Of a stretch of 64,000 nucleotides of DNA, positions 1 to 64,000 are shown piece after piece. The translations under genes and the position numbers were made by a program. Source of the DNA: an uncultured Bacteroidales bacterium (lineage in GTDB: Bacteria > Bacteroidota > Bacteroidia > Bacteroidales > UBA932); assembly GCA_947306365.1 (NCBI GenBank), contig CAMZGD010000006.1, positions 1 through 64,000 on the forward strand, in the 5' to 3' direction. Each line of letters starts with the position of its first letter. The stretch's first letter is position 1. The notes beneath the pieces were generated by a model that saw nothing but the letters and a program-made list of their open reading frames with translations, had not been told where the DNA came from and ran no database searches.

Positions 1-423
1 CTGGCCCTCGACCCGGTCGTGATGGAGAACTTCAACATCAAGCTCCAGAAGAAATACGCTGAGATCGAAGAGAAGGAAGTCCGCTACAGCACCTATAAGG
101 CCGAAGACGCAGAACACCTGATCGTCGCCTTCGGCTGCATGTCCCGTATCTGCGAGAACGTGGTGGACATGGCCCGTGAAAACGGCATCAAGCTCGGCCT
201 GCTCCGCCCCATCACCCTCTTCCCGTTCCCGAAGAAACAGATCGATGCACTCGTGCCGCAGCTCAAGAGCATCATGTCGGTCGAGCTCAACTCCGGCCAG
301 ATGGTCGAAGACGTCCGCCTCGTGGCCAACGGCCGCGTGCCCGTCGGTTTCTACGGCCGCCAGGGCGGCGTGGTTCCCAACCCCGACGAAATCTATGAAG
401 CATTCCTCAAATTCATCAAATAA
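1..423 (+). CDS. vorB: 2-oxoacid:ferredoxin oxidoreductase alpha subunit, C-terminal part (VorB/KorA-like)
   Basis: The gene enters from the left edge; only the last 140 codons are present and the frame is open from base 1. The visible piece resembles the C-terminal domain of alpha subunits of 2-oxoacid:ferredoxin oxidoreductases, which sits after the pyrimidine-binding domain: it has the stretch AFGCMSRICENVVDMAREN followed by GLLRPITLFPFP, and the end GQMVEDVRLVANGRVPVGFYGR. The beta and gamma subunits follow at 432 and 1219 with short gaps, so this is an alpha-beta-gamma operon. These enzymes oxidatively decarboxylate branched-chain 2-oxoacids or 2-oxoglutarate with CoA and reduce ferredoxin in the cytoplasm. 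Which substrate is used cannot be told from this fragment. Confidence 0.9.
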   Translation: MALDPVVMENFNIKLQKKYAEIEEKEVRYSTYKAEDAEHLIVAFGCMSRICENVVDMARENGIKLGLLRPITLFPFPKKQIDALVPQLKSIMSVELNSGQMVEDVRLVANGRVPVGFYGRQGGVVPNPDEIYEAFLKFIK

Positions 424-431
424 TCAGGACT

Positions 432-1193
432 ATGGACATCAATGACATCATCAAGCCCGAAAACAAAGTTTACGGCAAATCGTCGGTTCTGACCGACAAC
501 ATCATGCACTACTGTCCTGGTTGCTCCCACGGCGTGGTCCACAAACTGGTGGCCCAGGTCATCGAGGAAATGGACATTCAGGACAAGACGATCGGTGTCA
601 GCCCGGTAGGCTGCTCCGTGTTCGCCTACAACTATCTCGACATCGACTGGCAGGAAGCCGCCCACGGCCGCGCACCGGCCCTGGCCACGGCCATCAAGCG
701 CCTCAACCCCGACAAATACGTATTCACGTACCAGGGTGACGGCGACCTCGCCTCCATCGGCACCGCCGAAACGATGCACGCCTGCAACCGCGGCGAGAAC
801 ATCGTCATCATCTTCATCAACAACGCCATCTACGGCATGACCGGCGGCCAGATGGCCCCGACCACCCTGCTGGGCCAGGTGACGGCCACCACGCCGTACG
901 GCCGCAAGGCCGAACTCAACGGCTACCCGCTCAAGATCACGGAACTGCTCGCCCAGCTCGAAGGCACCTGCTATGTCACCCGCCAGAGCGTCCAGAACCC
1001 GGCCGCCGTTCGCAAGACCAAGGCTGCCATCCGCAAGGCGTTCGAGAATTCCATGATGAAGAAAGGCACCTCGTTCATCGAAGTCGTCAGCACCTGCAAC
1101 TCCGGCTGGAAGATCCCGCCGGTGGAAGCCAACAAGTGGATGGAAGAGAACATGTTCCCGTTCTACCCGCTCGGTGACATGAAGGACAGATAG
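432..1193 (+). CDS. vorA: 2-oxoacid:ferredoxin oxidoreductase beta subunit, TPP-binding
   Basis: 253 aa, the thiamine-diphosphate-binding beta subunit. Near the N-terminus is HYCPGCSHGVVHKL, the usual cysteine-containing start of this family, and residues around 100 hold the TPP/Mg motif GDGDLASIGTAE followed about 25 residues later by FINNAIYGMTGGQ. ATG at 432 lies 8 nt after the alpha-subunit stop, so the genes are co-transcribed. The subunit carries out decarboxylation of the 2-oxoacid and passes electrons to the ferredoxin-like centre. VorA or KorB are both possible names; the neighbours do not settle the substrate. Confidence 0.92.
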   Translation: MDINDIIKPENKVYGKSSVLTDNIMHYCPGCSHGVVHKLVAQVIEEMDIQDKTIGVSPVGCSVFAYNYLDIDWQEAAHGRAPALATAIKRLNPDKYVFTYQGDGDLASIGTAETMHACNRGENIVIIFINNAIYGMTGGQMAPTTLLGQVTATTPYGRKAELNGYPLKITELLAQLEGTCYVTRQSVQNPAAVRKTKAAIRKAFENSMMKKGTSFIEVVSTCNSGWKIPPVEANKWMEENMFPFYPLGDMKDR

Positions 1194-1218
1194 TCGAACC
1201 CCAAAATCAACGACAATT

Positions 1219-1764
1219 ATGAAAGAAGAAATCATCATAGCCGGATTCGGAGGACAGGGCGTCCTCTCGATGGGCAAGATCCTCGCCTACGGCGGCATCA
1301 TGCAGGACCAGGAAGTCTCCTGGCTTCCCTCCTACGGCCCGGAAATGCGCGGCGGTACCTGCAACGTCAGCGTGGTGCTGAGCGACAACAAGATCAGCTC
1401 CCCCGTGCTGAGCCGGTTCGACACGGCCATCATCCTCAACCAGCAGTCGATGGACAAGTTCGAGAACCAGGTGAAACCCGGCGGACTGCTCATCTACGAC
1501 ACCAACGGCATCACCCGCCATCCCGAACGGAAGGACATCCGGATCTGCCGCATCGACGCCGTGGAGGAAGCCGCGAAGCTGGGCAACGCCAAGGCGTACA
1601 ACATGGTGGTCCTCGGCGCCTATCTGAAGATGAAGCCGGTGGTCACGATGGACAATGTCCTCAAAGGCCTGAAGAAATCGCTTCCGCCGCGCCGCCACAA
1701 CCTCATTCCGATGAATGAGCAGGCCATCACGGTCGGAATGAACGCCGTCACGGAAGTCAGATAG
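1219..1764 (+). CDS. vorC: 2-oxoacid:ferredoxin oxidoreductase gamma subunit
   Basis: 181 aa. The N-terminus EIIIAGFGGQGVLSMGKILA is the signature of the pyruvate/ketoisovalerate oxidoreductase gamma domain, which binds CoA-side substrate and holds the complex together; SYGPEMRGGTCN at about residues 44-55 is also typical. It is the last gene of the alpha-beta-gamma operon, 25 nt after the beta stop. Its stop (TAG 1762-1764) overlaps the stop of the convergent lipoprotein gene by 8 bp, leaving no room for a separate terminator between the two. Confidence 0.92.
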   Translation: MKEEIIIAGFGGQGVLSMGKILAYGGIMQDQEVSWLPSYGPEMRGGTCNVSVVLSDNKISSPVLSRFDTAIILNQQSMDKFENQVKPGGLLIYDTNGITRHPERKDIRICRIDAVEEAAKLGNAKAYNMVVLGAYLKMKPVVTMDNVLKGLKKSLPPRRHNLIPMNEQAITVGMNAVTEVR

Positions 1765-2374
1765 AACCGATTCGGACGGTCGTATCACCTCCCTGGGAAG
1801 GTTTTGTAACAAAAACCTTCCCTTTTTCATTGCCCACGAACACCTCGACGCCGTTGTACTTCACCGAAGTGATCTCGACGGCCCACGACGCACCCGTGAT
1901 CTGGATATTGTCGGAGGAGGTCAGATACTTGTAGCCCACCGTCAGGAGGTCTTCGCTCTCGCCCAGATAGACGGGAAAGGCGAACTGCTGTTCGGGCGTT
2001 ACGCCCCAGAAGAACGTCTGGAAGCGGTACAGGCCCTCGTCCGGATCCATCCAGAGCGAATTGGCATCGTTGTTATAAAGGATGACGACCCCGTCCTTCC
2101 CCTCGTACGTGCGGGCGCCAGCCACGGCATTTTCCCGTACGCTCGGCTGGGCCGGATCCCGGAACGCGGTCGGCCAGGTGGTCCGGTCTTCGAACTGAAC
2201 CAGGTCATTTCCGTTTTCGTCGACGAAATAGAAGGAAAGCGGACAGCCGGTATAGAAGGAGACGTCGTTGGGCACGCCGCCGTCGGGAATATCGTTATCC
2301 AGGAAATTGCAGGCCGTCGCGGACAGTGCGATGAGGACCAGCGCAAGCACGGCAGGGAATAAAGTCTTTTTCAT
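1757..2374 (-). CDS. Putative lipoprotein of unknown function
   Basis: 205 aa from ATG at 2374; an upstream in-frame start at 2425 would put 17 residues before a normal signal peptide and is rejected. The N-terminus MKKTLFPAVLALVLIALSAT followed by Cys is a lipoprotein signal with lipobox S-A-T-A-C, so the protein is probably anchored in the inner leaflet of the outer membrane or exposed on the surface. The rest is beta-rich with several aromatic residues and no domain that I recognise. It is convergent with vorC and has its own upstream gap. Family assignment: Bacteroidales-type hypothetical lipoprotein. Confidence 0.7.
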   Translation of the reverse strand: MKKTLFPAVLALVLIALSATACNFLDNDIPDGGVPNDVSFYTGCPLSFYFVDENGNDLVQFEDRTTWPTAFRDPAQPSVRENAVAGARTYEGKDGVVILYNNDANSLWMDPDEGLYRFQTFFWGVTPEQQFAFPVYLGESEDLLTVGYKYLTSSDNIQITGASWAVEITSVKYNGVEVFVGNEKGKVFVTKPSQGGDTTVRIGSI

Positions 2375-2445
2375 CGTAGGAAGGATTCTTTTCTGCAAAT
2401 ATAAATACGGACGGGCACAAAACATTGCGCCCCGGCAAGGAATTA

Positions 2446-2907
2446 TTATTCGTGGCTGTCAAAGCGGCGAAGCGCCAGTTCCTCGTAGCGGGTCCCGGGA
2501 CGTCCGTAATTGGCATACGGATAGATGGAAATGCCCCCGCGCGGCGTAAAGAAACCCGTCACCTCGATGTATTTGGGATCCATCAGTCCGATGAGGTCCT
2601 TCATTATCGTATTGACGGTATCCTCATGAAAGCCGCCGTGATTCCGGAAACTGCCCAGATAGAGCTTGAGCGACTTGCTTTCCACCATCTTCACGTCGGG
2701 CACATAGGCGATGCGGATCTCCGCGAAATCGGGTTGTCCGGTAATCGGGCAGAGCGTCGTGAACTCGGGGCAGTTGAAGCGCACCCAATAATCGTTGTCG
2801 GGATGCTGGTTGGTAAACGCTTCCAGAACCTGCGGCGCATAGTCGGACGGATAAGCCGTCTTTCGGCCCAGGGCACTGAGCCCTTCCTTATTCCTGTCGT
2901 TTTCCAT
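2446..2907 (-). CDS. queF: NADPH-dependent 7-cyano-7-deazaguanine reductase QueF (unimodular)
   Basis: 153 aa, the size of the short (type I) QueF. It reduces preQ0 to preQ1 with two NADPH in queuosine biosynthesis. The active-site region [12 protein letters not shown] at about residues 53-64 has the catalytic Cys and the following Asp, and [21 protein letters not shown] holds the QueF family ESKS(L/F)K motif with the His-Glu pair. The gene is 3 nt downstream of the queuosine-precursor transporter yhhQ, and both are read from the promoter at 3690-3697. Cytosolic enzyme; assignment is secure. Confidence 0.97.
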
Positions 2908-2910
2908 AGG

Positions 2911-3627
2911 TTATTCGTTTTTCGTCAAGAAAGGATTGTATGAGACATTATAGTCAAAGGTATCGATGCCTTCAGCCTGCTTGAGACGGCGGGCAATCAC
3001 CGCCGTGACCGGGAGGATCAGCACCTCGTAGAGAGTCTTGACGGTCACCTGCGTCAGGATGATCGAAACGATGGCTTTCACAGGCATCACACCGGCAAAA
3101 GCCAGCGGATAGAAGATCACGGAGTCGCAGAGTTCACCCGCAAGGGTCGAAAGGATTGCGCGCCAGCCGAACCCGCGGCCCTTCGTCGCCACCTTCATCC
3201 GCGACATCACCCACGCGTTCATCTGCGATCCGAAGATAAATGCCAGCAGCGACGCAAGCGTTGTCCGCGGTACCAGTCCGAACAACCGGTTGAAACTGTC
3301 TGCCACTTCGCGGTTTTCCGGATAGAGCGGCGCCGGCAGCCAGGCCACCAGCTGGGCGGCGAGGGCCACGAAGGCGCTCAGTACAAATCCCATCCAGATG
3401 ACCGACATCGCCCGGCGGTAGCCGTAAACTTCGGTCAGCAGGTCGTTGATGATGTAGGATATCGGAAAGATGAGCACGGCCCCCGAAAGTTGGAGCGACC
3501 ACCTGCCCACCTGCCAGAGACGGGGTACGAAAAGATTGGAGGCGACAAGGCAGACACAGAAGGTGACTGCAAGCCAGACGAAGGTAATGGACAGTCCGCG
3601 CTGTCCGGAATGGGTGTTTTCAGTCAT
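2911..3627 (-). CDS. yhhQ: Queuosine precursor transporter (YhhQ/QPTR family)
   Basis: 238 aa from ATG 3627; an upstream start at 3657 is possible but adds ten polar residues. An integral membrane protein with about six hydrophobic segments; the family pattern is seen in ISYIINDLLTEVYGYRRA (residues about 50-67), where the acidic and aromatic residues are characteristic of the DUF165/YhhQ family, which takes up preQ0/preQ1 or queuine. Directly upstream of queF in the same operon, which supports a role in salvage of queuosine precursors. Divergent from an ECF sigma-factor gene. Confidence 0.93.
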   Translation of the reverse strand: MTENTHSGQRGLSITFVWLAVTFCVCLVASNLFVPRLWQVGRWSLQLSGAVLIFPISYIINDLLTEVYGYRRAMSVIWMGFVLSAFVALAAQLVAWLPAPLYPENREVADSFNRLFGLVPRTTLASLLAFIFGSQMNAWVMSRMKVATKGRGFGWRAILSTLAGELCDSVIFYPLAFAGVMPVKAIVSIILTQVTVKTLYEVLILPVTAVIARRLKQAEGIDTFDYNVSYNPFLTKNE

Positions 3628-3689
3628 TGTCCTTGTTTTTAGAGTGGTTCCAAGCACACTTGCGGAAGACCGGTCCCTCCGCTCGGGCG

Positions 3690-3715
3690 CAAAGATACGA
3701 AAAATTGTAAATTTG
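3690..3715. promoter_or_regulatory. Divergent -7 boxes for yhhQ-queF and the ECF sigma operon
   Basis: On the minus strand TATCTTTG at 3690-3697 and on the plus strand TAAATTTG at 3708-3715 both match the Bacteroidota -7 consensus TAnnTTTG. The two promoters are back to back with 10 bp between the -7 boxes, so the -33 region of each lies inside the start of the other transcript. Leaders would be about 55-60 nt (yhhQ) and 40 nt (sigma factor). Confidence 0.7.
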
Positions 3716-3763
3716 CATCCGAAACCTGCAACAATCCGTTTTCGCAGACGTATTATAGACAGA

Positions 3764-4267
3764 ATGACCCAGCAAGAGATCTCATCGATTTACCAGGCAC
3801 ACGGGCGGCGGCTCTACAACATCAGCCGCCGGATCCTCCTGAATCCGGAAGACGCGGAAGAGGTGATGCACGACACCCTGATCAAGTTCGTGACAGCGCC
3901 GCTCCTGCCGATGTCCCGGGAACAGGCCTCCGCCTGGCTGACACGCACCTGCATCCGGGCCTCGGTCGACCGGCTGCGGAAACGCAGGCGCGAGGCGGCC
4001 TTCCGGGAAGCATATCTGTACGAAACCGCCGGCGAAACGGAAGACGCGGACATCCCGCCCGAAGTATCCGCCCGACGGATCCTCGATGCGCTGCAGCGCC
4101 TGCCGGATCCCTACCGGCTGGTCGTGACGCTGGTCCTGGCCGAAGGGCTCGACTACGGGGAAATCGCAGGTTTCACCGGAACGAAAGAATCGACCCTGCG
4201 GTCGCAATTCCTGCGGGGCAAACAGAAACTCATAGCGCTATTGAAAGAAGATGGAGAACCGATTTGA
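3764..4267 (+). CDS. ECF-type RNA polymerase sigma factor
   Basis: 167 aa from ATG 3764, which follows the -7 box by about 48 nt; the longer open frame from 3470 runs through the promoter and is not used. Region 2 is seen in NPEDAEEVMHDTLIKF, and region 4 in LPDPYRLVVTLVLAEGLDYGEIAGFTGT, the usual sigma-70 region 4 helix-turn-helix. The downstream gene overlaps by 17 bp and encodes a one-TM protein with a basic cytoplasmic N-terminus, in the position of an anti-sigma factor. Extracytoplasmic stress regulation is likely, but the signal is unknown. Confidence 0.88.
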   Translation: MTQQEISSIYQAHGRRLYNISRRILLNPEDAEEVMHDTLIKFVTAPLLPMSREQASAWLTRTCIRASVDRLRKRRREAAFREAYLYETAGETEDADIPPEVSARRILDALQRLPDPYRLVVTLVLAEGLDYGEIAGFTGTKESTLRSQFLRGKQKLIALLKEDGEPI

Positions 4268-4709
4268 CCTTTACGACCTTCCCGAAGGGCACGAAGCCCG
4301 CTTCGAAGCCCGGCTCGCGGCACGCCGCGTACAACGCCGGCGCCGCCGCGTGGTCCTGCAATGCCTGGCGGCCGCGGCGGCCGTGGGACTCATCGTCTGG
4401 CTGTGCCTGCCGGGCGGACAGTCCCATTTCCGGCACGCGAACTCGCCGGAAGCCGTCTACGAGGCTTACCTCGAACAGATCGGCGAACTCTACCGGCTGC
4501 TGGCGACGAACTCCGACGACCCGTCTGTGGACTGGGAGAGCGTAATCCAGGAAATGACCGACGAGGCCATCCCCCTTTACGAGCAATTGCCTGACGAACT
4601 TTCCGACAAGGAAAAGACGGCGATTCTCAAAGACTACTATGGCGGCATCCTCGATGATGCGACGCAACTGCAAGAAGAAATGAAACGAAAACACAACCCC
4701 TCCTTATGA
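4251..4709 (+). CDS. Single-pass membrane protein, possible anti-sigma factor
   Basis: 152 aa. The start overlaps the sigma-factor gene by 17 bp and its TGA overlaps the ATG of the next gene (ATGA at 4706-4709), so the three are translationally coupled. The N-terminus is charged, with an Arg-rich segment (RRVQRRRRRVV at about 27-37), followed by one membrane helix (CLAAAAAVGLIVWLCL, about 39-54) and an acidic, helical periplasmic part. This layout fits an anti-sigma factor with cytoplasmic N-terminus, but I see no zinc-binding HxxxCxxC motif, so it is inferred only from position and topology. Confidence 0.7.
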   Translation: MENRFDLYDLPEGHEARFEARLAARRVQRRRRRVVLQCLAAAAAVGLIVWLCLPGGQSHFRHANSPEAVYEAYLEQIGELYRLLATNSDDPSVDWESVIQEMTDEAIPLYEQLPDELSDKEKTAILKDYYGGILDDATQLQEEMKRKHNPSL

Positions 4710-5617
4710 AAAAGACAATGCTCCTTGTCGCGGTCCTCGCCGCGACGCTGGCCACGGCCTCCGCGGAACCGAATCCCGCCAGGGACCTTTACAAACAACA
4801 CTACAACTATACGGACTTCACGGCACTGACCGTGTCGCACGCTTTCCGGGTCGAACTCACCTTCGCCGACGCGTGGGCGGTGGACGTCGAAGTTCCCGCG
4901 TACATCGAACCCTACCTCAGGGTCAGCTGCAGCGCCGGCAATCTCCGCATCGGCGTAGCCAACCTGCCCCGGAGCATCCAGCGCAAACTGAACGACAGTT
5001 CCGACAAGCTGTACGCCCGGGTCACGATGCCGCGGCTGCTTTCCCTCAACCTGTCGGGCGCCGTACGGCTGACGGCCGTCGGGAGGCCGAGGCTCCGGCC
5101 CGATGACAACCTCGACATCGAACTGAGCGGGGCCAGCCAGCTGGAAGCCTTTGCGGCGAACGGCAACGGAACGCTGTCCATCGGCCTTTCGGGTGCTTCG
5201 AAAGCCCGAATCCGGGCGACGTTCCCGTCGGTGAAGACCATCCTGTCCGGCGCTTCGAAGCTTACCTTCGAAGGGGATGCCGACAACCTGCGCATTGACT
5301 TTTCCGGCGCCTCGTCCAGCCGGCTCACGGGCAACTACGGACACGTGCGGGCCGGCCTGTCCGGCTCCTCGAAAGCCGAGCTCGCCGGCGACACCCGGAC
5401 ACTGAAACTCGAAGCTTCCGGCGCGTCGAAATACGAGGCCAGCGGCGTGACGGGCCAGGCAGAAGTCGAATTGTCCGGCGCCACCAAATGCCAGGTCGCC
5501 GTCAGCGGCCGGCTCGATTATGAACTGTCCGGCGCCTCGACGCTCAGTATCAAGGACCTGGGCGCCAGCGTCAGCGGCGAGTGCAGCCGCTCATCGAAAG
5601 TCGAATTGATCCGGTAA
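4706..5617 (+). CDS. Exported DUF2807 (auto-transporter adhesin head GIN) protein
   Basis: 303 aa with a cleavable signal peptide (about residues 1-20, ending T-A-S-A). The mature part is a right-handed beta-helix type repeat: the phrase LSGASK or close variants (SLNLSGAVRL, IELSGASQLEAF, LSGASKARI, LSGASKLTF, FSGASSSRL, LSGSSKAEL, SGASKYEA, LSGATKCQV, LSGASTLSI) returns about every 17-22 residues. This is the pattern of the DUF2807 family. It is periplasmic or surface-located and co-transcribed with the ECF sigma and membrane protein, so it may be a target or sensor in that envelope pathway. Confidence 0.88.
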   Translation: MKKTMLLVAVLAATLATASAEPNPARDLYKQHYNYTDFTALTVSHAFRVELTFADAWAVDVEVPAYIEPYLRVSCSAGNLRIGVANLPRSIQRKLNDSSDKLYARVTMPRLLSLNLSGAVRLTAVGRPRLRPDDNLDIELSGASQLEAFAANGNGTLSIGLSGASKARIRATFPSVKTILSGASKLTFEGDADNLRIDFSGASSSRLTGNYGHVRAGLSGSSKAELAGDTRTLKLEASGASKYEASGVTGQAEVELSGATKCQVAVSGRLDYELSGASTLSIKDLGASVSGECSRSSKVELIR

Positions 5618-5635
5618 CCGTCCGAAATACGGTCG

Positions 5636-6394
5636 CTACTGCCTGCAGATCGTCGAGCCGTTGGCCTGGTGGGTAGCCAGGATCAGCACCTCGGCGATCT
5701 GTACGTGTGCGGGAGCCTGGGCGGCATAGAGCGCCACGTCGGCGATGTCGTCGCCCGTAAGCGGCTGGATGCCCTTGTAGACGTTGGAAGCCCGCTCGGT
5801 GTCGCCGTGGAACCGGACGTTGCTGAAATTGGTCTCCACGAGGCCGGGCTTCAGGTTCGTGACACGGACCGGCGTGTGGGCCAGGTCGATGCGCAGGCCG
5901 TCCGACAGGATCTTCACGGCCGCCTTCGTGGCGCAATAGACCGCGCCGCCGGCATAGGCGGCGTCGCCCGCCACGGAGCCGATGTTGATGACATGGCCGC
6001 GCAACCGTTCCACCATCCCGGGAACCACGAGCCGCGTCATATAGAGCAGGCCCTTGACATTGGTGTCGATCATCGTTTCCCAGTCGGTGAAGTCACCGGC
6101 ATATTCGGGCTCCAGGCCGAGCGCCAGCCCGGCGTTGTTGATCAGGACGTCGATGTCGCGCCAGGCGGCCGGCAGCCCGTCTAGCGTCCGTTTCACCGCT
6201 TCGCGGTCGCGCACGTCGAAGCAGAGCGGGAGCACCTCCACCCCGTAATTCCGTTCCAGTTCTTCGGCCATCACGGCGAGCTGTCCCTCCCGCCGGCCGG
6301 TGATGATGACGCGGTAACCCGCGCCCGCGAACTTGCGGGCGCAAGCGGCGCCGATTCCGCTCGTGGCGCCGGTAATCAATGCAGTCTTAGCCAT
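5636..6394 (-). CDS. Short-chain dehydrogenase/reductase (YdfG-like)
   Basis: 252 aa classical SDR. The N-terminal nucleotide-binding motif is TGATSGIG (residues 8-15); NNAG lies near residue 87, and the catalytic Ser-Tyr-Lys set is seen as INIGS and YCATK. The arginines following the beta-2 strand (TGRREGQ) suggest NADP preference. The family includes 3-hydroxy-acid dehydrogenases acting on serine and related compounds, but substrate cannot be told here. Convergent with the DUF2807 gene; tRNA-Leu lies immediately upstream on the same strand, so a joint transcript is possible. Confidence 0.9.
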   Translation of the reverse strand: MAKTALITGATSGIGAACARKFAGAGYRVIITGRREGQLAVMAEELERNYGVEVLPLCFDVRDREAVKRTLDGLPAAWRDIDVLINNAGLALGLEPEYAGDFTDWETMIDTNVKGLLYMTRLVVPGMVERLRGHVINIGSVAGDAAYAGGAVYCATKAAVKILSDGLRIDLAHTPVRVTNLKPGLVETNFSNVRFHGDTERASNVYKGIQPLTGDDIADVALYAAQAPAHVQIAEVLILATHQANGSTICRQ

Positions 6395-6398
6395 AGTG

Positions 6399-6480
6399 TG
6401 CGGGCGGGGGGACTCGAACCCCCACGGTTTTCACCACCAGATCCTAAGTCTGGCTTGGCTACCAGTTACAACACGCCCGC
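6399..6480 (-). tRNA. tRNA-Leu (anticodon UAG)
   Basis: Reading the minus strand, the acceptor stem GCGGGCG at 6480-6474 pairs with CGCCCGC at 6406-6400, discriminator base A at 6399. The anticodon stem CCAGA/TCTGG carries the loop CTTAGGA, giving anticodon TAG. There is a variable arm and a T-arm with GGTTCGAGTCC. CCA is not encoded. The gene lies 18 nt upstream of the SDR start codon's far side and 20 nt after the prmA stop, so it may be co-transcribed with prmA. Confidence 0.95.
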
Positions 6481-6500
6481 AGGTTCAATACCTGTCGGTA

Positions 6501-7352
6501 TCATTTCCGAAGGACCAGCAAGGCCCATTCGTCGCGGGTACGACGGGCCGTTTCGGCAAGGCCGAAGCGTGCGGCCGCTTCCAGGAGCATCGGGATGTCG
6601 GCGGCGAAGAAGCCGCTGAGCAGCAGGCATCCGCCCTGCGGCTTGAGGGCGCGCACATACGAGCCCATGTCGGCAAGCAGGATGTTCCGGTTGATGTTGG
6701 CCAGCACATAGTCATACTGGCCGCGGATGAGCACGGAGGCGTCGCCCAGTACGGTGACGAGCTTGTGCGGGATCCGGTTGCGCCGGGCGTTGGCTTTCGT
6801 CGAACGGACGCAGGTGGGATCGATGTCCACGGCGTGGACCGGCACGGCGGCGCCGAGCTTGGCCGCCGTGATGGCCAGGATGCCGGTGCCGCAGCCCATA
6901 TCGAGCACGGCCTTCCCCTTCAGGGCCTTCCCCTCCGCGAGCAGCTGCTCGACCATCATCGTGGTGGTCTGGTGATGACCGCTGCCGAAACTCATCTGCG
7001 GATCGATGACGATGTTGAGCCGCGTCCGCGGCAGGCCCTTATGGTACGGCGCCCGGACCGTCACCTGTCCGTCCACCACCACCGGCTCGAAGTCGCTCTC
7101 CCAGGCGGCGTTCCAGTTCTGCTCCTTCACCAGTTCCACGGTGTGCGAAAGGCGGAATTCGGCGGTGTCGAAGCCGCTGAGCAGCGTCTTGAGGTTCGGT
7201 TCGGAAAACCGTTCCAGCGGGATGAAAGCGTTGAGCAGCGGCTCCTCCACCGTGAAGCTGTCGAAACCGAGGTCGGCGATTTCCGCCTCGACGATCTCCG
7301 CCCGTTCCTCACTGAACGGCTCGATCCTGATATGTACCGAAATATAATCCAT
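6501..7352 (-). CDS. prmA: Ribosomal protein L11 methyltransferase
   Basis: 283 aa. PrmA trimethylates L11 at several amino groups. The class I SAM-binding core is present with motif I VLDMGCGTGILAITAAKLG (about residues 155-173) and the PrmA-specific SFGSGHHQTTTMM just before it. The post-I acidic motif HAVDIDP and the motif IV LANINRN (NPPY-equivalent of PrmA) follow. The N-terminal third is the L11-recognition domain. The intergenic space to tpiA upstream holds a dispersed repeat rather than a recognisable promoter. Confidence 0.95.
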   Translation of the reverse strand: MDYISVHIRIEPFSEERAEIVEAEIADLGFDSFTVEEPLLNAFIPLERFSEPNLKTLLSGFDTAEFRLSHTVELVKEQNWNAAWESDFEPVVVDGQVTVRAPYHKGLPRTRLNIVIDPQMSFGSGHHQTTTMMVEQLLAEGKALKGKAVLDMGCGTGILAITAAKLGAAVPVHAVDIDPTCVRSTKANARRNRIPHKLVTVLGDASVLIRGQYDYVLANINRNILLADMGSYVRALKPQGGCLLLSGFFAADIPMLLEAAARFGLAETARRTRDEWALLVLRK

Positions 7353-7376
7353 AATTAACCACGATCGGTCACTAAC

Positions 7377-7499
7377 AAGTCCGCATCAGCGGACCGCCGG
7401 AGGCCGGTACTTTGCTAAAACAAACTGAAGAATCGACTTACCCTCGCATAAGCAAAGTACTAAGGCCGGGAGGCGCGGGGTTTGGGGCAGAGCCCCAGT
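7377..7499 (+). repeat. Dispersed palindromic repeat, copy 1 (inverted to copy at 8907)
   Basis: About 123 bp. The outer parts match copy 2 (8907-9028) almost base for base in inverted orientation: the start has AAGTCCGCATCAGCGGACCG and GGCCGGTACTTTGCT, the end has AGCAAAGTACTAAGGCCGGG and the hairpin GGGGCAGAGCCCC. The middle ~28 bp differ. The element is itself imperfectly palindromic (GGTACTTTGCT against AGCAAAGTACT). It abuts the tpiA stop codon exactly and fills the tpiA-prmA gap. Confidence 0.9.
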
Positions 7500-8254
7500 T
7501 AAAAGCTCATCGCAATCGCGATGAAATCATCGGCTTTGAGGGAAGCGCCGCCGATGAGGCCGCCGTCGATGTCGGGGCAGGCGAACAGTTCCTTCGCGTT
7601 GGACGGCTTGCAGCTGCCGCCGTAGAGAATCGTCGTCGCCTCGGCGACCGCTTCGCCGAAATGCGCCGCCAGTGTCCGGCGGATGAAGGCGTGGATTTCC
7701 TGCGCCTGCTCCGAGGTGGCCGTCACGCCCGTACCGATTGCCCAGACCGGTTCATAGGCAATCACGATGTTCGCCATCTCCTCGGGCGAAAGGCCGAAGA
7801 GCACTTCCGCGATCTGCGTCTGGACCACATCGAAATGACGGCCTTCCTGCCGCTCTTCCAGTTTCTCGCCGACGCAGAAGATCACCTTCAGTCCGTTTTC
7901 GAAGGCCAGCGCCATTTTCCTGACGAGCTTTTCAGAAGTCTCGCCATAGTATTCGCGCCGCTCGGAATGGCCGAGGATCGTATAGCGGCAGCCCGCATCC
8001 TTCAGCATCGCAGCCGACACCTCGCCCGTATAGGCGCCTTTCGGCTGGTCGGCGCAGTTCTGGGCCGACAGGGCGACCGGGCTGCCAGCCAGCACCTTTG
8101 CGACGGCGGTCAGGTGGGTGAACGGCGGGGCGACGACCAGCGACACGCCGGCCGGAACCGAATCCATCCGGGCGACAATGGCTTCCGCGAGTGCGATTCC
8201 TTCGGTAACGGTGGTGTTCATCTTCCAGTTACCGGCAACGATTTTGTTTCTCAT
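7499..8254 (-). CDS. tpiA: Triose-phosphate isomerase
   Basis: 251 aa. Interconverts dihydroxyacetone phosphate and glyceraldehyde 3-phosphate. Catalytic residues are visible: Lys in GNWKMN (residue 11), His in LGHSERR, Glu in AYEPVWAIGTG, and the phosphate-binding YGGS and GGLIGGASL near the end. The start follows a minus-strand -7 box (8281-8288) by 26 nt. Its stop codon is shared with the edge of repeat copy 1. Confidence 0.98.
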   Translation of the reverse strand: MRNKIVAGNWKMNTTVTEGIALAEAIVARMDSVPAGVSLVVAPPFTHLTAVAKVLAGSPVALSAQNCADQPKGAYTGEVSAAMLKDAGCRYTILGHSERREYYGETSEKLVRKMALAFENGLKVIFCVGEKLEERQEGRHFDVVQTQIAEVLFGLSPEEMANIVIAYEPVWAIGTGVTATSEQAQEIHAFIRRTLAAHFGEAVAEATTILYGGSCKPSNAKELFACPDIDGGLIGGASLKADDFIAIAMSF

Positions 8255-8280
8255 CTTTCCTAATGTTTACAAGCAATCCA

Positions 8281-8307
8281 CAAAGTTAGAAAAATATTGT
8301 ATTTTTG
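8281..8307. promoter_or_regulatory. Divergent -7 boxes for tpiA and marC
   Basis: Minus-strand TAACTTTG at 8281-8288 serves tpiA (ATG 8254); plus-strand TATTTTTG at 8300-8307 serves the MarC gene (ATG 8329). Both match TAnnTTTG and lie back to back. Confidence 0.7.
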
Positions 8308-8328
8308 CGGCAATTAATCACGGACGAC

Positions 8329-8904
8329 ATGAGTTTCAGCTTCAAGGAAATCATCAGCGCGTTCATCGTGCTCTTCGCCATCATCGACATCACCGGATCG
8401 CTGCCCATCATCATCGACCTCCGCAGCAAGGGCGCCAGGATCGGTCCGCTCAAGGTCGCGCTTATTTCGTTCGCCATCCTCGTCGCCTTCCTCTTCGCCG
8501 GCGAGGGACTCCTCTCGCTCTTCGGCGTGGATGTCCACTCCTTCGCCGTGGCGGGCGCCATCATCATCTTCATCTATGGCATGGAAATGACCCTGGGCGT
8601 GGAGATCATGAAGAACGACGGCCCCGCGTCGGCCGCCAATGTCGTCCCCATCATCTTTCCGCTGATTGCCGGCGCCGGCGTGCTCACCACGCTGATCTCG
8701 ATGCGCGCGGAATATGCGATGCAGAACATCATCGTGGCCATCGCCCTCAACATGGTGGTGGTCTACTTCATGCTCAAATACGTCGATTGGGTCGAGCGAG
8801 TGCTCGGCCCAACCGTGATTTACATTCTCCGTAAGGTATTCGGAATCATCCTGCTGGCGATGGCCGTGAAGCTCTTCACCGCCAACATCGCAACGATGAT
8901 CTAA
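8329..8904 (+). CDS. MarC family integral membrane protein
   Basis: 191 aa from ATG 8329 (an earlier TTG start at 8305 overlaps the -7 box and is rejected). Six hydrophobic helices are predicted by eye; the N-terminal FAIIDITGSLPIIIDL is the MarC/UPF0056 signature, with IPLIAGAGVLTTL-like PLIAGAGVLTTLIS in the second half. Function of the family is unknown; the old link to multiple antibiotic resistance was not upheld. It sits with tpiA between two inverted repeat copies. Confidence 0.88.
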   Translation: MSFSFKEIISAFIVLFAIIDITGSLPIIIDLRSKGARIGPLKVALISFAILVAFLFAGEGLLSLFGVDVHSFAVAGAIIIFIYGMEMTLGVEIMKNDGPASAANVVPIIFPLIAGAGVLTTLISMRAEYAMQNIIVAIALNMVVVYFMLKYVDWVERVLGPTVIYILRKVFGIILLAMAVKLFTANIATMI

Positions 8905-8906
8905 TG

Positions 8907-9028
8907 ACTGGGGCTCCGCCCCAAACCCCGCGCCTCCCGGCCTTAGTACTTTGCTAATGCGAAGGTCCCTACATACTTCCGGTTCACTCAGCAAAGTACC
9001 GGCCTCCGGCGGTCCGCTGATGCGGACT
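8907..9028 (-). repeat. Dispersed palindromic repeat, copy 2
   Basis: About 122 bp, the inverted partner of 7377-7499. It begins two bases after the marC stop codon with the hairpin GGGGCTCCGCCCC and ends at the stop codon of the convergent aminotransferase gene. Both copies therefore start directly after a stop codon, which suggests a role as a 3'-end element or terminator, or insertion targeted to such places. A short relic of its end, GGGCAGAGCCCC, is found after the RluD gene at 17218. Confidence 0.9.
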
Positions 9029-10224
9029 TAGATCCCGTATTTCTCGTACAGCTTGCGGATGGCGTTGGCGAGGCGTTTGACGCCTTCGCGGATCTTGTCG
9101 TCGGAAGCGAACGAGAAGTTCAGGCGCATCGTATTCTTGCCGGAACCGTCGCTGTGGAACGCTTCGCCGATGACGAAAGCCACATTCTCCTTGATGGCCA
9201 GGTCGAAGAGCTCGCGCGTGTCGAACTGCTCGGGAAGCCGCAGGAAGAGGAACAGGCCGCCGTCGGGATTGGTCCAGGTGACACCCTTCGGCATGAATTC
9301 CTCGAAAGAGTTCACCATCACTTCCTTCTTCCGCTTGTAGAGTGCGCAGGTCTTCTTCAGGTTGATGTCGTAGGCACCCGAAGAGAGATACTTGGCCGCC
9401 ACCATCTGGTTGAACACCGGCGTGCAGAGGTCGGACGACTGCTTGGCCACGATGACGCGTTCGATGATGTCGTGGTTGGCCACGATCCAGCCGAGGCGGA
9501 AGCCCGGGACGAACGTCTTGGAGAAAGTGCCCACCATGATCACGCGCTCCGGCGCCATCGAGTACATCGACGGAAGCGTCTCGCCGCTGAACCGGATGTT
9601 CTTGTAGGGCGTATCCTCCACGATGACCAGGTCGTACTTGCGGGCCACGTCCACCACGTACTGGCGCTCCTCGAGCGTCATGGTCTCGCCCGACGGATTC
9701 TGGAAGTCGGGGATCGAGTAGATGAACTTGGGACGCTTGCCGGTGGCGCACAGCACGTTGCAGGCCTCGGCCAGGCCGTCGTTGTGGCGCAGGCCGTAGG
9801 GCTGTCCCTGATACGACCACACGGACTGAAGGGCGGCCAGGTAGGTCGGCAGGCCGCAGACGATGACGTCGCCCGGATCGATGAAGATGCGGCAGACCAG
9901 GTCGAGCGCCTGCTGCGAAGCCGTCGTGATCATGATGTTCTCGACCGGCACGTCCAGGTTCTCGTCACGCTTGTAGAGGCGGGAGATTTCCTCGCGGAGC
10001 ACCTTCACGCCCTCCGTGCTGCCGTACTGCAAGGCGGCGGCGCCTTCGGTGTCGAGCACTTCCTGCATGATTTTCTTCAGGTCTTCCACCGGGAACGTCT
10101 CCGGGCTGGGGAAACCGCCGGCGAAGGATATGATTTCAGGACGGGTCGCCACGCTGAGCAGGTCGCGGATCTGGGAGCGGCGCATGCTCAGGGCATTTTT
10201 CGAAAGAATGGGGGTGATATCCAT
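9028..10224 (-). CDS. PLP-dependent aminotransferase, class I/II (LysN/2-aminoadipate type)
   Basis: 398 aa. Fold type I aminotransferase resembling the aminotransferase half of MocR regulators and 2-aminoadipate aminotransferases (LysN). Visible are FAGGFPSPETFP near the N-terminus, the QYGSTEG substrate region, the PDFQNPSG Asn-Pro motif, ED near the cofactor, and the PLP-binding Lys in GTFSKTFVPGFRLGW. There is no N-terminal wHTH domain, so it is an enzyme and not a MocR regulator. Substrate is unknown. The gene ends at repeat copy 2 and is divergent from polA. Confidence 0.9.
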   Translation of the reverse strand: MDITPILSKNALSMRRSQIRDLLSVATRPEIISFAGGFPSPETFPVEDLKKIMQEVLDTEGAAALQYGSTEGVKVLREEISRLYKRDENLDVPVENIMITTASQQALDLVCRIFIDPGDVIVCGLPTYLAALQSVWSYQGQPYGLRHNDGLAEACNVLCATGKRPKFIYSIPDFQNPSGETMTLEERQYVVDVARKYDLVIVEDTPYKNIRFSGETLPSMYSMAPERVIMVGTFSKTFVPGFRLGWIVANHDIIERVIVAKQSSDLCTPVFNQMVAAKYLSSGAYDINLKKTCALYKRKKEVMVNSFEEFMPKGVTWTNPDGGLFLFLRLPEQFDTRELFDLAIKENVAFVIGEAFHSDGSGKNTMRLNFSFASDDKIREGVKRLANAIRKLYEKYGI

Positions 10225-10320
10225 ATCAGAATTTGATAATTATTGTCTTTAATATGCAAATATAACAATTCGAAAGCACATCTCCTAATTTATTAAGAAT
10301 TATTTATCACGATAATTAGC

Positions 10321-10353
10321 TTTGTAAACCCACGAAAAAAAACATTATATTTG
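10321..10353 (+). promoter_or_regulatory. polA promoter, almost leaderless
   Basis: -33 box TTTG at 10321-10324, 21 bp spacer, -7 box TATATTTG at 10346-10353. The ATG of polA starts at 10360, only 6 nt after the -7 box, so the mRNA would begin at or next to the start codon. Confidence 0.75.
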
Positions 10354-10359
10354 TAGGTT

Positions 10360-12912
10360 ATGAACACGCTCTACCTGATCGACGGACACGCCCTGATATT
10401 CAGGATGTACTACGCTTTCCTGCGCAGGCCGATGGTCAATTCGAAAGGCGAGGACACCTCCATCCTCTTCGGCTTCACGAAGTACCTGCTGGAACTCATC
10501 GCCCGGGAAAAGCCCACGCACCTGGCCGTGACGTTCGATCCGCCGGGAGGCACTTTCCGGCACGAGCTGTACCCCGAATACAAGGCCACCCGCGCGGCCA
10601 CGCCCGAACTCGTGCGGGCCGCCCTCGAGCCGCTCGCCGCGATCGTCGCCGCGCTCGACATTCCGGTGCTGATGAAACCCGGCTTCGAGGCGGACGACGT
10701 GATCGGCACCGTGGCGAAGGCCTTTGCCGGCAGCGGCTTCGACGTCTATATGGTTACGCCCGACAAGGACCTCGGGCAGATCGTGGACGACCACATCTTC
10801 CAGTACAAGCCCGGAAAATCCGGTGCGGACAACGAGATCCTCTCGAAGGAAGCCCTCTGCGAGCGCTACGGCATCGCCGATCCCCGGCAGATCGTCGACA
10901 TCCTGGCCATCTGGGGCGACGCGGCCGACAACGTGAAGGGCGTCGCGGGCATCGGTGAAGTGGGTGCGCGCAAGCTGGTGGCGAAGTACGGCAGCCTCGA
11001 AGGCATCGAGGCCCATCTGGACGAACTGCCGCCCCGGCAGCAGGAAGCCTTCCGCGAAGCGATGCCCCACCTGGGCCTGAGCAAGGAACTGGTCACCATC
11101 CGCACCGACGTGGACATCGCCGTGGAGGAATCCCAGCTCCGCATCGGGCGCCCTGACGAGCAGCAGGTGGCCGCGCTGTTCAGCCGCTACGAGTTCAACT
11201 CGCTCCGCGGCCTCGTCCCCACCCTGGAGACCGTCCGCGAACCGGAGCGCCGGGCCCTCGCGTGCACGGACGCACCCGCAGAAGAGATCCTCCGGGAAGC
11301 CCGCCGGACCGGCCGGGTGGCCGTCCGGCTCACCGACCACGTGATCCTGGCCAGCGGCGACCGCTACTGCGTGCTCCCCTATTCCGACGCCGCACCGGTT
11401 CTCGCCGACGCTTCCATCGAAAAATGCGGCTTCGGCCTCAAGCATACCGCCCTCAAGGGCCCGCTCTACGACATCGAGATCATGCACTACCTGCTCAACC
11501 CGGAACGGAGCCACAAACTCGAGACGCTCGCCGCCGCGTACCTGGACACGGACCTGACGGAAAGCGGGCAGGACGGTCAGCTGATGCTCTTCGATTTCGA
11601 GGACAAGGCGGGCGGCCGCGCGTGCGTCGCGGCCGGCCTGATCGAACCCCTGCTGCGGAAAGAGCTGCAGGATCAGCACCTGTGGGACCTCTACACGCGG
11701 ATCGAGATGCCCCTGATCGGCATCCTGGCCAATATGGAGGCCACCGGTGTCAAGATCGACCCCCGGATGCTGAGCGACTACAGCCGGCTCCTGTCGAAGG
11801 AACTGCTCCAGATCGAGAAGGAAGCCCGCGACCTTGCCGGCGAACCCGCCCTCAACCTGTCGTCCCCGCGCCAGATCGGCGTGGTGCTCTACGAGAAACT
11901 GGGCCTGAACCCCCGCGTCAAGAAGAGCCGCAACGACAGCTATCCGACTGACGAAGAAACGCTCAGCGAAATCGAAGACCGCCATCCCATCGTAGGCAAG
12001 ATCCTGGAATTCAGGGCTGTCAAGAAGCTCCTTTCCACCTATATCGACCCGCTGCCCACCCTGGTCAGCCCCGTCGACGGCAAGGTGCACACCACCTTTA
12101 CGCAGGCGCTTACTGCGACCGGCCGGCTGAGCAGCCTCAAGCCGAACCTGCAGAACATTCCCATCCGCACGGAACGAGGCATGAAGATCCGCGAGGCCTT
12201 CGTCCCGAGCGATCCCGACGGATGGATCGTCTCGGCCGACTACTCCCAGATCGAACTGCGGCTGATGGCCCACCTGAGCGGCGACCCGCACCTGGTGGCC
12301 GGCTTCGCCCACGGCGCCGACGTCCATCGCGCCACCGCAGCCCGCATCTTCCACGTGGCGCCCGAAGACGTGACGGCCGAGCAGCGCCGCCACGCGAAAG
12401 TGGCCAACTTCGGCATCATCTACGGCATCTCGGCCTTCGGCCTGTCGCAGCGGATGGGCATCCCCCGCTCGGAAGCCAGGGCCTTCATCGAAGCCTACTT
12501 CAAGAGCTATCCCGGCGTCAGGGACTATATGGACCGTGTGGTCGCAGAAGCCCGCGAGAAAGGCTACGTCGAAACCCTGTTTGGCCGCAAGCGCTTCCTC
12601 CCCGACATCAACAGCAAGAACGCGGTCGCCCGCGGCCTGGCGGAACGCAACGCCGTCAACGCCCCGATCCAGGGCGGCGCGGCCGACATCATCAAACTGG
12701 CGATGATCGCCGTCAGCCGGCGGCTGGAAGCGGACGGCTTCCGCAGCAAGATGGTCCTCCAGGTCCACGACGAACTGGTGTTCGACGTGGTGGCTGACGA
12801 ACGCGACCGCATCGTGGAAATGGTCAAACAGGAGATGGAAAGCGTCTGCAACCTCTCCGTCCCGCTCATTACGGAATGCAACTATGGCAAGAACTGGAGA
12901 GAAGCACACTAA
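10360..12912 (+). CDS. polA: DNA polymerase I without a functional proofreading domain
   Basis: 850 aa. Residues 1-290 are the 5'-3' flap exonuclease (YLIDGHALIFRMYYAF, FEADDVIGT, TPDKDLGQIV, IWGDAADNVKG, GIGEVGARKLV). The middle domain (about 300-440) is shorter than in E. coli and I find no DxE or other exonuclease metal ligands, so 3'-5' proofreading is probably lost, as in Taq and Bst polymerases. The polymerase domain has motif A starting at D627 (DYSQIELRLMAHLSGD), motif B (RRHAKVANFGIIYGIS) and motif C with H803 (VHDELVFDV). Its last 29 bp overlap the following sigma-factor gene. Role: Okazaki fragment processing and repair. Confidence 0.96.
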   Translation: MNTLYLIDGHALIFRMYYAFLRRPMVNSKGEDTSILFGFTKYLLELIAREKPTHLAVTFDPPGGTFRHELYPEYKATRAATPELVRAALEPLAAIVAALDIPVLMKPGFEADDVIGTVAKAFAGSGFDVYMVTPDKDLGQIVDDHIFQYKPGKSGADNEILSKEALCERYGIADPRQIVDILAIWGDAADNVKGVAGIGEVGARKLVAKYGSLEGIEAHLDELPPRQQEAFREAMPHLGLSKELVTIRTDVDIAVEESQLRIGRPDEQQVAALFSRYEFNSLRGLVPTLETVREPERRALACTDAPAEEILREARRTGRVAVRLTDHVILASGDRYCVLPYSDAAPVLADASIEKCGFGLKHTALKGPLYDIEIMHYLLNPERSHKLETLAAAYLDTDLTESGQDGQLMLFDFEDKAGGRACVAAGLIEPLLRKELQDQHLWDLYTRIEMPLIGILANMEATGVKIDPRMLSDYSRLLSKELLQIEKEARDLAGEPALNLSSPRQIGVVLYEKLGLNPRVKKSRNDSYPTDEETLSEIEDRHPIVGKILEFRAVKKLLSTYIDPLPTLVSPVDGKVHTTFTQALTATGRLSSLKPNLQNIPIRTERGMKIREAFVPSDPDGWIVSADYSQIELRLMAHLSGDPHLVAGFAHGADVHRATAARIFHVAPEDVTAEQRRHAKVANFGIIYGISAFGLSQRMGIPRSEARAFIEAYFKSYPGVRDYMDRVVAEAREKGYVETLFGRKRFLPDINSKNAVARGLAERNAVNAPIQGGAADIIKLAMIAVSRRLEADGFRSKMVLQVHDELVFDVVADERDRIVEMVKQEMESVCNLSVPLITECNYGKNWREAH

Positions 12913-13474
12913 GATCGACGACCTCGCCCTCGTGGAGATGGCGTTGCAACGCGACCAGGGAGCCTTTTCGCTCCTGTTGGAGAGGTATCGCAGCGCCCTG
13001 ATGACGCACGTCCTGAAGTACGTGTCGGTGGTGGAGGACGCCGAAGACATCTGCCAGCGCAGCTTCGAGAAAGCCTTTATGAACATCGACCGCTACAACT
13101 CGCAGTACGCTTTCTCGACGTGGCTCTACAACATCGCCCAGAACGAGGCCATCGACCACCTGCGCCGCAGCCGCACGTCCATCAATTCCGTGTCCATCTC
13201 GACCGAACGCGAGGCGCTCGACGTCCTCTCCGGCAGCACGCCCGAAGACGAATTCATCATCGACCAGGCCGTCAAGCAGCTGATGCAGGGCATCCGCGAC
13301 CTGCCCGCCGGCTACCGCCAGGTCGCCGAACTGCGGTTCATCAAGGACTACGCCTACGAAGACATCGCCCGGGAACTCGGCCTGCCGCTGGGCACGGTCA
13401 AGACCCGGATCAACCGGGCGCGCAAGCTGCTCGAAAAACTGGTGGAGAACCCTGCCGATGGAAAAGCTGACTGA
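12884..13474 (+). CDS. RNA polymerase sigma factor, ECF/RpoE type
   Basis: 196 aa, ATG 12884 inside the end of polA. Sigma region 2 is clear (ALQRDQGAFSLLLERYRSAL, VVEDAEDICQRSFEKAF, YAFSTWLYNIAQNEAIDHLR) and region 4 ends in the HTH YEDIARELGLPLGTVKTRI. No anti-sigma gene is next to it. The start overlaps polA by 29 bp and the end overlaps rsmG by 17 bp, so translation of the three is probably coupled. This fits the widespread Bacteroidales housekeeping-like ECF factor, but the regulon is unknown. Confidence 0.92.
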   Translation: MARTGEKHTKIDDLALVEMALQRDQGAFSLLLERYRSALMTHVLKYVSVVEDAEDICQRSFEKAFMNIDRYNSQYAFSTWLYNIAQNEAIDHLRRSRTSINSVSISTEREALDVLSGSTPEDEFIIDQAVKQLMQGIRDLPAGYRQVAELRFIKDYAYEDIARELGLPLGTVKTRINRARKLLEKLVENPADGKAD

Positions 13475-14075
13475 CCTCTTCCCCGGCCTGACGGACGCCC
13501 AGCTGGCCCGGTTCGACGCGATGGAGGCGCTCTACCGCGAATGGAACGCCCGCGTCAACGTGATCTCCCGCAAGGACACCGACGCCATCCGCACCCACCA
13601 CATCCTGCATTCGCTGGCCATCGCCAGACTGGCCGGATTCCCGGCGGGAAGCACGGTCCTCGACGTGGGCACGGGCGGCGGATTCCCCGGCATCCCCCTG
13701 GCCGTGTACTACCCCGCGTGCCGCTTCACCCTCTGCGACTCGATCGGCAAGAAGGTGAAGGTGGCGCAGGCGGTCGCCGACGCGCTGGGGCTCGACAACG
13801 TGACCTGCGTGCAGGCCCGCGCCGAAACGATCCCGGGGCCGTTCGACTACGTAGTCTCCCGGGCCGTGACCGACCTGGCCACGTTCTATCCCTGGGTCCG
13901 CGGGAAATTCCGCAAGGCCGCCTTCTTCCTCAAGGGCGGCGACCTCGACGCGGAGATAGCCGACTGCGCGCGGCGCTGCCGGATCGATCCTGCAAGGTTC
14001 TATCAGGCAAAGATTTCCGCCTGGTACGACGATCCCTGGTTCGAAGAGAAGAAGATTGTGGTAATCTCGCAATAA
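13458..14075 (+). CDS. rsmG: 16S rRNA (guanine527-N7)-methyltransferase
   Basis: 205 aa. RsmG/GidB methylates N7 of G527 of 16S rRNA. The family hallmarks are WNARVNVISRKD and HHILHSLAIA in the N-terminal part, SAM-binding motif I VLDVGTGGGFPGIPLAVYYP, and SRAVTDL. The start overlaps the sigma-factor gene by 17 bp, giving a tight polA-sigma-rsmG operon. A new promoter for rpmH starts after its stop. Confidence 0.95.
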   Translation: MEKLTDLFPGLTDAQLARFDAMEALYREWNARVNVISRKDTDAIRTHHILHSLAIARLAGFPAGSTVLDVGTGGGFPGIPLAVYYPACRFTLCDSIGKKVKVAQAVADALGLDNVTCVQARAETIPGPFDYVVSRAVTDLATFYPWVRGKFRKAAFFLKGGDLDAEIADCARRCRIDPARFYQAKISAWYDDPWFEEKKIVVISQ

Positions 14076-14078
14076 AAA

Positions 14079-14109
14079 TTTGTATATTAAAGGAAAAGCG
14101 TTACCTTTG
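14079..14109 (+). promoter_or_regulatory. rpmH promoter
   Basis: -33 box TTTG at 14079-14082, 19 bp spacer, -7 box TACCTTTG at 14102-14109. Leader of about 29 nt to the rpmH ATG. Confidence 0.75.
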
Positions 14110-14144
14110 CGTTCCCAAAATCCGAAGACAAAAAATCTGCAGAT

Positions 14145-14297
14145 ATGAAACGTACATTTCAACCTTCCCAGCGCAAGCGTCGCAACAAACACGGTTTCCG
14201 TGAAAGAATGTCCACGCCCAACGGACGTCGCGTGCTTGCTGCGCGCCGTCGTCACGGCCGCAAGAAACTGACCGTCTCTTCCGAAGACCTCTGGTAA
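14145..14297 (+). CDS. rpmH: 50S ribosomal protein L34
   Basis: 50 aa, very basic. The sequence starts [20 protein letters not shown] and continues with [15 protein letters not shown] and HGRKKL, the invariant L34 pattern. It has its own strong promoter at 14079-14109. No dnaA or rnpA lies next to it, unlike the classical dnaA-rpmH-rnpA order; instead mqnE follows directly. Confidence 0.98.
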
Positions 14298-14316
14298 TAC
14301 GACCCGGAAAGAACTG

Positions 14317-15348
14317 TTGGAACTCTATCGGGCGCCGCTCGCTGAATTGCAAGCGGCGTCTGATTTTATGCGCCGAAGCCTGAACGGCGACCGCGTGTGG
14401 TACAACCGCAACTTCCACATCGAGCCCTCCAACATCTGCACCCACCGCTGCCTGTTCTGCGCCTACCGCCGCGACGACGCGTCGCAGCCCGGCGCCTGGA
14501 GCCTCGGCATCGACGAGATCCGCCCCTACTGCGAACGGAAATTCACGCCCGGCACGACCGAGATCCACATCGTGGGCAGCGTACACCCCGAACAGGACTT
14601 CGGCTATTACCGCCGGATCCTGGAAGAAGTCCGTCGCTTCGCCGACGAACGGCAGACCCCGCAGCGGCCGGTCACGCTGAAGGCCTACACGGCCGTGGAG
14701 ATCGACGACATGTGCCGCTTCAACGGGCTCTCCGTGAAGGAATGCCTGCTCCGGCTGCAGGAGGCCGGCCTGGAGACGATGCCCGGCGGCGGCGCCGAGA
14801 TCTTCGCACCCGGCGTCCGCCGGCGCATCTGCCCCGACAAATGCACCGGAGAACGCTGGCTCGACATCCACCGCACCGCCCACGCCCTGGGCATCCCTAC
14901 CAACGCCACGATGCTGTTCGGCCACGTGGAAAGCCGCGCCGACCGCATCGACCACCTGCTCGCCCTGCGGGCGCTGCAGGAAGAGACCGGCGGCTTCAAC
15001 GCCTTCATTCCCCTGCAGTTCAAGGCCCGCGACAACGCCCTCTCCCGCCTGGGCGAAGTATCCGCCGAAGAAGTGCTCCGCACATTCGCCATCGCGCGCC
15101 TGGCGCTCGACAACATCCCCCACATCAAGGCATACTGGCCGATGCTGGGCAAGGACCTCGCCCTCGAGGCGATGGCCTGGGGCGCCGACGATATGGACGG
15201 AACCATCAACGATTCCACGCAGATCTATGCGCTGGCCGGCGCCGAGGAACAGCGCCCGACCCTGAGCATCAGCGAGTTGGAGCAAAAAGCGCAGGAAGCC
15301 GGATGGAAAGCGGTGGAAAGAGACAGTTTTTACAGGATTATTTCTTAA
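14317..15348 (+). CDS. mqnE: Aminofutalosine synthase MqnE (radical SAM)
   Basis: 343 aa counted from TTG 14317. It joins 3-[(1-carboxyvinyl)oxy]benzoate and SAM to form aminofutalosine in the futalosine route to menaquinone. The radical SAM cluster motif is C41-x3-C45-x2-C48 (ICTHRCLFCAYR); HIVGSVHP, KAYTAVEI and MPGGGAEIFAPGVRRRI identify MqnE rather than MqnC. No ATG is found between the rpmH stop and residue 18; the start is thus TTG 14317 (or CTG just before it), or else ATG 14368 with loss of 17 residues. It is read from the rpmH promoter. Confidence 0.9.
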   Translation: MELYRAPLAELQAASDFMRRSLNGDRVWYNRNFHIEPSNICTHRCLFCAYRRDDASQPGAWSLGIDEIRPYCERKFTPGTTEIHIVGSVHPEQDFGYYRRILEEVRRFADERQTPQRPVTLKAYTAVEIDDMCRFNGLSVKECLLRLQEAGLETMPGGGAEIFAPGVRRRICPDKCTGERWLDIHRTAHALGIPTNATMLFGHVESRADRIDHLLALRALQEETGGFNAFIPLQFKARDNALSRLGEVSAEEVLRTFAIARLALDNIPHIKAYWPMLGKDLALEAMAWGADDMDGTINDSTQIYALAGAEEQRPTLSISELEQKAQEAGWKAVERDSFYRIIS

Positions 15349-15353
15349 CTTTG
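15346..15353 (+). promoter_or_regulatory. -7 box for the PASTA gene, overlapping the mqnE stop
   Basis: TAACTTTG at 15346-15353; the mqnE stop codon TAA lies inside it. The ATG of the next gene is at 15360, 6 nt downstream, the same spacing as at polA, so the transcript is predicted to be leaderless or nearly so. Confidence 0.65.
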
Positions 15354-15359
15354 TCAGTT

Positions 15360-16157
15360 ATGGAAGTAGATCAGAACAACAAACCGGCCGGACGCTGGAT
15401 CATCCGGAACCTGGTGCTGGCGATTCTCTTTTTCGCCGCCCTGCTCATCGTCACCCAGGCGGTATTGAAGACCGTCACGCGCCACAACCAGGTCATCACC
15501 GTCCCCGACATGACCAACCTTTCGGTACCCGACGCCAAGCTCGTAGCCAGGCGCAACAACCTGCGCATCCAGGTGGTCGATTCGGTGTACGTCAAGCGGA
15601 TGGAGAAGGGTTTCGTCTTCTCCCAGAATCCCGCCGCCGGAAGCCAGGTCAAGAAGGACCGCACCATCAAGCTCACCATCAACTCCAGCCAGACGAAGAT
15701 GGTGAAGATGCCCAACCTGATCGGCTACTCCCTCCGGCAGGCCAAGACCGAGATCCTGGCCAGCGGACTGACGGTCGGCAAACTCGCATACCGCGAGGAC
15801 CTGGCGACCAACAACGTGCTCGACCAGTTCATCAAGGGCCGCTACGTGGCGCCCGGCACGGAAGTCGAGGCGGAGAGTCCCGTCGACCTGCTGCTCGGCC
15901 TGTCGGCCGGCGAGAACGAGACGTTCATCCCCTACCTGATCGGCTTCACGCTGCCCGTCGCCAAGGACAACATCTTCGAGAATTCGCTGAACCTGGGCAA
16001 CGTGACCTACGACGAGACCGTGCAGTCGTGGCAGGACACGCTCAACGCCATCGTCTACCAGCAGTCGCCCGCCTACCACACCGGCGCGCCCGCCACGATG
16101 GGCACCGCCATCCATCTCAAGCTGACCACCAGCCAGGCCAAGATCGCCGCACGATGA
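15360..16157 (+). CDS. PASTA-domain membrane protein
   Basis: 265 aa. A short cytoplasmic N-terminus, one TM helix (about residues 17-36, NLVLAILFFAALLIVTQAVL) and then three PASTA repeats, each with a V-P-D/N-L-x-G-like start (VITVPDMTNLSVPDAKLVAR, KMPNLIGYSLRQAKTEIL, IPYLIGFTLPVAKDNIF). Unlike in Firmicutes the PASTA units are not fused to a kinase or a PBP; this architecture is common in Bacteroidota. It may bind peptidoglycan or a division partner. ATGA overlap with the RluD gene. Confidence 0.9.
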   Translation: MEVDQNNKPAGRWIIRNLVLAILFFAALLIVTQAVLKTVTRHNQVITVPDMTNLSVPDAKLVARRNNLRIQVVDSVYVKRMEKGFVFSQNPAAGSQVKKDRTIKLTINSSQTKMVKMPNLIGYSLRQAKTEILASGLTVGKLAYREDLATNNVLDQFIKGRYVAPGTEVEAESPVDLLLGLSAGENETFIPYLIGFTLPVAKDNIFENSLNLGNVTYDETVQSWQDTLNAIVYQQSPAYHTGAPATMGTAIHLKLTTSQAKIAAR

Positions 16158-17215
16158 GCGACGAAGCGCGCGCCGAAATCCTGTCCGAAGAGGAAGAGCA
16201 GCAGGAAATGTTCGAGCATTTCCGGCTGGAAGCCGATCGCGGACAGGGTCCCGTCCGCGTGGACAAGTACCTGGCCGACCATCTGCAGGACACCTCCCGC
16301 CACCGGGTGCAGCTCGCCATCGACGCCGAGTATGTCCGCGTGAACGGCAACATCGTCAAGGCCAGCTACAAGGTCCGTCCCTGCGACGTCATCACGCTGA
16401 TGATGCCCTACCAGCGGCGCGGCATCGAGATCAAGCCCGAACCCATCCCGCTCGACATCGTCTACGAGGACGACGACCTGCTGGTCCTCAACAAGCCGGC
16501 CGGCCTGGTCGTTCATCCGGGGCACGGCAACTATTCCGGCACGCTGGTCAATGCGCTGGCGTACTATCTCGGCCATACGCCCGATCCGGCGCAGGACGAC
16601 GAGCGTCTGGGACTGCTGGTGCACCGCATCGACAAGGATACGTCCGGCCTGCTGGTCGTGGCCAAGAACGACGCCGCCCAGATCGACCTGGCACGGCAGT
16701 TCTTCCACCACACCATCGAACGGCGCTACTGGGCCCTGGTCTGGGGCAACATCGAAGAGGACGAAGGCACCATTGACGCACCCATCGGCCGCGACCCGAA
16801 CGACCGCCTGCGCTTCCGCGTCTGCAACGACCCGGAACTGGGCAAGCACGCCGTCACGCACTACCGCGTACTGGAGCGGCTGGGCTACGTCACGCTCGTC
16901 GAATGCCGGCTGGAGACCGGACGCACCCACCAGATCCGCGTCCATATGAACCACATCGGGCATCCGCTCTTCAACGACGCCCGCTACGGCGGCGACCGCA
17001 TCCGCAAGGGCACCCTCTACACCAAATACAAGCAGTTCATCGACAACTGCTTCGCACTCTGTCCCCGTCAGGCGCTCCACGCCAAGACCCTGGGGTTCGT
17101 CCATCCGGTCACGAAAAAAGGGATCTCGTTCGACAGCGAAATCCCTTCCGATATGGCTGCGCTCCTCGACAAGTGGCGGCGCTACGCCGGAAACTGTATC
17201 CTCGAAGAGGAGTAA
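16154..17215 (+). CDS. RluD-type 23S rRNA pseudouridine synthase
   Basis: 353 aa. An N-terminal S4 RNA-binding domain (VRVDKYLADHLQDTSRHRVQ, VRVNGNIVKASYKVRPCD) precedes the catalytic domain, with the catalytic Asp in HRIDKDTSGLLVVAK and the family motifs LVLNKPAGLVVHPG and GRTHQIRVHM. It most likely makes pseudouridines in 23S rRNA helix 69. It overlaps the PASTA gene (ATGA at 16154-16157). The gap after its stop has a 12-bp relic of the 7377/8907 repeat. Confidence 0.94.
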   Translation: MSDEARAEILSEEEEQQEMFEHFRLEADRGQGPVRVDKYLADHLQDTSRHRVQLAIDAEYVRVNGNIVKASYKVRPCDVITLMMPYQRRGIEIKPEPIPLDIVYEDDDLLVLNKPAGLVVHPGHGNYSGTLVNALAYYLGHTPDPAQDDERLGLLVHRIDKDTSGLLVVAKNDAAQIDLARQFFHHTIERRYWALVWGNIEEDEGTIDAPIGRDPNDRLRFRVCNDPELGKHAVTHYRVLERLGYVTLVECRLETGRTHQIRVHMNHIGHPLFNDARYGGDRIRKGTLYTKYKQFIDNCFALCPRQALHAKTLGFVHPVTKKGISFDSEIPSDMAALLDKWRRYAGNCILEEE

Positions 17216-17233
17216 CGGGCAGAGCCCCTGTAA

Positions 17234-20188
17234 CTAGAATCTCGGCGGCCCGCCGAAGCCGCCGGGACCCCGTCCGGGCCCGCCGGGCCCACGGCCGGGT
17301 CCGCCGGGTCCGCGCATCCCGCCCCGCTGGCCGCCGAAGCTGCCGAAGCGGTAGGTCAGGCTCACGATGATGTAGCGGCCCAGCGTGTTGTTCCGGGTGT
17401 CCAGCACATAGTTGTCACCGGTCGTCCGGTAGGTGTTGCGCGACTGGTTCAGGATGTCGTAGGCCTTGACGGCCAGCGTGAACCGGTTCTTGAAGATCTG
17501 TTTGCTGATTTCCGCATTCCACACCAGCGTCGGGTCGTTGAATTCCGCGTTGTAGCCGTTGTAGAACGTATAACGGGCATCGGTCGAGATATTGAACACG
17601 TCGGGAATCTTGGCGATGAACTGCGACTGCGCATTGCTGGTCCAGGTCGCGGGCTTGTTGTTCTCGTTGATGGAATACCAGGTCTGCGAATAGCGCGTCC
17701 CGCCGCCGACCGACACCTCGAAGATGTCGTCGCGATACACCAGCCGGAGGTTCTCGCCGAACGAAACCGTGTTGTAGTTGTTCTGCGTATAGTTGGCCAG
17801 GTTCAGGTAGGAACGTTCGTCGGTACCGTCGATGCCGGCGTCGCCCACGAGGGACGTGCCCGACGAATAGTTGCCGTTGGTGAACGACATTACGGAGAAC
17901 TTGCTCTTGGCGATCGGCGAGTTGAACATGATGAACGTGCCGGCACGCCAGGCGCCCCGGTCGTTGTTCATCGGCACGGTGTAGGTAACGCCGCTGTCGT
18001 CGATCCAGCTGGCGTTGACGATGTTGTTGACCTGGTACGAAAGGTTCAGGTTGGCGTTGAACGAGGCATAGTTCTTCATGTTCGTGGAGTTGTACATCAC
18101 GAACATGTTGTGCGAGAACGACGGGTTCAGGCCGAGGTTGCCGAGCGTCACGCGCTGCGGGTTCGAGTTGTCGGGCACGGGCATCATCTGCGTGAGGCTG
18201 GGCTGCGAGCTCTGGCCGCGGTAGTTGATGCGCAGCATCCGGTAGTCGCTGAAATTGATGTCGACGCGGGCGTTCGGCGACCAGTTGAGCACCCGGAGGG
18301 TCGTATCGAGCGAATTCAGGCCGCGGACGGTCTTGTTGTGCGTGGTCTGCGGCTGCACGCTCGCACCGAGCGTGAAGTTGTATTTCTCTTCCTGCTTGCG
18401 GATGTTGATGCCGGCGTTCTGGCGATGCACCTCGTTGGAGATGTTGCTGCTGTAGAGGTCGTCCTTCACGTTGTAGCCGCCCACGCCCTTGTCGTAGGTA
18501 TCCTTGACGGACGTGTTGTGGCTGTAGTTATAGGAGTAGTTGGCCTCCATATAGAAGTTCCTGCCGAGCGGCTCCGTGTAGGAGAGCCGTCCGTTGATGC
18601 TCTGCGACCTGGACTTGGTCCGGTACATCTGGTCGACGCGGGTGACCTCTGAAGCGGCGCCATCGACGGGGTCCGCCGCGGCGATGCCGGAGGGAACCGT
18701 CGAATTGGCAAAGACCTCGGTCAGGGACTGGTTGTAGCCCTCCATGTCGTCGTTGCTCAGGCTGTAGCGCGCATTCACGGACAGGGTCCGGCCCGCCTTG
18801 CCCAGCCGCTGCCGCCACAGGATGCGGCCGTTGGCCCGCTGGCTGTAGCTGTCGCCGTACGACAGGCTGTTGCCTTCGTTGACCTTGTTCTTCACGCCGT
18901 TGATGCCGCGGTCGGTCGAGAAGGCGCTCGTATCGCGGAAACTGCCCCAGCCGATGTTGAAGTTCGGCTCGAACAGGATCGACGTGTTCTTGGAAACCTT
19001 CCAGTCGGCGCGGGCGCCGGCGCGGAGCCCGTAAGTGTCGGTCTGCGTGTAGCCCTCGTCGCGGGAATAGACCGTGGAGCCGTCCTTGTTGTACGTCTCG
19101 CGGGCCGTCTTCTCTTCCACGTAGCGGCCGTTGCCGTTGAACATCGCGTTGCCCACGATCTCCGACTTGTCGCTCCAGGTATAGCCGCCGTTGAAACCAG
19201 CCATATACGACGAGGAAATGCCGTTTCGGCCGAAACCGCCGAAACCGCCGCCCATGCCGCCACGCATGCCACCGCCGCGCATACCGCCCATCGCACCCGC
19301 CGCCATGTCGTTGAAACCGCGGTTGTTGGTGTTGTTGGCGTTGCCGATGAAGGCCAGCTGCTTGCTTTCGGTGAAATTGGCCACCATCGCGGCCGCCTGG
19401 TAACGGGGATCGTTGACGGCACCCTTGCCCTGTACGTCGTATCCGCCGCCGGCCAGGAAGTTGCCGAACCAGCCGTTCATCATTCCCTTGCGGATGCCCA
19501 GGTCGAGGACCGTCTCCTCCTCACCGTCGTCGATGCCCGTGAACTGGGCCTGCTCGGACTTCTGCTCCACCACGCGGACCTTCTCGATGATGTTGGCCGG
19601 CAGGTTCTTGCTGGCGATCGAGGGATCGTCGAGAAAGAACTGCTTGCCGTCGATCTGGATCTTGCTGATGCTCTTTCCGTTGGCCGTGATCGAGCCGTCC
19701 GATGACACCTCGATGCCGGGCAGGCGCTTGAGCAGGTCTTCCAGCACGTCGTTGTCGCCCGTCTTGAGGAGCGTCACGTTGTGTTCGATGGTATCTTTCT
19801 TCACCACGATCGGATTGCCGACGTCAGTCACGGTCGCCCCTTTCAGGAAACTGGCCTGGACCGTCATCTCCTTCGTGCCCAGATCAACGTTCTTGTTGAT
19901 CTCGACCACTTCCTCGAAATTGTCGTAGCCCATCAGCATCGCGGCCACCTTGTATTTGCCCGCCGGGATGCCCTTGATCTCGGCGACGCCCTGGTCGTCG
20001 CTCTGGGCGTATTTGAGCACGTCGGTCTTGCCGTCGGGCGTCACCGCCACGGTCGCATACCCCACGGGCTCCCCGTTGCCCTTGTCAACCAGTTTGATCT
20101 TCAGATTGTAGTTCTGCGCCTGTGCGGGCAGGGCCCAGCAAACCAGCAGCAGCATCAGGAACGCAGTCCTGCAGAGACGAAACTTCAT
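17234..20188 (-). CDS. Large outer-membrane beta-barrel protein (TonB-receptor-like, OMP_b-brl)
   Basis: 984 aa. Signal peptide at 1-24 (ending ALPAQAQ), then a carboxypeptidase-regulatory-like beta domain (about 27-110), a TonB-receptor plug-like region (LEDLLKRLPGIEVSSDGSI and GKSISKIQIDGKQFF, about 150-190), and a long barrel. There are two Gly-rich stretches: about residues 305-325 (M-G-G-M-R-G-G-type repeats) and the last 30 residues, where GPGG/RGPG units repeat. The protein ends in aromatic Phe as barrels do. It is in a monocistronic position. Cargo is unknown; homologues act in outer-membrane transport or are of unknown role. Confidence 0.88.
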   Translation of the reverse strand: MKFRLCRTAFLMLLLVCWALPAQAQNYNLKIKLVDKGNGEPVGYATVAVTPDGKTDVLKYAQSDDQGVAEIKGIPAGKYKVAAMLMGYDNFEEVVEINKNVDLGTKEMTVQASFLKGATVTDVGNPIVVKKDTIEHNVTLLKTGDNDVLEDLLKRLPGIEVSSDGSITANGKSISKIQIDGKQFFLDDPSIASKNLPANIIEKVRVVEQKSEQAQFTGIDDGEEETVLDLGIRKGMMNGWFGNFLAGGGYDVQGKGAVNDPRYQAAAMVANFTESKQLAFIGNANNTNNRGFNDMAAGAMGGMRGGGMRGGMGGGFGGFGRNGISSSYMAGFNGGYTWSDKSEIVGNAMFNGNGRYVEEKTARETYNKDGSTVYSRDEGYTQTDTYGLRAGARADWKVSKNTSILFEPNFNIGWGSFRDTSAFSTDRGINGVKNKVNEGNSLSYGDSYSQRANGRILWRQRLGKAGRTLSVNARYSLSNDDMEGYNQSLTEVFANSTVPSGIAAADPVDGAASEVTRVDQMYRTKSRSQSINGRLSYTEPLGRNFYMEANYSYNYSHNTSVKDTYDKGVGGYNVKDDLYSSNISNEVHRQNAGINIRKQEEKYNFTLGASVQPQTTHNKTVRGLNSLDTTLRVLNWSPNARVDINFSDYRMLRINYRGQSSQPSLTQMMPVPDNSNPQRVTLGNLGLNPSFSHNMFVMYNSTNMKNYASFNANLNLSYQVNNIVNASWIDDSGVTYTVPMNNDRGAWRAGTFIMFNSPIAKSKFSVMSFTNGNYSSGTSLVGDAGIDGTDERSYLNLANYTQNNYNTVSFGENLRLVYRDDIFEVSVGGGTRYSQTWYSINENNKPATWTSNAQSQFIAKIPDVFNISTDARYTFYNGYNAEFNDPTLVWNAEISKQIFKNRFTLAVKAYDILNQSRNTYRTTGDNYVLDTRNNTLGRYIIVSLTYRFGSFGGQRGGMRGPGGPGRGPGGPGRGPGGFGGPPRF

Positions 20189-20271
20189 ATAATTCTATTC
20201 TATTTTCAAATGAATACGTAATAATAGACTCCGAATCCCGGAAAAGGTTACATATCCGGAACGGTATTTCC

Positions 20272-20853
20272 TTACTTTTTTTCTCCGCCCACGCCTTCCC
20301 GCACGCGACCCGGGTGCGCCTCGACGAACGACTTCCAGTTGCGCGAGGCGGACGTGTCCACCAGCGGGCTGGTCAGCTGGTAGAAATGGCACATCGCAAT
20401 GGCCAGCGCGTCGGACGCATCGAGGAACTTGCCCTCGAGCGGCGTCTTCAACGTTTTCTCCATCAGCAGCTTCACCTGCTCCTTCGATGCGTCGCCCCGG
20501 CCCGTGATGGCCATCTTCACCTTGCGCGGCGCATATTCGAACACCGGAATCTGCCGGTGGAGCGCCGCGGCGATGGCCGCGCCCTGCGCCCGGCCGAGCT
20601 TGAGCATCGACTGCACGTTCTTGCCGTAGAACGGCGCCTCGACGGCCAGGTCGTCGGGGGCATAGCGGTCCATCAGCGCCCCCACCCCTTCGAAGATCCG
20701 GCTGAGCTTCAGGAAGTGGTCCTTCTCCTTCCGGAGGTCGATCACGCCCATGTCCACGAACTGGACGCTCTTCTTATCTACGAGAATGACCCCGTAACCA
20801 AGGATATTGGTACCGGGGTCGATTCCCAGGATGATCCGTTGCTGCGCCGCCAT
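20272..20853 (-). CDS. ruvC: Holliday junction resolvase RuvC
   Basis: 193 aa. Nicks Holliday junctions symmetrically. The four acidic active-site residues are seen in ILGIDPGT (Asp), LAVEAPFYGKN (Glu), and DASDALAIAMCH (two Asp). The start ATG 20853 overlaps the serS stop (TGA on the minus strand at 20853-20855), so the two form an operon. The C-terminal tail of ~25 residues beyond the core is basic and has no domain. Confidence 0.96.
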   Translation of the reverse strand: MAAQQRIILGIDPGTNILGYGVILVDKKSVQFVDMGVIDLRKEKDHFLKLSRIFEGVGALMDRYAPDDLAVEAPFYGKNVQSMLKLGRAQGAAIAAALHRQIPVFEYAPRKVKMAITGRGDASKEQVKLLMEKTLKTPLEGKFLDASDALAIAMCHFYQLTSPLVDTSASRNWKSFVEAHPGRVREGVGGEKK

Positions 20854-22124
20854 CAGATAAGGTCGAAGCCAGTGTATTTGCGCAGCACTTCCGGCACCAC
20901 GATGTGGCCGTCCGCGGTCTGGTAGTTCTCGATGATGGTGGCCAGGATGCGCGGGAGCGCCAGCGAGCTGCCGTTGAGCGTATGGGCGAGCTGCGTCTTG
21001 CCGTTTTCGTCCTTATAGCGGAGTTTCAGCCGGTTGGCCTGGTACGACTCGAAATTCGACACCGAGCTGACCTCCAGCCAGCGCTGCTGCGCGGCGGAGA
21101 AGACCTCGAAGTCGTAGGTGATGGCGGACGTGAAGCTCATGTCGCCGCCGCAGAGCCGCAGGATGCGGTACGGCAGGCCGAGCCCCTGCACGAGCGTCTC
21201 AACGTGCGCGACCATCTCGTCGAGGGCGGCGTAGGAGTTCTCGGGCAGCTCGAGGCGGACGATCTCCACCTTGTCGAACTGGTGCAGGCGGTTCAGGCCG
21301 CGCACATCCTTGCCGTAGGAACCGGCCTCGCGGCGCCAGCACGGCGTGTAGGCCGTCATCTTCACCGGGAAATCTTCCCGCTTGAGGATCACGTCGCGGT
21401 AGATGTTGGTCACGGGCACTTCGGCCGTGGGGATCATATAGAAACCGTCGAGCGGCGCGTAATACATCTGTCCCTCCTTGTCGGGCAGCTGGCCCGTACC
21501 GAAGCCGGAGTCGGCGTTCACCATATACGGCGGCTGGTATTCCAGGTAGCCCGCGTCGGTGTTCTTCTCCAGGAACCACGAGATCAGCGCGCGCTGGATC
21601 TTCGCGCCCTTGCCCTTATAGACGGGGAAGCCGGCGCCCGTAAGTTTCACGCCCAGGTCGAAGTCGATGATGTCGAGCTTCTTCACGAGTTCCCAGTGCG
21701 GCAGCGCGTGCTCGGGGAGATGCGGCTCGGGACCGCCCTGCTTCACCACGAGGTTGTCTTCCGCGGTCCGGCCTTCCGGCACGAGCGCGTACGGCAGGTT
21801 CGGCAGCAGCACCACCAGTTCCAGCTGTTTCTTTTCCGCCTCGGCCATCTTCTCTTCGAGGGCCTTCGATTTCTCCTTCAGTTCGGCGACCGCTATCTTG
21901 GCGGCCTCCGCCGCATCGCGCAGGCCCTGTTTCATCAGGCCGCCGATTTCGGCCGCCTTCGCCTTCTGCTGTGCCAGGCAGGCGTCGAGTTCCGTCTGCG
22001 CCGCACGGCGCCGACGGTCTATATCGAGGATTTCATAGACAATTTCCTTGGCATCGAAGTGCTTGACCTGCAAGCGTTCGATGACGAATTCCGGATTCTC
22101 GCGAAGGAGTTTGAGCGTTAACAT
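20853..22124 (-). CDS. serS: Seryl-tRNA synthetase
   Basis: 423 aa from ATG 22124; the longer frame from 22172 runs through the -7 box at 22149-22156 and is rejected. The N-terminal antiparallel coiled-coil arm (about 30-100, rich in Ala, Glu and Lys) contacts the tRNA variable arm. Class II motifs: motif 2 around TPCWRREAGSYGKDVRGLNR-like sequence, and motif 3 in LNGSSLALPRILATIIEN. First gene of a serS-ruvC operon. Confidence 0.97.
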   Translation of the reverse strand: MLTLKLLRENPEFVIERLQVKHFDAKEIVYEILDIDRRRRAAQTELDACLAQQKAKAAEIGGLMKQGLRDAAEAAKIAVAELKEKSKALEEKMAEAEKKQLELVVLLPNLPYALVPEGRTAEDNLVVKQGGPEPHLPEHALPHWELVKKLDIIDFDLGVKLTGAGFPVYKGKGAKIQRALISWFLEKNTDAGYLEYQPPYMVNADSGFGTGQLPDKEGQMYYAPLDGFYMIPTAEVPVTNIYRDVILKREDFPVKMTAYTPCWRREAGSYGKDVRGLNRLHQFDKVEIVRLELPENSYAALDEMVAHVETLVQGLGLPYRILRLCGGDMSFTSAITYDFEVFSAAQQRWLEVSSVSNFESYQANRLKLRYKDENGKTQLAHTLNGSSLALPRILATIIENYQTADGHIVVPEVLRKYTGFDLI

Positions 22125-22148
22125 TTCTACGGTTTGTTTATGGTCGTG

Positions 22149-22156
22149 CAAAGATA
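22149..22156 (-). promoter_or_regulatory. serS -7 box
   Basis: TATCTTTG on the minus strand, 25 nt upstream of the serS ATG. It is directly downstream of the rplU-rpmA terminator, so read-through from the ribosomal genes could also reach serS. Confidence 0.7.
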
Positions 22157-22190
22157 TAAAAAAAGAGGACAACCATAGCGGTCATCCTCT
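22157..22190 (-). terminator. rplU-rpmA terminator
   Basis: On the minus strand a hairpin with arms AGAGGA and TCCTCT (loop of about 15 nt) is followed by a run of seven T. It ends the rplU-rpmA transcript just before the serS promoter. Confidence 0.75.
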
Positions 22191-22217
22191 CTTTTATTCA
22201 AGATTCAAGCGACTGGC

Positions 22218-22487
22218 TTACGCCTCGGCCTTCGGCATCGGCATAACCGACACATAGGACTTGTCGCCCAGCTTTTTCTTGAACGTGACAACGCCATCGA
22301 TCAGGGCGAACAGGGTGTGGTCTTTACCCATTCCCACGTTCTCACCCGGATAGTGGACCGTACCTCTCTGACGGACGAGGATATTGCCGGCTTTGCAAAT
22401 CTGGCCACCGAACAATTTGACGCCCAAACGTTTGCTTTGTGATTCACGGCCGTTCTTCGAACTACCTACACCTTTTTTGTGTGCCAT
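22218..22487 (-). CDS. rpmA: 50S ribosomal protein L27
   Basis: 89 aa. Starts [20 protein letters not shown] and has [20 protein letters not shown], the L27 signature; no N-terminal cleavage extension of the Firmicutes type. It follows rplU by 26 nt, the usual L21-L27 pair of the peptidyl-transferase region of the 50S subunit. Confidence 0.98.
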
Positions 22488-22513
22488 AACTCGTTCTTGT
22501 TTTTAATGGTTAG

Positions 22514-22822
22514 TTACGCGATGCCTTCGATCTGGATTTTGGTCAGGTACTGGCGGTGTCCGTTCTTCTTCTGATAGCCCTTGCGGCGCTTCTTCTTGAA
22601 GATGATCACTTTGTCTGCCTTGCAATGTTCGACGACGGTCGCCTTCACGGCTGCGCCATCAATGTAAGGAGCACCGACTTTGACGTCGCCCTCGTTGTCG
22701 AGAAGCAACACCTTGTCGAAAGAGAGTGCGGAACCGACCTCGGCAGCCTGGCGGTTGACGAAGATCTGCTTGCCCGCTTCCACTTTGAACTGTTGTCCTG
22801 CAATGTCTACGATTGCGTACAT
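22514..22822 (-). CDS. rplU: 50S ribosomal protein L21
   Basis: 102 aa. Contains AIVDIAGQQFKVEAGKQI and the C-terminal IFKKKRRKGYQKKNGHRQYL, the L21 pattern for 23S rRNA binding. First gene of rplU-rpmA, with a leader of about 90 nt from the promoter at 22919-22926. Confidence 0.98.
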   Translation of the reverse strand: MYAIVDIAGQQFKVEAGKQIFVNRQAAEVGSALSFDKVLLLDNEGDVKVGAPYIDGAAVKATVVEHCKADKVIIFKKKRRKGYQKKNGHRQYLTKIQIEGIA

Positions 22823-22949
22823 AAATTAATTTTTAAAAAATTAACAACCGTAAGCGGATAGTATTCAACTATCTCTTAATCACTAGCTTAACGATTTTCT
22901 AACAAATTTTAAGGGATGCAAAGATAATCAATTAATCCATTCCGGCAAA
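22823..22949 (-). promoter_or_regulatory. rplU promoter and ~90-nt AT-rich leader
   Basis: -7 box TATCTTTG at 22919-22926 on the minus strand with a TTTG -33 box 19 bp upstream, inside the end of the alkylation-repair gene. The transcript would carry a leader of about 90 nt to the rplU ATG. It can form a short hairpin (GATAGTTGAATACTATC). A leader of this length before rplU may be the site of autoregulation by L21; this is inference. Confidence 0.55.
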
Positions 22950-23687
22950 ATTTTCTTTGCGAAGATACTGGCGGCGCTCCGCTTCCGGAAACTTTTCGAT
23001 GGCGTACCGGAGCATGGTGCGCGGCATTGTCCGGCATCTGGACTCCAGGTAGGCTTTCAGGGCCGGTTCGTCACGTTTGCCTGCTTCGCGGAGCAGCCAC
23101 CCGACGGCTTTGTGGATGAGATCGTGCGGGTGGTGCAGGAGGATGTCGGCGATGGCGAAGGTGTCGTCGAGCTGTCCGTGGCGGATGAACTGCATCGTGC
23201 TCACGATGCCGATGCGCTGTTCCCAGATGGTATTACCGTTTCGCGCCAAATCATAAAGCATTGTGCGGTCCTTGTCCAGCAACCACGTACCCAGAAGATT
23301 GTAACACGACAGGTCCACCAGGTCCCAGTTGTTGATGTACGCCGTATGGGAGAGATAGAAGTCAATGTGCGCCTGGCGGGAGATGCCCGGCCGGGCCGGG
23401 GATTCCTTCGTATGAGCGAATAGTTCCACCAATGCCAGCAGCGCGGCCAGCCGCATTTCGTGATACTCGCTGCGGATGCATTCTTCCAACTCTTCGAAGC
23501 CCGTTTTCCGCCAGCACGCCTTCACCACCTCACGCGTCACCGGAACCTTGATGCCCAGAAACTTGTCCCCTTCCCCATACTGTCCCGGCCCCGTCTTGAA
23601 AAAGCGCATCAGGCCGGCCACCTGCGACGGGTCGCGGCGAGACAGCATCTGCTCATATAAAAGGTTCTTCATCTTATTCTTCTTCAT
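22932..23687 (-). CDS. DNA alkylation repair protein (AlkD family)
   Basis: 251 aa, HEAT-repeat-like helical protein. The AlkD/AlkC signature region is visible in KFLGIKVPVTREVVKAC, RLAALLALVELF, NNWDLVDLSCYNLLGTWL and HKAVGWLLREAGKRD. AlkD removes N3- and N7-alkylated purines without base flipping. The start overlaps the end of the uracil-glycosylase-like gene by 4 bp (ATGA), making a two-gene base-excision-repair unit. Start could also be the second Met (residue 6). Confidence 0.92.
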   Translation of the reverse strand: MKKNKMKNLLYEQMLSRRDPSQVAGLMRFFKTGPGQYGEGDKFLGIKVPVTREVVKACWRKTGFEELEECIRSEYHEMRLAALLALVELFAHTKESPARPGISRQAHIDFYLSHTAYINNWDLVDLSCYNLLGTWLLDKDRTMLYDLARNGNTIWEQRIGIVSTMQFIRHGQLDDTFAIADILLHHPHDLIHKAVGWLLREAGKRDEPALKAYLESRCRTMPRTMLRYAIEKFPEAERRQYLRKENFAGMD

Positions 23688-24244
23688 ACAAAGAGTCGCC
23701 GATAGATTTCAGCCTTTTTCTCCAGGATCAGCGGATAGGCACGGGAGGTCGATGGCATGCGCCAGAAAGTGAGGGTGCGGGCTCCAATCGTCAGCGGCGT
23801 GCTGCCGCCCATCGACGGCTCGGCACAACCGAACGTTTCCACGATGATATCGGTCGCCTTCTGGCCCGTAGTGATCAGCGCCCGGCACGCCGGAATCCGT
23901 GCCAGCAGTTCAGGAAGATCGGTGGCCGTGACCACCTCCAGATACTTGTCTGAGGCATTGTCCTGCAGGCGGCGTATTTCGCAGGCGGTGTCGTAGAGCG
24001 CCAGGCCCTGTTCCCGGCAGAAAGCTTCCACCCGCTTCTGGTCAAAGCGCTTTTCGCCGGTTACGGCGAACCAGTCCTTGTTCCCGTGGAACAGCAGCCC
24101 CATCACCCGCCAGAAATCATTGGTCCAGTTCGGGTAATAGAACGGCATCGACCACCGCTTGGGCTGCGGCGGGAAACTACCCAGGAACAGCATCCGGGCG
24201 TGTTCCGGCAGGAAGGGTTTGAAAGGATGTCGCTCCGTCATCAT
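23684..24244 (-). CDS. Uracil-DNA glycosylase superfamily protein (Mug-like)
   Basis: 186 aa. Active-site motif 1 is MLFLGSFPPQPKRWSMPFYY, with the G-(S/N)-x-P pattern of the UDG superfamily, followed by PNWTNDFWRVMGLLF; the second motif is near MPSTSRAYP at the end. This subgroup is often annotated as uracil-DNA glycosylase family protein. It is between the TIGR04076 gene and the AlkD gene, all on the minus strand with 4-bp overlaps, so they are one operon. Confidence 0.85.
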   Translation of the reverse strand: MMTERHPFKPFLPEHARMLFLGSFPPQPKRWSMPFYYPNWTNDFWRVMGLLFHGNKDWFAVTGEKRFDQKRVEAFCREQGLALYDTACEIRRLQDNASDKYLEVVTATDLPELLARIPACRALITTGQKATDIIVETFGCAEPSMGGSTPLTIGARTLTFWRMPSTSRAYPLILEKKAEIYRRLFV

Positions 24245-24600
24245 TCAATCACCTCGATATAGAAACTGAACGGCCGGAAGCCGTCGTTGCAGCTGATCAT
24301 CGCACTCATCGGATCCTTCATCCACCCGTCATGGAAATTGCCTTCTCCACGGGCAAGCGACGCGACGAATTCCTTCATCGAATACCAGGCCGAAGGACAC
24401 ATCCCCTCCGGGCATTCCCCGTCGACCGAAATCCACTGCTGCCCCTCAACCACTTCACACGCGTGTTCGATGGGATTCTCATACAACTCCATCAAATCCC
24501 TGTAAACCGTCTGGCGCAGGGCCGTAATCCTCACTCTGTTCATTTCCTGTTTCCTTATACTACCGACTCCGTCCTCCGGCTGTTCGAGTCTGATCTTCAT
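24241..24600 (-). CDS. TIGR04076 family protein
   Basis: 119 aa (100 aa if the start is ATG 24543, where homologues usually begin: MNRVRITALRQTVYRDLMEL). Conserved features are IEHACEVVEGQQW, ECPEGMCPSAWYSMKEFV and the C-terminal ISCNDGFRPFSFYIE, with three Cys residues. The family has no known function. Start 24600 is kept since it lies about 18 nt from the predicted transcript start. First gene of a three-gene operon with two base-excision-repair genes. Confidence 0.85.
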   Translation of the reverse strand: MKIRLEQPEDGVGSIRKQEMNRVRITALRQTVYRDLMELYENPIEHACEVVEGQQWISVDGECPEGMCPSAWYSMKEFVASLARGEGNFHDGWMKDPMSAMISCNDGFRPFSFYIEVIE

Positions 24601-24624
24601 ATTCCCTTATCTTTCTAATTTCAA

Positions 24625-24653
24625 CAAAAGTACGCAGTTTTTCGCTATTTTTG
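24625..24653. promoter_or_regulatory. Divergent -7 boxes
   Basis: Minus-strand TACTTTTG at 24625-24632 for the TIGR04076 operon and plus-strand TATTTTTG at 24646-24653 for the cyclophilin lipoprotein gene (ATG 24670). Confidence 0.65.
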
Positions 24654-24669
24654 TAGAAAACAACCCTCT

Positions 24670-25347
24670 ATGTACAAAAAGACCTTGTTCACGCTTTCGC
24701 TGGCAGTCGTTCTGCTGACCTCCTGCCAGAAGCCGGAAGAACGGATCGTCCTGGAAACTACGCTCGGCGAAATCGAGTTGAAACTGTATGACGAGACGCC
24801 CCTGCACCGCGACAATTTCCGTTCGCTGGTGGCGGAAGGCGCCTACGATTCCCTGCTCTACCACCGGGTCATCCGCGACTTCATGATCCAGGGCGGCGAC
24901 CCCGATTCAAAACTGGCCGAACCCGGCGCCCTGCTCGGTGAGGGCGACCGTCCCTACACGGTTCCGGCCGAATTCCGGCTGGAGGAAGGCATCTTCCACC
25001 GCCGCGGCGTCCTGGCGGCCGCGCGGGAGAGCGACGACGTCAATCCCGAGCAGCGCAGCTCGGCGATGCAGTTCTACATCGTATGGGGCCGCGTCTTCGA
25101 CGACGAGGGCCTGGACAAGGTGCAGGAACGGCTCGACGCCCGCACGGGAGGGCGCGTCGTCCTGACACCGGAGATGCGTGAAACCTACAAGACCGTCGGC
25201 GGAACTCCGCATCTGGACGGGCAGTACACCGTCTTCGGCGAAGTCACCCACGGTCTTAAAGTCGTAGATGCCATCCAGCAGGTGGCCACCGATGAAAACG
25301 ACCGCCCGCTCGAGGATGTCCGGATCCTGAGGGCGTATCTCCGTTAA
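24670..25347 (+). CDS. Cyclophilin-type peptidyl-prolyl isomerase, lipoprotein
   Basis: 225 aa. Lipoprotein signal MYKKTLFTLSLAVVLLTSC with Cys19, so the enzyme is anchored at the cell envelope and acts in the periplasm. The cyclophilin core begins at about 28 (LETTLGEIELKLYDETPLHR), with the active-site Arg/Phe in YHRVIRDFMIQGGDP, and AMQFYIVWG and YTVFGEVTHGLKVVDAI later. An insertion of about 40 residues (EGLDKVQERLDARTGG and following) between the last two motifs is typical for Bacteroidales. The stop overlaps that of the convergent aminotransferase by 4 bp. Confidence 0.93.
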   Translation: MYKKTLFTLSLAVVLLTSCQKPEERIVLETTLGEIELKLYDETPLHRDNFRSLVAEGAYDSLLYHRVIRDFMIQGGDPDSKLAEPGALLGEGDRPYTVPAEFRLEEGIFHRRGVLAAARESDDVNPEQRSSAMQFYIVWGRVFDDEGLDKVQERLDARTGGRVVLTPEMRETYKTVGGTPHLDGQYTVFGEVTHGLKVVDAIQQVATDENDRPLEDVRILRAYLR

Positions 25348-26540
25348 ACGCGGCCGGGATAGGTCTCGAGGGCTTTCTCGAGGCAGACGAGGGCGTGGCG
25401 GAGGTCTTCTTCCTTGAGGACGTAGGCCAGGCGGATCTGGTTGCGGCCCAGGCCGGGCGTTGCATAGAAGCCGGCCATCGGGGCGACCATCACGGTCTCG
25501 CCGTTGTAGCTGAATTCCTCGAGAAGCCATTTCGCAAACTTCTCCGCATCGTCGACCGGCAGCTGGGCGGCGGCATAGAAGGCGCCCATCGGACGCGGGG
25601 CGACGACGCCCTTCATTTTCTGCAGGCCGTCGATCAGCACGTCACGGCGATGGATGTACTCGTCGCGGACCGCCTTGAAGTAGGAAGCCGGGGCGTCGAG
25701 CGCACCCTCAGCGGCGATCTGGCCGTAGGAAGGTGAGCAGAGGCGCGCCTGGGCGTAACGCATCACGGCCGCCATCACCTCCTTGTTGCGGGAGACGAGA
25801 TAGCCGATGCGCGCGCCGCAGAGGCTGTAGCGCTTCGACACGGAGTCGAGCAGGATGACGTTCTGCTCCAGGCCGGGGATGTGCATGCAGGAGAAGTGCG
25901 GCGCATCGGTGTAGCAGAATTCGCGGTACACCTCGTCGGCGAAGATGAACAGACCGTATTTCTTCGCAATCTCACCCAGTTCCAGCAGGGATTCCTTCGT
26001 GTAGAGACAGCCCGTCGGGTTGCCCGGGTTGCAGATCACCACGCCCTTGGTCTTCGGGGTGATGCGCTTCTCCACCTCGCTCATCGGCGGAAGGGCGAAG
26101 CCGTCCTCGATATGCGTGGTGATGGGCACCAGCTTCACGTCGTTCTGGAGCGCGAAGGAATTGTAATTGGTATAGAACGGCTCGAACACGATGACCTCGT
26201 CGTCGGGATCGCACGTCACCGAAAGGGCGATCTGCAGCGCCTCGCTGCCGCCGTTGGTGATGTTGATGTCGGCCGCCTCCACATTGATGCCGATGCCCTG
26301 GTAATAGCGCGCCAGTCCCTCGCGCAGCGAATCGTTGCCGCCGCTCTTGGCATACGCCACGACCTTCAGGCCGTTGTTCTTCACGGCGTCAAGCGCCTCC
26401 TTCGGCGACTCGATGTCGGGCTGGCCGATGTTCAGGTGATAGACTTTGATACCCCGTTTCTTGGCGGCGTCCGCGAAGGGGACGAGCTTGCGGATCGGCG
26501 AAGCAGGCATGGCCTGCGCCTTTTTGGAAAGTGTAAGCAT
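25344..26540 (-). CDS. Aspartate aminotransferase family enzyme (class I PLP)
   Basis: 398 aa. Fold type I aminotransferase with NIGQPDIESP, NGGSEALQ, CNPGNPTG (the Asn that contacts PLP), FADEVYREF (Asp to the pyridine N) and the PLP Lys in LDSVSKRYSLCGARIGY; the last Arg of the substrate site is in NQIRLAYV. The Bacteroidales homologues are annotated as aspartate aminotransferase. The gene is 24 nt downstream of dacB, probably in one operon. Confidence 0.92.
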   Translation of the reverse strand: MLTLSKKAQAMPASPIRKLVPFADAAKKRGIKVYHLNIGQPDIESPKEALDAVKNNGLKVVAYAKSGGNDSLREGLARYYQGIGINVEAADINITNGGSEALQIALSVTCDPDDEVIVFEPFYTNYNSFALQNDVKLVPITTHIEDGFALPPMSEVEKRITPKTKGVVICNPGNPTGCLYTKESLLELGEIAKKYGLFIFADEVYREFCYTDAPHFSCMHIPGLEQNVILLDSVSKRYSLCGARIGYLVSRNKEVMAAVMRYAQARLCSPSYGQIAAEGALDAPASYFKAVRDEYIHRRDVLIDGLQKMKGVVAPRPMGAFYAAAQLPVDDAEKFAKWLLEEFSYNGETVMVAPMAGFYATPGLGRNQIRLAYVLKEEDLRHALVCLEKALETYPGRV

Positions 26541-26564
26541 TATCGCGTAGAATTATACTTGTTG

Positions 26565-28058
26565 TTATTGATTGTTGCCATATTTTGCGAGTTCTTCCAG
26601 GAATCCCTCGATCTTGGGCTGCACCCGGCTCGTGGGGCAGTCGTAGTTGTTGACCAGGATCGCGAAGCGGATCAGGCCGCGCTTCGAATCGACGTAGCCC
26701 GCGTAGCAGCGGACACTCGAGAGCGAGCCGCTCTTGGCGTAGATGGTCTTTTTCAGTTCCGGATCGGCTCTCCTGAGTACGTTCAGCAGCGTGCCGGGGC
26801 GGCCGGGGCCCGGGAACGAAGACAGATATTCCGCGAAATCGGGACTCTTGGCCATCATCGCATAGAAACGCGTGAAGAAGCGCGGTGACACGTAGTTCTG
26901 CCGCGACAGGCCGCTGCCGTCGTCCTGCGTATAGCCGTAGGTCGAAACGCCCCGGTCCTGCAGGTACTCCCGGATGACCTGGCTTGCCTGACTGTAGGAG
27001 ACGTTCATCCATTCCCCGCCCGTCTTGCGCTCGAGCAGTTTCTTGCCGACCATCTTGAAGATGGTCTCGGCGAAGAAGTTGTTGCTGATGGTGTTGGTCA
27101 CCTTGACGATGCGGCGGAGTTCCGGCGAGAACGTCTCGGCGAGATAGGTGAAATCCTGCTGCCGGGGAACGGTGTAATCGAAGGCCATCGTCCGGACATC
27201 GGTCACGCCCTTGCTGGCGATGCCCTTTCCGTGCAGGAAAGCCGCGAACTCGGACGCACAGGTGGCGGGACCATATTTATTGGACTGAACCAGTTTCCGC
27301 GGCTTTGCGTCAACGCCGTAAGTACCCACGAACTTGCCGATCGGGGTGATGCTGGAAGCGTAGTATTCGGTATTGTCGCCTTCGCCCCGCTCGCCAGTCG
27401 TCACTTCATTGATATAGGTCATTCCGGGAGCGTAGGGGCCCACAGGCGTGATGCGGGCGGGATCGCCGATCTCCTCCCCCGCCTCGATCTCGAAATAGGT
27501 GAGGTTCTCGCAGAAGGAAAGGCCGGACGTGCCGCTGCCATAGTCGTAGCCGATGTTTCCGTAGGACCAGCTGCCGGGGATGCTCTCTTCCGCGTAGATG
27601 CGGTCGTCGCCAACGATGCTTCCGTCGATGCGGCGGATGCCCGCATCCTTCACCGCCCTGGCCCAGATACCGAAGATGGAATCGACCGGAAAGGCGATCG
27701 TGTCGCGCGAACCGAGCGTCGGGTCGGCGCCGCCCACGATGTAGAGGTTGCCGCGCAGGATGCCGTTCTCGATGCGGCCGTCATAGGCCAGGCGCGTGGA
27801 GAAGCGGTAATCCGGGCCGAGCACCTCGTAGCCCAGGCCGGTGGTGATGGTCTTCATCGTGGAAGCCGTCAGCAGCGGCATGTCGGGATTCCAGGAAGCG
27901 ATCTCGCGGCCGCCGGCGTCGACGGCGCAGATGCCGACCACCGCGTTGATCAGCAGCGAATCGGTCTTCATCTGCTGGTCGATGTACGTCTGGACACGGT
28001 TCTGGCCGTAACTCATCAGCGGAATGAGCAGCACGGCCAGCAGGAAACGCATTTTCAT
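26565..28058 (-). CDS. dacB: D-alanyl-D-alanine carboxypeptidase/endopeptidase (PBP4 type)
   Basis: 497 aa from ATG 28058; the upstream start at 28082 falls inside the -7 box (28080-28087). Signal peptide at about 1-18. The penicillin-binding motifs are STMKTITT (SxxK), SNNFFAE (SxN) and YAKSGSLS (KTG-equivalent), in the spacing of peptidase family S13 with its large insert between the first two. A periplasmic enzyme that trims peptidoglycan peptides. It is divergent from an exported glutamate-racemase-like lipoprotein gene and shares overlapping promoters with it. Confidence 0.93.
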   Translation of the reverse strand: MKMRFLLAVLLIPLMSYGQNRVQTYIDQQMKTDSLLINAVVGICAVDAGGREIASWNPDMPLLTASTMKTITTGLGYEVLGPDYRFSTRLAYDGRIENGILRGNLYIVGGADPTLGSRDTIAFPVDSIFGIWARAVKDAGIRRIDGSIVGDDRIYAEESIPGSWSYGNIGYDYGSGTSGLSFCENLTYFEIEAGEEIGDPARITPVGPYAPGMTYINEVTTGERGEGDNTEYYASSITPIGKFVGTYGVDAKPRKLVQSNKYGPATCASEFAAFLHGKGIASKGVTDVRTMAFDYTVPRQQDFTYLAETFSPELRRIVKVTNTISNNFFAETIFKMVGKKLLERKTGGEWMNVSYSQASQVIREYLQDRGVSTYGYTQDDGSGLSRQNYVSPRFFTRFYAMMAKSPDFAEYLSSFPGPGRPGTLLNVLRRADPELKKTIYAKSGSLSSVRCYAGYVDSKRGLIRFAILVNNYDCPTSRVQPKIEGFLEELAKYGNNQ

Positions 28059-28079
28059 ATCCGATTTCGTAATATCTGA

Positions 28080-28096
28080 CAAAATTAGTAATTTTG
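28080..28096. promoter_or_regulatory. Abutting divergent -7 boxes of dacB and the racemase-like gene
   Basis: Minus-strand TAATTTTG at 28080-28087 (dacB) and plus-strand TAATTTTG at 28089-28096 (racemase-like gene) are identical boxes separated by one base. Polymerase cannot occupy both at once. Confidence 0.7.
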
Positions 28097-28114
28097 CCGT
28101 CTAATACCAAAATT

Positions 28115-29617
28115 ATGCACTGCAGGTTTTCTCAATGCAGCACGCTCCTCGCCCTGGCCATCCTGGTCCTGCTCGCCCCCGGATGCCGCAAGAAAGTGCT
28201 GCCTCCGGACAACTTGGCCGTCGTCAACAAGGCCCTGTACGACACGGCCTCGAATTTCTACGTGGAATTCGACGAGTATCCCGCTGAAATGCGGAACCTT
28301 CCCATCGGCGTGTTCGACTCGGGCACCGGCGGACTGACTGTCCTGGAAAAGCTGCTCAGCCTCGACAACTTCGACAACATCACGGGCGAAAAGGGACGCG
28401 ACAGCATCCTCGACTTCGCCGGCGAACATTTCATCTACCTCGCCGACCAGGCCAACATGCCCTACGGGAACTACAACGCGGAAGAGAACAGCGAATACCT
28501 GCAGGAACTGGTGATCAAGGACGCCCTGTTCCTCCTGGACGACGACTACTTCGCCAACGCCATCGAAGAACGGCCGAGCGGGAAGAAACCCCGCGTGAAG
28601 ATCATCGTGGCGGCCTGCAACACCGCCACCGCCTACGGGCTCGACCTCATCCGCTCGCTCCTCGAGCAGTCCGGGACCGGCGTGAAAGTGATCGGCGCGA
28701 TCGGCGCCGGCGTCCGCGCCACGCTCGACGAACTGGACCTCAAGGGGAACGAAGCCCCCTTCGCCATCGGCGTGCTGGCCACGCCCGGCACCATCGCGAC
28801 AGGCGCCTACGAACAGGCCCTCCGCGCGGAACTCGCCGCCCGGGGCATCAACACCCGCGTCGACATCGTGAATCAGGGCGGCTACGGCTTCGCCGAGGCC
28901 GTCGATTCCGATCCGGACTACGTGAATCCGCTCCTGTTCGCGCCCAGCAGCACCTACCGCGGACCCGCGCTCGGCGAATCCGACGGCAGCATCAAGGAGG
29001 AACTGCTCAAGGCCTACAACTTCGACTTTTCCGAAAACCGGATGCTGGCCCGCAGGAGCCCGGGCGGCGGCTACGCCTCGCTCCAGCTCAACAGCCCCGA
29101 GAACTACGCACGCTTCAGCATGGTATCGCTCCTGGAACGGCACCGGCAGAGCGGCGAAGGCACTCCGATCCGCGCCATCATCCTGGGCTGCACCCACTAT
29201 CCTTTCTACCTCGAAACCCTCAACGAGACCCTGGCCGACCTCAGGGAATACCGCGAGGACGGACGCTACCCCTACCGCGACCTGATCGCCGACGAGATCG
29301 TTTTCATCGACCCGGCCGTCTACACCGCCATCGAGTGCTACAACACCCTCCGGGCCGACGGCAACCTGGCCTACCGCATCACGCCCACCAAAGTCGACGC
29401 CTACATCTCCGTCCCCAGCAACCTCCTCGAAGACAGCTGCCTGACGCCGGAAGGGCTCCTCACTTACGAATTCAAGTACGGGCGCAAGACCGGGACTGAA
29501 GACCAGACCACCAAACAAGTGCCCTTCTCGCTCAGCAACCTGGACCCGAACAACCTGCAGCGGATCCAGGACCTGCTGCCCAACTCGTATGCGCTGATCG
29601 CGCCCTCGCTCAAATAG
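28115..29617 (+). CDS. Glutamate/aspartate racemase-like lipoprotein, exported
   Basis: 500 aa from ATG 28115. The N-terminus has a hydrophobic signal (TLLALAILVLLAPG) and a Cys at about residue 24, so it is predicted to be an envelope lipoprotein. The racemase hallmarks of MurI are all present: GVFDSGTGGLTVL, the first catalytic Cys in AACNTATAYGLD, and the second in ILGCTHYPFYLETL. It is nearly twice the length of cytosolic MurI (about 270 aa), with large inserts, one after the first Cys (DYVNPLLFAPSS region). The gene is divergent from dacB. Either it racemises D/L-Glu outside the cytoplasm or it has taken another role. Confidence 0.85.
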   Translation: MHCRFSQCSTLLALAILVLLAPGCRKKVLPPDNLAVVNKALYDTASNFYVEFDEYPAEMRNLPIGVFDSGTGGLTVLEKLLSLDNFDNITGEKGRDSILDFAGEHFIYLADQANMPYGNYNAEENSEYLQELVIKDALFLLDDDYFANAIEERPSGKKPRVKIIVAACNTATAYGLDLIRSLLEQSGTGVKVIGAIGAGVRATLDELDLKGNEAPFAIGVLATPGTIATGAYEQALRAELAARGINTRVDIVNQGGYGFAEAVDSDPDYVNPLLFAPSSTYRGPALGESDGSIKEELLKAYNFDFSENRMLARRSPGGGYASLQLNSPENYARFSMVSLLERHRQSGEGTPIRAIILGCTHYPFYLETLNETLADLREYREDGRYPYRDLIADEIVFIDPAVYTAIECYNTLRADGNLAYRITPTKVDAYISVPSNLLEDSCLTPEGLLTYEFKYGRKTGTEDQTTKQVPFSLSNLDPNNLQRIQDLLPNSYALIAPSLK

Positions 29618-29622
29618 TCCGG

Positions 29623-30228
29623 ATGTTCAGAGAGACCATTTCGCCCGAAGAGATCGAACCGATGGACCTGGCGGCCTTCCCCGGCAGGATCACCGTCATC
29701 ACCGGCCCGGGGCCTGAACTCGACCACGCCGTCGCGCATCTTTCCGCCCAGCGGTTCATCGGTTTCGACACCGAGACCAAGCCGGTTTTCCAGCCGCACC
29801 AGCCGCGCCACCACACCGCGCTGCTGCAGCTTTCCAGCGAAACGGAAGCCTTCCTGTTCCGTCTCCAGGAACTCGGCCTGCCGAAAGCCGTCGCCGACAT
29901 CATGGCGAACCCCTACATCACCAAGATCGGCGCCGCCGTCGGCGAAGACATCCACGGCCTCCAGCACTACTGCCCGTTCGAACCGCACCGTTTCATGGAC
30001 CTGCAGTCGTTCGGCGCCAACTACGGCATCCAGGAGAAGAGCGTGCGCAAGATGGCCGCCATCATCCTCGGGTGCAAGGTCTCCAAGGCCCAGCAGTGTT
30101 CCAACTGGGAAGCCGACCCGCTGTCGGACGCCCAGCAGCTCTATGCCGCCACCGATGCGTGGATCTGCGTAAAAATGTACAAGGCGCTGCTCGCTTCGCA
30201 GCGGGTGACGCCCGTCAACGGAAAATAA
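29623..30228 (+). CDS. DEDDy 3'-5' exonuclease (RNase D/WRN exonuclease-like)
   Basis: 201 aa single-domain exonuclease. ExoI motif FIGFDTETKP, ExoII-like KIGAAVGEDIHGL (Asp of motif II), and ExoIII YAATDAWICVKMY with the Tyr-x3-Asp of the DEDDy group. There is no HRDC domain, so it is not a full RNase D; small proteins of this type are common in Bacteroidales. The gene is between the racemase-like gene (5 nt) and an rRNA methyltransferase (1 nt), so all are co-transcribed. Confidence 0.92.
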   Translation: MFRETISPEEIEPMDLAAFPGRITVITGPGPELDHAVAHLSAQRFIGFDTETKPVFQPHQPRHHTALLQLSSETEAFLFRLQELGLPKAVADIMANPYITKIGAAVGEDIHGLQHYCPFEPHRFMDLQSFGANYGIQEKSVRKMAAIILGCKVSKAQQCSNWEADPLSDAQQLYAATDAWICVKMYKALLASQRVTPVNGK

Positions 30229-30229
30229 G

Positions 30230-31444
30230 ATGATTACGCGCCTGTATCTCAAGAAAGGCCGGGAATCGTCGCTGCTGCGGTTCCACCCCTGGGTATTCTC
30301 GGGGGCTGTAGGAGGCATCGAGGGACCCGACCCCGCCGAAGGCGACGCCGTCGCCGTGTATTCCACCCGGAAGGAGTTCCTGGGATGGGGCCATTTCCAG
30401 ATCGGCTCGATCGCCGTGCGGATGCTCAGCTTCGCAGACGATATGCCCGCCGGCGGCCCGGACGTCCCATTCTGGACCGCCCGGCTGCAACGCTGTCTCG
30501 ATGCGCGCCGCGCGTTCGGTCTGGCCGGGGCCGCCGGCACGAACTGCTACCGGCTCGTCCACGGCGAAGGCGACGGGCTGCCCGGCCTGGTGATCGACTG
30601 GTACGACGGTGTCTGCGTGCTGCAGGCCCATTCGGCCGGCATGTTCCGCGCCCGGCTCGACCTGGCAGACGCGCTCCGGGCCGTGTACGGCGATGCGCTA
30701 CAGGCCGTGTACGACAAGAGTTCCGGCACCGCGCCTTTCAAGGCGGGCCTCGCGCTGGACGACGGCTATCTCTGGCAGGCCGTCTCCGCCCCCGCCCCCT
30801 GTCCGCGCACCGTCCTGGAAAACGGGCATCGGTTCCTCGTCGACTGGGAAACGGGGCAGAAGACCGGCTTCTTCCTCGACCAGCGGGAGAACCGGGCGCT
30901 GGTGGAAAAGTATGCCCGCGGACGGCGGGTGCTGAACCTGTTCTGCTACACCGGCGGCTTCAGCGTCTATGCCCTGGCCGGGGGTGCTGCCACGGTCGAT
31001 TCCGTGGACAGTTCCGCCCGGGCCGTCGAACTCGTGGAACAGAACATCGCGCTCAATTTCGGGCCCGACGCTCCGCACCGCGCCCTGTGCTGCGACGCCA
31101 TCGATTTCGTGAAGGCCGCTCCGCACGATGGCTATGACCTGATAATCGTCGATCCGCCGGCATTCGCCAAGCATCGCGGCGCCCTGTCGAACGCCCTGCG
31201 CGCCTACCAGCGCCTCAACGCTGCCGCCATCGGCGCCGTCGCCCCAGGCGGACTGGTCTTCACTTTCAGCTGCTCGCAGGTGGTGGACCGCGAGGCCTTC
31301 GCCCTGGCGGTCTTCAGCGCTGCGGCCGAAACCGGACGCTGTGTCCGCATCATCGACCGGCTGAACCAGCCGGCCGACCACGCCGTCAACATCTTCCATC
31401 CGGAAGGGGCCTACCTGAAAGGGCTGGTGCTCTATGTTGAATAA
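30230..31444 (+). CDS. RlmI-like 23S rRNA (cytosine-C5) methyltransferase
   Basis: 404 aa. N-terminal PUA domain (YLKKGRESSLLRFHPWVFSG at residues 5-24), an RMT linker domain, and a Rossmann methyltransferase with TGFFLDQRENR, VLNLFCYTGGFSVYALAGGA (motif I), the motif IV DPPAFAK, and CSQVVDREAF near the end. RlmI makes m5C1962 in 23S rRNA. The Cys in FSCSQV is the nucleophile region. Overlaps the next gene by 11 bp. Confidence 0.93.
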   Translation: MITRLYLKKGRESSLLRFHPWVFSGAVGGIEGPDPAEGDAVAVYSTRKEFLGWGHFQIGSIAVRMLSFADDMPAGGPDVPFWTARLQRCLDARRAFGLAGAAGTNCYRLVHGEGDGLPGLVIDWYDGVCVLQAHSAGMFRARLDLADALRAVYGDALQAVYDKSSGTAPFKAGLALDDGYLWQAVSAPAPCPRTVLENGHRFLVDWETGQKTGFFLDQRENRALVEKYARGRRVLNLFCYTGGFSVYALAGGAATVDSVDSSARAVELVEQNIALNFGPDAPHRALCCDAIDFVKAAPHDGYDLIIVDPPAFAKHRGALSNALRAYQRLNAAAIGAVAPGGLVFTFSCSQVVDREAFALAVFSAAAETGRCVRIIDRLNQPADHAVNIFHPEGAYLKGLVLYVE

Positions 31445-32855
31445 TCCGTTCTGTTACACGCCGCGTCCCGCCATCGTCGAGGCGGCCCGTTCCCTGGCCG
31501 CGCACATCGACGCTACGCCGTCGCTGCGGGCGCTGTTTGCCGAAGGCAAAATGCTGGGGGTGCTTGAAGTCGTCGATGAACGAGTCGATGAGCAGGCCTC
31601 TGCCCCGGGCGCAACTGGAACCACGCGTGTCTGCGAGCACTCGACACGCGTGAACCGCAGTTGCTGCACCAGGCCCGCGCACGGCCCGCTCATCGAAAAC
31701 CGACAGTTCTTATTTGCTTTTTCGGGATTGGCCGGCGGCAGCGCCTTTGTGGAAGGGTTCGTGCCGCCGATCTTCGCGTGGAAGCCGGAAGACATCGTCG
31801 GCTCTTCGCCCGAGGAATCGCGCCGGCTGCAGGAATGGTTGTTCGACCAGTACGTCGTGCTGAACGGCCGCGGCGAACGCTGTTCCATCCGGCAGATCTT
31901 CGCAGACCGCGGTCTGGTTCCGCCCGGCGGAACCGGCGACTGCGCCGCGCCAAAGCTCCTGCAATACGCGCTCCTGCACGGCTTGCGCCCGGTGTCGATC
32001 GGCGAATTCTGGTACGGTGCCTCCCCCGCCCGCGAGGTGCGGCGCGCCGGCGCCTTCTATCCCGCCTGCACCGGCAAATGCGGGCCGCTGCTCGGTTATA
32101 TGCTGCAAGGGCTGGACGTCGAGCCGAATCCGCTGGAAAGCGATGCCCACTGGTCGCTGTCCGATCCCGTGGTATGTTACGAGGACGATACGCTGGTCGT
32201 GGTCGAGAAGCCGGCCGGGATGCTGGCCGTTCCCGGACGGCCAGTTCCGGGCGTAGCGCCCCGCAAGTCCCTGCAGGACTGGCTGACAGCCTATTGCGGC
32301 ACGGCCGTATTCAGCTGTCACCGGCTCGATATGGACACCTCGGGCCTGATGGTCTTTGCCAAGACACCTGCCGCCCAGGCCTTTCTGCAACAGCAGTTCG
32401 AACGGCGCGAAGTGTCGAAGGCCTATCTGGCGCGGGTCGTGGCCGATGACGGAATGGCGGTCGGCCGGCCGCTTGCCATCGGAGACCGCGGCAAGATTTC
32501 GCTCCCGCTGGCGCCCGACTGGTACGACCGGCCGCGGCAGCAGGTCGATCCCGAACACGGGAAACCCGCCGTCACGGAATACGAAGTGCTGCAGGTTCTG
32601 CCGGAGGGCGAAGCGCTCCTGCGGCTGATCCCCCACACCGGCCGTACCCACCAGCTCCGCGTCCACTGCGCCCACACCGCCGGCCTGGGCCGTCCCATCT
32701 TCGGCGACCGGCTCTACGGCGGGCTGCCGGCCGAAAGGCTGATGCTCCACGCATCGTACCTGAGCTTCCGCCACCCCGGCGACAACCGCCGCCTGACCTT
32801 CACGTCCGAGCCGCAAAATAAATTTGCATATCAAAAAAAATCCCTATCTTTGTAG
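31434..32855 (+). CDS. RluA-family pseudouridine synthase with long N-terminal domain
   Basis: 473 aa. The C-terminal half is a pseudouridine synthase: VVVEKPAGMLAVPG, HRLDMDTSGLMVF with the catalytic Asp, and GRTHQLRVHCAH. The N-terminal half (about 1-240) is the extension found in RluA-like proteins of Bacteroidota and gammaproteobacteria (YDPPFF subgroup). Residues about 48-90 look foreign to the family, and the DNA there holds a long palindrome (31611-31664). The 3' end overlaps the tRNA-Cys promoter. Confidence 0.88.
   Translation: MLNNPFCYTPRPAIVEAARSLAAHIDATPSLRALFAEGKMLGVLEVVDERVDEQASAPGATGTTRVCEHSTRVNRSCCTRPAHGPLIENRQFLFAFSGLAGGSAFVEGFVPPIFAWKPEDIVGSSPEESRRLQEWLFDQYVVLNGRGERCSIRQIFADRGLVPPGGTGDCAAPKLLQYALLHGLRPVSIGEFWYGASPAREVRRAGAFYPACTGKCGPLLGYMLQGLDVEPNPLESDAHWSLSDPVVCYEDDTLVVVEKPAGMLAVPGRPVPGVAPRKSLQDWLTAYCGTAVFSCHRLDMDTSGLMVFAKTPAAQAFLQQQFERREVSKAYLARVVADDGMAVGRPLAIGDRGKISLPLAPDWYDRPRQQVDPEHGKPAVTEYEVLQVLPEGEALLRLIPHTGRTHQLRVHCAHTAGLGRPIFGDRLYGGLPAERLMLHASYLSFRHPGDNRRLTFTSEPQNKFAYQKKSLSL
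31611..31664 (+). repeat. Palindromic element inside the RluA-family coding region
   Basis: Outer arms GCAACTG (31611-31617) and CAGTTGC (31658-31664) and inner arms ACGCGTGTC (31623-31631) and GACACGCGT (31643-31651) pair perfectly, with an 11-nt loop. It is read in frame as part of the protein (about residues 60-77). Confidence 0.8.
32823..32852 (+). promoter_or_regulatory. tRNA-Cys promoter
   Basis: -33 TTTG at 32823-32826 and -7 TATCTTTG at 32845-32852 with an 18-bp spacer, inside the end of the preceding coding region. The tRNA begins 10 nt after the -7 box. Confidence 0.8.
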
Positions 32856-32862
32856 TCCCTTT

Positions 32863-32933
32863 GGTGCCTGGGCCGGGAGGTTAGGCGCTGGTCTGCAAAA
32901 CCAGTTAGAGCAGTTCAATTCTGCTAGGCACCT
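32863..32933 (+). tRNA. tRNA-Cys (anticodon GCA)
   Basis: Acceptor stem GGTGCCT (32863-32869) pairs with AGGCACC (32926-32932), discriminator U at 32933 as expected for tRNA-Cys. Anticodon stem CTGGT/ACCAG with loop CTGCAAA gives GCA. CCA is not encoded. It is the last core feature before the accessory island. Confidence 0.96.
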
Positions 32934-32934
32934 C

Positions 32935-32978
32935 AAAATAAAAGCGAAGCCCCAAAGGCTTCGCTTTTATTTTGGGTG
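32935..32978 (+). terminator. tRNA-Cys terminator
   Basis: Hairpin with arms AAAATAAAAGCGAAGCC and GGCTTCGCTTTTATTTT around a 5-nt loop, a near-perfect 17-bp stem with A-rich and T-rich ends, so it can end transcription on both strands. Confidence 0.85.
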
Positions 32979-33030
32979 CCTGAGGGCACCGTTTCTACTG
33001 GGGGCACAGCCCCCAGACCCCTCGTGCCGT

Positions 33031-33158
33031 TCCTTCTTCTGTCACGACAGGATCGTAGACTCACTGTGGATCCTGTCGTGACGTGTTTTTGGGCGAAGAC
33101 CCCTGTTTTCATGCCGCGACAGGATTGACAACCTGTCCAGCGTCCTGTCGTGACAAAA
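33031..33158 (+). repeat. Double-hairpin repeat, left copy, at island edge
   Basis: 128 bp, about 87% identical by eye to the reverse complement of 56396-56523. It is made of two hairpins with like ends: 33041-33082 (GTCACGACAGGATC ... GATCCTGTCGTGAC) and 33113-33154 (GCCGCGACAGGA ... TCCTGTCGTGAC), joined by a T-rich linker with GGGCGAAGACCCC. This resembles REP/BIME-type doublets. Confidence 0.9.
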
Positions 33159-33254
33159 TTTCATCCGGATCGGAGATGCGCTTCAGCCGGATTTAATAAA
33201 TCGTCATTACAAAAAAAGGAATAATCAATAATTGGCAAAAGTCTTTATTTTAAT

Positions 33255-33262
33255 TATTTTTG
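33255..33262 (+). promoter_or_regulatory. -7 box of the hydrolase gene
   Basis: TATTTTTG at 33255-33262, with TTGG 19 bp upstream. Its place excludes the in-frame TTG at 33260 as a start codon. Confidence 0.6.
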
Positions 33263-33304
33263 GACGAATTATCAACTCGGAAGCTTGTTGATGGAAGCGA
33301 GGAA

Positions 33305-34228
33305 ATGGAGATCAAAAGGAAAAGTAAGAAAAAGAATAAAATGATAGCACTATGTATAGTGGGTATTATCGTTTTGGGGCTCGCGATAGATTTCTTTGTA
33401 GTCAGGAAAATCGCGATGGACAGATTTGCGGTTTATGAGGCGAAAGCAAAAAGTATCAATAGTTCCTATGGAATGATCAGTTATATCGATGAGGGCGAGG
33501 GAGAAGCCTTTCTAGTCTGTCACGGAATCACCGGAGGGTATGACCAGGGCTTTGATGTATTGAGCGGACGTACAGACGATTATAGGATTATTGCACCATC
33601 GAGATTCGGATATCCGGGGACAGATATGCCGGAAAATTCCACAGTAGATATGCAAGTGGAAGCATTTATTGAATTGCTGGATCATCTTGGCATAGAGAAA
33701 GCTTTTGTTGTGGGGACTAGCGCCGGGGGGACAGTTGCGCAGAGATTCGCCTTGATGTATCCGGAAAGATGCAAAGGCCTGGTGCTGTACTGTTCGGGCT
33801 ATCCGGCAACAGAGAAGCCGACCAAGCCTGTTTCGGGAATGACCGGGCCGCCGAAAATGCTATGTAACGACTTTGCCATGTGGATGGTCAGTCCGTTATT
33901 CCCTCTGATCATGGGAATGGAAAGCAGCGTGATAAAGCAGATTATGCCGATGAAAGAGCGTAGAGCGGGCGTAGTCCTTGATGGGAAAGTAGTGAATAAG
34001 GATCCTAACGATTCCTATGAGAATTATGATCTAAGAAATATCAAAGTACCTGTTCTCATTATCCATTCCGAAGACGATAAGCTGGCGGATTCGGAGAAAG
34101 CAAAGTACTGGAGCAATGAGATTCCCGGTTGCTCCTCTGTTTTCTTTTCAGGCGGAGGACATATGATGGTGGGCAACAGCGAAGAGATAGATCATGTGCT
34201 TGATGAGTTTGTGGAGAAGAATAAATAA
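33305..34228 (+). CDS. Membrane-anchored alpha/beta hydrolase
   Basis: 307 aa from ATG 33305. A Lys-rich N-terminus (KRKSKKKNK) is followed by one TM helix (about 13-35), so the catalytic domain is anchored on the outside of the inner membrane. Oxyanion-hole motif CHGITGG, nucleophile elbow VVGTSAGGTVAQ with Ser, a late acidic residue in HSEDDKLADSEK, and the His in GGGHMMVG. Substrate unknown. Composition is AT-rich with an SD-like GGAAGCGAGG before the start, unlike the host, which points to transfer, perhaps from a Firmicute. Confidence 0.85.
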   Translation: MEIKRKSKKKNKMIALCIVGIIVLGLAIDFFVVRKIAMDRFAVYEAKAKSINSSYGMISYIDEGEGEAFLVCHGITGGYDQGFDVLSGRTDDYRIIAPSRFGYPGTDMPENSTVDMQVEAFIELLDHLGIEKAFVVGTSAGGTVAQRFALMYPERCKGLVLYCSGYPATEKPTKPVSGMTGPPKMLCNDFAMWMVSPLFPLIMGMESSVIKQIMPMKERRAGVVLDGKVVNKDPNDSYENYDLRNIKVPVLIIHSEDDKLADSEKAKYWSNEIPGCSSVFFSGGGHMMVGNSEEIDHVLDEFVEKNK

Positions 34229-34296
34229 ATACGCAAGGATTGCTCCTTGACGAAGCCCCCCAACCCCCTCGCGCCGTTGGCGCGGTACGCGGCGCG

Positions 34297-34743
34297 TCAT
34301 TCGGTCGCCGGCCCTGCGGCCGGCAGCTGACGGAGGAGGCCGTCGATGGAATCGACGACGGCGTCGAACAGTTTGTACATCAGTTCCGGCTCCGCCATTT
34401 CCGGAATGTACACGATGACACGCTTGCCGGCGCCGGCCATCCACCCGGCCTCGGTGTGGGCGCTGCGTCCGCAGGGAAGGACCAGGACACACGTGTCGGC
34501 CCATTCCAGGGCTTCCAGGTCGGCCTTGAACTGCCGTTCCGCCTTCGGATGGTGCAGGCCTTCGGCATACTGCGCAAAAGTCCAGTCCGGGGCATTCTCA
34601 TCGATGTCCGTCCATCGGAAACCATTGCCGCCGTGGGGCGGATTGCGGAAATCATACACCTCGTGCCCGGCCTCCCTGAGACGGGCCACCACCTCGGGGT
34701 AATATGTGTTTCTCCAGCTGGAGGCGACGTAGATCTTCGCCAT
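34297..34743 (-). CDS. Nucleoside 2-deoxyribosyltransferase-like protein
   Basis: 148 aa. The N-terminus KIYVASSWRNTYYPEVVARLREAGHEVYDFRNP and ADTCVLVLPCGRSAHTEAGWM (around 84-104) are the Rossmann-like fold and the conserved Ser-x-x-x-Glu region of the nucleoside 2-deoxyribosyltransferase superfamily. Members cleave N-glycosidic bonds or transfer deoxyribose; some act in defence or nucleotide salvage. GC content is high, like the core and unlike the rest of the island. Operon with a 41-aa membrane protein located 3 nt upstream. Confidence 0.8.
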   Translation of the reverse strand: MAKIYVASSWRNTYYPEVVARLREAGHEVYDFRNPPHGGNGFRWTDIDENAPDWTFAQYAEGLHHPKAERQFKADLEALEWADTCVLVLPCGRSAHTEAGWMAGAGKRVIVYIPEMAEPELMYKLFDAVVDSIDGLLRQLPAAGPATE

Positions 34744-34746
34744 AAA

Positions 34747-34872
34747 CTATTTCTCCCGGAAATACCGTGACTTGCGCCGCATCTGCATCTGCCGCTTCCG
34801 TTTGTTCGTATACACCAGCAGCACCGCATAGACCGCCACCAGGGCGATTACCAGAATCCAAAACCAAATCAT
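34747..34872 (-). CDS. Small membrane protein, 41 aa
   Basis: Starts MIWFWILVIALVAVYAVLLV, one TM helix of about 22 residues, followed by a basic tail (TNKRKRQMQMRRKSRYFREK). ATG at 34872, TAG at 34747-34749, 3 nt before the next gene. The strong hydrophobic-then-basic pattern and the host-like GC content with third-position bias suggest a true gene. Function unknown. Confidence 0.7.
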   Translation of the reverse strand: MIWFWILVIALVAVYAVLLVYTNKRKRQMQMRRKSRYFREK

Positions 34873-34950
34873 TTTCGTACTCTTTTCTACAAAGATACTT
34901 GATTCCTTCGAATTATCTTACAAATTATTGACGGCAGAGGGCATTCCTCC

Positions 34951-35472
34951 TTAGCGCCTGAGCTCTGCTTTTGCCGCGGCTTCACGGAGTTTCCGTTCTT
35001 TCTGCTCTTGACGGTATGATTCCCGGGCTGTGCGCCTTTCTGCCTGGGCTTGCAAGTAGGCTTCTCCGTTCCTCTTGATCTCATCTTCAACGCGAGTGAC
35101 GGTAGCCTCAATGTTGGCTTTCTTCAGTTCGCACTCCCAGACGATAACTACGCTCCAGCCGGTAGCTTCCAGGTCACGCCAGACGCGCTGGTCACGCTCT
35201 TGGTTCCTGGCAACCTTGGCGGTCCAGAAATCAGTGTTGGTCTTTGGAATAGTATAATACTTGCAGCCCTTATGGCCATGCCAGAAACAGCCGTGAATAA
35301 AGATGACCGTGCGATACTTGGGGAGGACAATGTCAGGTGTTCCTGGTAGTCTCTTATCATTTACTAGATAGCGAAAACCTTGGTGCCAGAGAGTTTGACG
35401 TAGCATTAGTTCTGGACCTGTATTCTTGGCACGGTTATGTGACATGCACTTAAAACGCTGTTCAGGAGTCAT
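34951..35472 (-). CDS. vsr: Very short patch repair endonuclease (Vsr)
   Basis: 173 aa. Vsr nicks 5' of T in T:G mismatches made by deamination of 5-methylcytosine. Visible are the N-terminal MSHNRAKNTGPELMLRQTLW, the catalytic-Asp region LPGTPDIVLPKYRTVIFIHG, the zinc/structure motif CFWHGHKGCKYY and the late VIVWECELKK. The last 35 residues are a charged helix beyond the usual end. Vsr genes go with C5-cytosine methylases, and one is present at 40978. Its -7 box is at 35492-35499. Confidence 0.95.
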   Translation of the reverse strand: MTPEQRFKCMSHNRAKNTGPELMLRQTLWHQGFRYLVNDKRLPGTPDIVLPKYRTVIFIHGCFWHGHKGCKYYTIPKTNTDFWTAKVARNQERDQRVWRDLEATGWSVVIVWECELKKANIEATVTRVEDEIKRNGEAYLQAQAERRTARESYRQEQKERKLREAAAKAELRR

Positions 35473-35491
35473 ATTGACAAGGGCTGTTTTG

Positions 35492-35529
35492 CAAATTTAC
35501 GTAGAATCAAGTGAAAATAATTAACTTTG
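35492..35529. promoter_or_regulatory. Divergent -7 boxes for vsr and the Sau3AI-like endonuclease
   Basis: Minus-strand TAAATTTG at 35492-35499 (vsr, ATG 35472) and plus-strand TAACTTTG at 35522-35529 (endonuclease, ATG 35551). The plus box excludes the in-frame TTG 35527 as start. Confidence 0.7.
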
Positions 35530-35550
35530 ATTTTTGCAATTCGGTACAGT

Positions 35551-36954
35551 ATGCATTTTAACTACGATAAGACGGACAAATGGTCCATATTGGAGTATAG
35601 TAAGCAGCTTCTTGGCAAGACCTTAGAGCAGGCTATTGCTCCGGACGTCATTGAAGTCCGTAAAGGAAAAGGGCGTCTTGGCCAACTGGTCGAGGAGTTT
35701 TTCTTCGGGTATGATGTCAATTCAAATCCGGATGCAGACTTTTCCGATGCTGGGCTGGAGCTAAAAGTAACACCTCTCAAGGAGCTAAAGAATAAGGTAC
35801 TGGCCATCAAAGAGCGCCTGGTCTGCACGATGATTGACTACGACGCCGATCAGGAGAAACCTTTTGAGCAGTCCCACGTCTACCTCAAGTGCGCCTACAT
35901 GCTGATTCTCTTCTACCTCCACGAGGCAGATGTCCCCGTTCAGCAGCTACTGTTCATCTACTCAGTCCTGTGGCAGATTCCGGAAAAGGACCTGCTTATC
36001 ATGAAGCAGGACTACGAGAAGATTATCGGCAAGATTCGTGCTGGTAAGGCCCATGAACTCTCTGAAGGTGACACCACCTATCTCGGCGCTTGCCGGAAAG
36101 GACAAAAGGGCGATTCTGATGTCTTCTACAAACTACCGGACGGAACACGTGCTAAGATTCCAGCTCCCAAGCGGGCCTTCTCGTTGAAGACGCAGTACAT
36201 GCGGACCATCCTAGACTTTGCAGAGAAGACCGGCGGCCAGGGCACCCACAACACTTCCGCCTTGGTGCATGGGTATGGACCGCACCTGATTGAGGAAAAT
36301 GAACTACGGGAGAAGATCTTCGAAGACATCCTCCTGGACCGATTTAAACCTTATTACGGCAAAACCTATGATGAATTGGTGGAGGAGCTGCATGCGCCTA
36401 CTACTGGAGCGAAGAGCAAGTTTTTCCTCATTGCCAATGAAATCCTCACTGAAGGTGAGACCCGGGGCGAAGATGTGACCAAATCCGAAGAGTTTATCAA
36501 GTCTGGCATTGTCATTAAGACCATCCGGCTCAATAAGAGTGGCCGCCCTGCAGAAGCGATGTCCTTCGAGAACATCAACTACACTGATATTCTGCAGGAA
36601 GATGATTGGTATGACTCCAGGCTATACGACATCTTTACGGGGCGCTTCCTGTTCATTGTATTCCAGGATGGAGATGATGGACAGGTTCGTCTAAAAAACG
36701 CTTTCTTCTGGACAATGCCGGTAGATGATTTGAACGAGGCGGCTGTATATTGGCAAAATATCAAGGATGCCGTCAAGGACAATCATATTGCGCCTGAATT
36801 CTTCTACCGCGAAAGCGACCACAAGAAGTTCCATGTCCGCCCAAAGGCCAAGAACGCGGCAGATGTGGCCGTCAATCCCCATGGCGGCACGGCCAAGAAA
36901 TACTGCTACTGGTTCAATCACGAGTACATCAAGAAAATAGTTTCAGAAGTTTAG
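35551..36954 (+). CDS. Type II restriction endonuclease, Sau3AI/MutH family
   Basis: 467 aa from ATG 35551. The N-terminal half is a MutH/Sau3AI nuclease domain: LGKTLEQAI, then GKGRLGQLVEEFFFG with the catalytic Glu48/49, and FSDAGLELKVTP with Asp66, Glu70 and Lys72, the D-x3-E-x-K site. The C-terminal half (about 240-467) matches in size the second, non-catalytic MutH-like domain of Sau3AI that gives allosteric two-site binding. Enzymes of this family cut GATC; that specificity is inference here. The cognate methylase would be the C5-cytosine enzyme at 40978-42231. Confidence 0.88.
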   Translation: MHFNYDKTDKWSILEYSKQLLGKTLEQAIAPDVIEVRKGKGRLGQLVEEFFFGYDVNSNPDADFSDAGLELKVTPLKELKNKVLAIKERLVCTMIDYDADQEKPFEQSHVYLKCAYMLILFYLHEADVPVQQLLFIYSVLWQIPEKDLLIMKQDYEKIIGKIRAGKAHELSEGDTTYLGACRKGQKGDSDVFYKLPDGTRAKIPAPKRAFSLKTQYMRTILDFAEKTGGQGTHNTSALVHGYGPHLIEENELREKIFEDILLDRFKPYYGKTYDELVEELHAPTTGAKSKFFLIANEILTEGETRGEDVTKSEEFIKSGIVIKTIRLNKSGRPAEAMSFENINYTDILQEDDWYDSRLYDIFTGRFLFIVFQDGDDGQVRLKNAFFWTMPVDDLNEAAVYWQNIKDAVKDNHIAPEFFYRESDHKKFHVRPKAKNAADVAVNPHGGTAKKYCYWFNHEYIKKIVSEV

Positions 36955-37073
36955 TTCGCACCTACATCTCTTTTTTGTCCGACACCACCGGCCGGATATG
37001 GCTTTATACAATTCACACATACTATATTTTTAAAATATATTAAATATTTGTATTACATTTTTCGGATATTTTA

Positions 37074-37081
37074 TATATTTG
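37074..37081 (+). promoter_or_regulatory. -7 box of the MORC-like operon
   Basis: TATATTTG at 37074-37081 in a very AT-rich stretch (37010-37080), with TTTG at 37047-37050 as a possible -33 box at a longer than usual distance. It precedes the 76-aa gene at 37115. Confidence 0.6.
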
Positions 37082-37114
37082 CAAAAACTAGATTTGGCAA
37101 CCCCTTTATCTTCA

Positions 37115-37345
37115 ATGGAAAAATCAGCAAAAAGGATTCGATTCGAAAAAGTCGCATCAGGAAGAGTTCAACGAGTTTTGGATACGCTTCACCTTATCCA
37201 AAATTGCTCTAATCGGAATAATTATGAATACGACGAGTCTGATGTAGAGCGCATGTTTTCTGAGATTAATAAGGCCCTTCGAGAAGCTCATTCCGCCTTC
37301 AACAAGGAGATTAATAAGGATAAACGACAAGGCTTTTCATTCTAA
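37115..37345 (+). CDS. Small helical protein preceding the MORC-like ATPase
   Basis: 76 aa from ATG 37115; an upstream TTG at 37079 overlaps the -7 box. Charged and helical (RVQRVLDTLHLIQNCSNRN, VERMFSEINKALREAHSAFN), no hydrophobic segment and no known domain seen. It is 5 nt before the ATPase gene and so is the first gene of that operon. It might be an accessory or control subunit; that is inference from position only. Confidence 0.7.
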   Translation: MEKSAKRIRFEKVASGRVQRVLDTLHLIQNCSNRNNYEYDESDVERMFSEINKALREAHSAFNKEINKDKRQGFSF

Positions 37346-37350
37346 TTATC

Positions 37351-39321
37351 ATGAGTGCGATAGAAAACAACTTAAGATGGACTTTCGACCCAGAGACTGG
37401 TGAGGAGGAAGGCGCAAACGATGCATTAGGGCAAAATTTCCGTCAGCGCCCTTATGCTTCGTTACTCCGAGAGGCCGTGCAGAATGCACTTGATGTGCCT
37501 TCCGGGAATGGCCCTGTGATTGTTAATTTCTCTTTTGGGAAGATTGATAACAAGAATTATCCTTGTTTCTTTGAATTAAAAGACCATATTCAGGGCTGCA
37601 TCGATTATTGGAGTCAATCAGAAGCCATTGTCAGCAGGTATAAAAGAATGCAGGAGTGCTTTTCTGACGAGTACATATCAAAATTATGTTACTTGAAGAT
37701 TTCTGACAGGAACACCCAAGGAATGGCATATGAAGCCAACAACAATAACCTTCCTTTTTTTGCTTTTGTTAGGGCTTCAAAAGTTAGCGTGAAGGGAAAC
37801 GATAACACCGGAGGAACTTATGGTTTCGGCAAGGCCGCTTACTTTCAACTTTCCCCTATTGGCACACTGTTAATCTCGACGATGACAGATAAAGGAAGGT
37901 CTTATTTTGAGGGTAAATCCGTACTATGCACGCATACTTATAAGGGGGAGAAAAAAACATCAGTAGGTTACTACGATAACAATAACGGAAAAGGCCCAAT
38001 TTCTCAATCAGATCAAATTCCGCCCAGATTTCGCAAATCTGAGCCCGGAACCGATTTTTATATTTTAGGTTTTCTTGATAGCCGAAAGGACATTGCAATA
38101 GAAGAAATGAAATATGAGGCGTTACGAAGTTTCTTTGTGGCGATTCATCGTAGAAAATTGGTTCTTGAATTTGAATATTCAAAGGATAAGCGCCTCATCA
38201 TTGACTCCGATTCTCTTCCGACCATTATGAAAGAGGTCTTCCCCGAGTCGGTTGATAATTCTGGCCAATTTCGCACCCTCAATCCTCGTCCCTATTATGA
38301 TGCGATTGTCAACGAGGACGATGGATCCAAGTATCGGACATTCACCGATGTTCTGCCAAATATTGGCCGGGTTTATTTATATGTCAAAAGGGCTAAAGAT
38401 TACAGCGACAAGATTTTATACATGAGGAGGCCCTATATGACTGTATTCGCAAAGAACCAGTCGACAAGTGTAGGCATGGCCGGGGTATTTGTCTGCGATG
38501 ATTTAAGGGGTGACAATAAGTTGAAGAAAATAGAAAATTCTTCACACACAATGTGGCGCCCGGAACTAAACAAAGATGCTCTGACTCAAGACACCATTGA
38601 GGAAGGACGCATAGCATTTAGAGAAGTAAATGATTATTGCGACCGTTGTTTACGCGAGCTTAGCGCTGCTGGCGATAAGCAAGAATTGGAAATCGCAGGT
38701 CTTGACGATATGCTATATGTCCCCGATTCACTTATAGGAGATGAAGAAAATGAGGAAGAGAAATCTGTAGGACAGCCGTCAGGAGAAATCAAGGATGAAG
38801 GTCTTTCCTTAACGACTGACATAGCGAAAGAAGAATATATTGAAAGGGAACCATCTCAAAAGGGTGATAATGCTGTGATTGTAGGAGACCTTGTGGGAGG
38901 AATAGTCATTTCAAGTGATGGAAGCGATGTGGTTGGTGTCGATCAATCTGGTCACAGGCGGTCAGGAAAAGGCAATTCCAAACCGGGCTCAGAATTGAAA
39001 CCAGTCAATCGGACAGATACCGATGGGTCTTCTTATGGCCCGATTAACGTTACATGCCGATCTTTCGCTCAGCTGGAAGGCGGATTATGGTGGCATTATA
39101 TCACAATTCACACCGACGCACCAATATACAAAGGGTATATGGACATATTAGTTTGTGGGGAAAATGGTGATGTGTCTGTTAATCTTGCTGAAACCACCCT
39201 TGGGGCTGTTAATGACAATCGGATTTCTGGTATTGAACTTCCATCTGGGGCCACACGCTTTAAGGTACGTTTTACCGATAATATGAAATACACTTTACGA
39301 ACTGCCTTGAGCTATGAATAA
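37351..39321 (+). CDS. MORC/Hsp90-like GHKL ATPase of a restriction-modification cluster
   Basis: 656 aa. The N-terminal GHKL ATP-binding site is visible: N-box LLREAVQNALDV with Glu41, Asn45 and Asp48; a D-x-x-x-x-G-like motif LKISDRNTQGM (Asp119); and the lid GGTYGFGKAAYF (154-165). An S5-like transducer region follows, then an acidic linker (about 465-510) and a C-terminal beta domain (about 565-656). Bacterial MORC and paraMORC ATPases are known from R-M neighbourhoods together with C5 methylases and Vsr (Iyer, Abhiman and Aravind, 2008), and this neighbourhood fits. It probably remodels or loops DNA to control the nucleases. Its stop overlaps the next start. Confidence 0.85.
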   Translation: MSAIENNLRWTFDPETGEEEGANDALGQNFRQRPYASLLREAVQNALDVPSGNGPVIVNFSFGKIDNKNYPCFFELKDHIQGCIDYWSQSEAIVSRYKRMQECFSDEYISKLCYLKISDRNTQGMAYEANNNNLPFFAFVRASKVSVKGNDNTGGTYGFGKAAYFQLSPIGTLLISTMTDKGRSYFEGKSVLCTHTYKGEKKTSVGYYDNNNGKGPISQSDQIPPRFRKSEPGTDFYILGFLDSRKDIAIEEMKYEALRSFFVAIHRRKLVLEFEYSKDKRLIIDSDSLPTIMKEVFPESVDNSGQFRTLNPRPYYDAIVNEDDGSKYRTFTDVLPNIGRVYLYVKRAKDYSDKILYMRRPYMTVFAKNQSTSVGMAGVFVCDDLRGDNKLKKIENSSHTMWRPELNKDALTQDTIEEGRIAFREVNDYCDRCLRELSAAGDKQELEIAGLDDMLYVPDSLIGDEENEEEKSVGQPSGEIKDEGLSLTTDIAKEEYIEREPSQKGDNAVIVGDLVGGIVISSDGSDVVGVDQSGHRRSGKGNSKPGSELKPVNRTDTDGSSYGPINVTCRSFAQLEGGLWWHYITIHTDAPIYKGYMDILVCGENGDVSVNLAETTLGAVNDNRISGIELPSGATRFKVRFTDNMKYTLRTALSYE

Positions 39322-40186
39322 AAGCGGTCTTTCATTTCCTCATCCCGTACTCGGCGTCGGCGATGATATTCACTCTACGTGCGAAATTGTACCATCAATT
39401 ACGAAGGATACTACTAATTATTATATACATTTCGCTCTCTCCATAGACAATAAGGATATCCTTGATTTAATCGATATGGGTAAGGCATCCTTTTCATGCG
39501 AGATTAACTGCCCTTCGACTTTTTATCGCCGAGTAGTAAAATCAACAGCACCATATTTCGATATCTCTGTTAACCGAAAGGATGTCTCAAAACGAATAGA
39601 CTTTGAGTGTGCGGTTGTAGCATCGAGATCTATTGACAATTATACTAATGCTGATTTTCACAAAGACTTTGAGGGCTTTTCATTCCAGATAGAGCCCGGC
39701 GACTATCTTGCCGTCTTTAGAGAGGGGCATTATGATGTCGATATTAAATATGACAAACTTCGTTCAGCCGGCTCTTTTATTAAAATAGTGCCGGGTGATG
39801 ATGATGTGAATACTTTATATTATTTAGACTCGGAAAAGATAGAAATACGCCTGCCCTGTACATTATTTGAAGATTATAGGTTAAGTTTTAATGGGCCAGG
39901 CAAACATGCTAACATATTCCACTCTTCCCTAGCTTTTAATGCTCTTGTATACGCCCTGATGAATTATTCCGAAGAGGAGCATGGGGATAAACTGTGGGCT
40001 CGTACATTAAAGTATCGCCTCGAAATAGAAGAGCCTTTAAGGCGATATCAAGAATACTTGGGGAAGCGAGATGCGCCAGCCGAAAGCTTAAAGTTGGCCC
40101 AGGCACTTTTGTCTAATCCATACAAACGCATGTTCAAGACAATGCATGACATTATTGACGTAACCGATAATCAAGAGGACGATTAA
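39314..40186 (+). CDS. Uncharacterised partner protein of the MORC-like ATPase
   Basis: 290 aa, start overlapping the ATPase gene by 8 bp. No known domain recognised. The N-terminus has SFPHPVLGVGDDI and the first two thirds are rich in beta-strand-like alternation (YYIHFALSIDNKDIL, FSCEINCPSTFYRRVV, KIEIRLPCTLFEDYRL); the last third is helical (HSSLAFNALVYALMNYSEEE, LRRYQEYLGKR). No transmembrane segment. The tight coupling suggests it forms a complex with the ATPase, perhaps as the DNA-binding or target-recognition part. Confidence 0.8.
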   Translation: MNKSGLSFPHPVLGVGDDIHSTCEIVPSITKDTTNYYIHFALSIDNKDILDLIDMGKASFSCEINCPSTFYRRVVKSTAPYFDISVNRKDVSKRIDFECAVVASRSIDNYTNADFHKDFEGFSFQIEPGDYLAVFREGHYDVDIKYDKLRSAGSFIKIVPGDDDVNTLYYLDSEKIEIRLPCTLFEDYRLSFNGPGKHANIFHSSLAFNALVYALMNYSEEEHGDKLWARTLKYRLEIEEPLRRYQEYLGKRDAPAESLKLAQALLSNPYKRMFKTMHDIIDVTDNQEDD

Positions 40187-40189
40187 AGA

Positions 40190-40942
40190 ATGGCACTTCA
40201 GAAAACATTTACCGCAGATTACGCCGCTAAGCTAGAGGAGAACGCCAAGTGCGGTATCGATATCGAAAAATATCAGAATCCCACTTTCGATTTTGACGCT
40301 AAAGAAACTCGTTTAATTCCCGCTGTAGAGCAGCCGGAAGGTTTATTAGAGAAAATGGACCCGGATAACGACTTTATTAGTGCTACAGCATTGTACGAAG
40401 CATATTCAGGAATCTCCCCGTTACTTGCCTCAAGCAAAGATTTTTGGACATACCTTACTCATGTTGACTTATATCCATATATCCGCGATCGCCATCCCAA
40501 GCTCAAAGAGCCCGGTTTTAATGACGGGAAGTATGTGAATGAGCATCTTTTTTACGGTTTCGGTCAATCGATTTACCACCCTCTTCAAGGTCTATGGTGG
40601 TCAGTGAGAATGACCGTAGAGCCCGAACAAAATAATCCGTACAGATATACAGAGTTCATTTTTCGAGATTATGGCCTTCGTGTTACCTATTTAGGAAGAT
40701 ATAAGTTATTCAGAAACCGGGAAGAGCTATTAGGCATCCTAGACTTCATCATTGAGAATCAAGACAATCTATTTAACGAACACTCCAGGCAACGTTATCG
40801 TTGGATTGTCCAACATTTTAACAAGATAGGAGCAACCAAACAACTAATGAGCCTTAATCGAGATTATTTTAAGGATGAATTAGAAAGAGTTAAGCCTATT
40901 ATATCTAGGGTTCTTACAGACGAAGACGTTAAATATTTATAA
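40190..40942 (+). CDS. Uncharacterised protein, DUF6339-like, MORC operon
   Basis: 250 aa. Helical, with FWTYLTHVDLYPYIRDRHP and PLQGLWWSVRMTVEPEQNNPYRYTE-type sequence in the middle, which looks to me like the DUF6339 family; I am not certain. Last gene of the 37115-40942 operon (3 nt after the previous stop), followed by a two-way terminator. Proteins of this kind appear next to GHKL ATPases in R-M neighbourhoods; biochemical role not known. Confidence 0.75.
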   Translation: MALQKTFTADYAAKLEENAKCGIDIEKYQNPTFDFDAKETRLIPAVEQPEGLLEKMDPDNDFISATALYEAYSGISPLLASSKDFWTYLTHVDLYPYIRDRHPKLKEPGFNDGKYVNEHLFYGFGQSIYHPLQGLWWSVRMTVEPEQNNPYRYTEFIFRDYGLRVTYLGRYKLFRNREELLGILDFIIENQDNLFNEHSRQRYRWIVQHFNKIGATKQLMSLNRDYFKDELERVKPIISRVLTDEDVKYL

Positions 40943-40944
40943 AT

Positions 40945-40976
40945 AGAATGCGAGGATGTCCCCTCGCATTCTTTAT
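40945..40976. terminator. Bidirectional terminator between MORC operon and methylase
   Basis: Perfect 11-bp stem AGAATGCGAGG (40945-40955) and CCTCGCATTCT (40962-40972), 6-nt loop, followed by TTTATCTT on the plus strand and by A/T-rich sequence on the minus strand. It separates two convergent transcripts. Confidence 0.8.
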
Positions 40977-40977
40977 C

Positions 40978-42231
40978 TTACTTGAGTCTTGACTCAATTT
41001 CTTTCCCGACCCGTGTGATAATACCGCAAACAAGCGCATTGCCCATTAGAAACGCCCTCTTGCCATCATCCACCCCCTCAAGCTTTGTGTGGTCGGAAGG
41101 AAACATATTTAAGCGCTCCAACTCCACAGGGACCAATCGGCGCAATCGACCGGTCTGATCCCGGATGACGTGCCTACAACGGTCCGGGCTCTTGCCTCCT
41201 TCTGAAGTGATGATTGTCCGGGATGGTCTATCAATAGGGTCGGGGAACTCCATCCCGCCTTCAGTATAGTAATACTGGAAACCATCTTTCCTTGTGCGCA
41301 ACTCACGCTTACTCCCTTTGTAGTACTGCCACCTTTCAATTTGCCCGGCGGGAATGTAGAACTCCTCGGGAACCTGATCAGGAGTCACCATGATATCTTG
41401 GATGGTAGTAGGCTTGTCCGAGCAGGAAGGAAATGTAGTGAAAGAAACAGCTTCTCCATCCCGCATTACGCCACTTCCATAGAAAGGATAGGTTACCATC
41501 GACTTGCCGAAATTTTCGGTTATGTCAAGCAGTCTGTCCTTCTTCTTAGCAGAAAGCTTTATTGTTGTCGGAATCGGAATAACCCCTTTCTCCGAATCAA
41601 CGGGGAAAGCCTTCGCAAAAATGCCTGATTGATAAATCCAATCTTTAGGGTCTTTGAAGGCTTGAGCTATTGTTCCATCTTTCTTATACGCCAGGATATA
41701 GGTCCTACGCCTCTTTTGTGGCATCGCATAGTCAGCAGCATTGATAACCCGCCATTCAACCATATATCCCAGTTCGTTCAAGCACTCCAGAATAATGGCG
41801 AAATCACGTCCCCTCTGACTAGCAGGAGAAAGCAGGAGTCGATCGACGTTCTCAAGAAACACAACTTCGGGCCGTTTGTCTCCTTTCTCTTTCAGTATCC
41901 GATAAATGGACCACCACAGAACACCTTTCTTCCCTTCGATTCCTTTAGAATTGCTTAGCGTCGTTGCGACAGAGTAATCTTGGCAAGGAAAGCCCCCAAC
42001 GAGAATATCATGGTCAGGTATATCCTCGGTTTTTACCGTGTTAATATCCTGATTGACAATGCTTCCTTTGCCATAATTCTTCTCATAGACTAGCGCGGCA
42101 TGTTGTATCTTGGTTGACGGTTCCCACTGGTTTGCCCAAATCGTATCAAAGAATGCCGCATCGGCCCTTTCAAGGCCAACTCGGAATCCACCGACACCTG
42201 CGAACAACTCAACAACGCGAACTTTCTCCAT
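40978..42231 (-). CDS. C5-cytosine DNA methyltransferase
   Basis: 417 aa from ATG 42231; a TTG at 42252 overlaps the -7 box and is rejected. Motif I VELFAGVGGFRVGLE (residues 7-21), motif IV GGFPCQDYSVA with the catalytic Cys83, motif VI FLENVDRLL (126-134), motif VIII QKRRRTYI (172-179), and a late motif X-like GNALVCGIITRVGKEI. The target-recognition region lies between about 185 and 340. It should protect sites cut by the Sau3AI-like enzyme; if the family rule holds the target is GATC with the C methylated. Confidence 0.95.
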   Translation of the reverse strand: MEKVRVVELFAGVGGFRVGLERADAAFFDTIWANQWEPSTKIQHAALVYEKNYGKGSIVNQDINTVKTEDIPDHDILVGGFPCQDYSVATTLSNSKGIEGKKGVLWWSIYRILKEKGDKRPEVVFLENVDRLLLSPASQRGRDFAIILECLNELGYMVEWRVINAADYAMPQKRRRTYILAYKKDGTIAQAFKDPKDWIYQSGIFAKAFPVDSEKGVIPIPTTIKLSAKKKDRLLDITENFGKSMVTYPFYGSGVMRDGEAVSFTTFPSCSDKPTTIQDIMVTPDQVPEEFYIPAGQIERWQYYKGSKRELRTRKDGFQYYYTEGGMEFPDPIDRPSRTIITSEGGKSPDRCRHVIRDQTGRLRRLVPVELERLNMFPSDHTKLEGVDDGKRAFLMGNALVCGIITRVGKEIESRLK

Positions 42232-42249
42232 AATTCGGATTTGTGGAGA

Positions 42250-42257
42250 CAAATGTA
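42250..42257 (-). promoter_or_regulatory. -7 box of the methyltransferase gene
   Basis: TACATTTG on the minus strand, 19 nt before the ATG at 42231. The remaining 220 bp up to 42479 are AT-rich (about 38% GC) with no convincing gene; the open frame on the plus strand there has no homology that I recognise. Confidence 0.65.
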
Positions 42258-42479
42258 CTCAGTTTTTTCTTTCGATCCAAATATTTTAGCTACGTTTCCT
42301 ATCGTTCTACTATTGAACGTATTACTTTATTTTAATAATCACGAATTATTAAGAAGCAAGCCAGGATTCAATACTATATGTTTAATCACATTGCTGGAAT
42401 CATTGCGAACCAAAGCGTCAAGCGTCAGCAATGAAGAATTTATAAAGGCAAGACCGAGAGACATTTCGGGCCTCAGAAA

Positions 42480-43724
42480 TTAAGAGAACTCCCTTTCAAG
42501 CCATTCTTTTAAAGCCTTGACAGTGCGAATTTCAAACTGTTCAAAGATAAGATTGATAATTGTTCGCCCCGTAACGAGCACTATGGGGTGACCATCATCA
42601 AGGAGCTCTTGGTAGGCTTGCTGGTGGACATAAGATGTTGTCACCATAATTCCGAACTGCCTATCTTTAATCCGAGATATAAGGCGTGCTGTGTCTTTGA
42701 CACCAACGGCGGTACTAAATGGATTGAAACACTTTGCCTGAAGGTAAAAATCAACAAGAACACTTTGGGTTCCTGTCCCAAATACCCGATAAGTACCAAT
42801 GCCGTCTATCCCTCCGTCTTTAAAGGGACGAGTTACATCTACAGTAACAACGTTTTCATCTAGCTGTTCAACAACGAAACGAGCAAACTGTTCAAAGCTA
42901 TAGCCCCTATCTTTCTCGATGAAATAATCATGTAAAGTCTGGAGCATAGCAACCTTCTCCGTATCTCTGGAATCAGGTAGTTGTTCGTCCTTACTCTTAA
43001 CATAGGTCTCCCTAAAAGCCGTCAGTGACAAGAATTTCTTGCGGTCAATGTATTTCTTCCACTCGGAGGGGACATATTTACTGTCATATGCTTTACCGGC
43101 TTCTATATCGGTTAACCACGCGAGGCTAATTCCAGATTCATCTTTCTCAGCCTCGCAACCCTTTGCAGTATCAAGAATTGTAAAAAACGACTTGTAGTTG
43201 AGGAAACGATTTCCATTTCTGTCAGACCCCCAAACCGCGGTAAGCCAATCTTTCTGGGGTTTTCCTTGTATTCCGGGCACTGCTAATCCCAAGAATTTGA
43301 TATCGCGTCCATGGACTTTTTTGAAGACGAAAATAGGTGGCACCTTTTTACGTATGTCCGGATTATCGGAGCATGCATAATCGAATACGTGCTTCAAAAT
43401 GAGATTTCCCTTCAACTTCGTATTATGAAGATCTTTTCCTGGGGTCTTCTGGTCTCCATAGTAAAGAAAGATTCCTAAAGAAGAATCAAGATCATCTCTC
43501 CAATACATATCCTCACCACTAGTGAAGAGGGCGACTAACTGAGGACTCTCCGTTTTTCCTTTATAACGGAAACCACCTTGATTACCTACGCTAAGTAATT
43601 TGGACAGCACTTCTCCGCCAAGATTTTTGGCGTTTGGATTTGCTTTATAGATGGCATCGACATATAAATGCCAGTTAGGCCGCTGTTCGGCCGTAACCTT
43701 CTCAAAAACGTTAATCTCTTGCAT
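42480..43724 (-). CDS. Mrr-fold restriction endonuclease with AspBHI-like N-terminal domain
   Basis: 414 aa from ATG 43724; the earlier GTG start would overlap the -7 box at 43743-43750. The N-terminal half has GGFRYKGKTESPQLVALFTS, then YYGDQKTPGKDLHNTKLKGN, which I recognise from the DNA-recognition domain of the modification-dependent enzyme AspBHI. The C-terminal part is an Mrr catalytic domain: YSFEQFARFVVEQL, FKDGGIDGIGTY with the metal Asp, and the Q-x-K site in YLQAKCF, then IMVTTSYVHQQAYQEL. It probably cuts DNA carrying 5-methylcytosine in a given context. It is upstream of, and parallel to, a C5 methylase gene. Confidence 0.83.
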   Translation of the reverse strand: MQEINVFEKVTAEQRPNWHLYVDAIYKANPNAKNLGGEVLSKLLSVGNQGGFRYKGKTESPQLVALFTSGEDMYWRDDLDSSLGIFLYYGDQKTPGKDLHNTKLKGNLILKHVFDYACSDNPDIRKKVPPIFVFKKVHGRDIKFLGLAVPGIQGKPQKDWLTAVWGSDRNGNRFLNYKSFFTILDTAKGCEAEKDESGISLAWLTDIEAGKAYDSKYVPSEWKKYIDRKKFLSLTAFRETYVKSKDEQLPDSRDTEKVAMLQTLHDYFIEKDRGYSFEQFARFVVEQLDENVVTVDVTRPFKDGGIDGIGTYRVFGTGTQSVLVDFYLQAKCFNPFSTAVGVKDTARLISRIKDRQFGIMVTTSYVHQQAYQELLDDGHPIVLVTGRTIINLIFEQFEIRTVKALKEWLEREFS

Positions 43725-44086
43725 TTTGGGAATTGCGTGTCCCAAATATAGCACATTTTATCCAGGCGACCTGAGATAATCAAATAAAAGCAACGCTTCC
43801 CATGGGTGAGATGGGAATTACATAACGTTATTGCAAAGGTTATCTAACGACAATAGCATTCGTAAATAGTAAATAAAAAACCCTAATAAGCGGTTATTCG
43901 GCAGTTATAGCGGTAATCACGTATATCACCTTCATAACGTAATCTTCGCATAACCATAAAAAGTCAGAAGACCAATCCTAACCACTCCACTTCCCTCCGC
44001 CATCCAGGGACGCCAGAATGCGAGCAGGAAGAACAAAGGTAAATTCGTATCTTTGCATAATCAATGGCTTAATAAACGAAGTTATT
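43725..44086. other. Intergenic region between two divergent nuclease genes
   Basis: 362 bp without a gene. It holds the minus-strand -7 box TATATTTG (43743-43750) for the Mrr-type nuclease and the plus-strand -7 box TATCTTTG (44048-44055) for the DUF262 gene. Between them is an AT-rich tract with a perfect palindrome ATAACGTTAT (43822-43831) and two later variants of its half (ATAACG near 43936, ATAACC near 43953), which may be operator sites. Confidence 0.5.
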
Positions 44087-45817
44087 ATGGGAAAGTTCCA
44101 GGATACAACCGTGAAGAAAATAATCGGACAGTTAAACGACAGTTTCTTCCTTCCTGATATTCAGCGCGAATATGTATGGCTGAACAAGGAACAAGACAAG
44201 AAGATCGAACTTCTCTTTGATTCGATTCTAAGGGATTATCCCATTGGAACCTTCCTTTTCTGGTCTCTTAAGAAGTCTGATTTTGAAACATCCAAAGAGA
44301 CAACGCCGGTTGCTGGTAAGTTAAACTTCCAGTTATACAAGTTCATCGAGCGTTATGACGTCAGGAAGAGTCATAACGAGAAGGTAAATATCGAGCAAGT
44401 CAAATCCGAAAACATTACGATAGTTCTTGATGGACAGCAGCGATTGACGTCTCTGTATATTGGGTTGATGGGATCTAGGACATTGAAGAAGCCTCGCCAT
44501 TGGTGGGACAATCCAGATGCTTTCGAAGAGAAGAAGCTATACTTGAACTTACGCCACATTCCTCAGCCGGACAATCCGGATGATAACTATCAGTTTGAGT
44601 TTAAGGTTCCTTCTGCATTACCAACCCCAGACGAAAACAATTATTGGTTCAGAGTTGGAGAAATTCTCGAACTTGACAGTGTTCTCGGATATAGCCGGAA
44701 GCACGGGCTTTCTGATGAAGAATCCATCATGTTGGAGAAGCTTCATAACAATCTTTGCAGCAAGGATATTATCTCGTTCTATAATGAGGACGAAAAGAAC
44801 CTTGACAAGGTTCTGAAGATCTTCATAAGGGTAAACAGTGGCGGAACTCAGCTTTCTTATTCTGACCTGTTAATGTCCATCCTAACGGCGAATTTCTCTT
44901 CGGATATTCGCACCTTGATGATAGAGTTGGTCGACAATCTTCAGACCTCCGGATTTGGTGTGATGGGACGCGACCAGATTCTTAAGACATGCTTACTCCT
45001 GACGGGTTGCAACCACGTGTTCAAACTTGAGAACTTCTCTAAAACGAACATTTCGAAAATTGAAACTAATTGGAGCAGAATTACGGAATGCATACTCGAT
45101 GCAGCGTCGATTGCAGAAGACTGCGGATATGCCAACAACCTATCATCCGGTTACATCCTGACCACTATAGCTCTCTATCTATATATCAAGAATCTTAGAG
45201 CTGGAAAGGTTTCCGTTGATGACCGAAGAGAGATATGGAAGTTTATCCGGAACGCTCAAATCACAGCATACTTCTCGGCGACCCTGGATTCTAAACTCGG
45301 TATTGCGGCTAATACTATGAGGGGCAATAAGGATCTCCCTCAGGTGAAAGATTTCGAAGAATTCAATGCCCGCATGGATAAGGACAGAAACATCTCAGTC
45401 CACAAAGAGAATGTGTTGGATATGTTGAACCTTCAATATGGGTCTTACGCTGTTTTACCGGTACTTCAGGTGCTGTATCCAACGCTGGATTATAAGAACA
45501 GATCCTTCCATATCGACCATATTTATCCGAAGTCAAAGTTTACCGTAAAGAACTCGAAACTGCCCGCAGACTATCTTTCCAAAAAGAATAACCTCTTTAA
45601 TCTTCAATTACTTGAAGGCGGCGAGAATATTGAAAAGCGGGCTAAAGACCCGGAGGTGTGGCTTTCGCAGAATTATGATACCGTCGATAAAATCAAGGCC
45701 TATAAGCGCGAGAACTACATAGACGAGAACTTCACACTCAATTGGGAGGATATTGCTCAGTTCGAAAAAGACAGGATAAAGAGCATAAAGAAAGCCCTAG
45801 AGAAATTGTTCGAATAG
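44087..45817 (+). CDS. DUF262-DUF1524 protein (GmrSD-like restriction nuclease)
   Basis: 576 aa from ATG 44087, 32 nt after a -7 box. The N-terminal DUF262 domain has FFLPDIQREYVW (20-31) and the nucleotide-handling motif VLDGQQRLTSLY (113-124). Later VRVNSGGTQLSYSDLLMS is typical. The C-terminal DUF1524 part carries an HNH-type nuclease motif, FHIDHIYPKSKF. GmrSD of phage defence is a two-part enzyme of these domains acting on modified (glucosylated hydroxymethyl) cytosine DNA; single-chain versions are common type IV-like systems. Convergent with a WYL regulator gene. Confidence 0.88.
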   Translation: MGKFQDTTVKKIIGQLNDSFFLPDIQREYVWLNKEQDKKIELLFDSILRDYPIGTFLFWSLKKSDFETSKETTPVAGKLNFQLYKFIERYDVRKSHNEKVNIEQVKSENITIVLDGQQRLTSLYIGLMGSRTLKKPRHWWDNPDAFEEKKLYLNLRHIPQPDNPDDNYQFEFKVPSALPTPDENNYWFRVGEILELDSVLGYSRKHGLSDEESIMLEKLHNNLCSKDIISFYNEDEKNLDKVLKIFIRVNSGGTQLSYSDLLMSILTANFSSDIRTLMIELVDNLQTSGFGVMGRDQILKTCLLLTGCNHVFKLENFSKTNISKIETNWSRITECILDAASIAEDCGYANNLSSGYILTTIALYLYIKNLRAGKVSVDDRREIWKFIRNAQITAYFSATLDSKLGIAANTMRGNKDLPQVKDFEEFNARMDKDRNISVHKENVLDMLNLQYGSYAVLPVLQVLYPTLDYKNRSFHIDHIYPKSKFTVKNSKLPADYLSKKNNLFNLQLLEGGENIEKRAKDPEVWLSQNYDTVDKIKAYKRENYIDENFTLNWEDIAQFEKDRIKSIKKALEKLFE

Positions 45818-45846
45818 AAATACTATCAAGTATCCTAGCCAACTAT

Positions 45847-46800
45847 TTATAATTCTGAATCTACCCGGATTTTGTCTTCATCGCCCAGGATGAAGCGGTT
45901 ATCTACGCGCTTCCGGACCTCATCGGAAACCCATTGGGGCGAGATAACTTTGGAGAATTGACAGAAGTTTACGAGTTCCCCGATGAAATCGCCAGTAGGC
46001 CTAATAGTATATTCGAAAACACAGTAGTCATCGCCGGTTTCAATCTCTTTCTGGGAATGGTGAAGCGGTAGAGAGCGAAGATAATCCCTCGTCATTCCCT
46101 CCACCCAAAGCCGCACCTGTTCAAGTTTCACCTTGGGATCTACGTAGATGCCATAGTAATCCCCGAAGAAGGCTTGAGCGTCGAAACCTTCGGATGTCTC
46201 GAACTTAATCTTGGTGAGTTCGCAACCGACGATTCTATCAAGGGCATATACCCTCAAATGGTCAAGATCCAGGCTGAGCCCAAGAACATACCAACGTTGT
46301 TGCCAAAGTTTTAGGCACCAGGGCTCGATTTTGAAGGTGTATATGTTGTCGCTTCTGAAATTCCTATAACTTATTTCCACGACCAGATTCTTGTTCATCG
46401 CATCAATTATGATGGTGAGATATTTCTCTCCGGACGGGATGTTTTCCAGAAGGATACGATGATTCAAAGACTTACTCTCCATCAGCATATTCCCAATGGA
46501 CATAGTATTTAGAATCCATCGCCGGAGGTTGCCCCTCTCGATGTCGTCGCTATTCTCGATGTAGTATTTGAATCCGTCATGCTTATCACACTCGATATCA
46601 ATGTCGAACAGCTCTTCAACAGCGTGTCTGTGATCGTGAAAGGTTCTGATGGGCAGGTCGCTTCCATCATTGTTCCAAGAAGAAGTACGCCACTTTCTGG
46701 CAATTTCTTCGAAAGTGATTTTACCGGCTGAATAAACAGTATTCGCCAACCAGATATAGCGATTGAACAGCTCGGACGCAGATGTTTTGGAAGTAGCCAT
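45847..46800 (-). CDS. WYL-domain transcriptional regulator
   Basis: 317 aa. N-terminal winged helix (about 8-75: FNRYIWLANTVYSAGKITFEEIARKW) and a WYL domain in the middle (VVEISYRNFRSDNIYTFKIEPWCLKLWQQRWYVLG spans residues near 140-175), then the C-terminal WCX extension. WYL regulators bind nucleic acid or nucleotides and often repress phage-defence operons (BrxR, CapW). It is divergent from the HIRAN gene with a palindrome in the shared promoter region, so autorepression is likely. Confidence 0.9.
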   Translation of the reverse strand: MATSKTSASELFNRYIWLANTVYSAGKITFEEIARKWRTSSWNNDGSDLPIRTFHDHRHAVEELFDIDIECDKHDGFKYYIENSDDIERGNLRRWILNTMSIGNMLMESKSLNHRILLENIPSGEKYLTIIIDAMNKNLVVEISYRNFRSDNIYTFKIEPWCLKLWQQRWYVLGLSLDLDHLRVYALDRIVGCELTKIKFETSEGFDAQAFFGDYYGIYVDPKVKLEQVRLWVEGMTRDYLRSLPLHHSQKEIETGDDYCVFEYTIRPTGDFIGELVNFCQFSKVISPQWVSDEVRKRVDNRFILGDEDKIRVDSEL

Positions 46801-46822
46801 AATGATTCTATGATTCTTCGCA

Positions 46823-46882
46823 CAAATTTATGCATTTCCTTTTAATTCTGCGGAGTTTTCGCAGAGTGTCCCGGTAACTTTG
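46823..46882. promoter_or_regulatory. WYL/HIRAN divergent promoters with inverted repeat
   Basis: Minus-strand -7 box TAAATTTG at 46823-46830 (WYL gene) and plus-strand -7 box TAACTTTG at 46875-46882 (HIRAN gene). Between them TTCTGCG (46845-46851) and CGCAGAG (46860-46866) form an inverted repeat over the -33 region of both, a likely operator for the WYL protein. Confidence 0.6.
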
Positions 46883-46909
46883 CATCAGAAACTTAAAACA
46901 ACAAGCATT

Positions 46910-47251
46910 ATGTTACAAGAAAAAAGACAAACCCTCTTCAACTGCAAACTTGCAGGTTTCACTTACTACGATGGTCCTCTGGCATGGCAGGACCTTCAGG
47001 TCGGCTCAAAGCTTACCCCTGTTGCAGAGGACAACAAGTACGACCCGAATGCAATCGCTCTTTTTTTCGGAGACAACAAGCTTGGCTTTGTGCCCAAAGA
47101 AAAGAACGAAACTCTCAGACACTTTATTGAGATGGGCTGGGAAGAAGCTATCGACATCCGCATCTCCCGCCTCTCAAGAGAGGAATATCCTGAACGCCAG
47201 GTAGACATCTCCGTCGGCATTGCGAGAAACGCGAACAAAAATCAAGAATAA
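46910..47251 (+). CDS. HIRAN-domain protein
   Basis: 113 aa from ATG 46910. The HIRAN domain covers almost all of it: FNCKLAGFTYYDGPLAWQDL, LTPVAEDNKYDPNAIALFFG and KLGFVPKEKNETLRHFI are the classical strands, with the conserved Asp-Pro-Asn-Ala-Ile. HIRAN domains recognise 3' DNA ends or stalled forks and are found in SNF2 helicases and in small stand-alone defence-linked proteins. It has its own promoter, divergent from the WYL gene. Confidence 0.9.
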   Translation: MLQEKRQTLFNCKLAGFTYYDGPLAWQDLQVGSKLTPVAEDNKYDPNAIALFFGDNKLGFVPKEKNETLRHFIEMGWEEAIDIRISRLSREEYPERQVDISVGIARNANKNQE

Positions 47252-47255
47252 ATCC

Positions 47256-47263
47256 TAACTTTG
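47256..47263 (+). promoter_or_regulatory. -7 box of the EVE-like gene
   Basis: TAACTTTG at 47256-47263, 26 nt before the ATG at 47290, directly after the HIRAN gene stop. Confidence 0.65.
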
Positions 47264-47289
47264 TAACAATCACATAAAAGACACGTAAT

Positions 47290-47805
47290 ATGGCAACTGT
47301 AATCTTCAAATGGAATCCTGGTTTCTCTTCATATGAGATGATGCGTTATCTCGAGGACCTCTGCAATGCCGCAGAAAACGATGAATTCGATTATAACTGG
47401 AGCGTCTGGGATTTTGATAAAATCAAAAAGGGAGACCGCTTCTACTGGGTAAAACTCGGATATGGTGCTAAAGGCATTGTCGGCTGCGGAGTTATTACAT
47501 CCGACCCTTATCAGGGTGCAGATTGGAGCGGTAACGGTCGCCCCACTTATTACGTTGACTTTATGCCGCGCATCATGATTAATCCCGATGCGCTTCCTAT
47601 CCTTGATATGCGCACGCTCGAGGCAGAAATCCCCGACTTCGAGTGGGCAAAGGGTCATTCCGGCCTTATCCTCACCGACGGGCAGGCCAAACATCTCGAC
47701 GAGATATGGAACACCTTCGTGACGAAGAATATGGATCTCTTCGTGGAGCGTGCGAATAATGACCACGCAATGAACGATAAGTTCTTCATTCAGGGAGACG
47801 AATAG
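47290..47805 (+). CDS. EVE/PUA-like domain protein, putative modified-base reader
   Basis: 171 aa. The middle has KKGDRFYWVKLGYGAKGIVGCGVI (in pieces: KKGDRFYWVKLG, then GIVGCGVITSDPY), which is the strand pattern of the EVE/PUA-like superfamily that binds modified bases and is often fused to McrB-type nucleases. The rest is acidic with FEWAKGHSGLIL near the end. A stand-alone reader beside type IV-like nucleases could report modified phage DNA. Superfamily assignment is by eye and moderately sure. Confidence 0.65.
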   Translation: MATVIFKWNPGFSSYEMMRYLEDLCNAAENDEFDYNWSVWDFDKIKKGDRFYWVKLGYGAKGIVGCGVITSDPYQGADWSGNGRPTYYVDFMPRIMINPDALPILDMRTLEAEIPDFEWAKGHSGLILTDGQAKHLDEIWNTFVTKNMDLFVERANNDHAMNDKFFIQGDE

Positions 47806-47831
47806 CCCTTGTCCAATCAACTGATACAGTT

Positions 47832-49034
47832 ATGGACAAAGTCCTTCCCCCGAAACAAGATCGTGTTTTTGGATGTATTGTAGGAGGAGCCGTCGGCGAC
47901 GCTCTGGGCTATCCCGTTGAGTTCAAAACTTGGCCTGCGATCGCCAACCGCTACGGCCAACGCGGCATCACTCGCTTCGAACTTGATGAGCGCGGCCTGG
48001 CGCAGATATCCGATGACACGCAGATGTCGCTATTCACCGCCGCCGGCGTATTGCTTGGAATGACGCGTGGTCGTATGCGGGGAGTGATGGGGCGCATCGA
48101 CGGTTATTGCCGGTTTACATATCTTGATTGGCTCCATACGCAAGAATGGAGCTCCAAAAAACAAGACACTCGTATTGATTCCTGGCTAATGGATGTCCCT
48201 GAACTCTATTCTAGACGTGCCCCAGGAGGGACCTGTCTATCTGCTCTGAAAGCAATAGAGAATGGTAAACAGGTCGACAATACCAGTTGCGGCTGTGGCG
48301 GCGTAATGCGCACGGCACCCATTGCACTTATTTCGTATATTCACGGATACTCTCGATTCGATAGCACCAAGGATGATACGCTATTTGTTGATGACGTAGC
48401 TGCAAGTGCTGCCTGTATCACGCATAAGCATCCACTTGGTTTCATTCCTTCCGCTGTGCTCAATCATTTACTTATGTCAATTCAGAGCCGGGATGCCCAC
48501 ACTAGAGATGATTTCGTTGCAATAGTTCAAGACGCTATAGAAGTTTTGCCACATACTCTTTGTCAAGACGATGACGACAAGCCGTATGGAGAGCTATGGC
48601 CAAAGCACGTGGCAATAATGCGAAAGCTGATTCGCCAAGCACTTGATCTTTCATGCTCTGATACTCCCGACCAAAAAGCCATCGCATCAATCGGAGAGGG
48701 TTGGACGGGCCATGAAGCGCTGGCCATCGCCGTCTATTGCGCCGTCAAACACGCTGAAAGCTTCGAAGATGCCGTAATCTCAGCAGTTAACCACTCCGGG
48801 GACAGTGACTCCACAGGGGCAATATGCGGCAACATCATCGGTTGCTTACTCGGACGTACTGCGATTCCGGCACATTACACGGAACGGCTGGAACTGTTGG
48901 ATGTCATAGAAGAGATGGCCCAAGACCTCTACACCGGATGCATCATCAGCGAATACGACCTGTTCGATACCCCAGAGAAGCGCCTTTGGTATAAGAAGTA
49001 TTGTCTTCACGAGTGGTCACCTAAAAGAAGATAG
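47832..49034 (+). CDS. ADP-ribosylglycohydrolase (DraG family)
   Basis: 400 aa. Removes ADP-ribose from proteins or nucleic acids using two Mg ions. Metal ligands are seen in GDALG (22-26), ISDDTQMSLFT (59-69) and the late GDSDSTGAICGNIIG; CGGVMRTAPI is the usual middle motif. It follows the EVE-like gene by 26 nt without a promoter of its own, so the two are co-transcribed. In this context it may reverse ADP-ribosylation by a toxin or phage enzyme; no ADP-ribosyltransferase gene is found in the window. Confidence 0.93.
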   Translation: MDKVLPPKQDRVFGCIVGGAVGDALGYPVEFKTWPAIANRYGQRGITRFELDERGLAQISDDTQMSLFTAAGVLLGMTRGRMRGVMGRIDGYCRFTYLDWLHTQEWSSKKQDTRIDSWLMDVPELYSRRAPGGTCLSALKAIENGKQVDNTSCGCGGVMRTAPIALISYIHGYSRFDSTKDDTLFVDDVAASAACITHKHPLGFIPSAVLNHLLMSIQSRDAHTRDDFVAIVQDAIEVLPHTLCQDDDDKPYGELWPKHVAIMRKLIRQALDLSCSDTPDQKAIASIGEGWTGHEALAIAVYCAVKHAESFEDAVISAVNHSGDSDSTGAICGNIIGCLLGRTAIPAHYTERLELLDVIEEMAQDLYTGCIISEYDLFDTPEKRLWYKKYCLHEWSPKRR

Positions 49035-49039
49035 AAATA

Positions 49040-49053
49040 CCCCCCCCCCCGGG
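49040..49053 (+). repeat. C11-G3 homopolymer tract
   Basis: Eleven C followed by GGG just after the DraG-family stop and 20 nt before a small gene. Tracts of this length are prone to slippage. Confidence 0.9.
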
Positions 49054-49072
49054 CTTCAATGCATAAAAGACT

Positions 49073-49300
49073 ATGAAACAAATAGAAAAACGGCTGTATG
49101 GAGTACCCGTCATAATGGTCATCGAAGTCAGTCAGGCGAGCGTAATCTGCGCCAGCGTGGTTCGCGACAATTATAGCGATGACAATTATCCAGGCGACAC
49201 GCATTGGACCGTCGATCACGAAACGGAGGATATTACCCGCGACGATGATTGGGAAGAAGAACAGGATCAGGATTGGGGCGACTCCTGGGGCGAGTATTAG
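49073..49300 (+). CDS. Small acidic peptide of Bacteroidales type
   Basis: 75 aa. N-terminus MKQIEKRLYGVPVIMVIEVS followed by QASVICAS resembles many Bacteroidales small proteins that begin with a Lys-rich stretch, a Y-x-x-P-x-I-x-V-I motif and an A-S pair. The second half is very acidic (DDDWEEEQDQDWGDSWGEY). Function of such peptides is unknown; some are exported. The opposite-strand open frame over the same bases is weaker. No promoter box was seen directly upstream, so it may be read with the DraG gene. Confidence 0.65.
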   Translation: MKQIEKRLYGVPVIMVIEVSQASVICASVVRDNYSDDNYPGDTHWTVDHETEDITRDDDWEEEQDQDWGDSWGEY

Positions 49301-49358
49301 CATTATGGACATACATCTCCCCTGCCCATCGACATTTTGAAAGAATAATAGAATATTC

Positions 49359-49390
49359 TTTGGGTTTGGTCGATTTGTGTATTATCTTTG
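49359..49390 (+). promoter_or_regulatory. Promoter of candidate small RNA
   Basis: -33 box TTTG at 49359-49362, 20-bp spacer, -7 box TATCTTTG at 49383-49390, a full match to the Bacteroidota consensus. No open frame follows before the terminator at 49436. Confidence 0.7.
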
Positions 49391-49396
49391 TGACAT

Positions 49397-49475
49397 ACTA
49401 ATCGCGAGCTCCTTGAGAAAGAGCGATCACCTTACAGAGCATTATTCTGAAATTCAGGGTAATGCTCTTTTTTTC
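49397..49475 (+). ncRNA. Candidate small RNA, ~80 nt, convergent to rtcB
   Basis: Between the promoter at 49359-49390 and a strong intrinsic terminator: stem AGAGCATTA (49436-49444) with TAATGCTCT (49460-49468) and a run of seven T. The 5' part can form a second hairpin, ATCGC with GCGAT (about 49401-49428). No open frame of useful length. The RNA would end about 38 nt before the rtcB stop codon, on the opposite strand. It may be a stand-alone sRNA, or the terminator may just end the peptide-gene transcript. Confidence 0.5.
49436..49475 (+). terminator. Intrinsic terminator of the candidate small RNA
   Basis: Nine-bp stem AGAGCATTA/TAATGCTCT with an inner CTGAAATTCAG stem and a following T7 run on the plus strand. 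Confidence 0.8.
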
Positions 49476-49513
49476 GGAGACTCGCCGGATGTGCCGGTTC
49501 TTCATTATGGTTC

Positions 49514-50689
49514 CTAGTGTGCCTTGTAGTTGTACACCGGCTTGATGATCCTTTCCACCTCCACAGTAGGTCCAATCTGTGCCAGGATGGACTCCATCGG
49601 CTTGTAGGCACCGGGAGCTTCGTCTTTGGTGGAGTCGCAGACCGACCAGGAGGCGATGCCGTCCATGTCGTTCTGGAAGTCTTCCATCTGAATTCGCTTG
49701 AAGGCATCGGCGCGGGACATCAGTCGGCCGGCACCGTGCGGGGCGGAATAGTTCCAGTCGGGGTTGCCCTTGCCGATGCAGATCAGGGAGCCGTCTCTCA
49801 TATTCATCGGGATGAGGACCCGCTCCCCTGCCCTTGCGGAGATGGCTCCTTTGCGGAGAATCATGTTCTCGATGTCGATGTAGTTGTGGATGGTCTGCCA
49901 CACGACCTTCGGCTTGAGCCCCATTCCTTCGGTGATGACGCGGATCATCGCCTTGCGGTTCAGTTCGGCGAACCGCTGGCAGAGCCCCATATCGTGGATA
50001 TAGTCCTCGAACGACTTGCCATCGAGATAGGCCAGCGGATCTTTCGGCCCGGGCTTGCTACCCAGTTTTTTCAGCTCCGTCTGGATATCCCGTGCACGGC
50101 CTTCGGCTTTCAGCCGGGCAATCAGTTCCGCCACTACGCCCTGGCCCGAGTAGTAGCGTTCCTTCTCGGCCAGGTGCTGATAGTATTCGCAGACCTTCTT
50201 CCCAAGGTTGCGGGAGCCGGAGTGGACCACGAGGTACATATTGCCATCTTCATCTTCGTCAAGTTCTATAAAGTGGTTGCCGCCGCCCAAGGTGCCCACG
50301 GAGAGGGCGTTGTACTCACGCTTTCCGTGCGGACTGCGCAGCGCATCCACCAGGGCGAGGCCTTCGGCGGTCTCTTCGATGGCATTTTCACGGACGTTCA
50401 TCCCGGAAGGGATGTCCTTCTCGATCAGGTGCTCCAGCTTCTGCGGATCAACGAACACCTTGCCCAGCTCAGCCACAATCATTCCGCATCCGATGTCCAC
50501 GCCCACCAGATTCGGCGTCACCTTGTCCGTCAGCGTCATCGTCGTGCCGATCGTACAGCCCGCACCCGCGTGCGCATCCGGCATGATGCGGACCTTCGCG
50601 TCCTTGTAGGCCTCAAACTCCGCCAGCGACTGGATCTGCTTCAGCGCTTCGCCTTCAATCCCTTCACAATATATTTTCAAATCTGCCAT
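49514..50689 (-). CDS. rtcB: RNA-splicing ligase RtcB
   Basis: 391 aa, shorter than archaeal RtcB (about 480) and close to the bacterial RtcB2-like subgroup. Joins 2',3'-cyclic phosphate or 3'-phosphate RNA ends to 5'-OH ends using GTP and Mn. Manganese and guanylate sites are seen in DAHAGAGCTIGTTM, VGVDIGCGMIVAEL with the metal Cys, GGGNHFIEL, VVHSGSRNLGKKV and SAPHGAGRLMSR with the guanylated His. It follows rlaP by 4 nt, so the two are an RNA-repair operon under the promoter at 51510-51541. Confidence 0.96.
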   Translation of the reverse strand: MADLKIYCEGIEGEALKQIQSLAEFEAYKDAKVRIMPDAHAGAGCTIGTTMTLTDKVTPNLVGVDIGCGMIVAELGKVFVDPQKLEHLIEKDIPSGMNVRENAIEETAEGLALVDALRSPHGKREYNALSVGTLGGGNHFIELDEDEDGNMYLVVHSGSRNLGKKVCEYYQHLAEKERYYSGQGVVAELIARLKAEGRARDIQTELKKLGSKPGPKDPLAYLDGKSFEDYIHDMGLCQRFAELNRKAMIRVITEGMGLKPKVVWQTIHNYIDIENMILRKGAISARAGERVLIPMNMRDGSLICIGKGNPDWNYSAPHGAGRLMSRADAFKRIQMEDFQNDMDGIASWSVCDSTKDEAPGAYKPMESILAQIGPTVEVERIIKPVYNYKAH

Positions 50690-50693
50690 TATT

Positions 50694-51473
50694 TCAATTG
50701 TTTGTTTTTTCTATCTCCCTAAGGAAGAAATTGTCTAATCTATTAAAGTCTGCGAACTTGTCTGCCGGGAAACTTCCCAGTTGTGCCGCAATCTTATCCG
50801 CGGTCTCGGATGCGTACGCAATAAGCCTATCATTTACAATACTCTTATCGTGTTCCTTGCTCTGACTTTTGAGTCGGACCAATTCTCTCAACTCTCTTTG
50901 GATAGAGTCATCACTCACCTCTGCCTCAACGAGTTCCATGAATGGAACCGGCGGATATGTTCCCTTATCCATCGCCCACTTCGCCGCTAACAAACCACGG
51001 ATATGATACATAAATCGTTTGAGTTCGCATCCTCGCTTTTCCAAGTACCGTTTATCATGGTTCATTGCCATATGGTAGTAGTGATTGACGGCAGAAACCT
51101 TGCGAAAGTACAGTTCTTTGAGCACGACTATTTCCCGGAAGAAGTTCTCTTCTTTGTAGTATATGATCGGTGACCCCAGCCACTCAACAAATGAACAGTT
51201 GCATCGTCCCATCAAAGTGAGTGCCTTCTTAAGATCCCATCCCGATACATCAAGGATGCCCTCTGGATCAAGTTCTTCAATGACGTCCCGGCCTTCTAGT
51301 AAAGACAAGTACCAATCCCTTTTATGAACATAAATAAACCTCACATCATAATCGCTATCCGGAGAAGCAAAACCCCAAGCCCTGCTGCCCGATTCAACGG
51401 CCAGCAGAACACGGACCTCATATCTTTTCTCGATGTCCATAAGCTTCTGCAATATTTCTTCTTCTATCTTCAT
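50694..51473 (-). CDS. RNA repair nucleotidyltransferase RlaP
   Basis: 259 aa from ATG 51473. DNA polymerase beta-type nucleotidyltransferase with ESGSRAWGFASPDSDYDVRF (residues 28-46), where Gly-Ser and Asp-x-Asp form the active site; this sequence is characteristic of the RlaP (RNA-ligase-associated) family, Pfam PF10127. The C-terminal part is helical. Found commonly beside rtcB. It is presumed to treat RNA ends before or after ligation; the exact reaction is not settled. First gene of the rlaP-rtcB operon. Confidence 0.88.
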   Translation of the reverse strand: MKIEEEILQKLMDIEKRYEVRVLLAVESGSRAWGFASPDSDYDVRFIYVHKRDWYLSLLEGRDVIEELDPEGILDVSGWDLKKALTLMGRCNCSFVEWLGSPIIYYKEENFFREIVVLKELYFRKVSAVNHYYHMAMNHDKRYLEKRGCELKRFMYHIRGLLAAKWAMDKGTYPPVPFMELVEAEVSDDSIQRELRELVRLKSQSKEHDKSIVNDRLIAYASETADKIAAQLGSFPADKFADFNRLDNFFLREIEKTNN

Positions 51474-51509
51474 AACTATAAGGCGCAACAGTCGCAAAGA
51501 GACTTATTG

Positions 51510-51594
51510 CAAAGATAAACGGCCGTTATTTTGCTCCCAAATCTCTGCAAGCCTTGCAGGGATTTGTATACGGATTATCCTCTCTGTACTTTTG
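51510..51594. promoter_or_regulatory. Divergent promoters sharing a 27-bp palindrome (copy 1)
   Basis: Palindrome at 51539-51565: half AAATCTCTGCAAG, central C, half CTTGCAGGGATTT (one mismatch). Its ends contain the -33 boxes of both promoters: minus TTTG at 51538-51541 with -7 TATCTTTG at 51510-51517 (rlaP-rtcB), and plus TTTG at 51563-51566 with -7 TACTTTTG at 51587-51594 (84-aa gene). Both spacers are 20 bp. A protein bound here would control both directions. Confidence 0.75.
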
Positions 51595-51599
51595 CACTC

Positions 51600-51815
51600 G
51601 GTTAGTGCATTTCCCAAGGTAGGGACACTTATAACCCCACGTGTATCACTTGTTGACTGCCAACTGAAAAGACCCCTGCCATCGATACCGTGGCTATACG
51701 ATGAGGAAGCGGCTCGATGTCCGGAGTCGTTCAGGACGTCAAGGGGAAGGCAGAATGTTGCATCAACCCGCCGGAACTGTTGGCATACTCATCGTTTGAT
51801 AAACAATAACGATAG
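51600..51815 (+). other. Long 5' leader of the 84-aa gene
   Basis: About 215 nt between the predicted transcript start and ATG 51816, without a convincing gene. One short open frame of 32 codons (ATG 51700 to TGA about 51798, product starting MRKRLDV) is possible. The leader has a hairpin-prone stretch (CCATCGATACCGTGG). It could be a regulatory leader or a separate small RNA. Confidence 0.4.
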
Positions 51816-52070
51816 ATGGAACTTACAAAGACACAGCAGGCGCTGTTGGCTATATTATGCAGCCAGGGCGTGCAAGAAGATTCAATAATCGCAATAATGC
51901 TTCTTCTCCAAAAGAGCGAGGACGCGATGATAGATCTTGGATTGTGGATCGGTCAGGAGAATCCGACGGAGCCGGAGATACTGAACAAGGCGGTGGAGAT
52001 ACACAACAACCTGCCGGTGGAGTTGCAGACGACAACGACAAGCCAGGTGGAGGAGGCGGAGGAGGAGTAG
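51816..52070 (+). CDS. Small helical protein, 84 aa
   Basis: The first 65 residues read like a compact helical protein: MELTKTQQALLAILCSQGVQ, then DSIIAIMLLLQKSEDAMIDL and GLWIGQENPTEPEILNKAVE; the tail is Thr- and Glu-rich. The sequence is similar in style to small Bacteroidales proteins of unknown function. An overlapping open frame (51857-52126) is Gly- and Arg-rich low-complexity sequence and is taken as a shadow. Its promoter is shared with rlaP-rtcB through the palindrome. Confidence 0.6.
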   Translation: MELTKTQQALLAILCSQGVQEDSIIAIMLLLQKSEDAMIDLGLWIGQENPTEPEILNKAVEIHNNLPVELQTTTTSQVEEAEEE

Positions 52071-52165
52071 CAATCTTCCGCAAAGTAACCGAGCCAAAGA
52101 AGATTGAGAAACGGAAAAACGGCTAGAAGTCAGGATATAGTAGTGTCTGGGCTAGCCGGAACAAC

Positions 52166-52360
52166 AAAAAAAGAGTTACTGGATGGACTAAGTGGGCAAG
52201 CCGTGGCAAGCCCCCGCATTTCCAATAACTCTAAAACGGCAGCATAATTGCTTAAAAGTATTCATCTTTCGTCTTTCGACGGCCGCCTTTAATCTGCGAG
52301 ACTGCGCTTTCAAAAATTCGATAGAAAAGTGCATCGACAGTGTTCTCTCATTTTCTTTTT
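52166..52360 (-). ncRNA. Candidate structured RNA, ~195 nt, under palindrome copy 2
   Basis: Transcript from the minus promoter (-7 at 52367-52374) to a terminator formed by AGAGTTATTGG (52232-52222) and CCAGTAACTCT (52182-52172) followed by seven T. The 39-nt apical region contains GGGC/GCCC pairing and two direct copies of GGCTTGCC. Either a regulatory RNA or the mRNA of a 48-aa peptide (starting MHFSIEFLKAQSRRLK). Confidence 0.4.
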
Positions 52361-52395
52361 CGCACGCAAAGATACTGTTCATCCCCTATTGTCTA

Positions 52396-52422
52396 CAATT
52401 CCTGCAAGGCTTGCAGGCATTA
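52396..52422 (-). promoter_or_regulatory. 27-bp palindrome, copy 2
   Basis: Halves CAATTCCTGCAAG and CTTGCAGGCATTA around a central G. On the minus strand it is followed by ATTG as -33 box, 21 bp, and -7 TATCTTTG at 52367-52374, the same layout as copies 1 and 4. No plus-strand promoter is seen on its other side. Confidence 0.65.
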
Positions 52423-52462
52423 CGTCATGACGCGCAGAATGCCGGGAAAGAGATAACTCACA

Positions 52463-53497
52463 TTAAAAGTAAGTATTCACAGCGAAAGCGAATTGATCGA
52501 TAAAAATCTTCTTGAAGGCAGAAATATTGTTCTGCTCGTAGAAGATGAGCATTGCTTTCTTGTAATCGACAGAATCGACTGTACGGAAGGAAATCGGGCA
52601 ATACTTGTATGCGATGAGTATCGCATTGCTGGTAATGCGGGCTGTTCGCTTGTTACCGTCAGTGAAGGCCTGTATATAGGAGAGCAGGACCAGCGTCAGC
52701 AGTGCTTTCTCAAAAACATTCTTTCTGCCATTGACAAGTCGACAAGTATCTTCCAAAGCTTCCAGAATCTGGTGCTCGTTGTCAAGAGGGCGATAGTTCG
52801 TGCCGGTGATGCCGACACGGCGCTGGCGGATTCCTGCGTCAACGCCTAAATCCTTGACCAGGATACTATGAAGCTCTTCGATGCGACGGACAGAAATCTC
52901 TTCCAAATACGCTGGCATATCCAGAATGAAGTCCAGCGCATCTTTATGATTGAGGAGCATCACCGCTTCTTCCCTGGTCTTACCGGAAGCAGTTTGTTTT
53001 TCCTTCAGGAGTTTCTCCGTCTCCAACAGCGAATAGGTGTTTCCTTCTATTTGGGAAGACTTCCAACTGAGGTCAATTCCAAGGCGCTCCATCTCTTTAC
53101 GGTACTCCGTTGGCGTAATACCCACCAGATTATGGGTGAACTGGGCCTGCAGGCCGTTTAAGCGTTCTTTCTCCTCTACTGTAAATAATTCCACTTTGGG
53201 AAGAATGTCGTTGATAAGCTCGAAGTTGAACGATGTCTGCACTTCTCGTTCATCCGTCTCCTTTTGGTAGTAAGTATCAATATCCAACTCCATCGTCACC
53301 TGTGCCTGCGGTGAAACGCTGTACCGCGTTGCCCGGCCCCGGCCCTCCACAACAGCCGATCCGGAATCCACCAAAGAGGCAAGTATTCTCTTGACGGTAG
53401 CGGGACTTTCTGTAAGGTTCATTCCCGCTTCAATCTCACTTCTGGAAGAGCCGGGGTGGTAGTGAAGATACTGGAGTATTTCGTTTTCTCTGGTCAT
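52463..53497 (-). CDS. HTH-Fic family protein with Gln in place of the catalytic His
   Basis: 344 aa. Residues 1-60 form a winged HTH (SSRSEIEAGMNLTESPATVKRILASL). A Fic domain follows. The class II inhibitory motif SSQIEGN is at 147-153. The Fic core reads QAFTDGNKRTAR at 276-287, so the first residue of the usual HxFxxGNxRxxR is Gln276 (codon CAG at 52670-52672). Without the His base, AMPylation should be weak or absent, or the protein uses another chemistry. Half-sites around its promoter suggest autoregulation through the HTH. Confidence 0.85.
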   Translation of the reverse strand: MTRENEILQYLHYHPGSSRSEIEAGMNLTESPATVKRILASLVDSGSAVVEGRGRATRYSVSPQAQVTMELDIDTYYQKETDEREVQTSFNFELINDILPKVELFTVEEKERLNGLQAQFTHNLVGITPTEYRKEMERLGIDLSWKSSQIEGNTYSLLETEKLLKEKQTASGKTREEAVMLLNHKDALDFILDMPAYLEEISVRRIEELHSILVKDLGVDAGIRQRRVGITGTNYRPLDNEHQILEALEDTCRLVNGRKNVFEKALLTLVLLSYIQAFTDGNKRTARITSNAILIAYKYCPISFRTVDSVDYKKAMLIFYEQNNISAFKKIFIDQFAFAVNTYF

Positions 53498-53511
53498 ATC
53501 ATTATCGTTTT

Positions 53512-53591
53512 CGGCTCAAATTTACGAAATAAACGGCTCATTCCGCAAAGATTTGAGCCGTAAACAAGAAAATAAACCGAATTTTGAGCCG
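53512..53591. promoter_or_regulatory. fic promoter with four CGGCTCA half-sites
   Basis: -7 box TAAATTTG on the minus strand at 53517-53524, 20 nt before the ATG. Four half-sites surround it: CGGCTCAAAT (53512), CGGCTCATT (53534), TTTGAGCCG (53552) and TTTTGAGCCG (53582), two in each orientation. One overlaps the -7 box. Confidence 0.7.
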
Positions 53592-53603
53592 ATTGGCCGA
53601 TTG

Positions 53604-53630
53604 TTCTCTTCGCAAGTCTTGCAGAAATTA
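53604..53630. promoter_or_regulatory. 27-bp palindrome, degenerate copy 3
   Basis: Halves with CGCAAG and CTTGCAG around T53617; outer parts are weaker. It overlaps the stop codon of the 324-aa gene and no promoter boxes stand at the expected distance, so it may be inactive or chance. Confidence 0.35.
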
Positions 53631-54602
53631 GAACTGAATCTCCCAAGACACCAATTCCCGGGGCAGGGTGATATTCATCGTTTCACCCTTCTTTCCCGTG
53701 ATGTAGTATTGCTGGGCCAATGCGCTGTCAAACTCTCGTTCAAAGGCACTCTTCAGTCGAGAACGATGCTCGTTGATTGCGTTGGAATCCAATTCGAACA
53801 ACCGGTCTACTGACGCACCGATTCTTTCAAGATCACTTTGGTTCGTCAAGTGCCCATAGATATGGTATATCTCTGACCGGTAGTCGATCAAGTCCTTGAA
53901 TGCAATTCCTTCAGGATGCCGCAGATAAAAGAAGAAAAGTGTTTTCTCCATCGGCCGCATCTTTATCATACGGTTATATTCCGGAAGGAACACATTACAA
54001 TTCTTCTTGATTACAACACGGCTGAGCACATCTTCATCAACCAACGCCTTCTCAATCGCTTCTCGAACAACGCCCTTGGGCTTCTTCTCCATCAAGGTGA
54101 AAAAGAGATTGATAATATCCGGATCGGAGCTCTGCTCTGAATAGAGCGCATGGCTGATTTTATCTCCATACCTACGGGCAATGTGCTGGAACTGCTCCAT
54201 GTACAGTTCGGGTCTGCTGACGTCGATCTTGATCAGAACCTTCTCATCTTGTTCTCGGATCACAACTTCTGCATCCGTAGAGTGACCGTGGACTACGCTT
54301 TCAATTTCTTCGCTCTGAATAGCCCTAAGTTTGAGAATCTTCTCGTAGTCGACTTCTTTGAGCCAGGGCATACGGTAGAGAATCTTCCCCTCCAATTCCA
54401 TCACATCGTCGAACATAGCCGGCATATAGCAAAACTCCAGCTTGCGATGGCGAAAGATGTGCTTGAGCGCAGGGAGGTTACTTTTGACAAAGTCGTTCAA
54501 CTCATGGCACGAACCGTTATCGATGAAGACAACTTGGCTTATTTCTACTTCGAACGGTAATTCTGCGTAGATCATTTCATACTGGTTGAATACTTGCAGC
54601 AT
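53628..54602 (-). CDS. Uncharacterised Bacteroidales protein, 324 aa
   Basis: Not recognised. No signal peptide or membrane segment. The N-terminal 110 residues are mixed alpha/beta; a helical middle and a C-terminal part with MRPMEKTLFFFYLRHPEGI and FKDLIDYRSEIYHIYGHL, a pattern I know from conserved hypothetical proteins of Bacteroides without a function. It lies 58 nt downstream of the 118-aa gene and so is probably transcribed from the palindrome copy 4 promoter. Confidence 0.75.
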   Translation of the reverse strand: MLQVFNQYEMIYAELPFEVEISQVVFIDNGSCHELNDFVKSNLPALKHIFRHRKLEFCYMPAMFDDVMELEGKILYRMPWLKEVDYEKILKLRAIQSEEIESVVHGHSTDAEVVIREQDEKVLIKIDVSRPELYMEQFQHIARRYGDKISHALYSEQSSDPDIINLFFTLMEKKPKGVVREAIEKALVDEDVLSRVVIKKNCNVFLPEYNRMIKMRPMEKTLFFFYLRHPEGIAFKDLIDYRSEIYHIYGHLTNQSDLERIGASVDRLFELDSNAINEHRSRLKSAFEREFDSALAQQYYITGKKGETMNITLPRELVSWEIQF

Positions 54603-54660
54603 AGGAACCTCCTTGATTTCAGATTGCTAAGTTAAGCATTTCCCATTGAGGAGACAAGAA

Positions 54661-55017
54661 TTACAACCCTTTGCGTAGAGCATTATATCCCACAGTAATG
54701 TCGAAATAGAGTTGAACATCGTGTATCGTTCCGTCTTCTTCCGTCATATGATACAACAACACATCTACATAATGATCATTCTTTTCCAGTAGGGACTGCA
54801 TCATGAATTTATATTGCTTGGGATGCAGCAGGAACTGAGCCACCAGATACTCCATCCGTACATACTCCTCGGCAAAATTGATAACGATGGGATCATCCAG
54901 ACTCCGCCCCCTCGTGCTTGTTTTCTCATTCTCCGGCCACATTCCGTTCTTGTACAGAATATATAGCATCATTTTCATATGCTTGGGCAGCTTGTTAAAA
55001 GAATCTTTTCCATTCAT
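54661..55017 (-). CDS. Uncharacterised helical protein, 118 aa
   Basis: Not recognised. Starts MNGKDSFNKLPKHMKMMLYI; charged, helical, with YVRMEYLVAQFLLHPKQYKF and a C-terminal beta-like end (TIHDVQLYFDITVGYNALRKGL, in part). No membrane segment. Transcribed from the minus-strand promoter at 55037-55067 that shares palindrome copy 4 with the AAA+ ATPase gene. Probably in an operon with the 324-aa protein. Confidence 0.75.
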   Translation of the reverse strand: MNGKDSFNKLPKHMKMMLYILYKNGMWPENEKTSTRGRSLDDPIVINFAEEYVRMEYLVAQFLLHPKQYKFMMQSLLEKNDHYVDVLLYHMTEEDGTIHDVQLYFDITVGYNALRKGL

Positions 55018-55036
55018 TTCATTGTCGATTTTGTCG

Positions 55037-55121
55037 CAAAGCTATCCACTTAGTATCCCTCCTGAAAATCCCTGCAAGCCTTGCCAAGATTTCCTGCAAT
55101 CATAGCACTATCCTACCTTTG
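55037..55121. promoter_or_regulatory. Divergent promoters sharing the 27-bp palindrome (copy 4)
   Basis: Palindrome at 55066-55092: halves AAATCCCTGCAAG and CTTGCCAAGATTT around C. Minus promoter: TTTC at 55064-55067 as -33, 19 bp, -7 TAGCTTTG at 55037-55044 (118-aa gene). Plus promoter: TTTC at 55090-55093, 20 bp, -7 TACCTTTG at 55114-55121 (AAA+ gene, ATG 55147). Same architecture as copy 1. Confidence 0.72.
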
Positions 55122-55146
55122 CCAGCAAATCAAAACACACACGATT

Positions 55147-56379
55147 ATGGGTTTCACCATTCAAGATATCAAGAGCGTCACGGACAAACATTATGAGCAA
55201 TTCGTCGATAAAGAGATCGACGCTTCTGCAGCCGCCTCTGCCATAACGGAGATTGCTTCCTGGGAAAGCGAGCTTCCGTTCGTACTTGGGTTGAAGAAAC
55301 TAGGCGTAGACAAGTATTCCGTGTCCGAAAACCTATGTCTCTTAATGCTTATCGACGATATTTTCTGGGATGGGCTGGAACCGCTGCAGTACACCAGGTT
55401 CTCAAAACACCCAGAATACGGAGTAATACTCAAAGGAATCGACGGCCTATTAAAGAGAGGCGTTTTACGGTATGATGTTGCTCATACGAACGCTCCTGAA
55501 AAAAACGCGAACAGGATCGACCGGTTCTATATCACACCAAAAGCGCTTAGGCTGCTCTTCTTTGGGCATCGAGGACTAGTGTCCTTGGGGGACATCGCAA
55601 GGCAGGCGGAAATCATTCCCTCAAGTACGATTCAACAAAAACAACTCTATTTCGACGAGAATAATAAGGAAGATATTAAACGATCGTTTCACCTTCTTAA
55701 ACCAGATGTCTACAATTCGGTTATGGACAGATTGTCCAATCGTGGGCGGAAAGCGGCTGCGACATTCCTATTCTATGGAACACCCGGCACAGGAAAAACC
55801 GAACTGGTGAAACAGCTGGCCAGAGAAACAGGACGAGACATCATAATGGCTGACGTTTCCAAACTACACAGTTCCTTTACCGGCGATACTGAGAAGAACT
55901 ACCGTGAAATGTTCAATGCATATAGGTATTTATATTGCCTGTCTCCCGTTGCCCCTATTCTTCTGTTCAATGAGGCGGATGCGATCTTAAGCAAACGAGG
56001 AGATGTGCTGAGACAGGCCATCGACAAGATTGCAAACCGAGTCCAGAACATCCTGCTCCAGGAGTTAGAAGATTTTGAAGGAATCTTGATAGCGACGACA
56101 AACCTGGCGGAGAACCTCGATCCAGCCTTCGAGCGCCGGTTCCTGTATAAAGTCAAATTCGAACAGCCCGGGGCCAATGTCAGGGAAAAAATATGGATGT
56201 CCCTGATTCCCGAACTCTCGAAAATGGAAGCAGCCATACTTTCCGACACCTATCCCTTCTCCGGCGGCCAGATCGCAAACGTTGCAATGAAGCGCGACCT
56301 CGACGAAATCCTTTTCGGCGACACTCCGTCCTTTGCGCAGATGAGAAGCTATTGTGACAAGGAACTGCTCAAAGCTTAA
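55147..56379 (+). CDS. AAA+ ATPase with Asn in Walker B
   Basis: 410 aa from ATG 55147. The N-terminal 195 residues are helical with no known domain. The AAA+ domain has Walker A GTPGTGKT (211-218), pore-like SSFTGDTEKNYREMF, Walker B ILLFNEADAIL (271-281) with Asn275 in place of the first Asp, sensor 1 IATTNL, and the arginine finger FERRF. Such FNEAD ATPases are common in Bacteroidota. Last gene of the island; shares a palindromic operator with the RNA-repair genes. Confidence 0.88.
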   Translation: MGFTIQDIKSVTDKHYEQFVDKEIDASAAASAITEIASWESELPFVLGLKKLGVDKYSVSENLCLLMLIDDIFWDGLEPLQYTRFSKHPEYGVILKGIDGLLKRGVLRYDVAHTNAPEKNANRIDRFYITPKALRLLFFGHRGLVSLGDIARQAEIIPSSTIQQKQLYFDENNKEDIKRSFHLLKPDVYNSVMDRLSNRGRKAAATFLFYGTPGTGKTELVKQLARETGRDIIMADVSKLHSSFTGDTEKNYREMFNAYRYLYCLSPVAPILLFNEADAILSKRGDVLRQAIDKIANRVQNILLQELEDFEGILIATTNLAENLDPAFERRFLYKVKFEQPGANVREKIWMSLIPELSKMEAAILSDTYPFSGGQIANVAMKRDLDEILFGDTPSFAQMRSYCDKELLKA

Positions 56380-56395
56380 CGCATCCGCGCTATTC

Positions 56396-56523
56396 TTTTG
56401 TCACGACAGGACGCTGGGCAGATTGTCAATCCTGCCGTGGCATAAAAATAGGGGTCTCCGGCCAAAATCACGTCACGACAGGACCCACAATAAGTCTACG
56501 ATCCTGACGTGACAAAAGAAGGA
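56396..56523 (-). repeat. Double-hairpin repeat, right copy, at island edge
   Basis: Inverted partner of 33031-33158 (about 87% identity by eye). The two hairpins have arms GTCACGACAGGA/TCCTGCCGTGGC and GTCACGACAGGA/TCCTGACGTGAC. It lies 17 bp after the stop of the AAA+ gene, and core-type GC content resumes behind it. Confidence 0.9.
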
Positions 56524-56567
56524 TCGGTCATCATCTGCACCTGACAAGCATTCCGGACAAAATGCGC

Positions 56568-57452
56568 CTACCTAGGCTCCATGTGGATGGTGACGAGGGT
56601 GGCGGGGCCGAAACGGTCCTTGAGTTTGTATTCGACGGCGGTCACGATGTCGTGTGCCGCCTCGAGGGACATTTCGCCGTCGAGCCGGACGTGCGCCTCG
56701 ATGGCGATCCGGTTTCCGATCCGCCGGGTGCGGAGGTTGTGCGGCTCGGCAATCTCCGGGAACGACCGGATGATCGATTCGATCTCCCGTTCCGTGTCGT
56801 CCGGAAGCGAGCCGTCCGTCAGCTCCCCGGCGCTCCCCTTCAGCAGGTCCCAGGCCACTTTCACCAGCAGGGCGCCCACCACGACCGATGCGAGCGGATC
56901 GAGCACGGCCCAGCGCTGTCCAAGGAGCAGCGCCCCGCCGATGCCGACGGCGGCGCCGATGGACGACAGCGCGTCGCTCCGGTGATGCCAGGCGTTCGCC
57001 ACCACGGCGGGAGAGTCCAGCGCCTTGCCTTTTGCCACGGTATAGCGGTACAGCACTTCCTTGACGACGATCGACACGAGCGCCGCCCACAGGGCCAGCC
57101 GGCCCGGCATCGTGAGGGTCTCCCCCTGCAGCCAGCGCGCGATCTTCACCGCGCCGGAGACGATGATGCCGATGGCCGCGCCCACCAGGGCGAGTGCGAC
57201 GAACAGTGTTGCCAGGGTTTCGAACTTCCCGTGCCCGTAGTCGTGCGACGCATCCTGCGGCTTCGCTCCGATCCGGATGAAGACGATTACGATCAGGTCG
57301 GTCAGGAAGTCCGACAGCGAATGCACGGCATCCGCCATCATCGCGGCGCTGTGCCCCACGATGCCGGCCACGAACTTGAAAGCCATCAGCGTAAGATTGC
57401 CGAGGCTGCCCACCAGGGTGACCCTTGTCAGTTCTTTTTCACGCACTGCCAT
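56568..57452 (-). CDS. Cation diffusion facilitator family transporter
   Basis: 294 aa, six TM helices. The metal sites of helices 2 and 5 are seen as ADAVHSLSDFL and AWHHRSDALSS (H/D-x3-D); the C-terminal cytoplasmic domain (about 205-294) has ERE...HNLRTRRIGNRIAIEAH-type ferredoxin-like sequence. It exports Zn, Fe, Mn or Co in exchange for protons. Metal cannot be told with certainty. First core gene to the right of the island, divergent from the Dcu gene. Confidence 0.93.
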   Translation of the reverse strand: MAVREKELTRVTLVGSLGNLTLMAFKFVAGIVGHSAAMMADAVHSLSDFLTDLIVIVFIRIGAKPQDASHDYGHGKFETLATLFVALALVGAAIGIIVSGAVKIARWLQGETLTMPGRLALWAALVSIVVKEVLYRYTVAKGKALDSPAVVANAWHHRSDALSSIGAAVGIGGALLLGQRWAVLDPLASVVVGALLVKVAWDLLKGSAGELTDGSLPDDTEREIESIIRSFPEIAEPHNLRTRRIGNRIAIEAHVRLDGEMSLEAAHDIVTAVEYKLKDRFGPATLVTIHMEPR

Positions 57453-57510
57453 CGCCGAAAGTTCAGTCTTGCGAAGTTACATACTTTCACGGATATTCAA
57501 AAGAAATGCG

Positions 57511-57518
57511 TAACTTTG
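57511..57518 (+). promoter_or_regulatory. -7 box of the Dcu transporter gene
   Basis: TAACTTTG at 57511-57518, 28 nt before ATG 57547. Confidence 0.65.
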
Positions 57519-57546
57519 AAGAATAATGCTTTGACCTGACTGACCT

Positions 57547-58923
57547 ATGACTTTTACCATGATCATCGAGCTGCTGATCGTCCTTGCGGCTCTGTACGTA
57601 GGTTCCCGCTACGGTTCACTGGCGCTCGGCGCCATCTCGGGCATCGGCCTCGCCATCCTCGTCTTCGGCTTCGGACTCAAGCCGGGCACGCCGCCCACCG
57701 ACGTCATCTACATCATCATCGCCGCCGTCACCTGCGCCGGCACGCTGCAGGCCTCCGGCGGCATGGACTGGATGATCCAGATCGCCGAGAAGATGCTCCG
57801 CAAGCATCCGGAGCACATCACTTTCCTCGGCCCGCTGGTGACGTTCTTCCTTACGGTCCTGGTGGGTACCGGCCACGTGGTCTATACGGTGATGCCGATC
57901 ATCTGCGACATCGCCTTGAAGAAGAACATCCGTCCCGAGCGGCCCTGCGCCGTGGCTTCGATCGCCTCGCAGGTGGGCATCACCTGCTCGCCCATCGCAG
58001 CCGCCGTCGTGGCCTTCGTCACGATCTCCAACGCCAACGGCTATATGGTCACGATCCCGCAGGTGCTGATGGTCACCATCCCTGCCTGCCTCTGCGGCCT
58101 GATGTGCGCGGCCCTCGCCTCCTACCGGCGCGGCAAGGACCTCGACAAGGATCCCGAATTCCTCCGCAGGAAGGCCGACCCGGAACAGTACGCCTATATG
58201 TACGGCAACTCCGCCACGACGCTCGACAAGGTCATCACCCGGGAAGCCAAGGCCTCCGTGTTCGTGTTCCTGGGCGCCCTGCTGGTCATCGTCGCGTTCG
58301 CTTTCTGCCAGATGATCCATACGGCCGACGGGAAGACCATCGCCCAGGCCATCGAACTGCCGAAGATGAACATCTGCATCCAGATCATCATGCTGGTGGC
58401 GGCCGCCTGCAACATCATGTTCTGCAAGGCCTCGCCCAAGAAGGCGGTGGCCGGCGCCGTGTGGCAGTCCGGAATGGTGGCCGTGGTGGCCATCTACGGC
58501 ATCGCCTGGCTGGCCGACACCTACTTCAGCAACTATCTGGAACAGATGGAGCAGATGCTCGGCAACATTGTGGCCAACTACCCGTGGGCCATCGCCTTCG
58601 TGTTCTTCATCGTCTCGGTGCTCATCAATTCGCAGGGCGCCGTGGTGGTCGCCATGCTGCCGCTGGCCTACCATCTGGGCATCGCCGGACCGGTGCTGCT
58701 CGGCGTGCTCCCAAGCGTGTACGGCTACTTCTTCATCCCGAACTATCCGTCGGATATCGCCACGGTCAACTTCGACCGCTCCGGCACCACCCGCATCGGC
58801 AAGTACCTGCTCAACCACAGTTTCATGCTGCCGGGACTGATCTGCGTGTCGGTGTCGTCCATCGTGGGCTACCTCATCACGAACGTGTTCTTCCCGGGCT
58901 ATTTCGCCGGGTTCCTGCAGTAG
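57547..58923 (+). CDS. Anaerobic C4-dicarboxylate transporter (Dcu family)
   Basis: 458 aa, 10-12 TM segments. The Dcu signatures are TCAGTLQASGGMDWMI, LVGTGHVVYTVMPIICD, ASIASQVGITCSPIAAAVVA and the C-terminal YFFIPNYPSDIATVNFDRSG. DcuA/B exchange fumarate, malate, aspartate and succinate under anaerobic conditions, in keeping with a succinate-producing Bacteroidales fermenter. Monocistronic, own -7 box. Confidence 0.95.
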   Translation: MTFTMIIELLIVLAALYVGSRYGSLALGAISGIGLAILVFGFGLKPGTPPTDVIYIIIAAVTCAGTLQASGGMDWMIQIAEKMLRKHPEHITFLGPLVTFFLTVLVGTGHVVYTVMPIICDIALKKNIRPERPCAVASIASQVGITCSPIAAAVVAFVTISNANGYMVTIPQVLMVTIPACLCGLMCAALASYRRGKDLDKDPEFLRRKADPEQYAYMYGNSATTLDKVITREAKASVFVFLGALLVIVAFAFCQMIHTADGKTIAQAIELPKMNICIQIIMLVAAACNIMFCKASPKKAVAGAVWQSGMVAVVAIYGIAWLADTYFSNYLEQMEQMLGNIVANYPWAIAFVFFIVSVLINSQGAVVVAMLPLAYHLGIAGPVLLGVLPSVYGYFFIPNYPSDIATVNFDRSGTTRIGKYLLNHSFMLPGLICVSVSSIVGYLITNVFFPGYFAGFLQ

Positions 58924-58968
58924 ACGGACGAAATCCCGTTTTTTTGTAGAAGTTCAATCTTTTATGCC

Positions 58969-58976
58969 TACCTTTG
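58969..58976 (+). promoter_or_regulatory. Promoter of the histidine-degradation genes
   Basis: TACCTTTG at 58969-58976; transcript start about 58983 and ATG at 59022. It excludes the in-frame start at 58974. Confidence 0.7.
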
Positions 58977-59021
58977 AAAATTCAAACAAATCATACGTCA
59001 AAACGAGATAACAGCAACAAT

Positions 59022-60731
59022 ATGAAACAAATCGTCGAGTGCGTCCCCAACTACAGCGAGGGACGCGATAAATCCGTAATTGACAGCATCGTCGCCGCCA
59101 TCGCCTCCGTCGGGGAGGTGAAGGTGCTCGACGTGGATCCGGGCGAGGCCACCAACCGTACCGTCGTGACCTTCGTGGGCGAACCGGAAGCCGTGTGCGA
59201 AGCCGCGTTCCGCGGCGCGGCCCGGGCGCAGGAGCTCATCGACATGCGACATCACCACGGCGCCCATCCCCGCTCGGGTGCGACGGACGTGCTTCCGCTC
59301 ATCCCCGTGGCAGGCATCACGCTCGAAGAATGCGCTTCCCTGGCAAGACAGCTGGCGAAGCGCCTTTTCGTTGAACTGGGCATCCCGTGCTACTGCTATG
59401 AGGCGGCCGCCTTCAAGCCGGAGCGCAAGAACCTGGCGGTCTGCCGCGCCGGCGAATACGAGGCGCTGCCCGAGAAGATCGCCGACCCCGACCGCCGTCC
59501 CGACTTCAGCCCCGACGCCTACAACGACACCGTGGCCCGCTGCGGCGCGACGAACGTCGGCGCCCGCAATTTCCTGGTGGCGGTGAACTACAACCTCAAC
59601 ACCACCTCCACCCGCCGGGCGATGGCCGTCGCCTTCGACGTGCGCGAGAAGGGCCGCAAGGCCCGCGAGGGCGGTTCCCTCACCGGCAAGCTGCTCAAGG
59701 ACGAGAACGGCGAGCAGATCTGGATCCCCGGCACGCTGAAGGGCTGCAAGGCCATCGGCTGGTACATCGACGAATACGGCATCGCCCAAGTGTCGATGAA
59801 CATCACCGACATCGACGCCACGCCGCTCCACGTCGCCTACGAAGAGGTAACGCGCGCGGCCGCGGCACGCGGCCTGCGCGTGACCGGCGCCGAGATCGTC
59901 GGCCTCGTGCCGAAGAAGGTGCTGCTCGAAGCCGGCCGGTTCTACCTGGCCCGCCAGCAGCGTTCGCTCGGCATCGACGAAAGCGAAATCCTCAAGATCG
60001 CGGTCAAGTCGATGTCGCTCGACGACCTCAAGCCGTTCGACCCGAAAGAGAAAGTCATCGAATTCCTGATGCAGGACGAAGCCGAAGAGGCGAAGAAGCA
60101 CCGCCTCGTGCGGATGACGGCCGAGGGCTTTGCCCGCGAGACCGCCTCCGAATCGCCCGCTCCGGGCGGCGGATCGATCTCCGCCTATATGGGCGCCCTT
60201 GCCGCCGCACTCGGCACGATGGTCGCCAACCTGTCGTCGCACAAACGCGGCTGGGACGACCGCTGGAAGGAATTCTCCGACGTGGCGGAACAGGGTCAGG
60301 CCCTGATGCAGGAACTGCTCGACCTCGTGGACGAGGATACCGCCGCCTTCGACCGCATCATGGCCTGCTTCGGCATGCCGAAGGGAACCGATGAGGAAAA
60401 GGCCGCCCGGGCTGCCGCCATCGAGGAAGCCACGCTTTACGCCGCATCCGTGCCGCTCAAGACGATGGAGGCTTCGCTCAAGACGCTGCCGCTGGCCCTC
60501 GAGATGGCCCGCAAGGGCAATCCGGCCTCCGCATCGGACGCCGGCGTCGCCGCCCTCGCCGCCCGTGCCGCCTGCCGCGGCGCCGAGCTCAACGTCCGCA
60601 TCAACGCATCCGGCCTGAAAGACAAGACCCCGGCCGAGCCGCTGATCGCCCGTGCCGCCGCCATCCTCAAGGAGGCGGAAGCCCTGGAAGCCCAAGTCAT
60701 CGAAGCCGTCAACGGCCATATCAACGGATAA
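59022..60731 (+). CDS. ftcD: Fused glutamate formiminotransferase / formimino-THF cyclodeaminase
   Basis: 569 aa from ATG 59022. Residues 1-330 are glutamate formiminotransferase (VECVPNYSEGRDKSVID at the start, HHGAHPRSGATDVLPLIPVA, VAVNYNLNT). Residues about 365-565 are the cyclodeaminase (ESPAPGGGSISAYMGALAAA). The bifunctional enzyme moves the formimino group from N-formimino-glutamate to tetrahydrofolate and releases ammonia. First gene of the operon ftcD-hutU-hutH for histidine use; hutI is not in the window. Confidence 0.96.
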   Translation: MKQIVECVPNYSEGRDKSVIDSIVAAIASVGEVKVLDVDPGEATNRTVVTFVGEPEAVCEAAFRGAARAQELIDMRHHHGAHPRSGATDVLPLIPVAGITLEECASLARQLAKRLFVELGIPCYCYEAAAFKPERKNLAVCRAGEYEALPEKIADPDRRPDFSPDAYNDTVARCGATNVGARNFLVAVNYNLNTTSTRRAMAVAFDVREKGRKAREGGSLTGKLLKDENGEQIWIPGTLKGCKAIGWYIDEYGIAQVSMNITDIDATPLHVAYEEVTRAAAARGLRVTGAEIVGLVPKKVLLEAGRFYLARQQRSLGIDESEILKIAVKSMSLDDLKPFDPKEKVIEFLMQDEAEEAKKHRLVRMTAEGFARETASESPAPGGGSISAYMGALAAALGTMVANLSSHKRGWDDRWKEFSDVAEQGQALMQELLDLVDEDTAAFDRIMACFGMPKGTDEEKAARAAAIEEATLYAASVPLKTMEASLKTLPLALEMARKGNPASASDAGVAALAARAACRGAELNVRINASGLKDKTPAEPLIARAAAILKEAEALEAQVIEAVNGHING

Positions 60732-60737
60732 GCAGCC

Positions 60738-62756
60738 ATGAACGCATTTCAGGAAGAAATACTGGCAGGAATCCCGGCGGAGTTGCCGGAGGCCAGGCCT
60801 TACGACAAAGAGATCAACCACGCGCCGAAGCGCAAGGACATCCTTACGCCCGAGCAGAAGGTCCTGGCGCTGAAGAACGCGCTGCGCTATTTTCCCGCGC
60901 GGCACCACGCGGTGCTGGCGAAGGAATTCGCCGCGGAACTGAAGGCCTACGGCCGCATCTATATGTACCGGTTCCGCCCGTCTTACGAGATGTACGCCCG
61001 ACCGGTGGAAGAATATCCGGCCAGGTCGCGGCAGGCTGCGGGCATCATGGCGATGATCCAGAACAACCTGGACCCGCGCGTCGCCCAGCATCCCCACGAG
61101 CTCATCATCTACGGCGGCAACGGCGCCATCTTCCAGAACTGGGCCCAGTACCGGCTCGTGATGCAGTACCTCGCCACGATGACGGACGAGCAAACGCTCG
61201 TAATGTACTCCGGCCATCCCCTCGGCCTGTTCCCCAGCCATAAGGACGCCCCGCGCGTGATCGTCACCAACGGCATGGTCATTCCGAACTACTCCAAGCC
61301 CGACGACTGGGAACGGATGAACGCAATGGGCGTCAGCCAGTACGGGCAGATGACCGCCGGAAGCTATATGTACATCGGCCCCCAGGGCATCGTCCACGGC
61401 ACGACGATCACCGTGATGAACGCCGCCCGCAAGCAGCTCCGCAAGCGCGGCGCCGCGAACACCGACGACCGCGGCGGGATGCTCTTCGTGACGGCCGGCC
61501 TCGGCGGCATGTCCGGCGCCCAGCCCAAGGCGGGCAACATCGCGGGTGTGGTGAGCGTCACGGCGGAGATCAATCCACTTGCGGCGCAGAAGCGCTACGA
61601 CCAGGGATGGGTGGACGAACTCCACTACGACCTGGGCGAACTCATCCCGCGTATCCGCAAGGCGATGGCCGCCAAAGAAGTCGTCTCGCTGGCCTATGTC
61701 GGCAACGTCGTCGACCTCTGGGAGCGCCTCGCCGACGAGGGTGTGCCCGTCGACCTCGGCTCCGACCAGACCTCGCTGCACAACCCCTGGGCGGGCGGCT
61801 ATTATCCGGCCGGTTACAGCCTGGAGGAATCCAAGAAGATGATGGCCGACGACCCTGCCCGCTTCAAGGAAGCGGTCCAGGCTTCGCTCCGCCGCCACGT
61901 GGCCGCCATCAACCGTCTGACGGCCAAGGGTATGTATTTCTTCGACTACGGCAACGCATTCCTGCTGGAGAGTTCCCGTGCCGGTGCCGACATCCTGCTG
62001 CCCGACGGTCGTTTCCGCTATCCGAGCTACGTGCAGGACATCATGGGCCCGATGTATTTCGACTACGGCTTCGGCCCGTTCCGCTGGGTCTGCCTCAGCG
62101 AAAGTCCGGAGGACCTCGCGCTGACCGACCAGCTCGCGATGCAGGTGCTCGGCCAGATCGCGGCCACGGCGCCCGATGAGATCGCCGGCCAGATGCGCGA
62201 CAACATCCGCTGGATCGACGAGGCCGGCCGCAACCACCTGGTCGTCGGTTCCCAGGCCCGCATCCTTTACGCCGACTGCGAGGGCCGCACGAAGATTGCG
62301 CTCGCCTTCAACGAAGCCATCCGCGACGGCCGACTCCACGGTCCCGTCGTCCTGGGCCGCGACCACCACGACGTATCCGGCACCGACTCGCCGTTCCGCG
62401 AGACCTCGAACATCTACGACGGCTCGCAGTTCTGCGCCGACATGGCCGTCCAGAACGTCATCGGCGACGGCTTCCGCGGCGCCACGTGGGTTTCGATCCA
62501 CAACGGCGGCGGCGTAGGCTGGGGCGAGGTGATCAACGGTGGCTTCGGGATGGTGATCGACGGGTCCGACGATTCGGCCCGCCACATCCGGGAGATGCTC
62601 TTCTGGGACGTGAACAACGGCATCGCACGGCGCAGCTGGGCCCGCAACGAGGGCGCCCGCTTCGCCATCGAGCGCGAGATGGCCCGCACGCCCGGCCTCC
62701 GCGTCACCCTTCCCAATATGGCCGATGACGCCTTGATACAATCCGTTTTGAAATAA
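60738..62756 (+). CDS. hutU: Urocanate hydratase
   Basis: 672 aa. Converts urocanate to imidazolonepropionate using tightly bound NAD. Family features: IYGGNGAIFQNWAQYRL, MYSGHPLGLFPSH, TAGSYMYIGPQGIVHGTTIT, the NAD-binding GLGGMSGAQPKAG, the active-site Cys/Asp region DLGSDQTSLHNPW-type, and the late GRDHHDVSGTDSP and HNGGGVGWGEVINGG. Longer than the B. subtilis or Pseudomonas enzymes (about 555 aa), as in other Bacteroidota. ATG is 6 nt after the ftcD stop. Confidence 0.96.
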   Translation: MNAFQEEILAGIPAELPEARPYDKEINHAPKRKDILTPEQKVLALKNALRYFPARHHAVLAKEFAAELKAYGRIYMYRFRPSYEMYARPVEEYPARSRQAAGIMAMIQNNLDPRVAQHPHELIIYGGNGAIFQNWAQYRLVMQYLATMTDEQTLVMYSGHPLGLFPSHKDAPRVIVTNGMVIPNYSKPDDWERMNAMGVSQYGQMTAGSYMYIGPQGIVHGTTITVMNAARKQLRKRGAANTDDRGGMLFVTAGLGGMSGAQPKAGNIAGVVSVTAEINPLAAQKRYDQGWVDELHYDLGELIPRIRKAMAAKEVVSLAYVGNVVDLWERLADEGVPVDLGSDQTSLHNPWAGGYYPAGYSLEESKKMMADDPARFKEAVQASLRRHVAAINRLTAKGMYFFDYGNAFLLESSRAGADILLPDGRFRYPSYVQDIMGPMYFDYGFGPFRWVCLSESPEDLALTDQLAMQVLGQIAATAPDEIAGQMRDNIRWIDEAGRNHLVVGSQARILYADCEGRTKIALAFNEAIRDGRLHGPVVLGRDHHDVSGTDSPFRETSNIYDGSQFCADMAVQNVIGDGFRGATWVSIHNGGGVGWGEVINGGFGMVIDGSDDSARHIREMLFWDVNNGIARRSWARNEGARFAIEREMARTPGLRVTLPNMADDALIQSVLK

Positions 62757-62807
62757 TCGAATAACACCGTGGCACCTATTGCGCTGACAGACAGTTGTTT
62801 ACCCAAA

Positions 62808-62835
62808 ATCGGTTGCGTGATTTTACGCAACCGAT
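62808..62835 (+). other. Perfect hairpin between hutU and hutH
   Basis: Stem ATCGGTTGCGT (62808-62818) and ACGCAACCGAT (62825-62835), 6-nt loop, no T run after it. It could lower read-through into hutH, protect the hutU mRNA 3' end or be an operator. The rest of the 140-bp gap holds no gene. Confidence 0.7.
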
Positions 62836-62896
62836 AATAAGCAAACGATTGATTATCAGGGATGTAGATGCCACACTTCATAAGCAGCAACAGACT

Positions 62897-64000
62897 ATGC
62901 ATTATATCTCTCACGAACATCTGACGCTGGAGCGGGTCCGGCAGATCATCGAGACGGGCGAGCAGCTTGCCCTCTCGCAGGAAGCCGTGGCGGCCATCGA
63001 GAAATGCCGCCGCTATCTCGACACCAAGATGGAAGACATCGGCCGTCCCGTGTACGGCATCACCACGGGTTTCGGTTCGCTCTACAACGTGACCATTCCC
63101 GCCGAAGACCTTTCGCAGCTGCAGCACAACCTCGTGATGTCGCACGCCTGCGGAACCGGCGAACGCGTCCGTCCGGCCATCGTCAAGCTGATGCTCCTGC
63201 TCAAGGCGCAGTCGCTCTCCTACGGCCACTCCGGCGCCCAGCTGGTCACCGTGCAGCGGCTCATCGACATGTTCAACCACGACATCCTGCCCGTCGTCTA
63301 CCAGCAGGGCTCGCTCGGCGCCTCCGGCGACCTCGCGCCCCTCGCCCACCTCAGCCTGCCGCTCATCGGCCTGGGAGAAGTGCTGTACGACGGGAAGGTG
63401 CGTCCTTCCGCCGAAGTCTGGAAGGAATTCGGCTGGGAGCCCATCCGGCTGCAGTCGAAGGAAGGCCTGGCGCTGCTCAACGGCACGCAGTTCATGAGCG
63501 CGCACGCCGTATGGGCCCTCATCCAGGCGCAGCGTCTCTCCAAGTGGGCCGACCTGATCGGCGCCATCTCGCTGGAAGCCTACGACGGCCGCATCGAGCC
63601 GTTCCTGCCGCTCAGCCACAAGATCCGTCCCCACAAGGGACAGATGGCTACGGCCGCCCGCTTCCTCGAAGTGCTCGAGGGCAGCGAACTTATCCGCCGG
63701 CCCAAGGAACACGTGCAGGATCCCTACTCGTTCCGCTGCATCCCGCAGGTGCACGGCGCGGTGAAGGACAACCTCGCCTACGTGCAGTCGGTCATCGAAA
63801 ACGAGATCAACGCCGCCACCGACAACCCCAACGTCTTCCCCGACGAGGACATGGTGATCTCGGCCGGCAACTTCCACGGCGAACCCATCGCCATCCCGAT
63901 GGACTCGATGGCCATCGCCCTGTCGGAACTGGCCAGCATCTCGGAACGCCGCACATACCTGCTCATCCACGGCTACCGCGGCCTGCCCCGCTACCTGGCG
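62897..64000 (+). CDS. hutH: Histidine ammonia-lyase, N-terminal part
   Basis: 368 codons are present and the frame is still open at the window edge (complete HutH is about 500 aa). Removes ammonia from histidine to give urocanate. Visible are YGITTGFGSLYN, the MIO-forming Ala-Ser-Gly in GSLGASGDLAPLAHL, and LLNGTQFMSAHAV, then DNPNVFPDEDMVISAGNFHG. ATG 62897 starts MHYISHEHLTLERVRQII. Completes histidine to glutamate degradation with hutU and ftcD. Confidence 0.96.
   Translation, partial: MHYISHEHLTLERVRQIIETGEQLALSQEAVAAIEKCRRYLDTKMEDIGRPVYGITTGFGSLYNVTIPAEDLSQLQHNLVMSHACGTGERVRPAIVKLMLLLKAQSLSYGHSGAQLVTVQRLIDMFNHDILPVVYQQGSLGASGDLAPLAHLSLPLIGLGEVLYDGKVRPSAEVWKEFGWEPIRLQSKEGLALLNGTQFMSAHAVWALIQAQRLSKWADLIGAISLEAYDGRIEPFLPLSHKIRPHKGQMATAARFLEVLEGSELIRRPKEHVQDPYSFRCIPQVHGAVKDNLAYVQSVIENEINAATDNPNVFPDEDMVISAGNFHGEPIAIPMDSMAIALSELASISERRTYLLIHGYRGLPRYLA

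Follow-up and report, generated by a model that had tools for sequence, protein, structure and literature searches.

Genes and features of the block

The window, meaning the whole 64-kb stretch of DNA analysed here, contains a block in which genes for RNA repair, a candidate transcribed RNA, the p118 and p324 genes and an AAA+ ATPase gene are interspersed with copies of a 27-bp palindrome (Table 1). The block comes after a row of restriction genes, and those genes scanned to its right were ordinary chromosomal ones (cation transporter and urocanase). An RtcB ligase is encoded in the operon predicted to be under palindrome control, whilst a Pfam scan of the block's larger genes agreed with the sequence-only reading in finding no RtcR, the AAA+ protein there being IetA-like.

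Table 1. Coordinates of the block's features within the window
Feature	Position	Strand	Remarks
RtcB RNA ligase gene	49514..50689	-	PF01139 E 1.6e-62
RlaP nucleotidyltransferase gene	50694..51473	-	PF10127 E 7.5e-71
-7 box TATCTTTG of rlaP-rtcB promoter	51510..51517	-	signature match 51510-51558 minus
Palindrome copy 1, common to two divergent promoters	51539..51565	.	exact core; TAnnTTTG at +35 both sides
-7 box TACTTTTG of rightward RNA/84-aa promoter	51587..51594	+	signature match 51546-51594 plus
Candidate transcribed RNA upstream of 84-aa gene	51600..51812	+	72% over 202 aligned positions with L062
84-aa gene	51816..52070	+	no family (Pfam, NCBIfam); no homologue in other fetched loci
Small open frame, 64 aa	52188..52382	-	resembles part of small proteins in L062 and L065 (blastn, motif)
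-7 box TATCTTTG of leftward small unit	52367..52374	-	signature match 52367-52415 minus
Palindrome copy 2	52396..52422	.	exact core; box on minus (left) side only
p324, 324-aa gene, predicted regulator	53628..54602	-	residues 193-321 predicted OmpR/PhoB winged-helix fold
p118, 118-aa gene	54661..55017	-	no family above cut-off; homologues adjoin palindrome in L088, L101
-7 box TAGCTTTG of p118-p324 promoter	55037..55044	-	minus-strand site at 55086
Palindrome copy 4, common to two divergent promoters	55066..55092	.	two core mismatches; box at +35 both sides
-7 box TACCTTTG of AAA+ gene promoter	55114..55121	+	signature match 55073-55121 plus
AAA+ ATPase, IetA-like	55147..56379	+	PF00004 E 1.4e-24; PADLOC IetA E 2.9e-33

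Two long relatives were available for the candidate RNA, and its 5' motif around GTGCAT recurs after the palindrome in four other loci, at a distance of 51-52 nt in L062, L101 and L104 and of 69 nt in L103. As its folding was no better than that of shuffles (z 0.04) and its L062 relative folded worse (z 1.69), we describe it as a conserved transcribed stretch rather than a structure. No Rfam match was obtained up to E 1 in the 45-57 kb part of the window. Downstream of the 64-aa frame lie a long hairpin and, after it, a T run (fold z -1.44, equalled by 15 of 200 shuffles).

A specific palindrome and its promoter signature

The palindrome is real and specific. Copies 1, 2 and 4 lie where the sequence-only reading had placed them, with the core CTGCAAG-N-CTTGCAG exact at 51545-51559 and 52402-52416 and carrying two mismatches in copy 4 (55072-55086). 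The weak copy 3 (53604..53630) proposed in the same reading does have a two-mismatch core (53610-53624), but it was rejected as a control site, with no TAnnTTTG box on either side. Allowing up to three mismatches, the core occurs eight times in the window, compared to 2.59 times (sd 1.60, largest 6) in 100 shuffles. The exact core was found only twice in the whole 2.14-Mb genome, both times in the block, whilst with up to two mismatches the genome has 16 places and the backwards control 15, which makes looser matches elsewhere in the genome look like background. Contrary to the outcomes that the sequence-only reading would have counted against it, the site is no common chromosomal repeat, it is linked to promoters, and it occurs at the related locus L088.

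We defined a promoter signature as the core palindrome together with a TAnnTTTG box beginning about 35 bp from the palindrome centre. Backwards and reversed control signatures gave zero matches, whereas the true signature picks out four promoters genome-wide, each of them in the block: those of rlaP-rtcB, the RNA/84-aa unit, the leftward small unit and the AAA+ gene. The p118-p324 promoter is served by a two-mismatch site. The divergent arrangement claimed earlier was borne out for copies 1 and 4, which have a box to either side, 35 bp from the centre; copy 2 has it on the left only. These promoters, which we take to be of the Bacteroidetes -33/-7 form, keep the distance from palindrome to -7 box constant to about 1 bp, and an ATT at +10 to +12 is stronger on the promoter side than in its far-side mirror image.

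A candidate reader of the palindrome

A structure model, its comparison by VIA-align and an alignment assign an OmpR/PhoB winged-helix fold to the p324 C-terminus, with the N-terminal strands, three helices and C-terminal hairpin wing all present in the model. This fold is common to BaeR, GlnR, CadC, ToxR and PhoB; p324 differs in having no match in Pfam, NCBIfam or PADLOC, so that no receiver domain was recognised in it. The N-terminal half was modelled poorly, and no fold was assigned to it. The 299 family genomes contain 54 exact palindromes, of which 29 have a gene for the p324 winged-helix domain within 5 kb, where 0.06 would be expected. Fold and co-localization together make the 324-aa protein the likely reader of the palindrome, through its predicted winged helix, and the reader proteins likely form a family absent from the searched protein libraries. 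A p324 search of genome contigs returned two loci, L088 and the distant L089, and one scan of viral contigs returned no relative. Two distant relatives of the winged-helix domain were found on plasmids, in Prevotella and Segatella, with no promoter-type site in either fetched plasmid stretch.

Distribution and cargo of the signature in relatives

The signature was present in 27 of the 299 family genomes, and at order level in seven of 393, comprising two of the same family and five single matches elsewhere. Many exact palindromes in relatives sit within open frames and look like background. Variants of the operator occur in L076, L081 and L121. The signature promoters of relatives precede tRNA arrays, TROVE/Ro60, RlaP-RtcB, PARG and vWA genes. 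Among 44 fetched loci with a site, a winged-helix gene was a neighbour in 33 and a vWA gene in 18; this set was partly chosen by the winged-helix domain, and two of its loci (L060 and L176) coincide, the 29 of 54 count being the unbiased figure. RtcB is only occasional cargo of the signature regulon, and as a genome-level marker it was rejected (five of 27 signature genomes against five of 27 chosen controls). The one-regulon interpretation of the sequence-only reading is supported, for the rlaP-rtcB and p118-p324 genes, the AAA+ gene and the RNA/84-aa and leftward units, by the common signature and its recurrence in other genomes, with two amendments: the likely binding protein is encoded inside the block, as the 324-aa product, and the regulon is wider than RNA repair, winged-helix and vWA genes being the commonest neighbours of a site in relatives.

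In genome G314 (locus L091), one signature site precedes a run of TROVE, tRNA-Met, RlaP and RtcB, and the next precedes a tRNA-Arg and tRNA-Glu pair. Within a single genome, the same type of operator thus stands ahead of rtcB and of a tRNA array, an arrangement not seen in the window's own genome. TROVE, also absent from the window's genome, was identified in L103 (PF05731 E 2.2e-27, plus vWA_Ro60), G314 and G356. Two matches to YrlA (RF02553) in L169, one of 40.6 bits (E 2e-6) and one of 35.6 bits (E 5.7e-5), fall below the gathering threshold of 69 bits and are therefore called YrlA-like only. Array tRNAs from two genera are mostly closer to each other than to the same-anticodon chromosomal tRNAs sampled in G330; in those compared, the anticodon loops are the same as those of sampled chromosomal copies or one or two bases off, whilst the bodies differ more. 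The array tRNAs include tRNA-Arg(ACG), tRNA-Glu(UUC) and tRNA-His(GUG).

Comparison with known systems

That known RtcB operons are controlled by RtcR with sigma-54, as the sequence-only reading held, is not general. PMC10272220 places Anabaena rtcB under TrcR, which controls it together with a silent 26-tRNA operon, has an AAA ATPase and a TIGR02452-family protein among its targets and controls its own gene. TrcR is described there as a ribbon-helix-helix repressor whose site, TGTAGTAT, overlaps the -10 box at the trn operon, and high conservation across cyanobacteria is reported for both TrcR and its sites. The Bacteroidales system is similar in placing a tRNA array and rtcB, an AAA ATPase and the regulator's own gene under one predicted regulator. 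It differs in that p324 is a predicted OmpR-type winged-helix protein with a variable N-terminus, in its 15-27-bp palindromic site, in targets that include TROVE, a YrlA-like RNA and RlaP, and in its patchy occurrence.

In Salmonella, RtcB, Ro60 and Y RNAs share a single control that responds to damage (rsr-yrlBA-rtcBA; PMC7790460), with RtcR as a sigma-54 enhancer-binding activator bearing a CARF sensor. The Bacteroidales module would likewise bring RtcB, Ro60 and YrlA-like RNAs under one control, but uses -33/-7 promoters and has true tRNA genes behind the same site. Phage-encoded tRNAs are reported to evade tRNA-targeting defences (PMC10264068, PMC11555353); the extra tRNAs here would similarly replace cleaved ones, although their arrays sit in bacterial genomes behind a common promoter signature.

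Proposed mechanism and alternatives

Our best reading is of an RNA- or tRNA-damage regulon that would be analogous to those of RtcR in Salmonella and TrcR in Anabaena, with a regulator of another family. We consider it fairly probable that the palindrome is the operator of such a regulon and is read by p324 and its relatives, whatever the sign of control. Binding would occur through the predicted OmpR-type winged helix; the palindrome's outer ATTTG would double as the -33 element, so that a dimer bound there would occupy this region in one divergent promoter or in both. Bound p324 would keep promoters silent until RNA damage was sensed. Of the window's promoters, five carry the site, serving rlaP-rtcB, the RNA/84-aa and leftward units, the IetA-like AAA+ gene and, as the regulator's own operon, p118-p324. 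The inducer would arise from RNA or tRNA damage, with the variable N-terminal part as its sensor. As to sign, we lean only slightly towards repression by p324. OmpR-type domains are mostly activators, and it is conceivable, if rather less probable than not, that the same regulator at the same site activates, its dimer abutting the -33 element and recruiting RNA polymerase when damage is sensed. The constant distance to the -7 box fits activation, yet also follows if the -33 box simply belongs to the palindrome, and the -33-like and -7 elements with their promoter-biased ATT are what would be expected of promoters that fire unless blocked. Of the known regulators, RtcR, which controls rtcBA, is an activator (PMC7790460), whereas TrcR, the nearest analogue, is a repressor (PMC10272220).

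As probabilities, the alternatives overlap, and together with the operator reading they do not add up to one. On one of them, the palindrome belongs not to a host stress regulon but to a module, mobile or derived from a phage, whose tRNAs and RNA-repair genes serve the module itself. This would account for the patchy distribution with shuffled cargo, the resemblance of array tRNAs between genera and the position behind restriction genes; the chromosomal genes scanned to the right, the single viral-contig scan and the few proteins scanned, among which no phage structural protein appeared, make this improbable. Still less probable is binding by another local regulator, such as the WYL protein (45847-46800) or the winged-helix Fic protein (52463-53497). 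WYL, HIRAN and 171-aa genes also lie near the winged-helix gene in L103, and the Fic protein matches a family of winged-helix repressors below threshold, but within 6 kb of the site WYL and Fic each occur at just two of the partly domain-chosen 44 loci, against 33 for the winged-helix domain, and the Fic gene is accompanied by its own inverted repeats (53512-53594). The background-like copies within open frames might suggest a chance or structural repeat, for example a terminator or DNA-uptake motif, to which the constant promoter spacing, the empty controls and the association with one gene family leave hardly any weight.

Should the operator reading extend further, a more tentative picture, which we regard as possible but unlikely, is of a dedicated tRNA-damage response in which one-component switches of the OmpR type form a new family, carry interchangeable sensors and act through a single palindromic operator. 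They would control ligation and end repair by RtcB-RlaP, Ro60 with YrlA-like RNAs, and stand-by divergent tRNA arrays that, through their altered bodies, survive the nucleases destroying housekeeping tRNAs.

Overall, for RNA repair in Bacteroidales, where our literature search found none, these results put forward candidates for the regulator, its operator and the promoter geometry. RNA ligation, Ro60/Y RNA and extra tRNA arrays, so far studied apart, become linked, and the arrays receive a testable answer to why bacteria retain such sets. The exact signature allows the regulon to be listed in any genome of the same Bacteroidales family and may point to new RNA-damage or defence genes. Ultimately, if the proposed reading of the palindrome by p324 and its relatives is true, the module would constitute a joint answer to damaged RNA in one Bacteroidales family.

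Palindrome copies and promoter boxes

The four palindrome copies that the sequence-only reading had placed among the RNA-repair genes hold, two with an exact CTGCAAG-N-CTTGCAG core and two with 2 mismatches, and across the whole 2.14-Mb genome the exact palindrome is found only at the first two copies, with looser matches elsewhere at about the level of the backwards control. The divergent promoters proposed at copies 1 and 4 are likewise borne out, with a TAnnTTTG box flanking each copy on both sides, as is the promoter proposed at copy 2.

Features of the window and of loci fetched from relatives
Feature	Location	Observation
Palindrome copy 1	51539-51565	Exact core at 51545
Palindrome copy 2	52396-52422	Exact core at 52402; box on minus side
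Palindrome copy 3	53604-53630	Core at 53610; no TAnnTTTG box on either side
Palindrome copy 4	55066-55092	Core at 55072
Candidate RNA past copy 1	51600-51812	
CGGCTCA/TGAGCCG arms	53512-53594	Four arms, ahead of Fic gene
Fic gene	52463-53497	Sub-threshold winged-helix match at protein N-terminus
Restriction cluster	35527-45817	MutH-like, C-5 methylase, AspBHI/Mrr-type and GmrSD-type genes, directly left of block
WYL, small HIRAN and 171-aa proteins	45847-47805; L103 4411-6502	Set near winged-helix gene in window and in another genus
ADP-ribosylglycohydrolase gene	47832-49034	
Prevotella plasmid stretch (L197)	NZ_CP091789.1 43111-59551	Unannotated; encodes winged-helix domain
RtcB-Cas12a locus (L078)	G086:C11, 10709-18892	CRISPR-like repeat array of Cas12a gene at 16035-16463
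RtcB adjoining a site	L125 6946-8747; L123 6974-8173	
tRNA-like RF00005 match (40.5 bits)	L060 798-861	~100 nt past a site; no ARAGORN call
Similar stretch	L104 ~15288	Seems to precede the corresponding gene
Palindrome variants	L076 8874; L081 10410; L121 2772	Other winged-helix loci; same centre, same box spacing

The spacing was measured on 48 palindromes lying no more than 6.5 kb from a winged-helix gene, each with at most one mismatch except for the two weak copies of the window. The box was present at 31 of them, and all 38 boxes began at a distance of 34, 35 or 36 bp from the centre of the palindrome (allowed range 22-45); control frequencies at the same loci were 1.8% for random and 2.6% for shifted positions. 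Palindromes of the fetched loci lying away from a winged-helix gene carried a box in 9 of 29 cases, with 11 of these 13 boxes at 34-36. When up to three core mismatches were allowed and the box was required at 34-36, 76 matches, 74 of them distinct, came from the 1.3 Mb of fetched loci and 0 from their reversed sequences. Alignment of 24 one-sided sites (box at 35) revealed a strongly conserved ATT at +10 to +12 on the promoter side and a weaker AA on the far side. Because this ATT favours the promoter side, the outer arm of the palindrome probably doubles as the -33 element besides forming part of the operator. The variants at L076, L081 and L121 suggest that protein and site co-evolved.

Distribution of the signature

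Genome-wide, the signature was defined as TGCAAGNCTTGC, then 28-30 bases, then TANNTTTG. Of 299 genomes from the family (UBA932), 27 contained it, whereas the backwards pattern gave 0 matches, and the window's own genome holds four matches, every one inside the block that runs from rlaP-rtcB to the AAA+ gene. An order-level sample contained it in 7 of 393 genomes, comprising two of the same family and five single matches outside it. Essentially, the signature is characteristic of a single family.

Genes behind the site

The downstream survey covered 62 distinct signature sites, including the five single matches from outside the family, with the start site set at five bases past the box. At six of these (L088, L091, L095, L103, L169 and L170) a tRNA gene starts 6-42 nt past the assumed start site, where ~0.03 would be expected by chance, as estimated from 43-56 tRNAs per genome. 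Runs number twelve members in L169, six in L095, four in L103 and two each in L170 and L091 (tRNA-Arg, tRNA-Glu), with a single tRNA-Asn in L088; L101 has eight members behind an exact palindrome lacking the strict box. Arg(acg) leads the arrays, with L088 the sole exception.

Among the first genes identified, a vWA protein gene was first at 12/62 sites and an AAA+ gene at 2/62, with the winged-helix gene itself and PARG also represented. TROVE/Ro60 proteins lie behind a site in L091, L103 and L169, all over cut-off (PF05731, E 2.2e-27 in L103), and the L169 leader gave two YrlA-like matches of 40.6 and 35.6 bits, well under the gathering score of 69. In L091 (genome G314), one site precedes TROVE, tRNA-Met, RlaP and RtcB in series, and the following site precedes the tRNA pair. 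RtcB and a Cas12a gene in L078 are separated by a one-mismatch site that has a box on either side; a further site, also two-sided, is located upstream of an ankyrin-repeat protein, and the regions of these two sites match at 86% over 101 nt. The RtcB gene of L125 is followed by a 201-aa gene, which we take to resemble PrfH.

The candidate RNA past copy 1 shares 72% identity over 202 aligned positions with the stretch behind the palindrome in L062, and the motif at its 5' end also follows the palindrome at 51-52 nt in L062, L101 and L104 and at 69 nt in L103; its folding was no better than that of shuffles. The unit left of copy 2, previously read as a candidate RNA, contains a small open frame that is similar to a portion of small proteins from L062 and L065, and because of this likeness may be a short gene.

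A gene census of 54 genomes (27 with the signature and 27 chosen controls) found RlaP in two, both times behind the palindrome, and TROVE in four, three of them behind it. RtcB occurred in ten, five with the signature and five controls, and 4 of 11 RtcB loci lay beside a palindrome. Given these equal counts and the proportion of loci, RtcB is an occasional cargo of the regulon, not its core.

Neighbouring genes and other winged-helix proteins

The CGGCTCA/TGAGCCG arms are probably the Fic gene's own operator, separate from the palindrome. ADP-ribosylglycohydrolase genes occur near the winged-helix domain of the Prevotella plasmid, and the window has a glycohydrolase gene of this kind too. Many metagenomic proteins (P0026-P0080 except P0039) join the winged-helix domain with DUF1810 (Pfam), and both of those scanned carry an A1S_2505-type domain at the N-terminus as well, possibly making them a ligand-sensing version.

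Array tRNAs

Nineteen tRNA-bearing stretches of genome G330 were sampled, with Phe, His and Cys outside the sample, and second copies were found for half of the six species in its array, namely Arg(acg), Asn(gtt) and Trp(cca).

Identity between array tRNAs of different genomes, two genera
tRNA	Identity
Arg(acg)	68-95%
Asn(gtt)	95-97%; L088 copy 71-75%
Trp(cca)	76-88%
Glu(ttc)	89-95%
Lys(ttt)	83%
His(gtg)	73-97%

Against the G330 chromosomal tRNA of matching anticodon, array tRNAs were 51-74% identical, a comparison from which His is absent and which for Lys and Glu spans different genomes; inside G330, identities were 55% for Arg, 63% for Asn and 69% for Trp. Anticodon loops are identical or 1-2 bases apart, and the tRNA bodies diverge more. 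To judge by these sequences, the array tRNAs would look like a reserve set held apart from the housekeeping set, which, we conjecture, resists nucleases.

Regulation and comparison with known systems

In Salmonella, the sigma-54 activator RtcR, which has a CARF sensor, switches on rsr-yrlBA-rtcBA in response to tRNA fragments (PMC7790460). The ribbon-helix-helix repressor TrcR of Anabaena silences a 26-tRNA operon and rtcB, and a TIGR02452 protein and an AAA ATPase are also among its listed targets (PMC10272220). From its winged-helix fold and co-localisation, we infer that p324, the predicted regulator (53628..54602, minus), binds the palindrome, and the targets point to a damage signal as inducer. 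A repressor would sit over the -33 region and release upon damage, a reading preferred because the promoters look intact unaided and the analogue TrcR represses; an activator in its place is nearly as likely.

No described Bacteroidales counterpart was found in the open-licence literature, by title and abstract opening. Compared with the RtcR and TrcR regulons, the list of targets in the Bacteroidales module is strikingly similar, whereas regulator fold, operator and promoter class are all different. By this analogy, since similar targets are paired with another fold, operator and promoter class, the Bacteroidales module and the RtcR and TrcR systems look like having converged on one logic.
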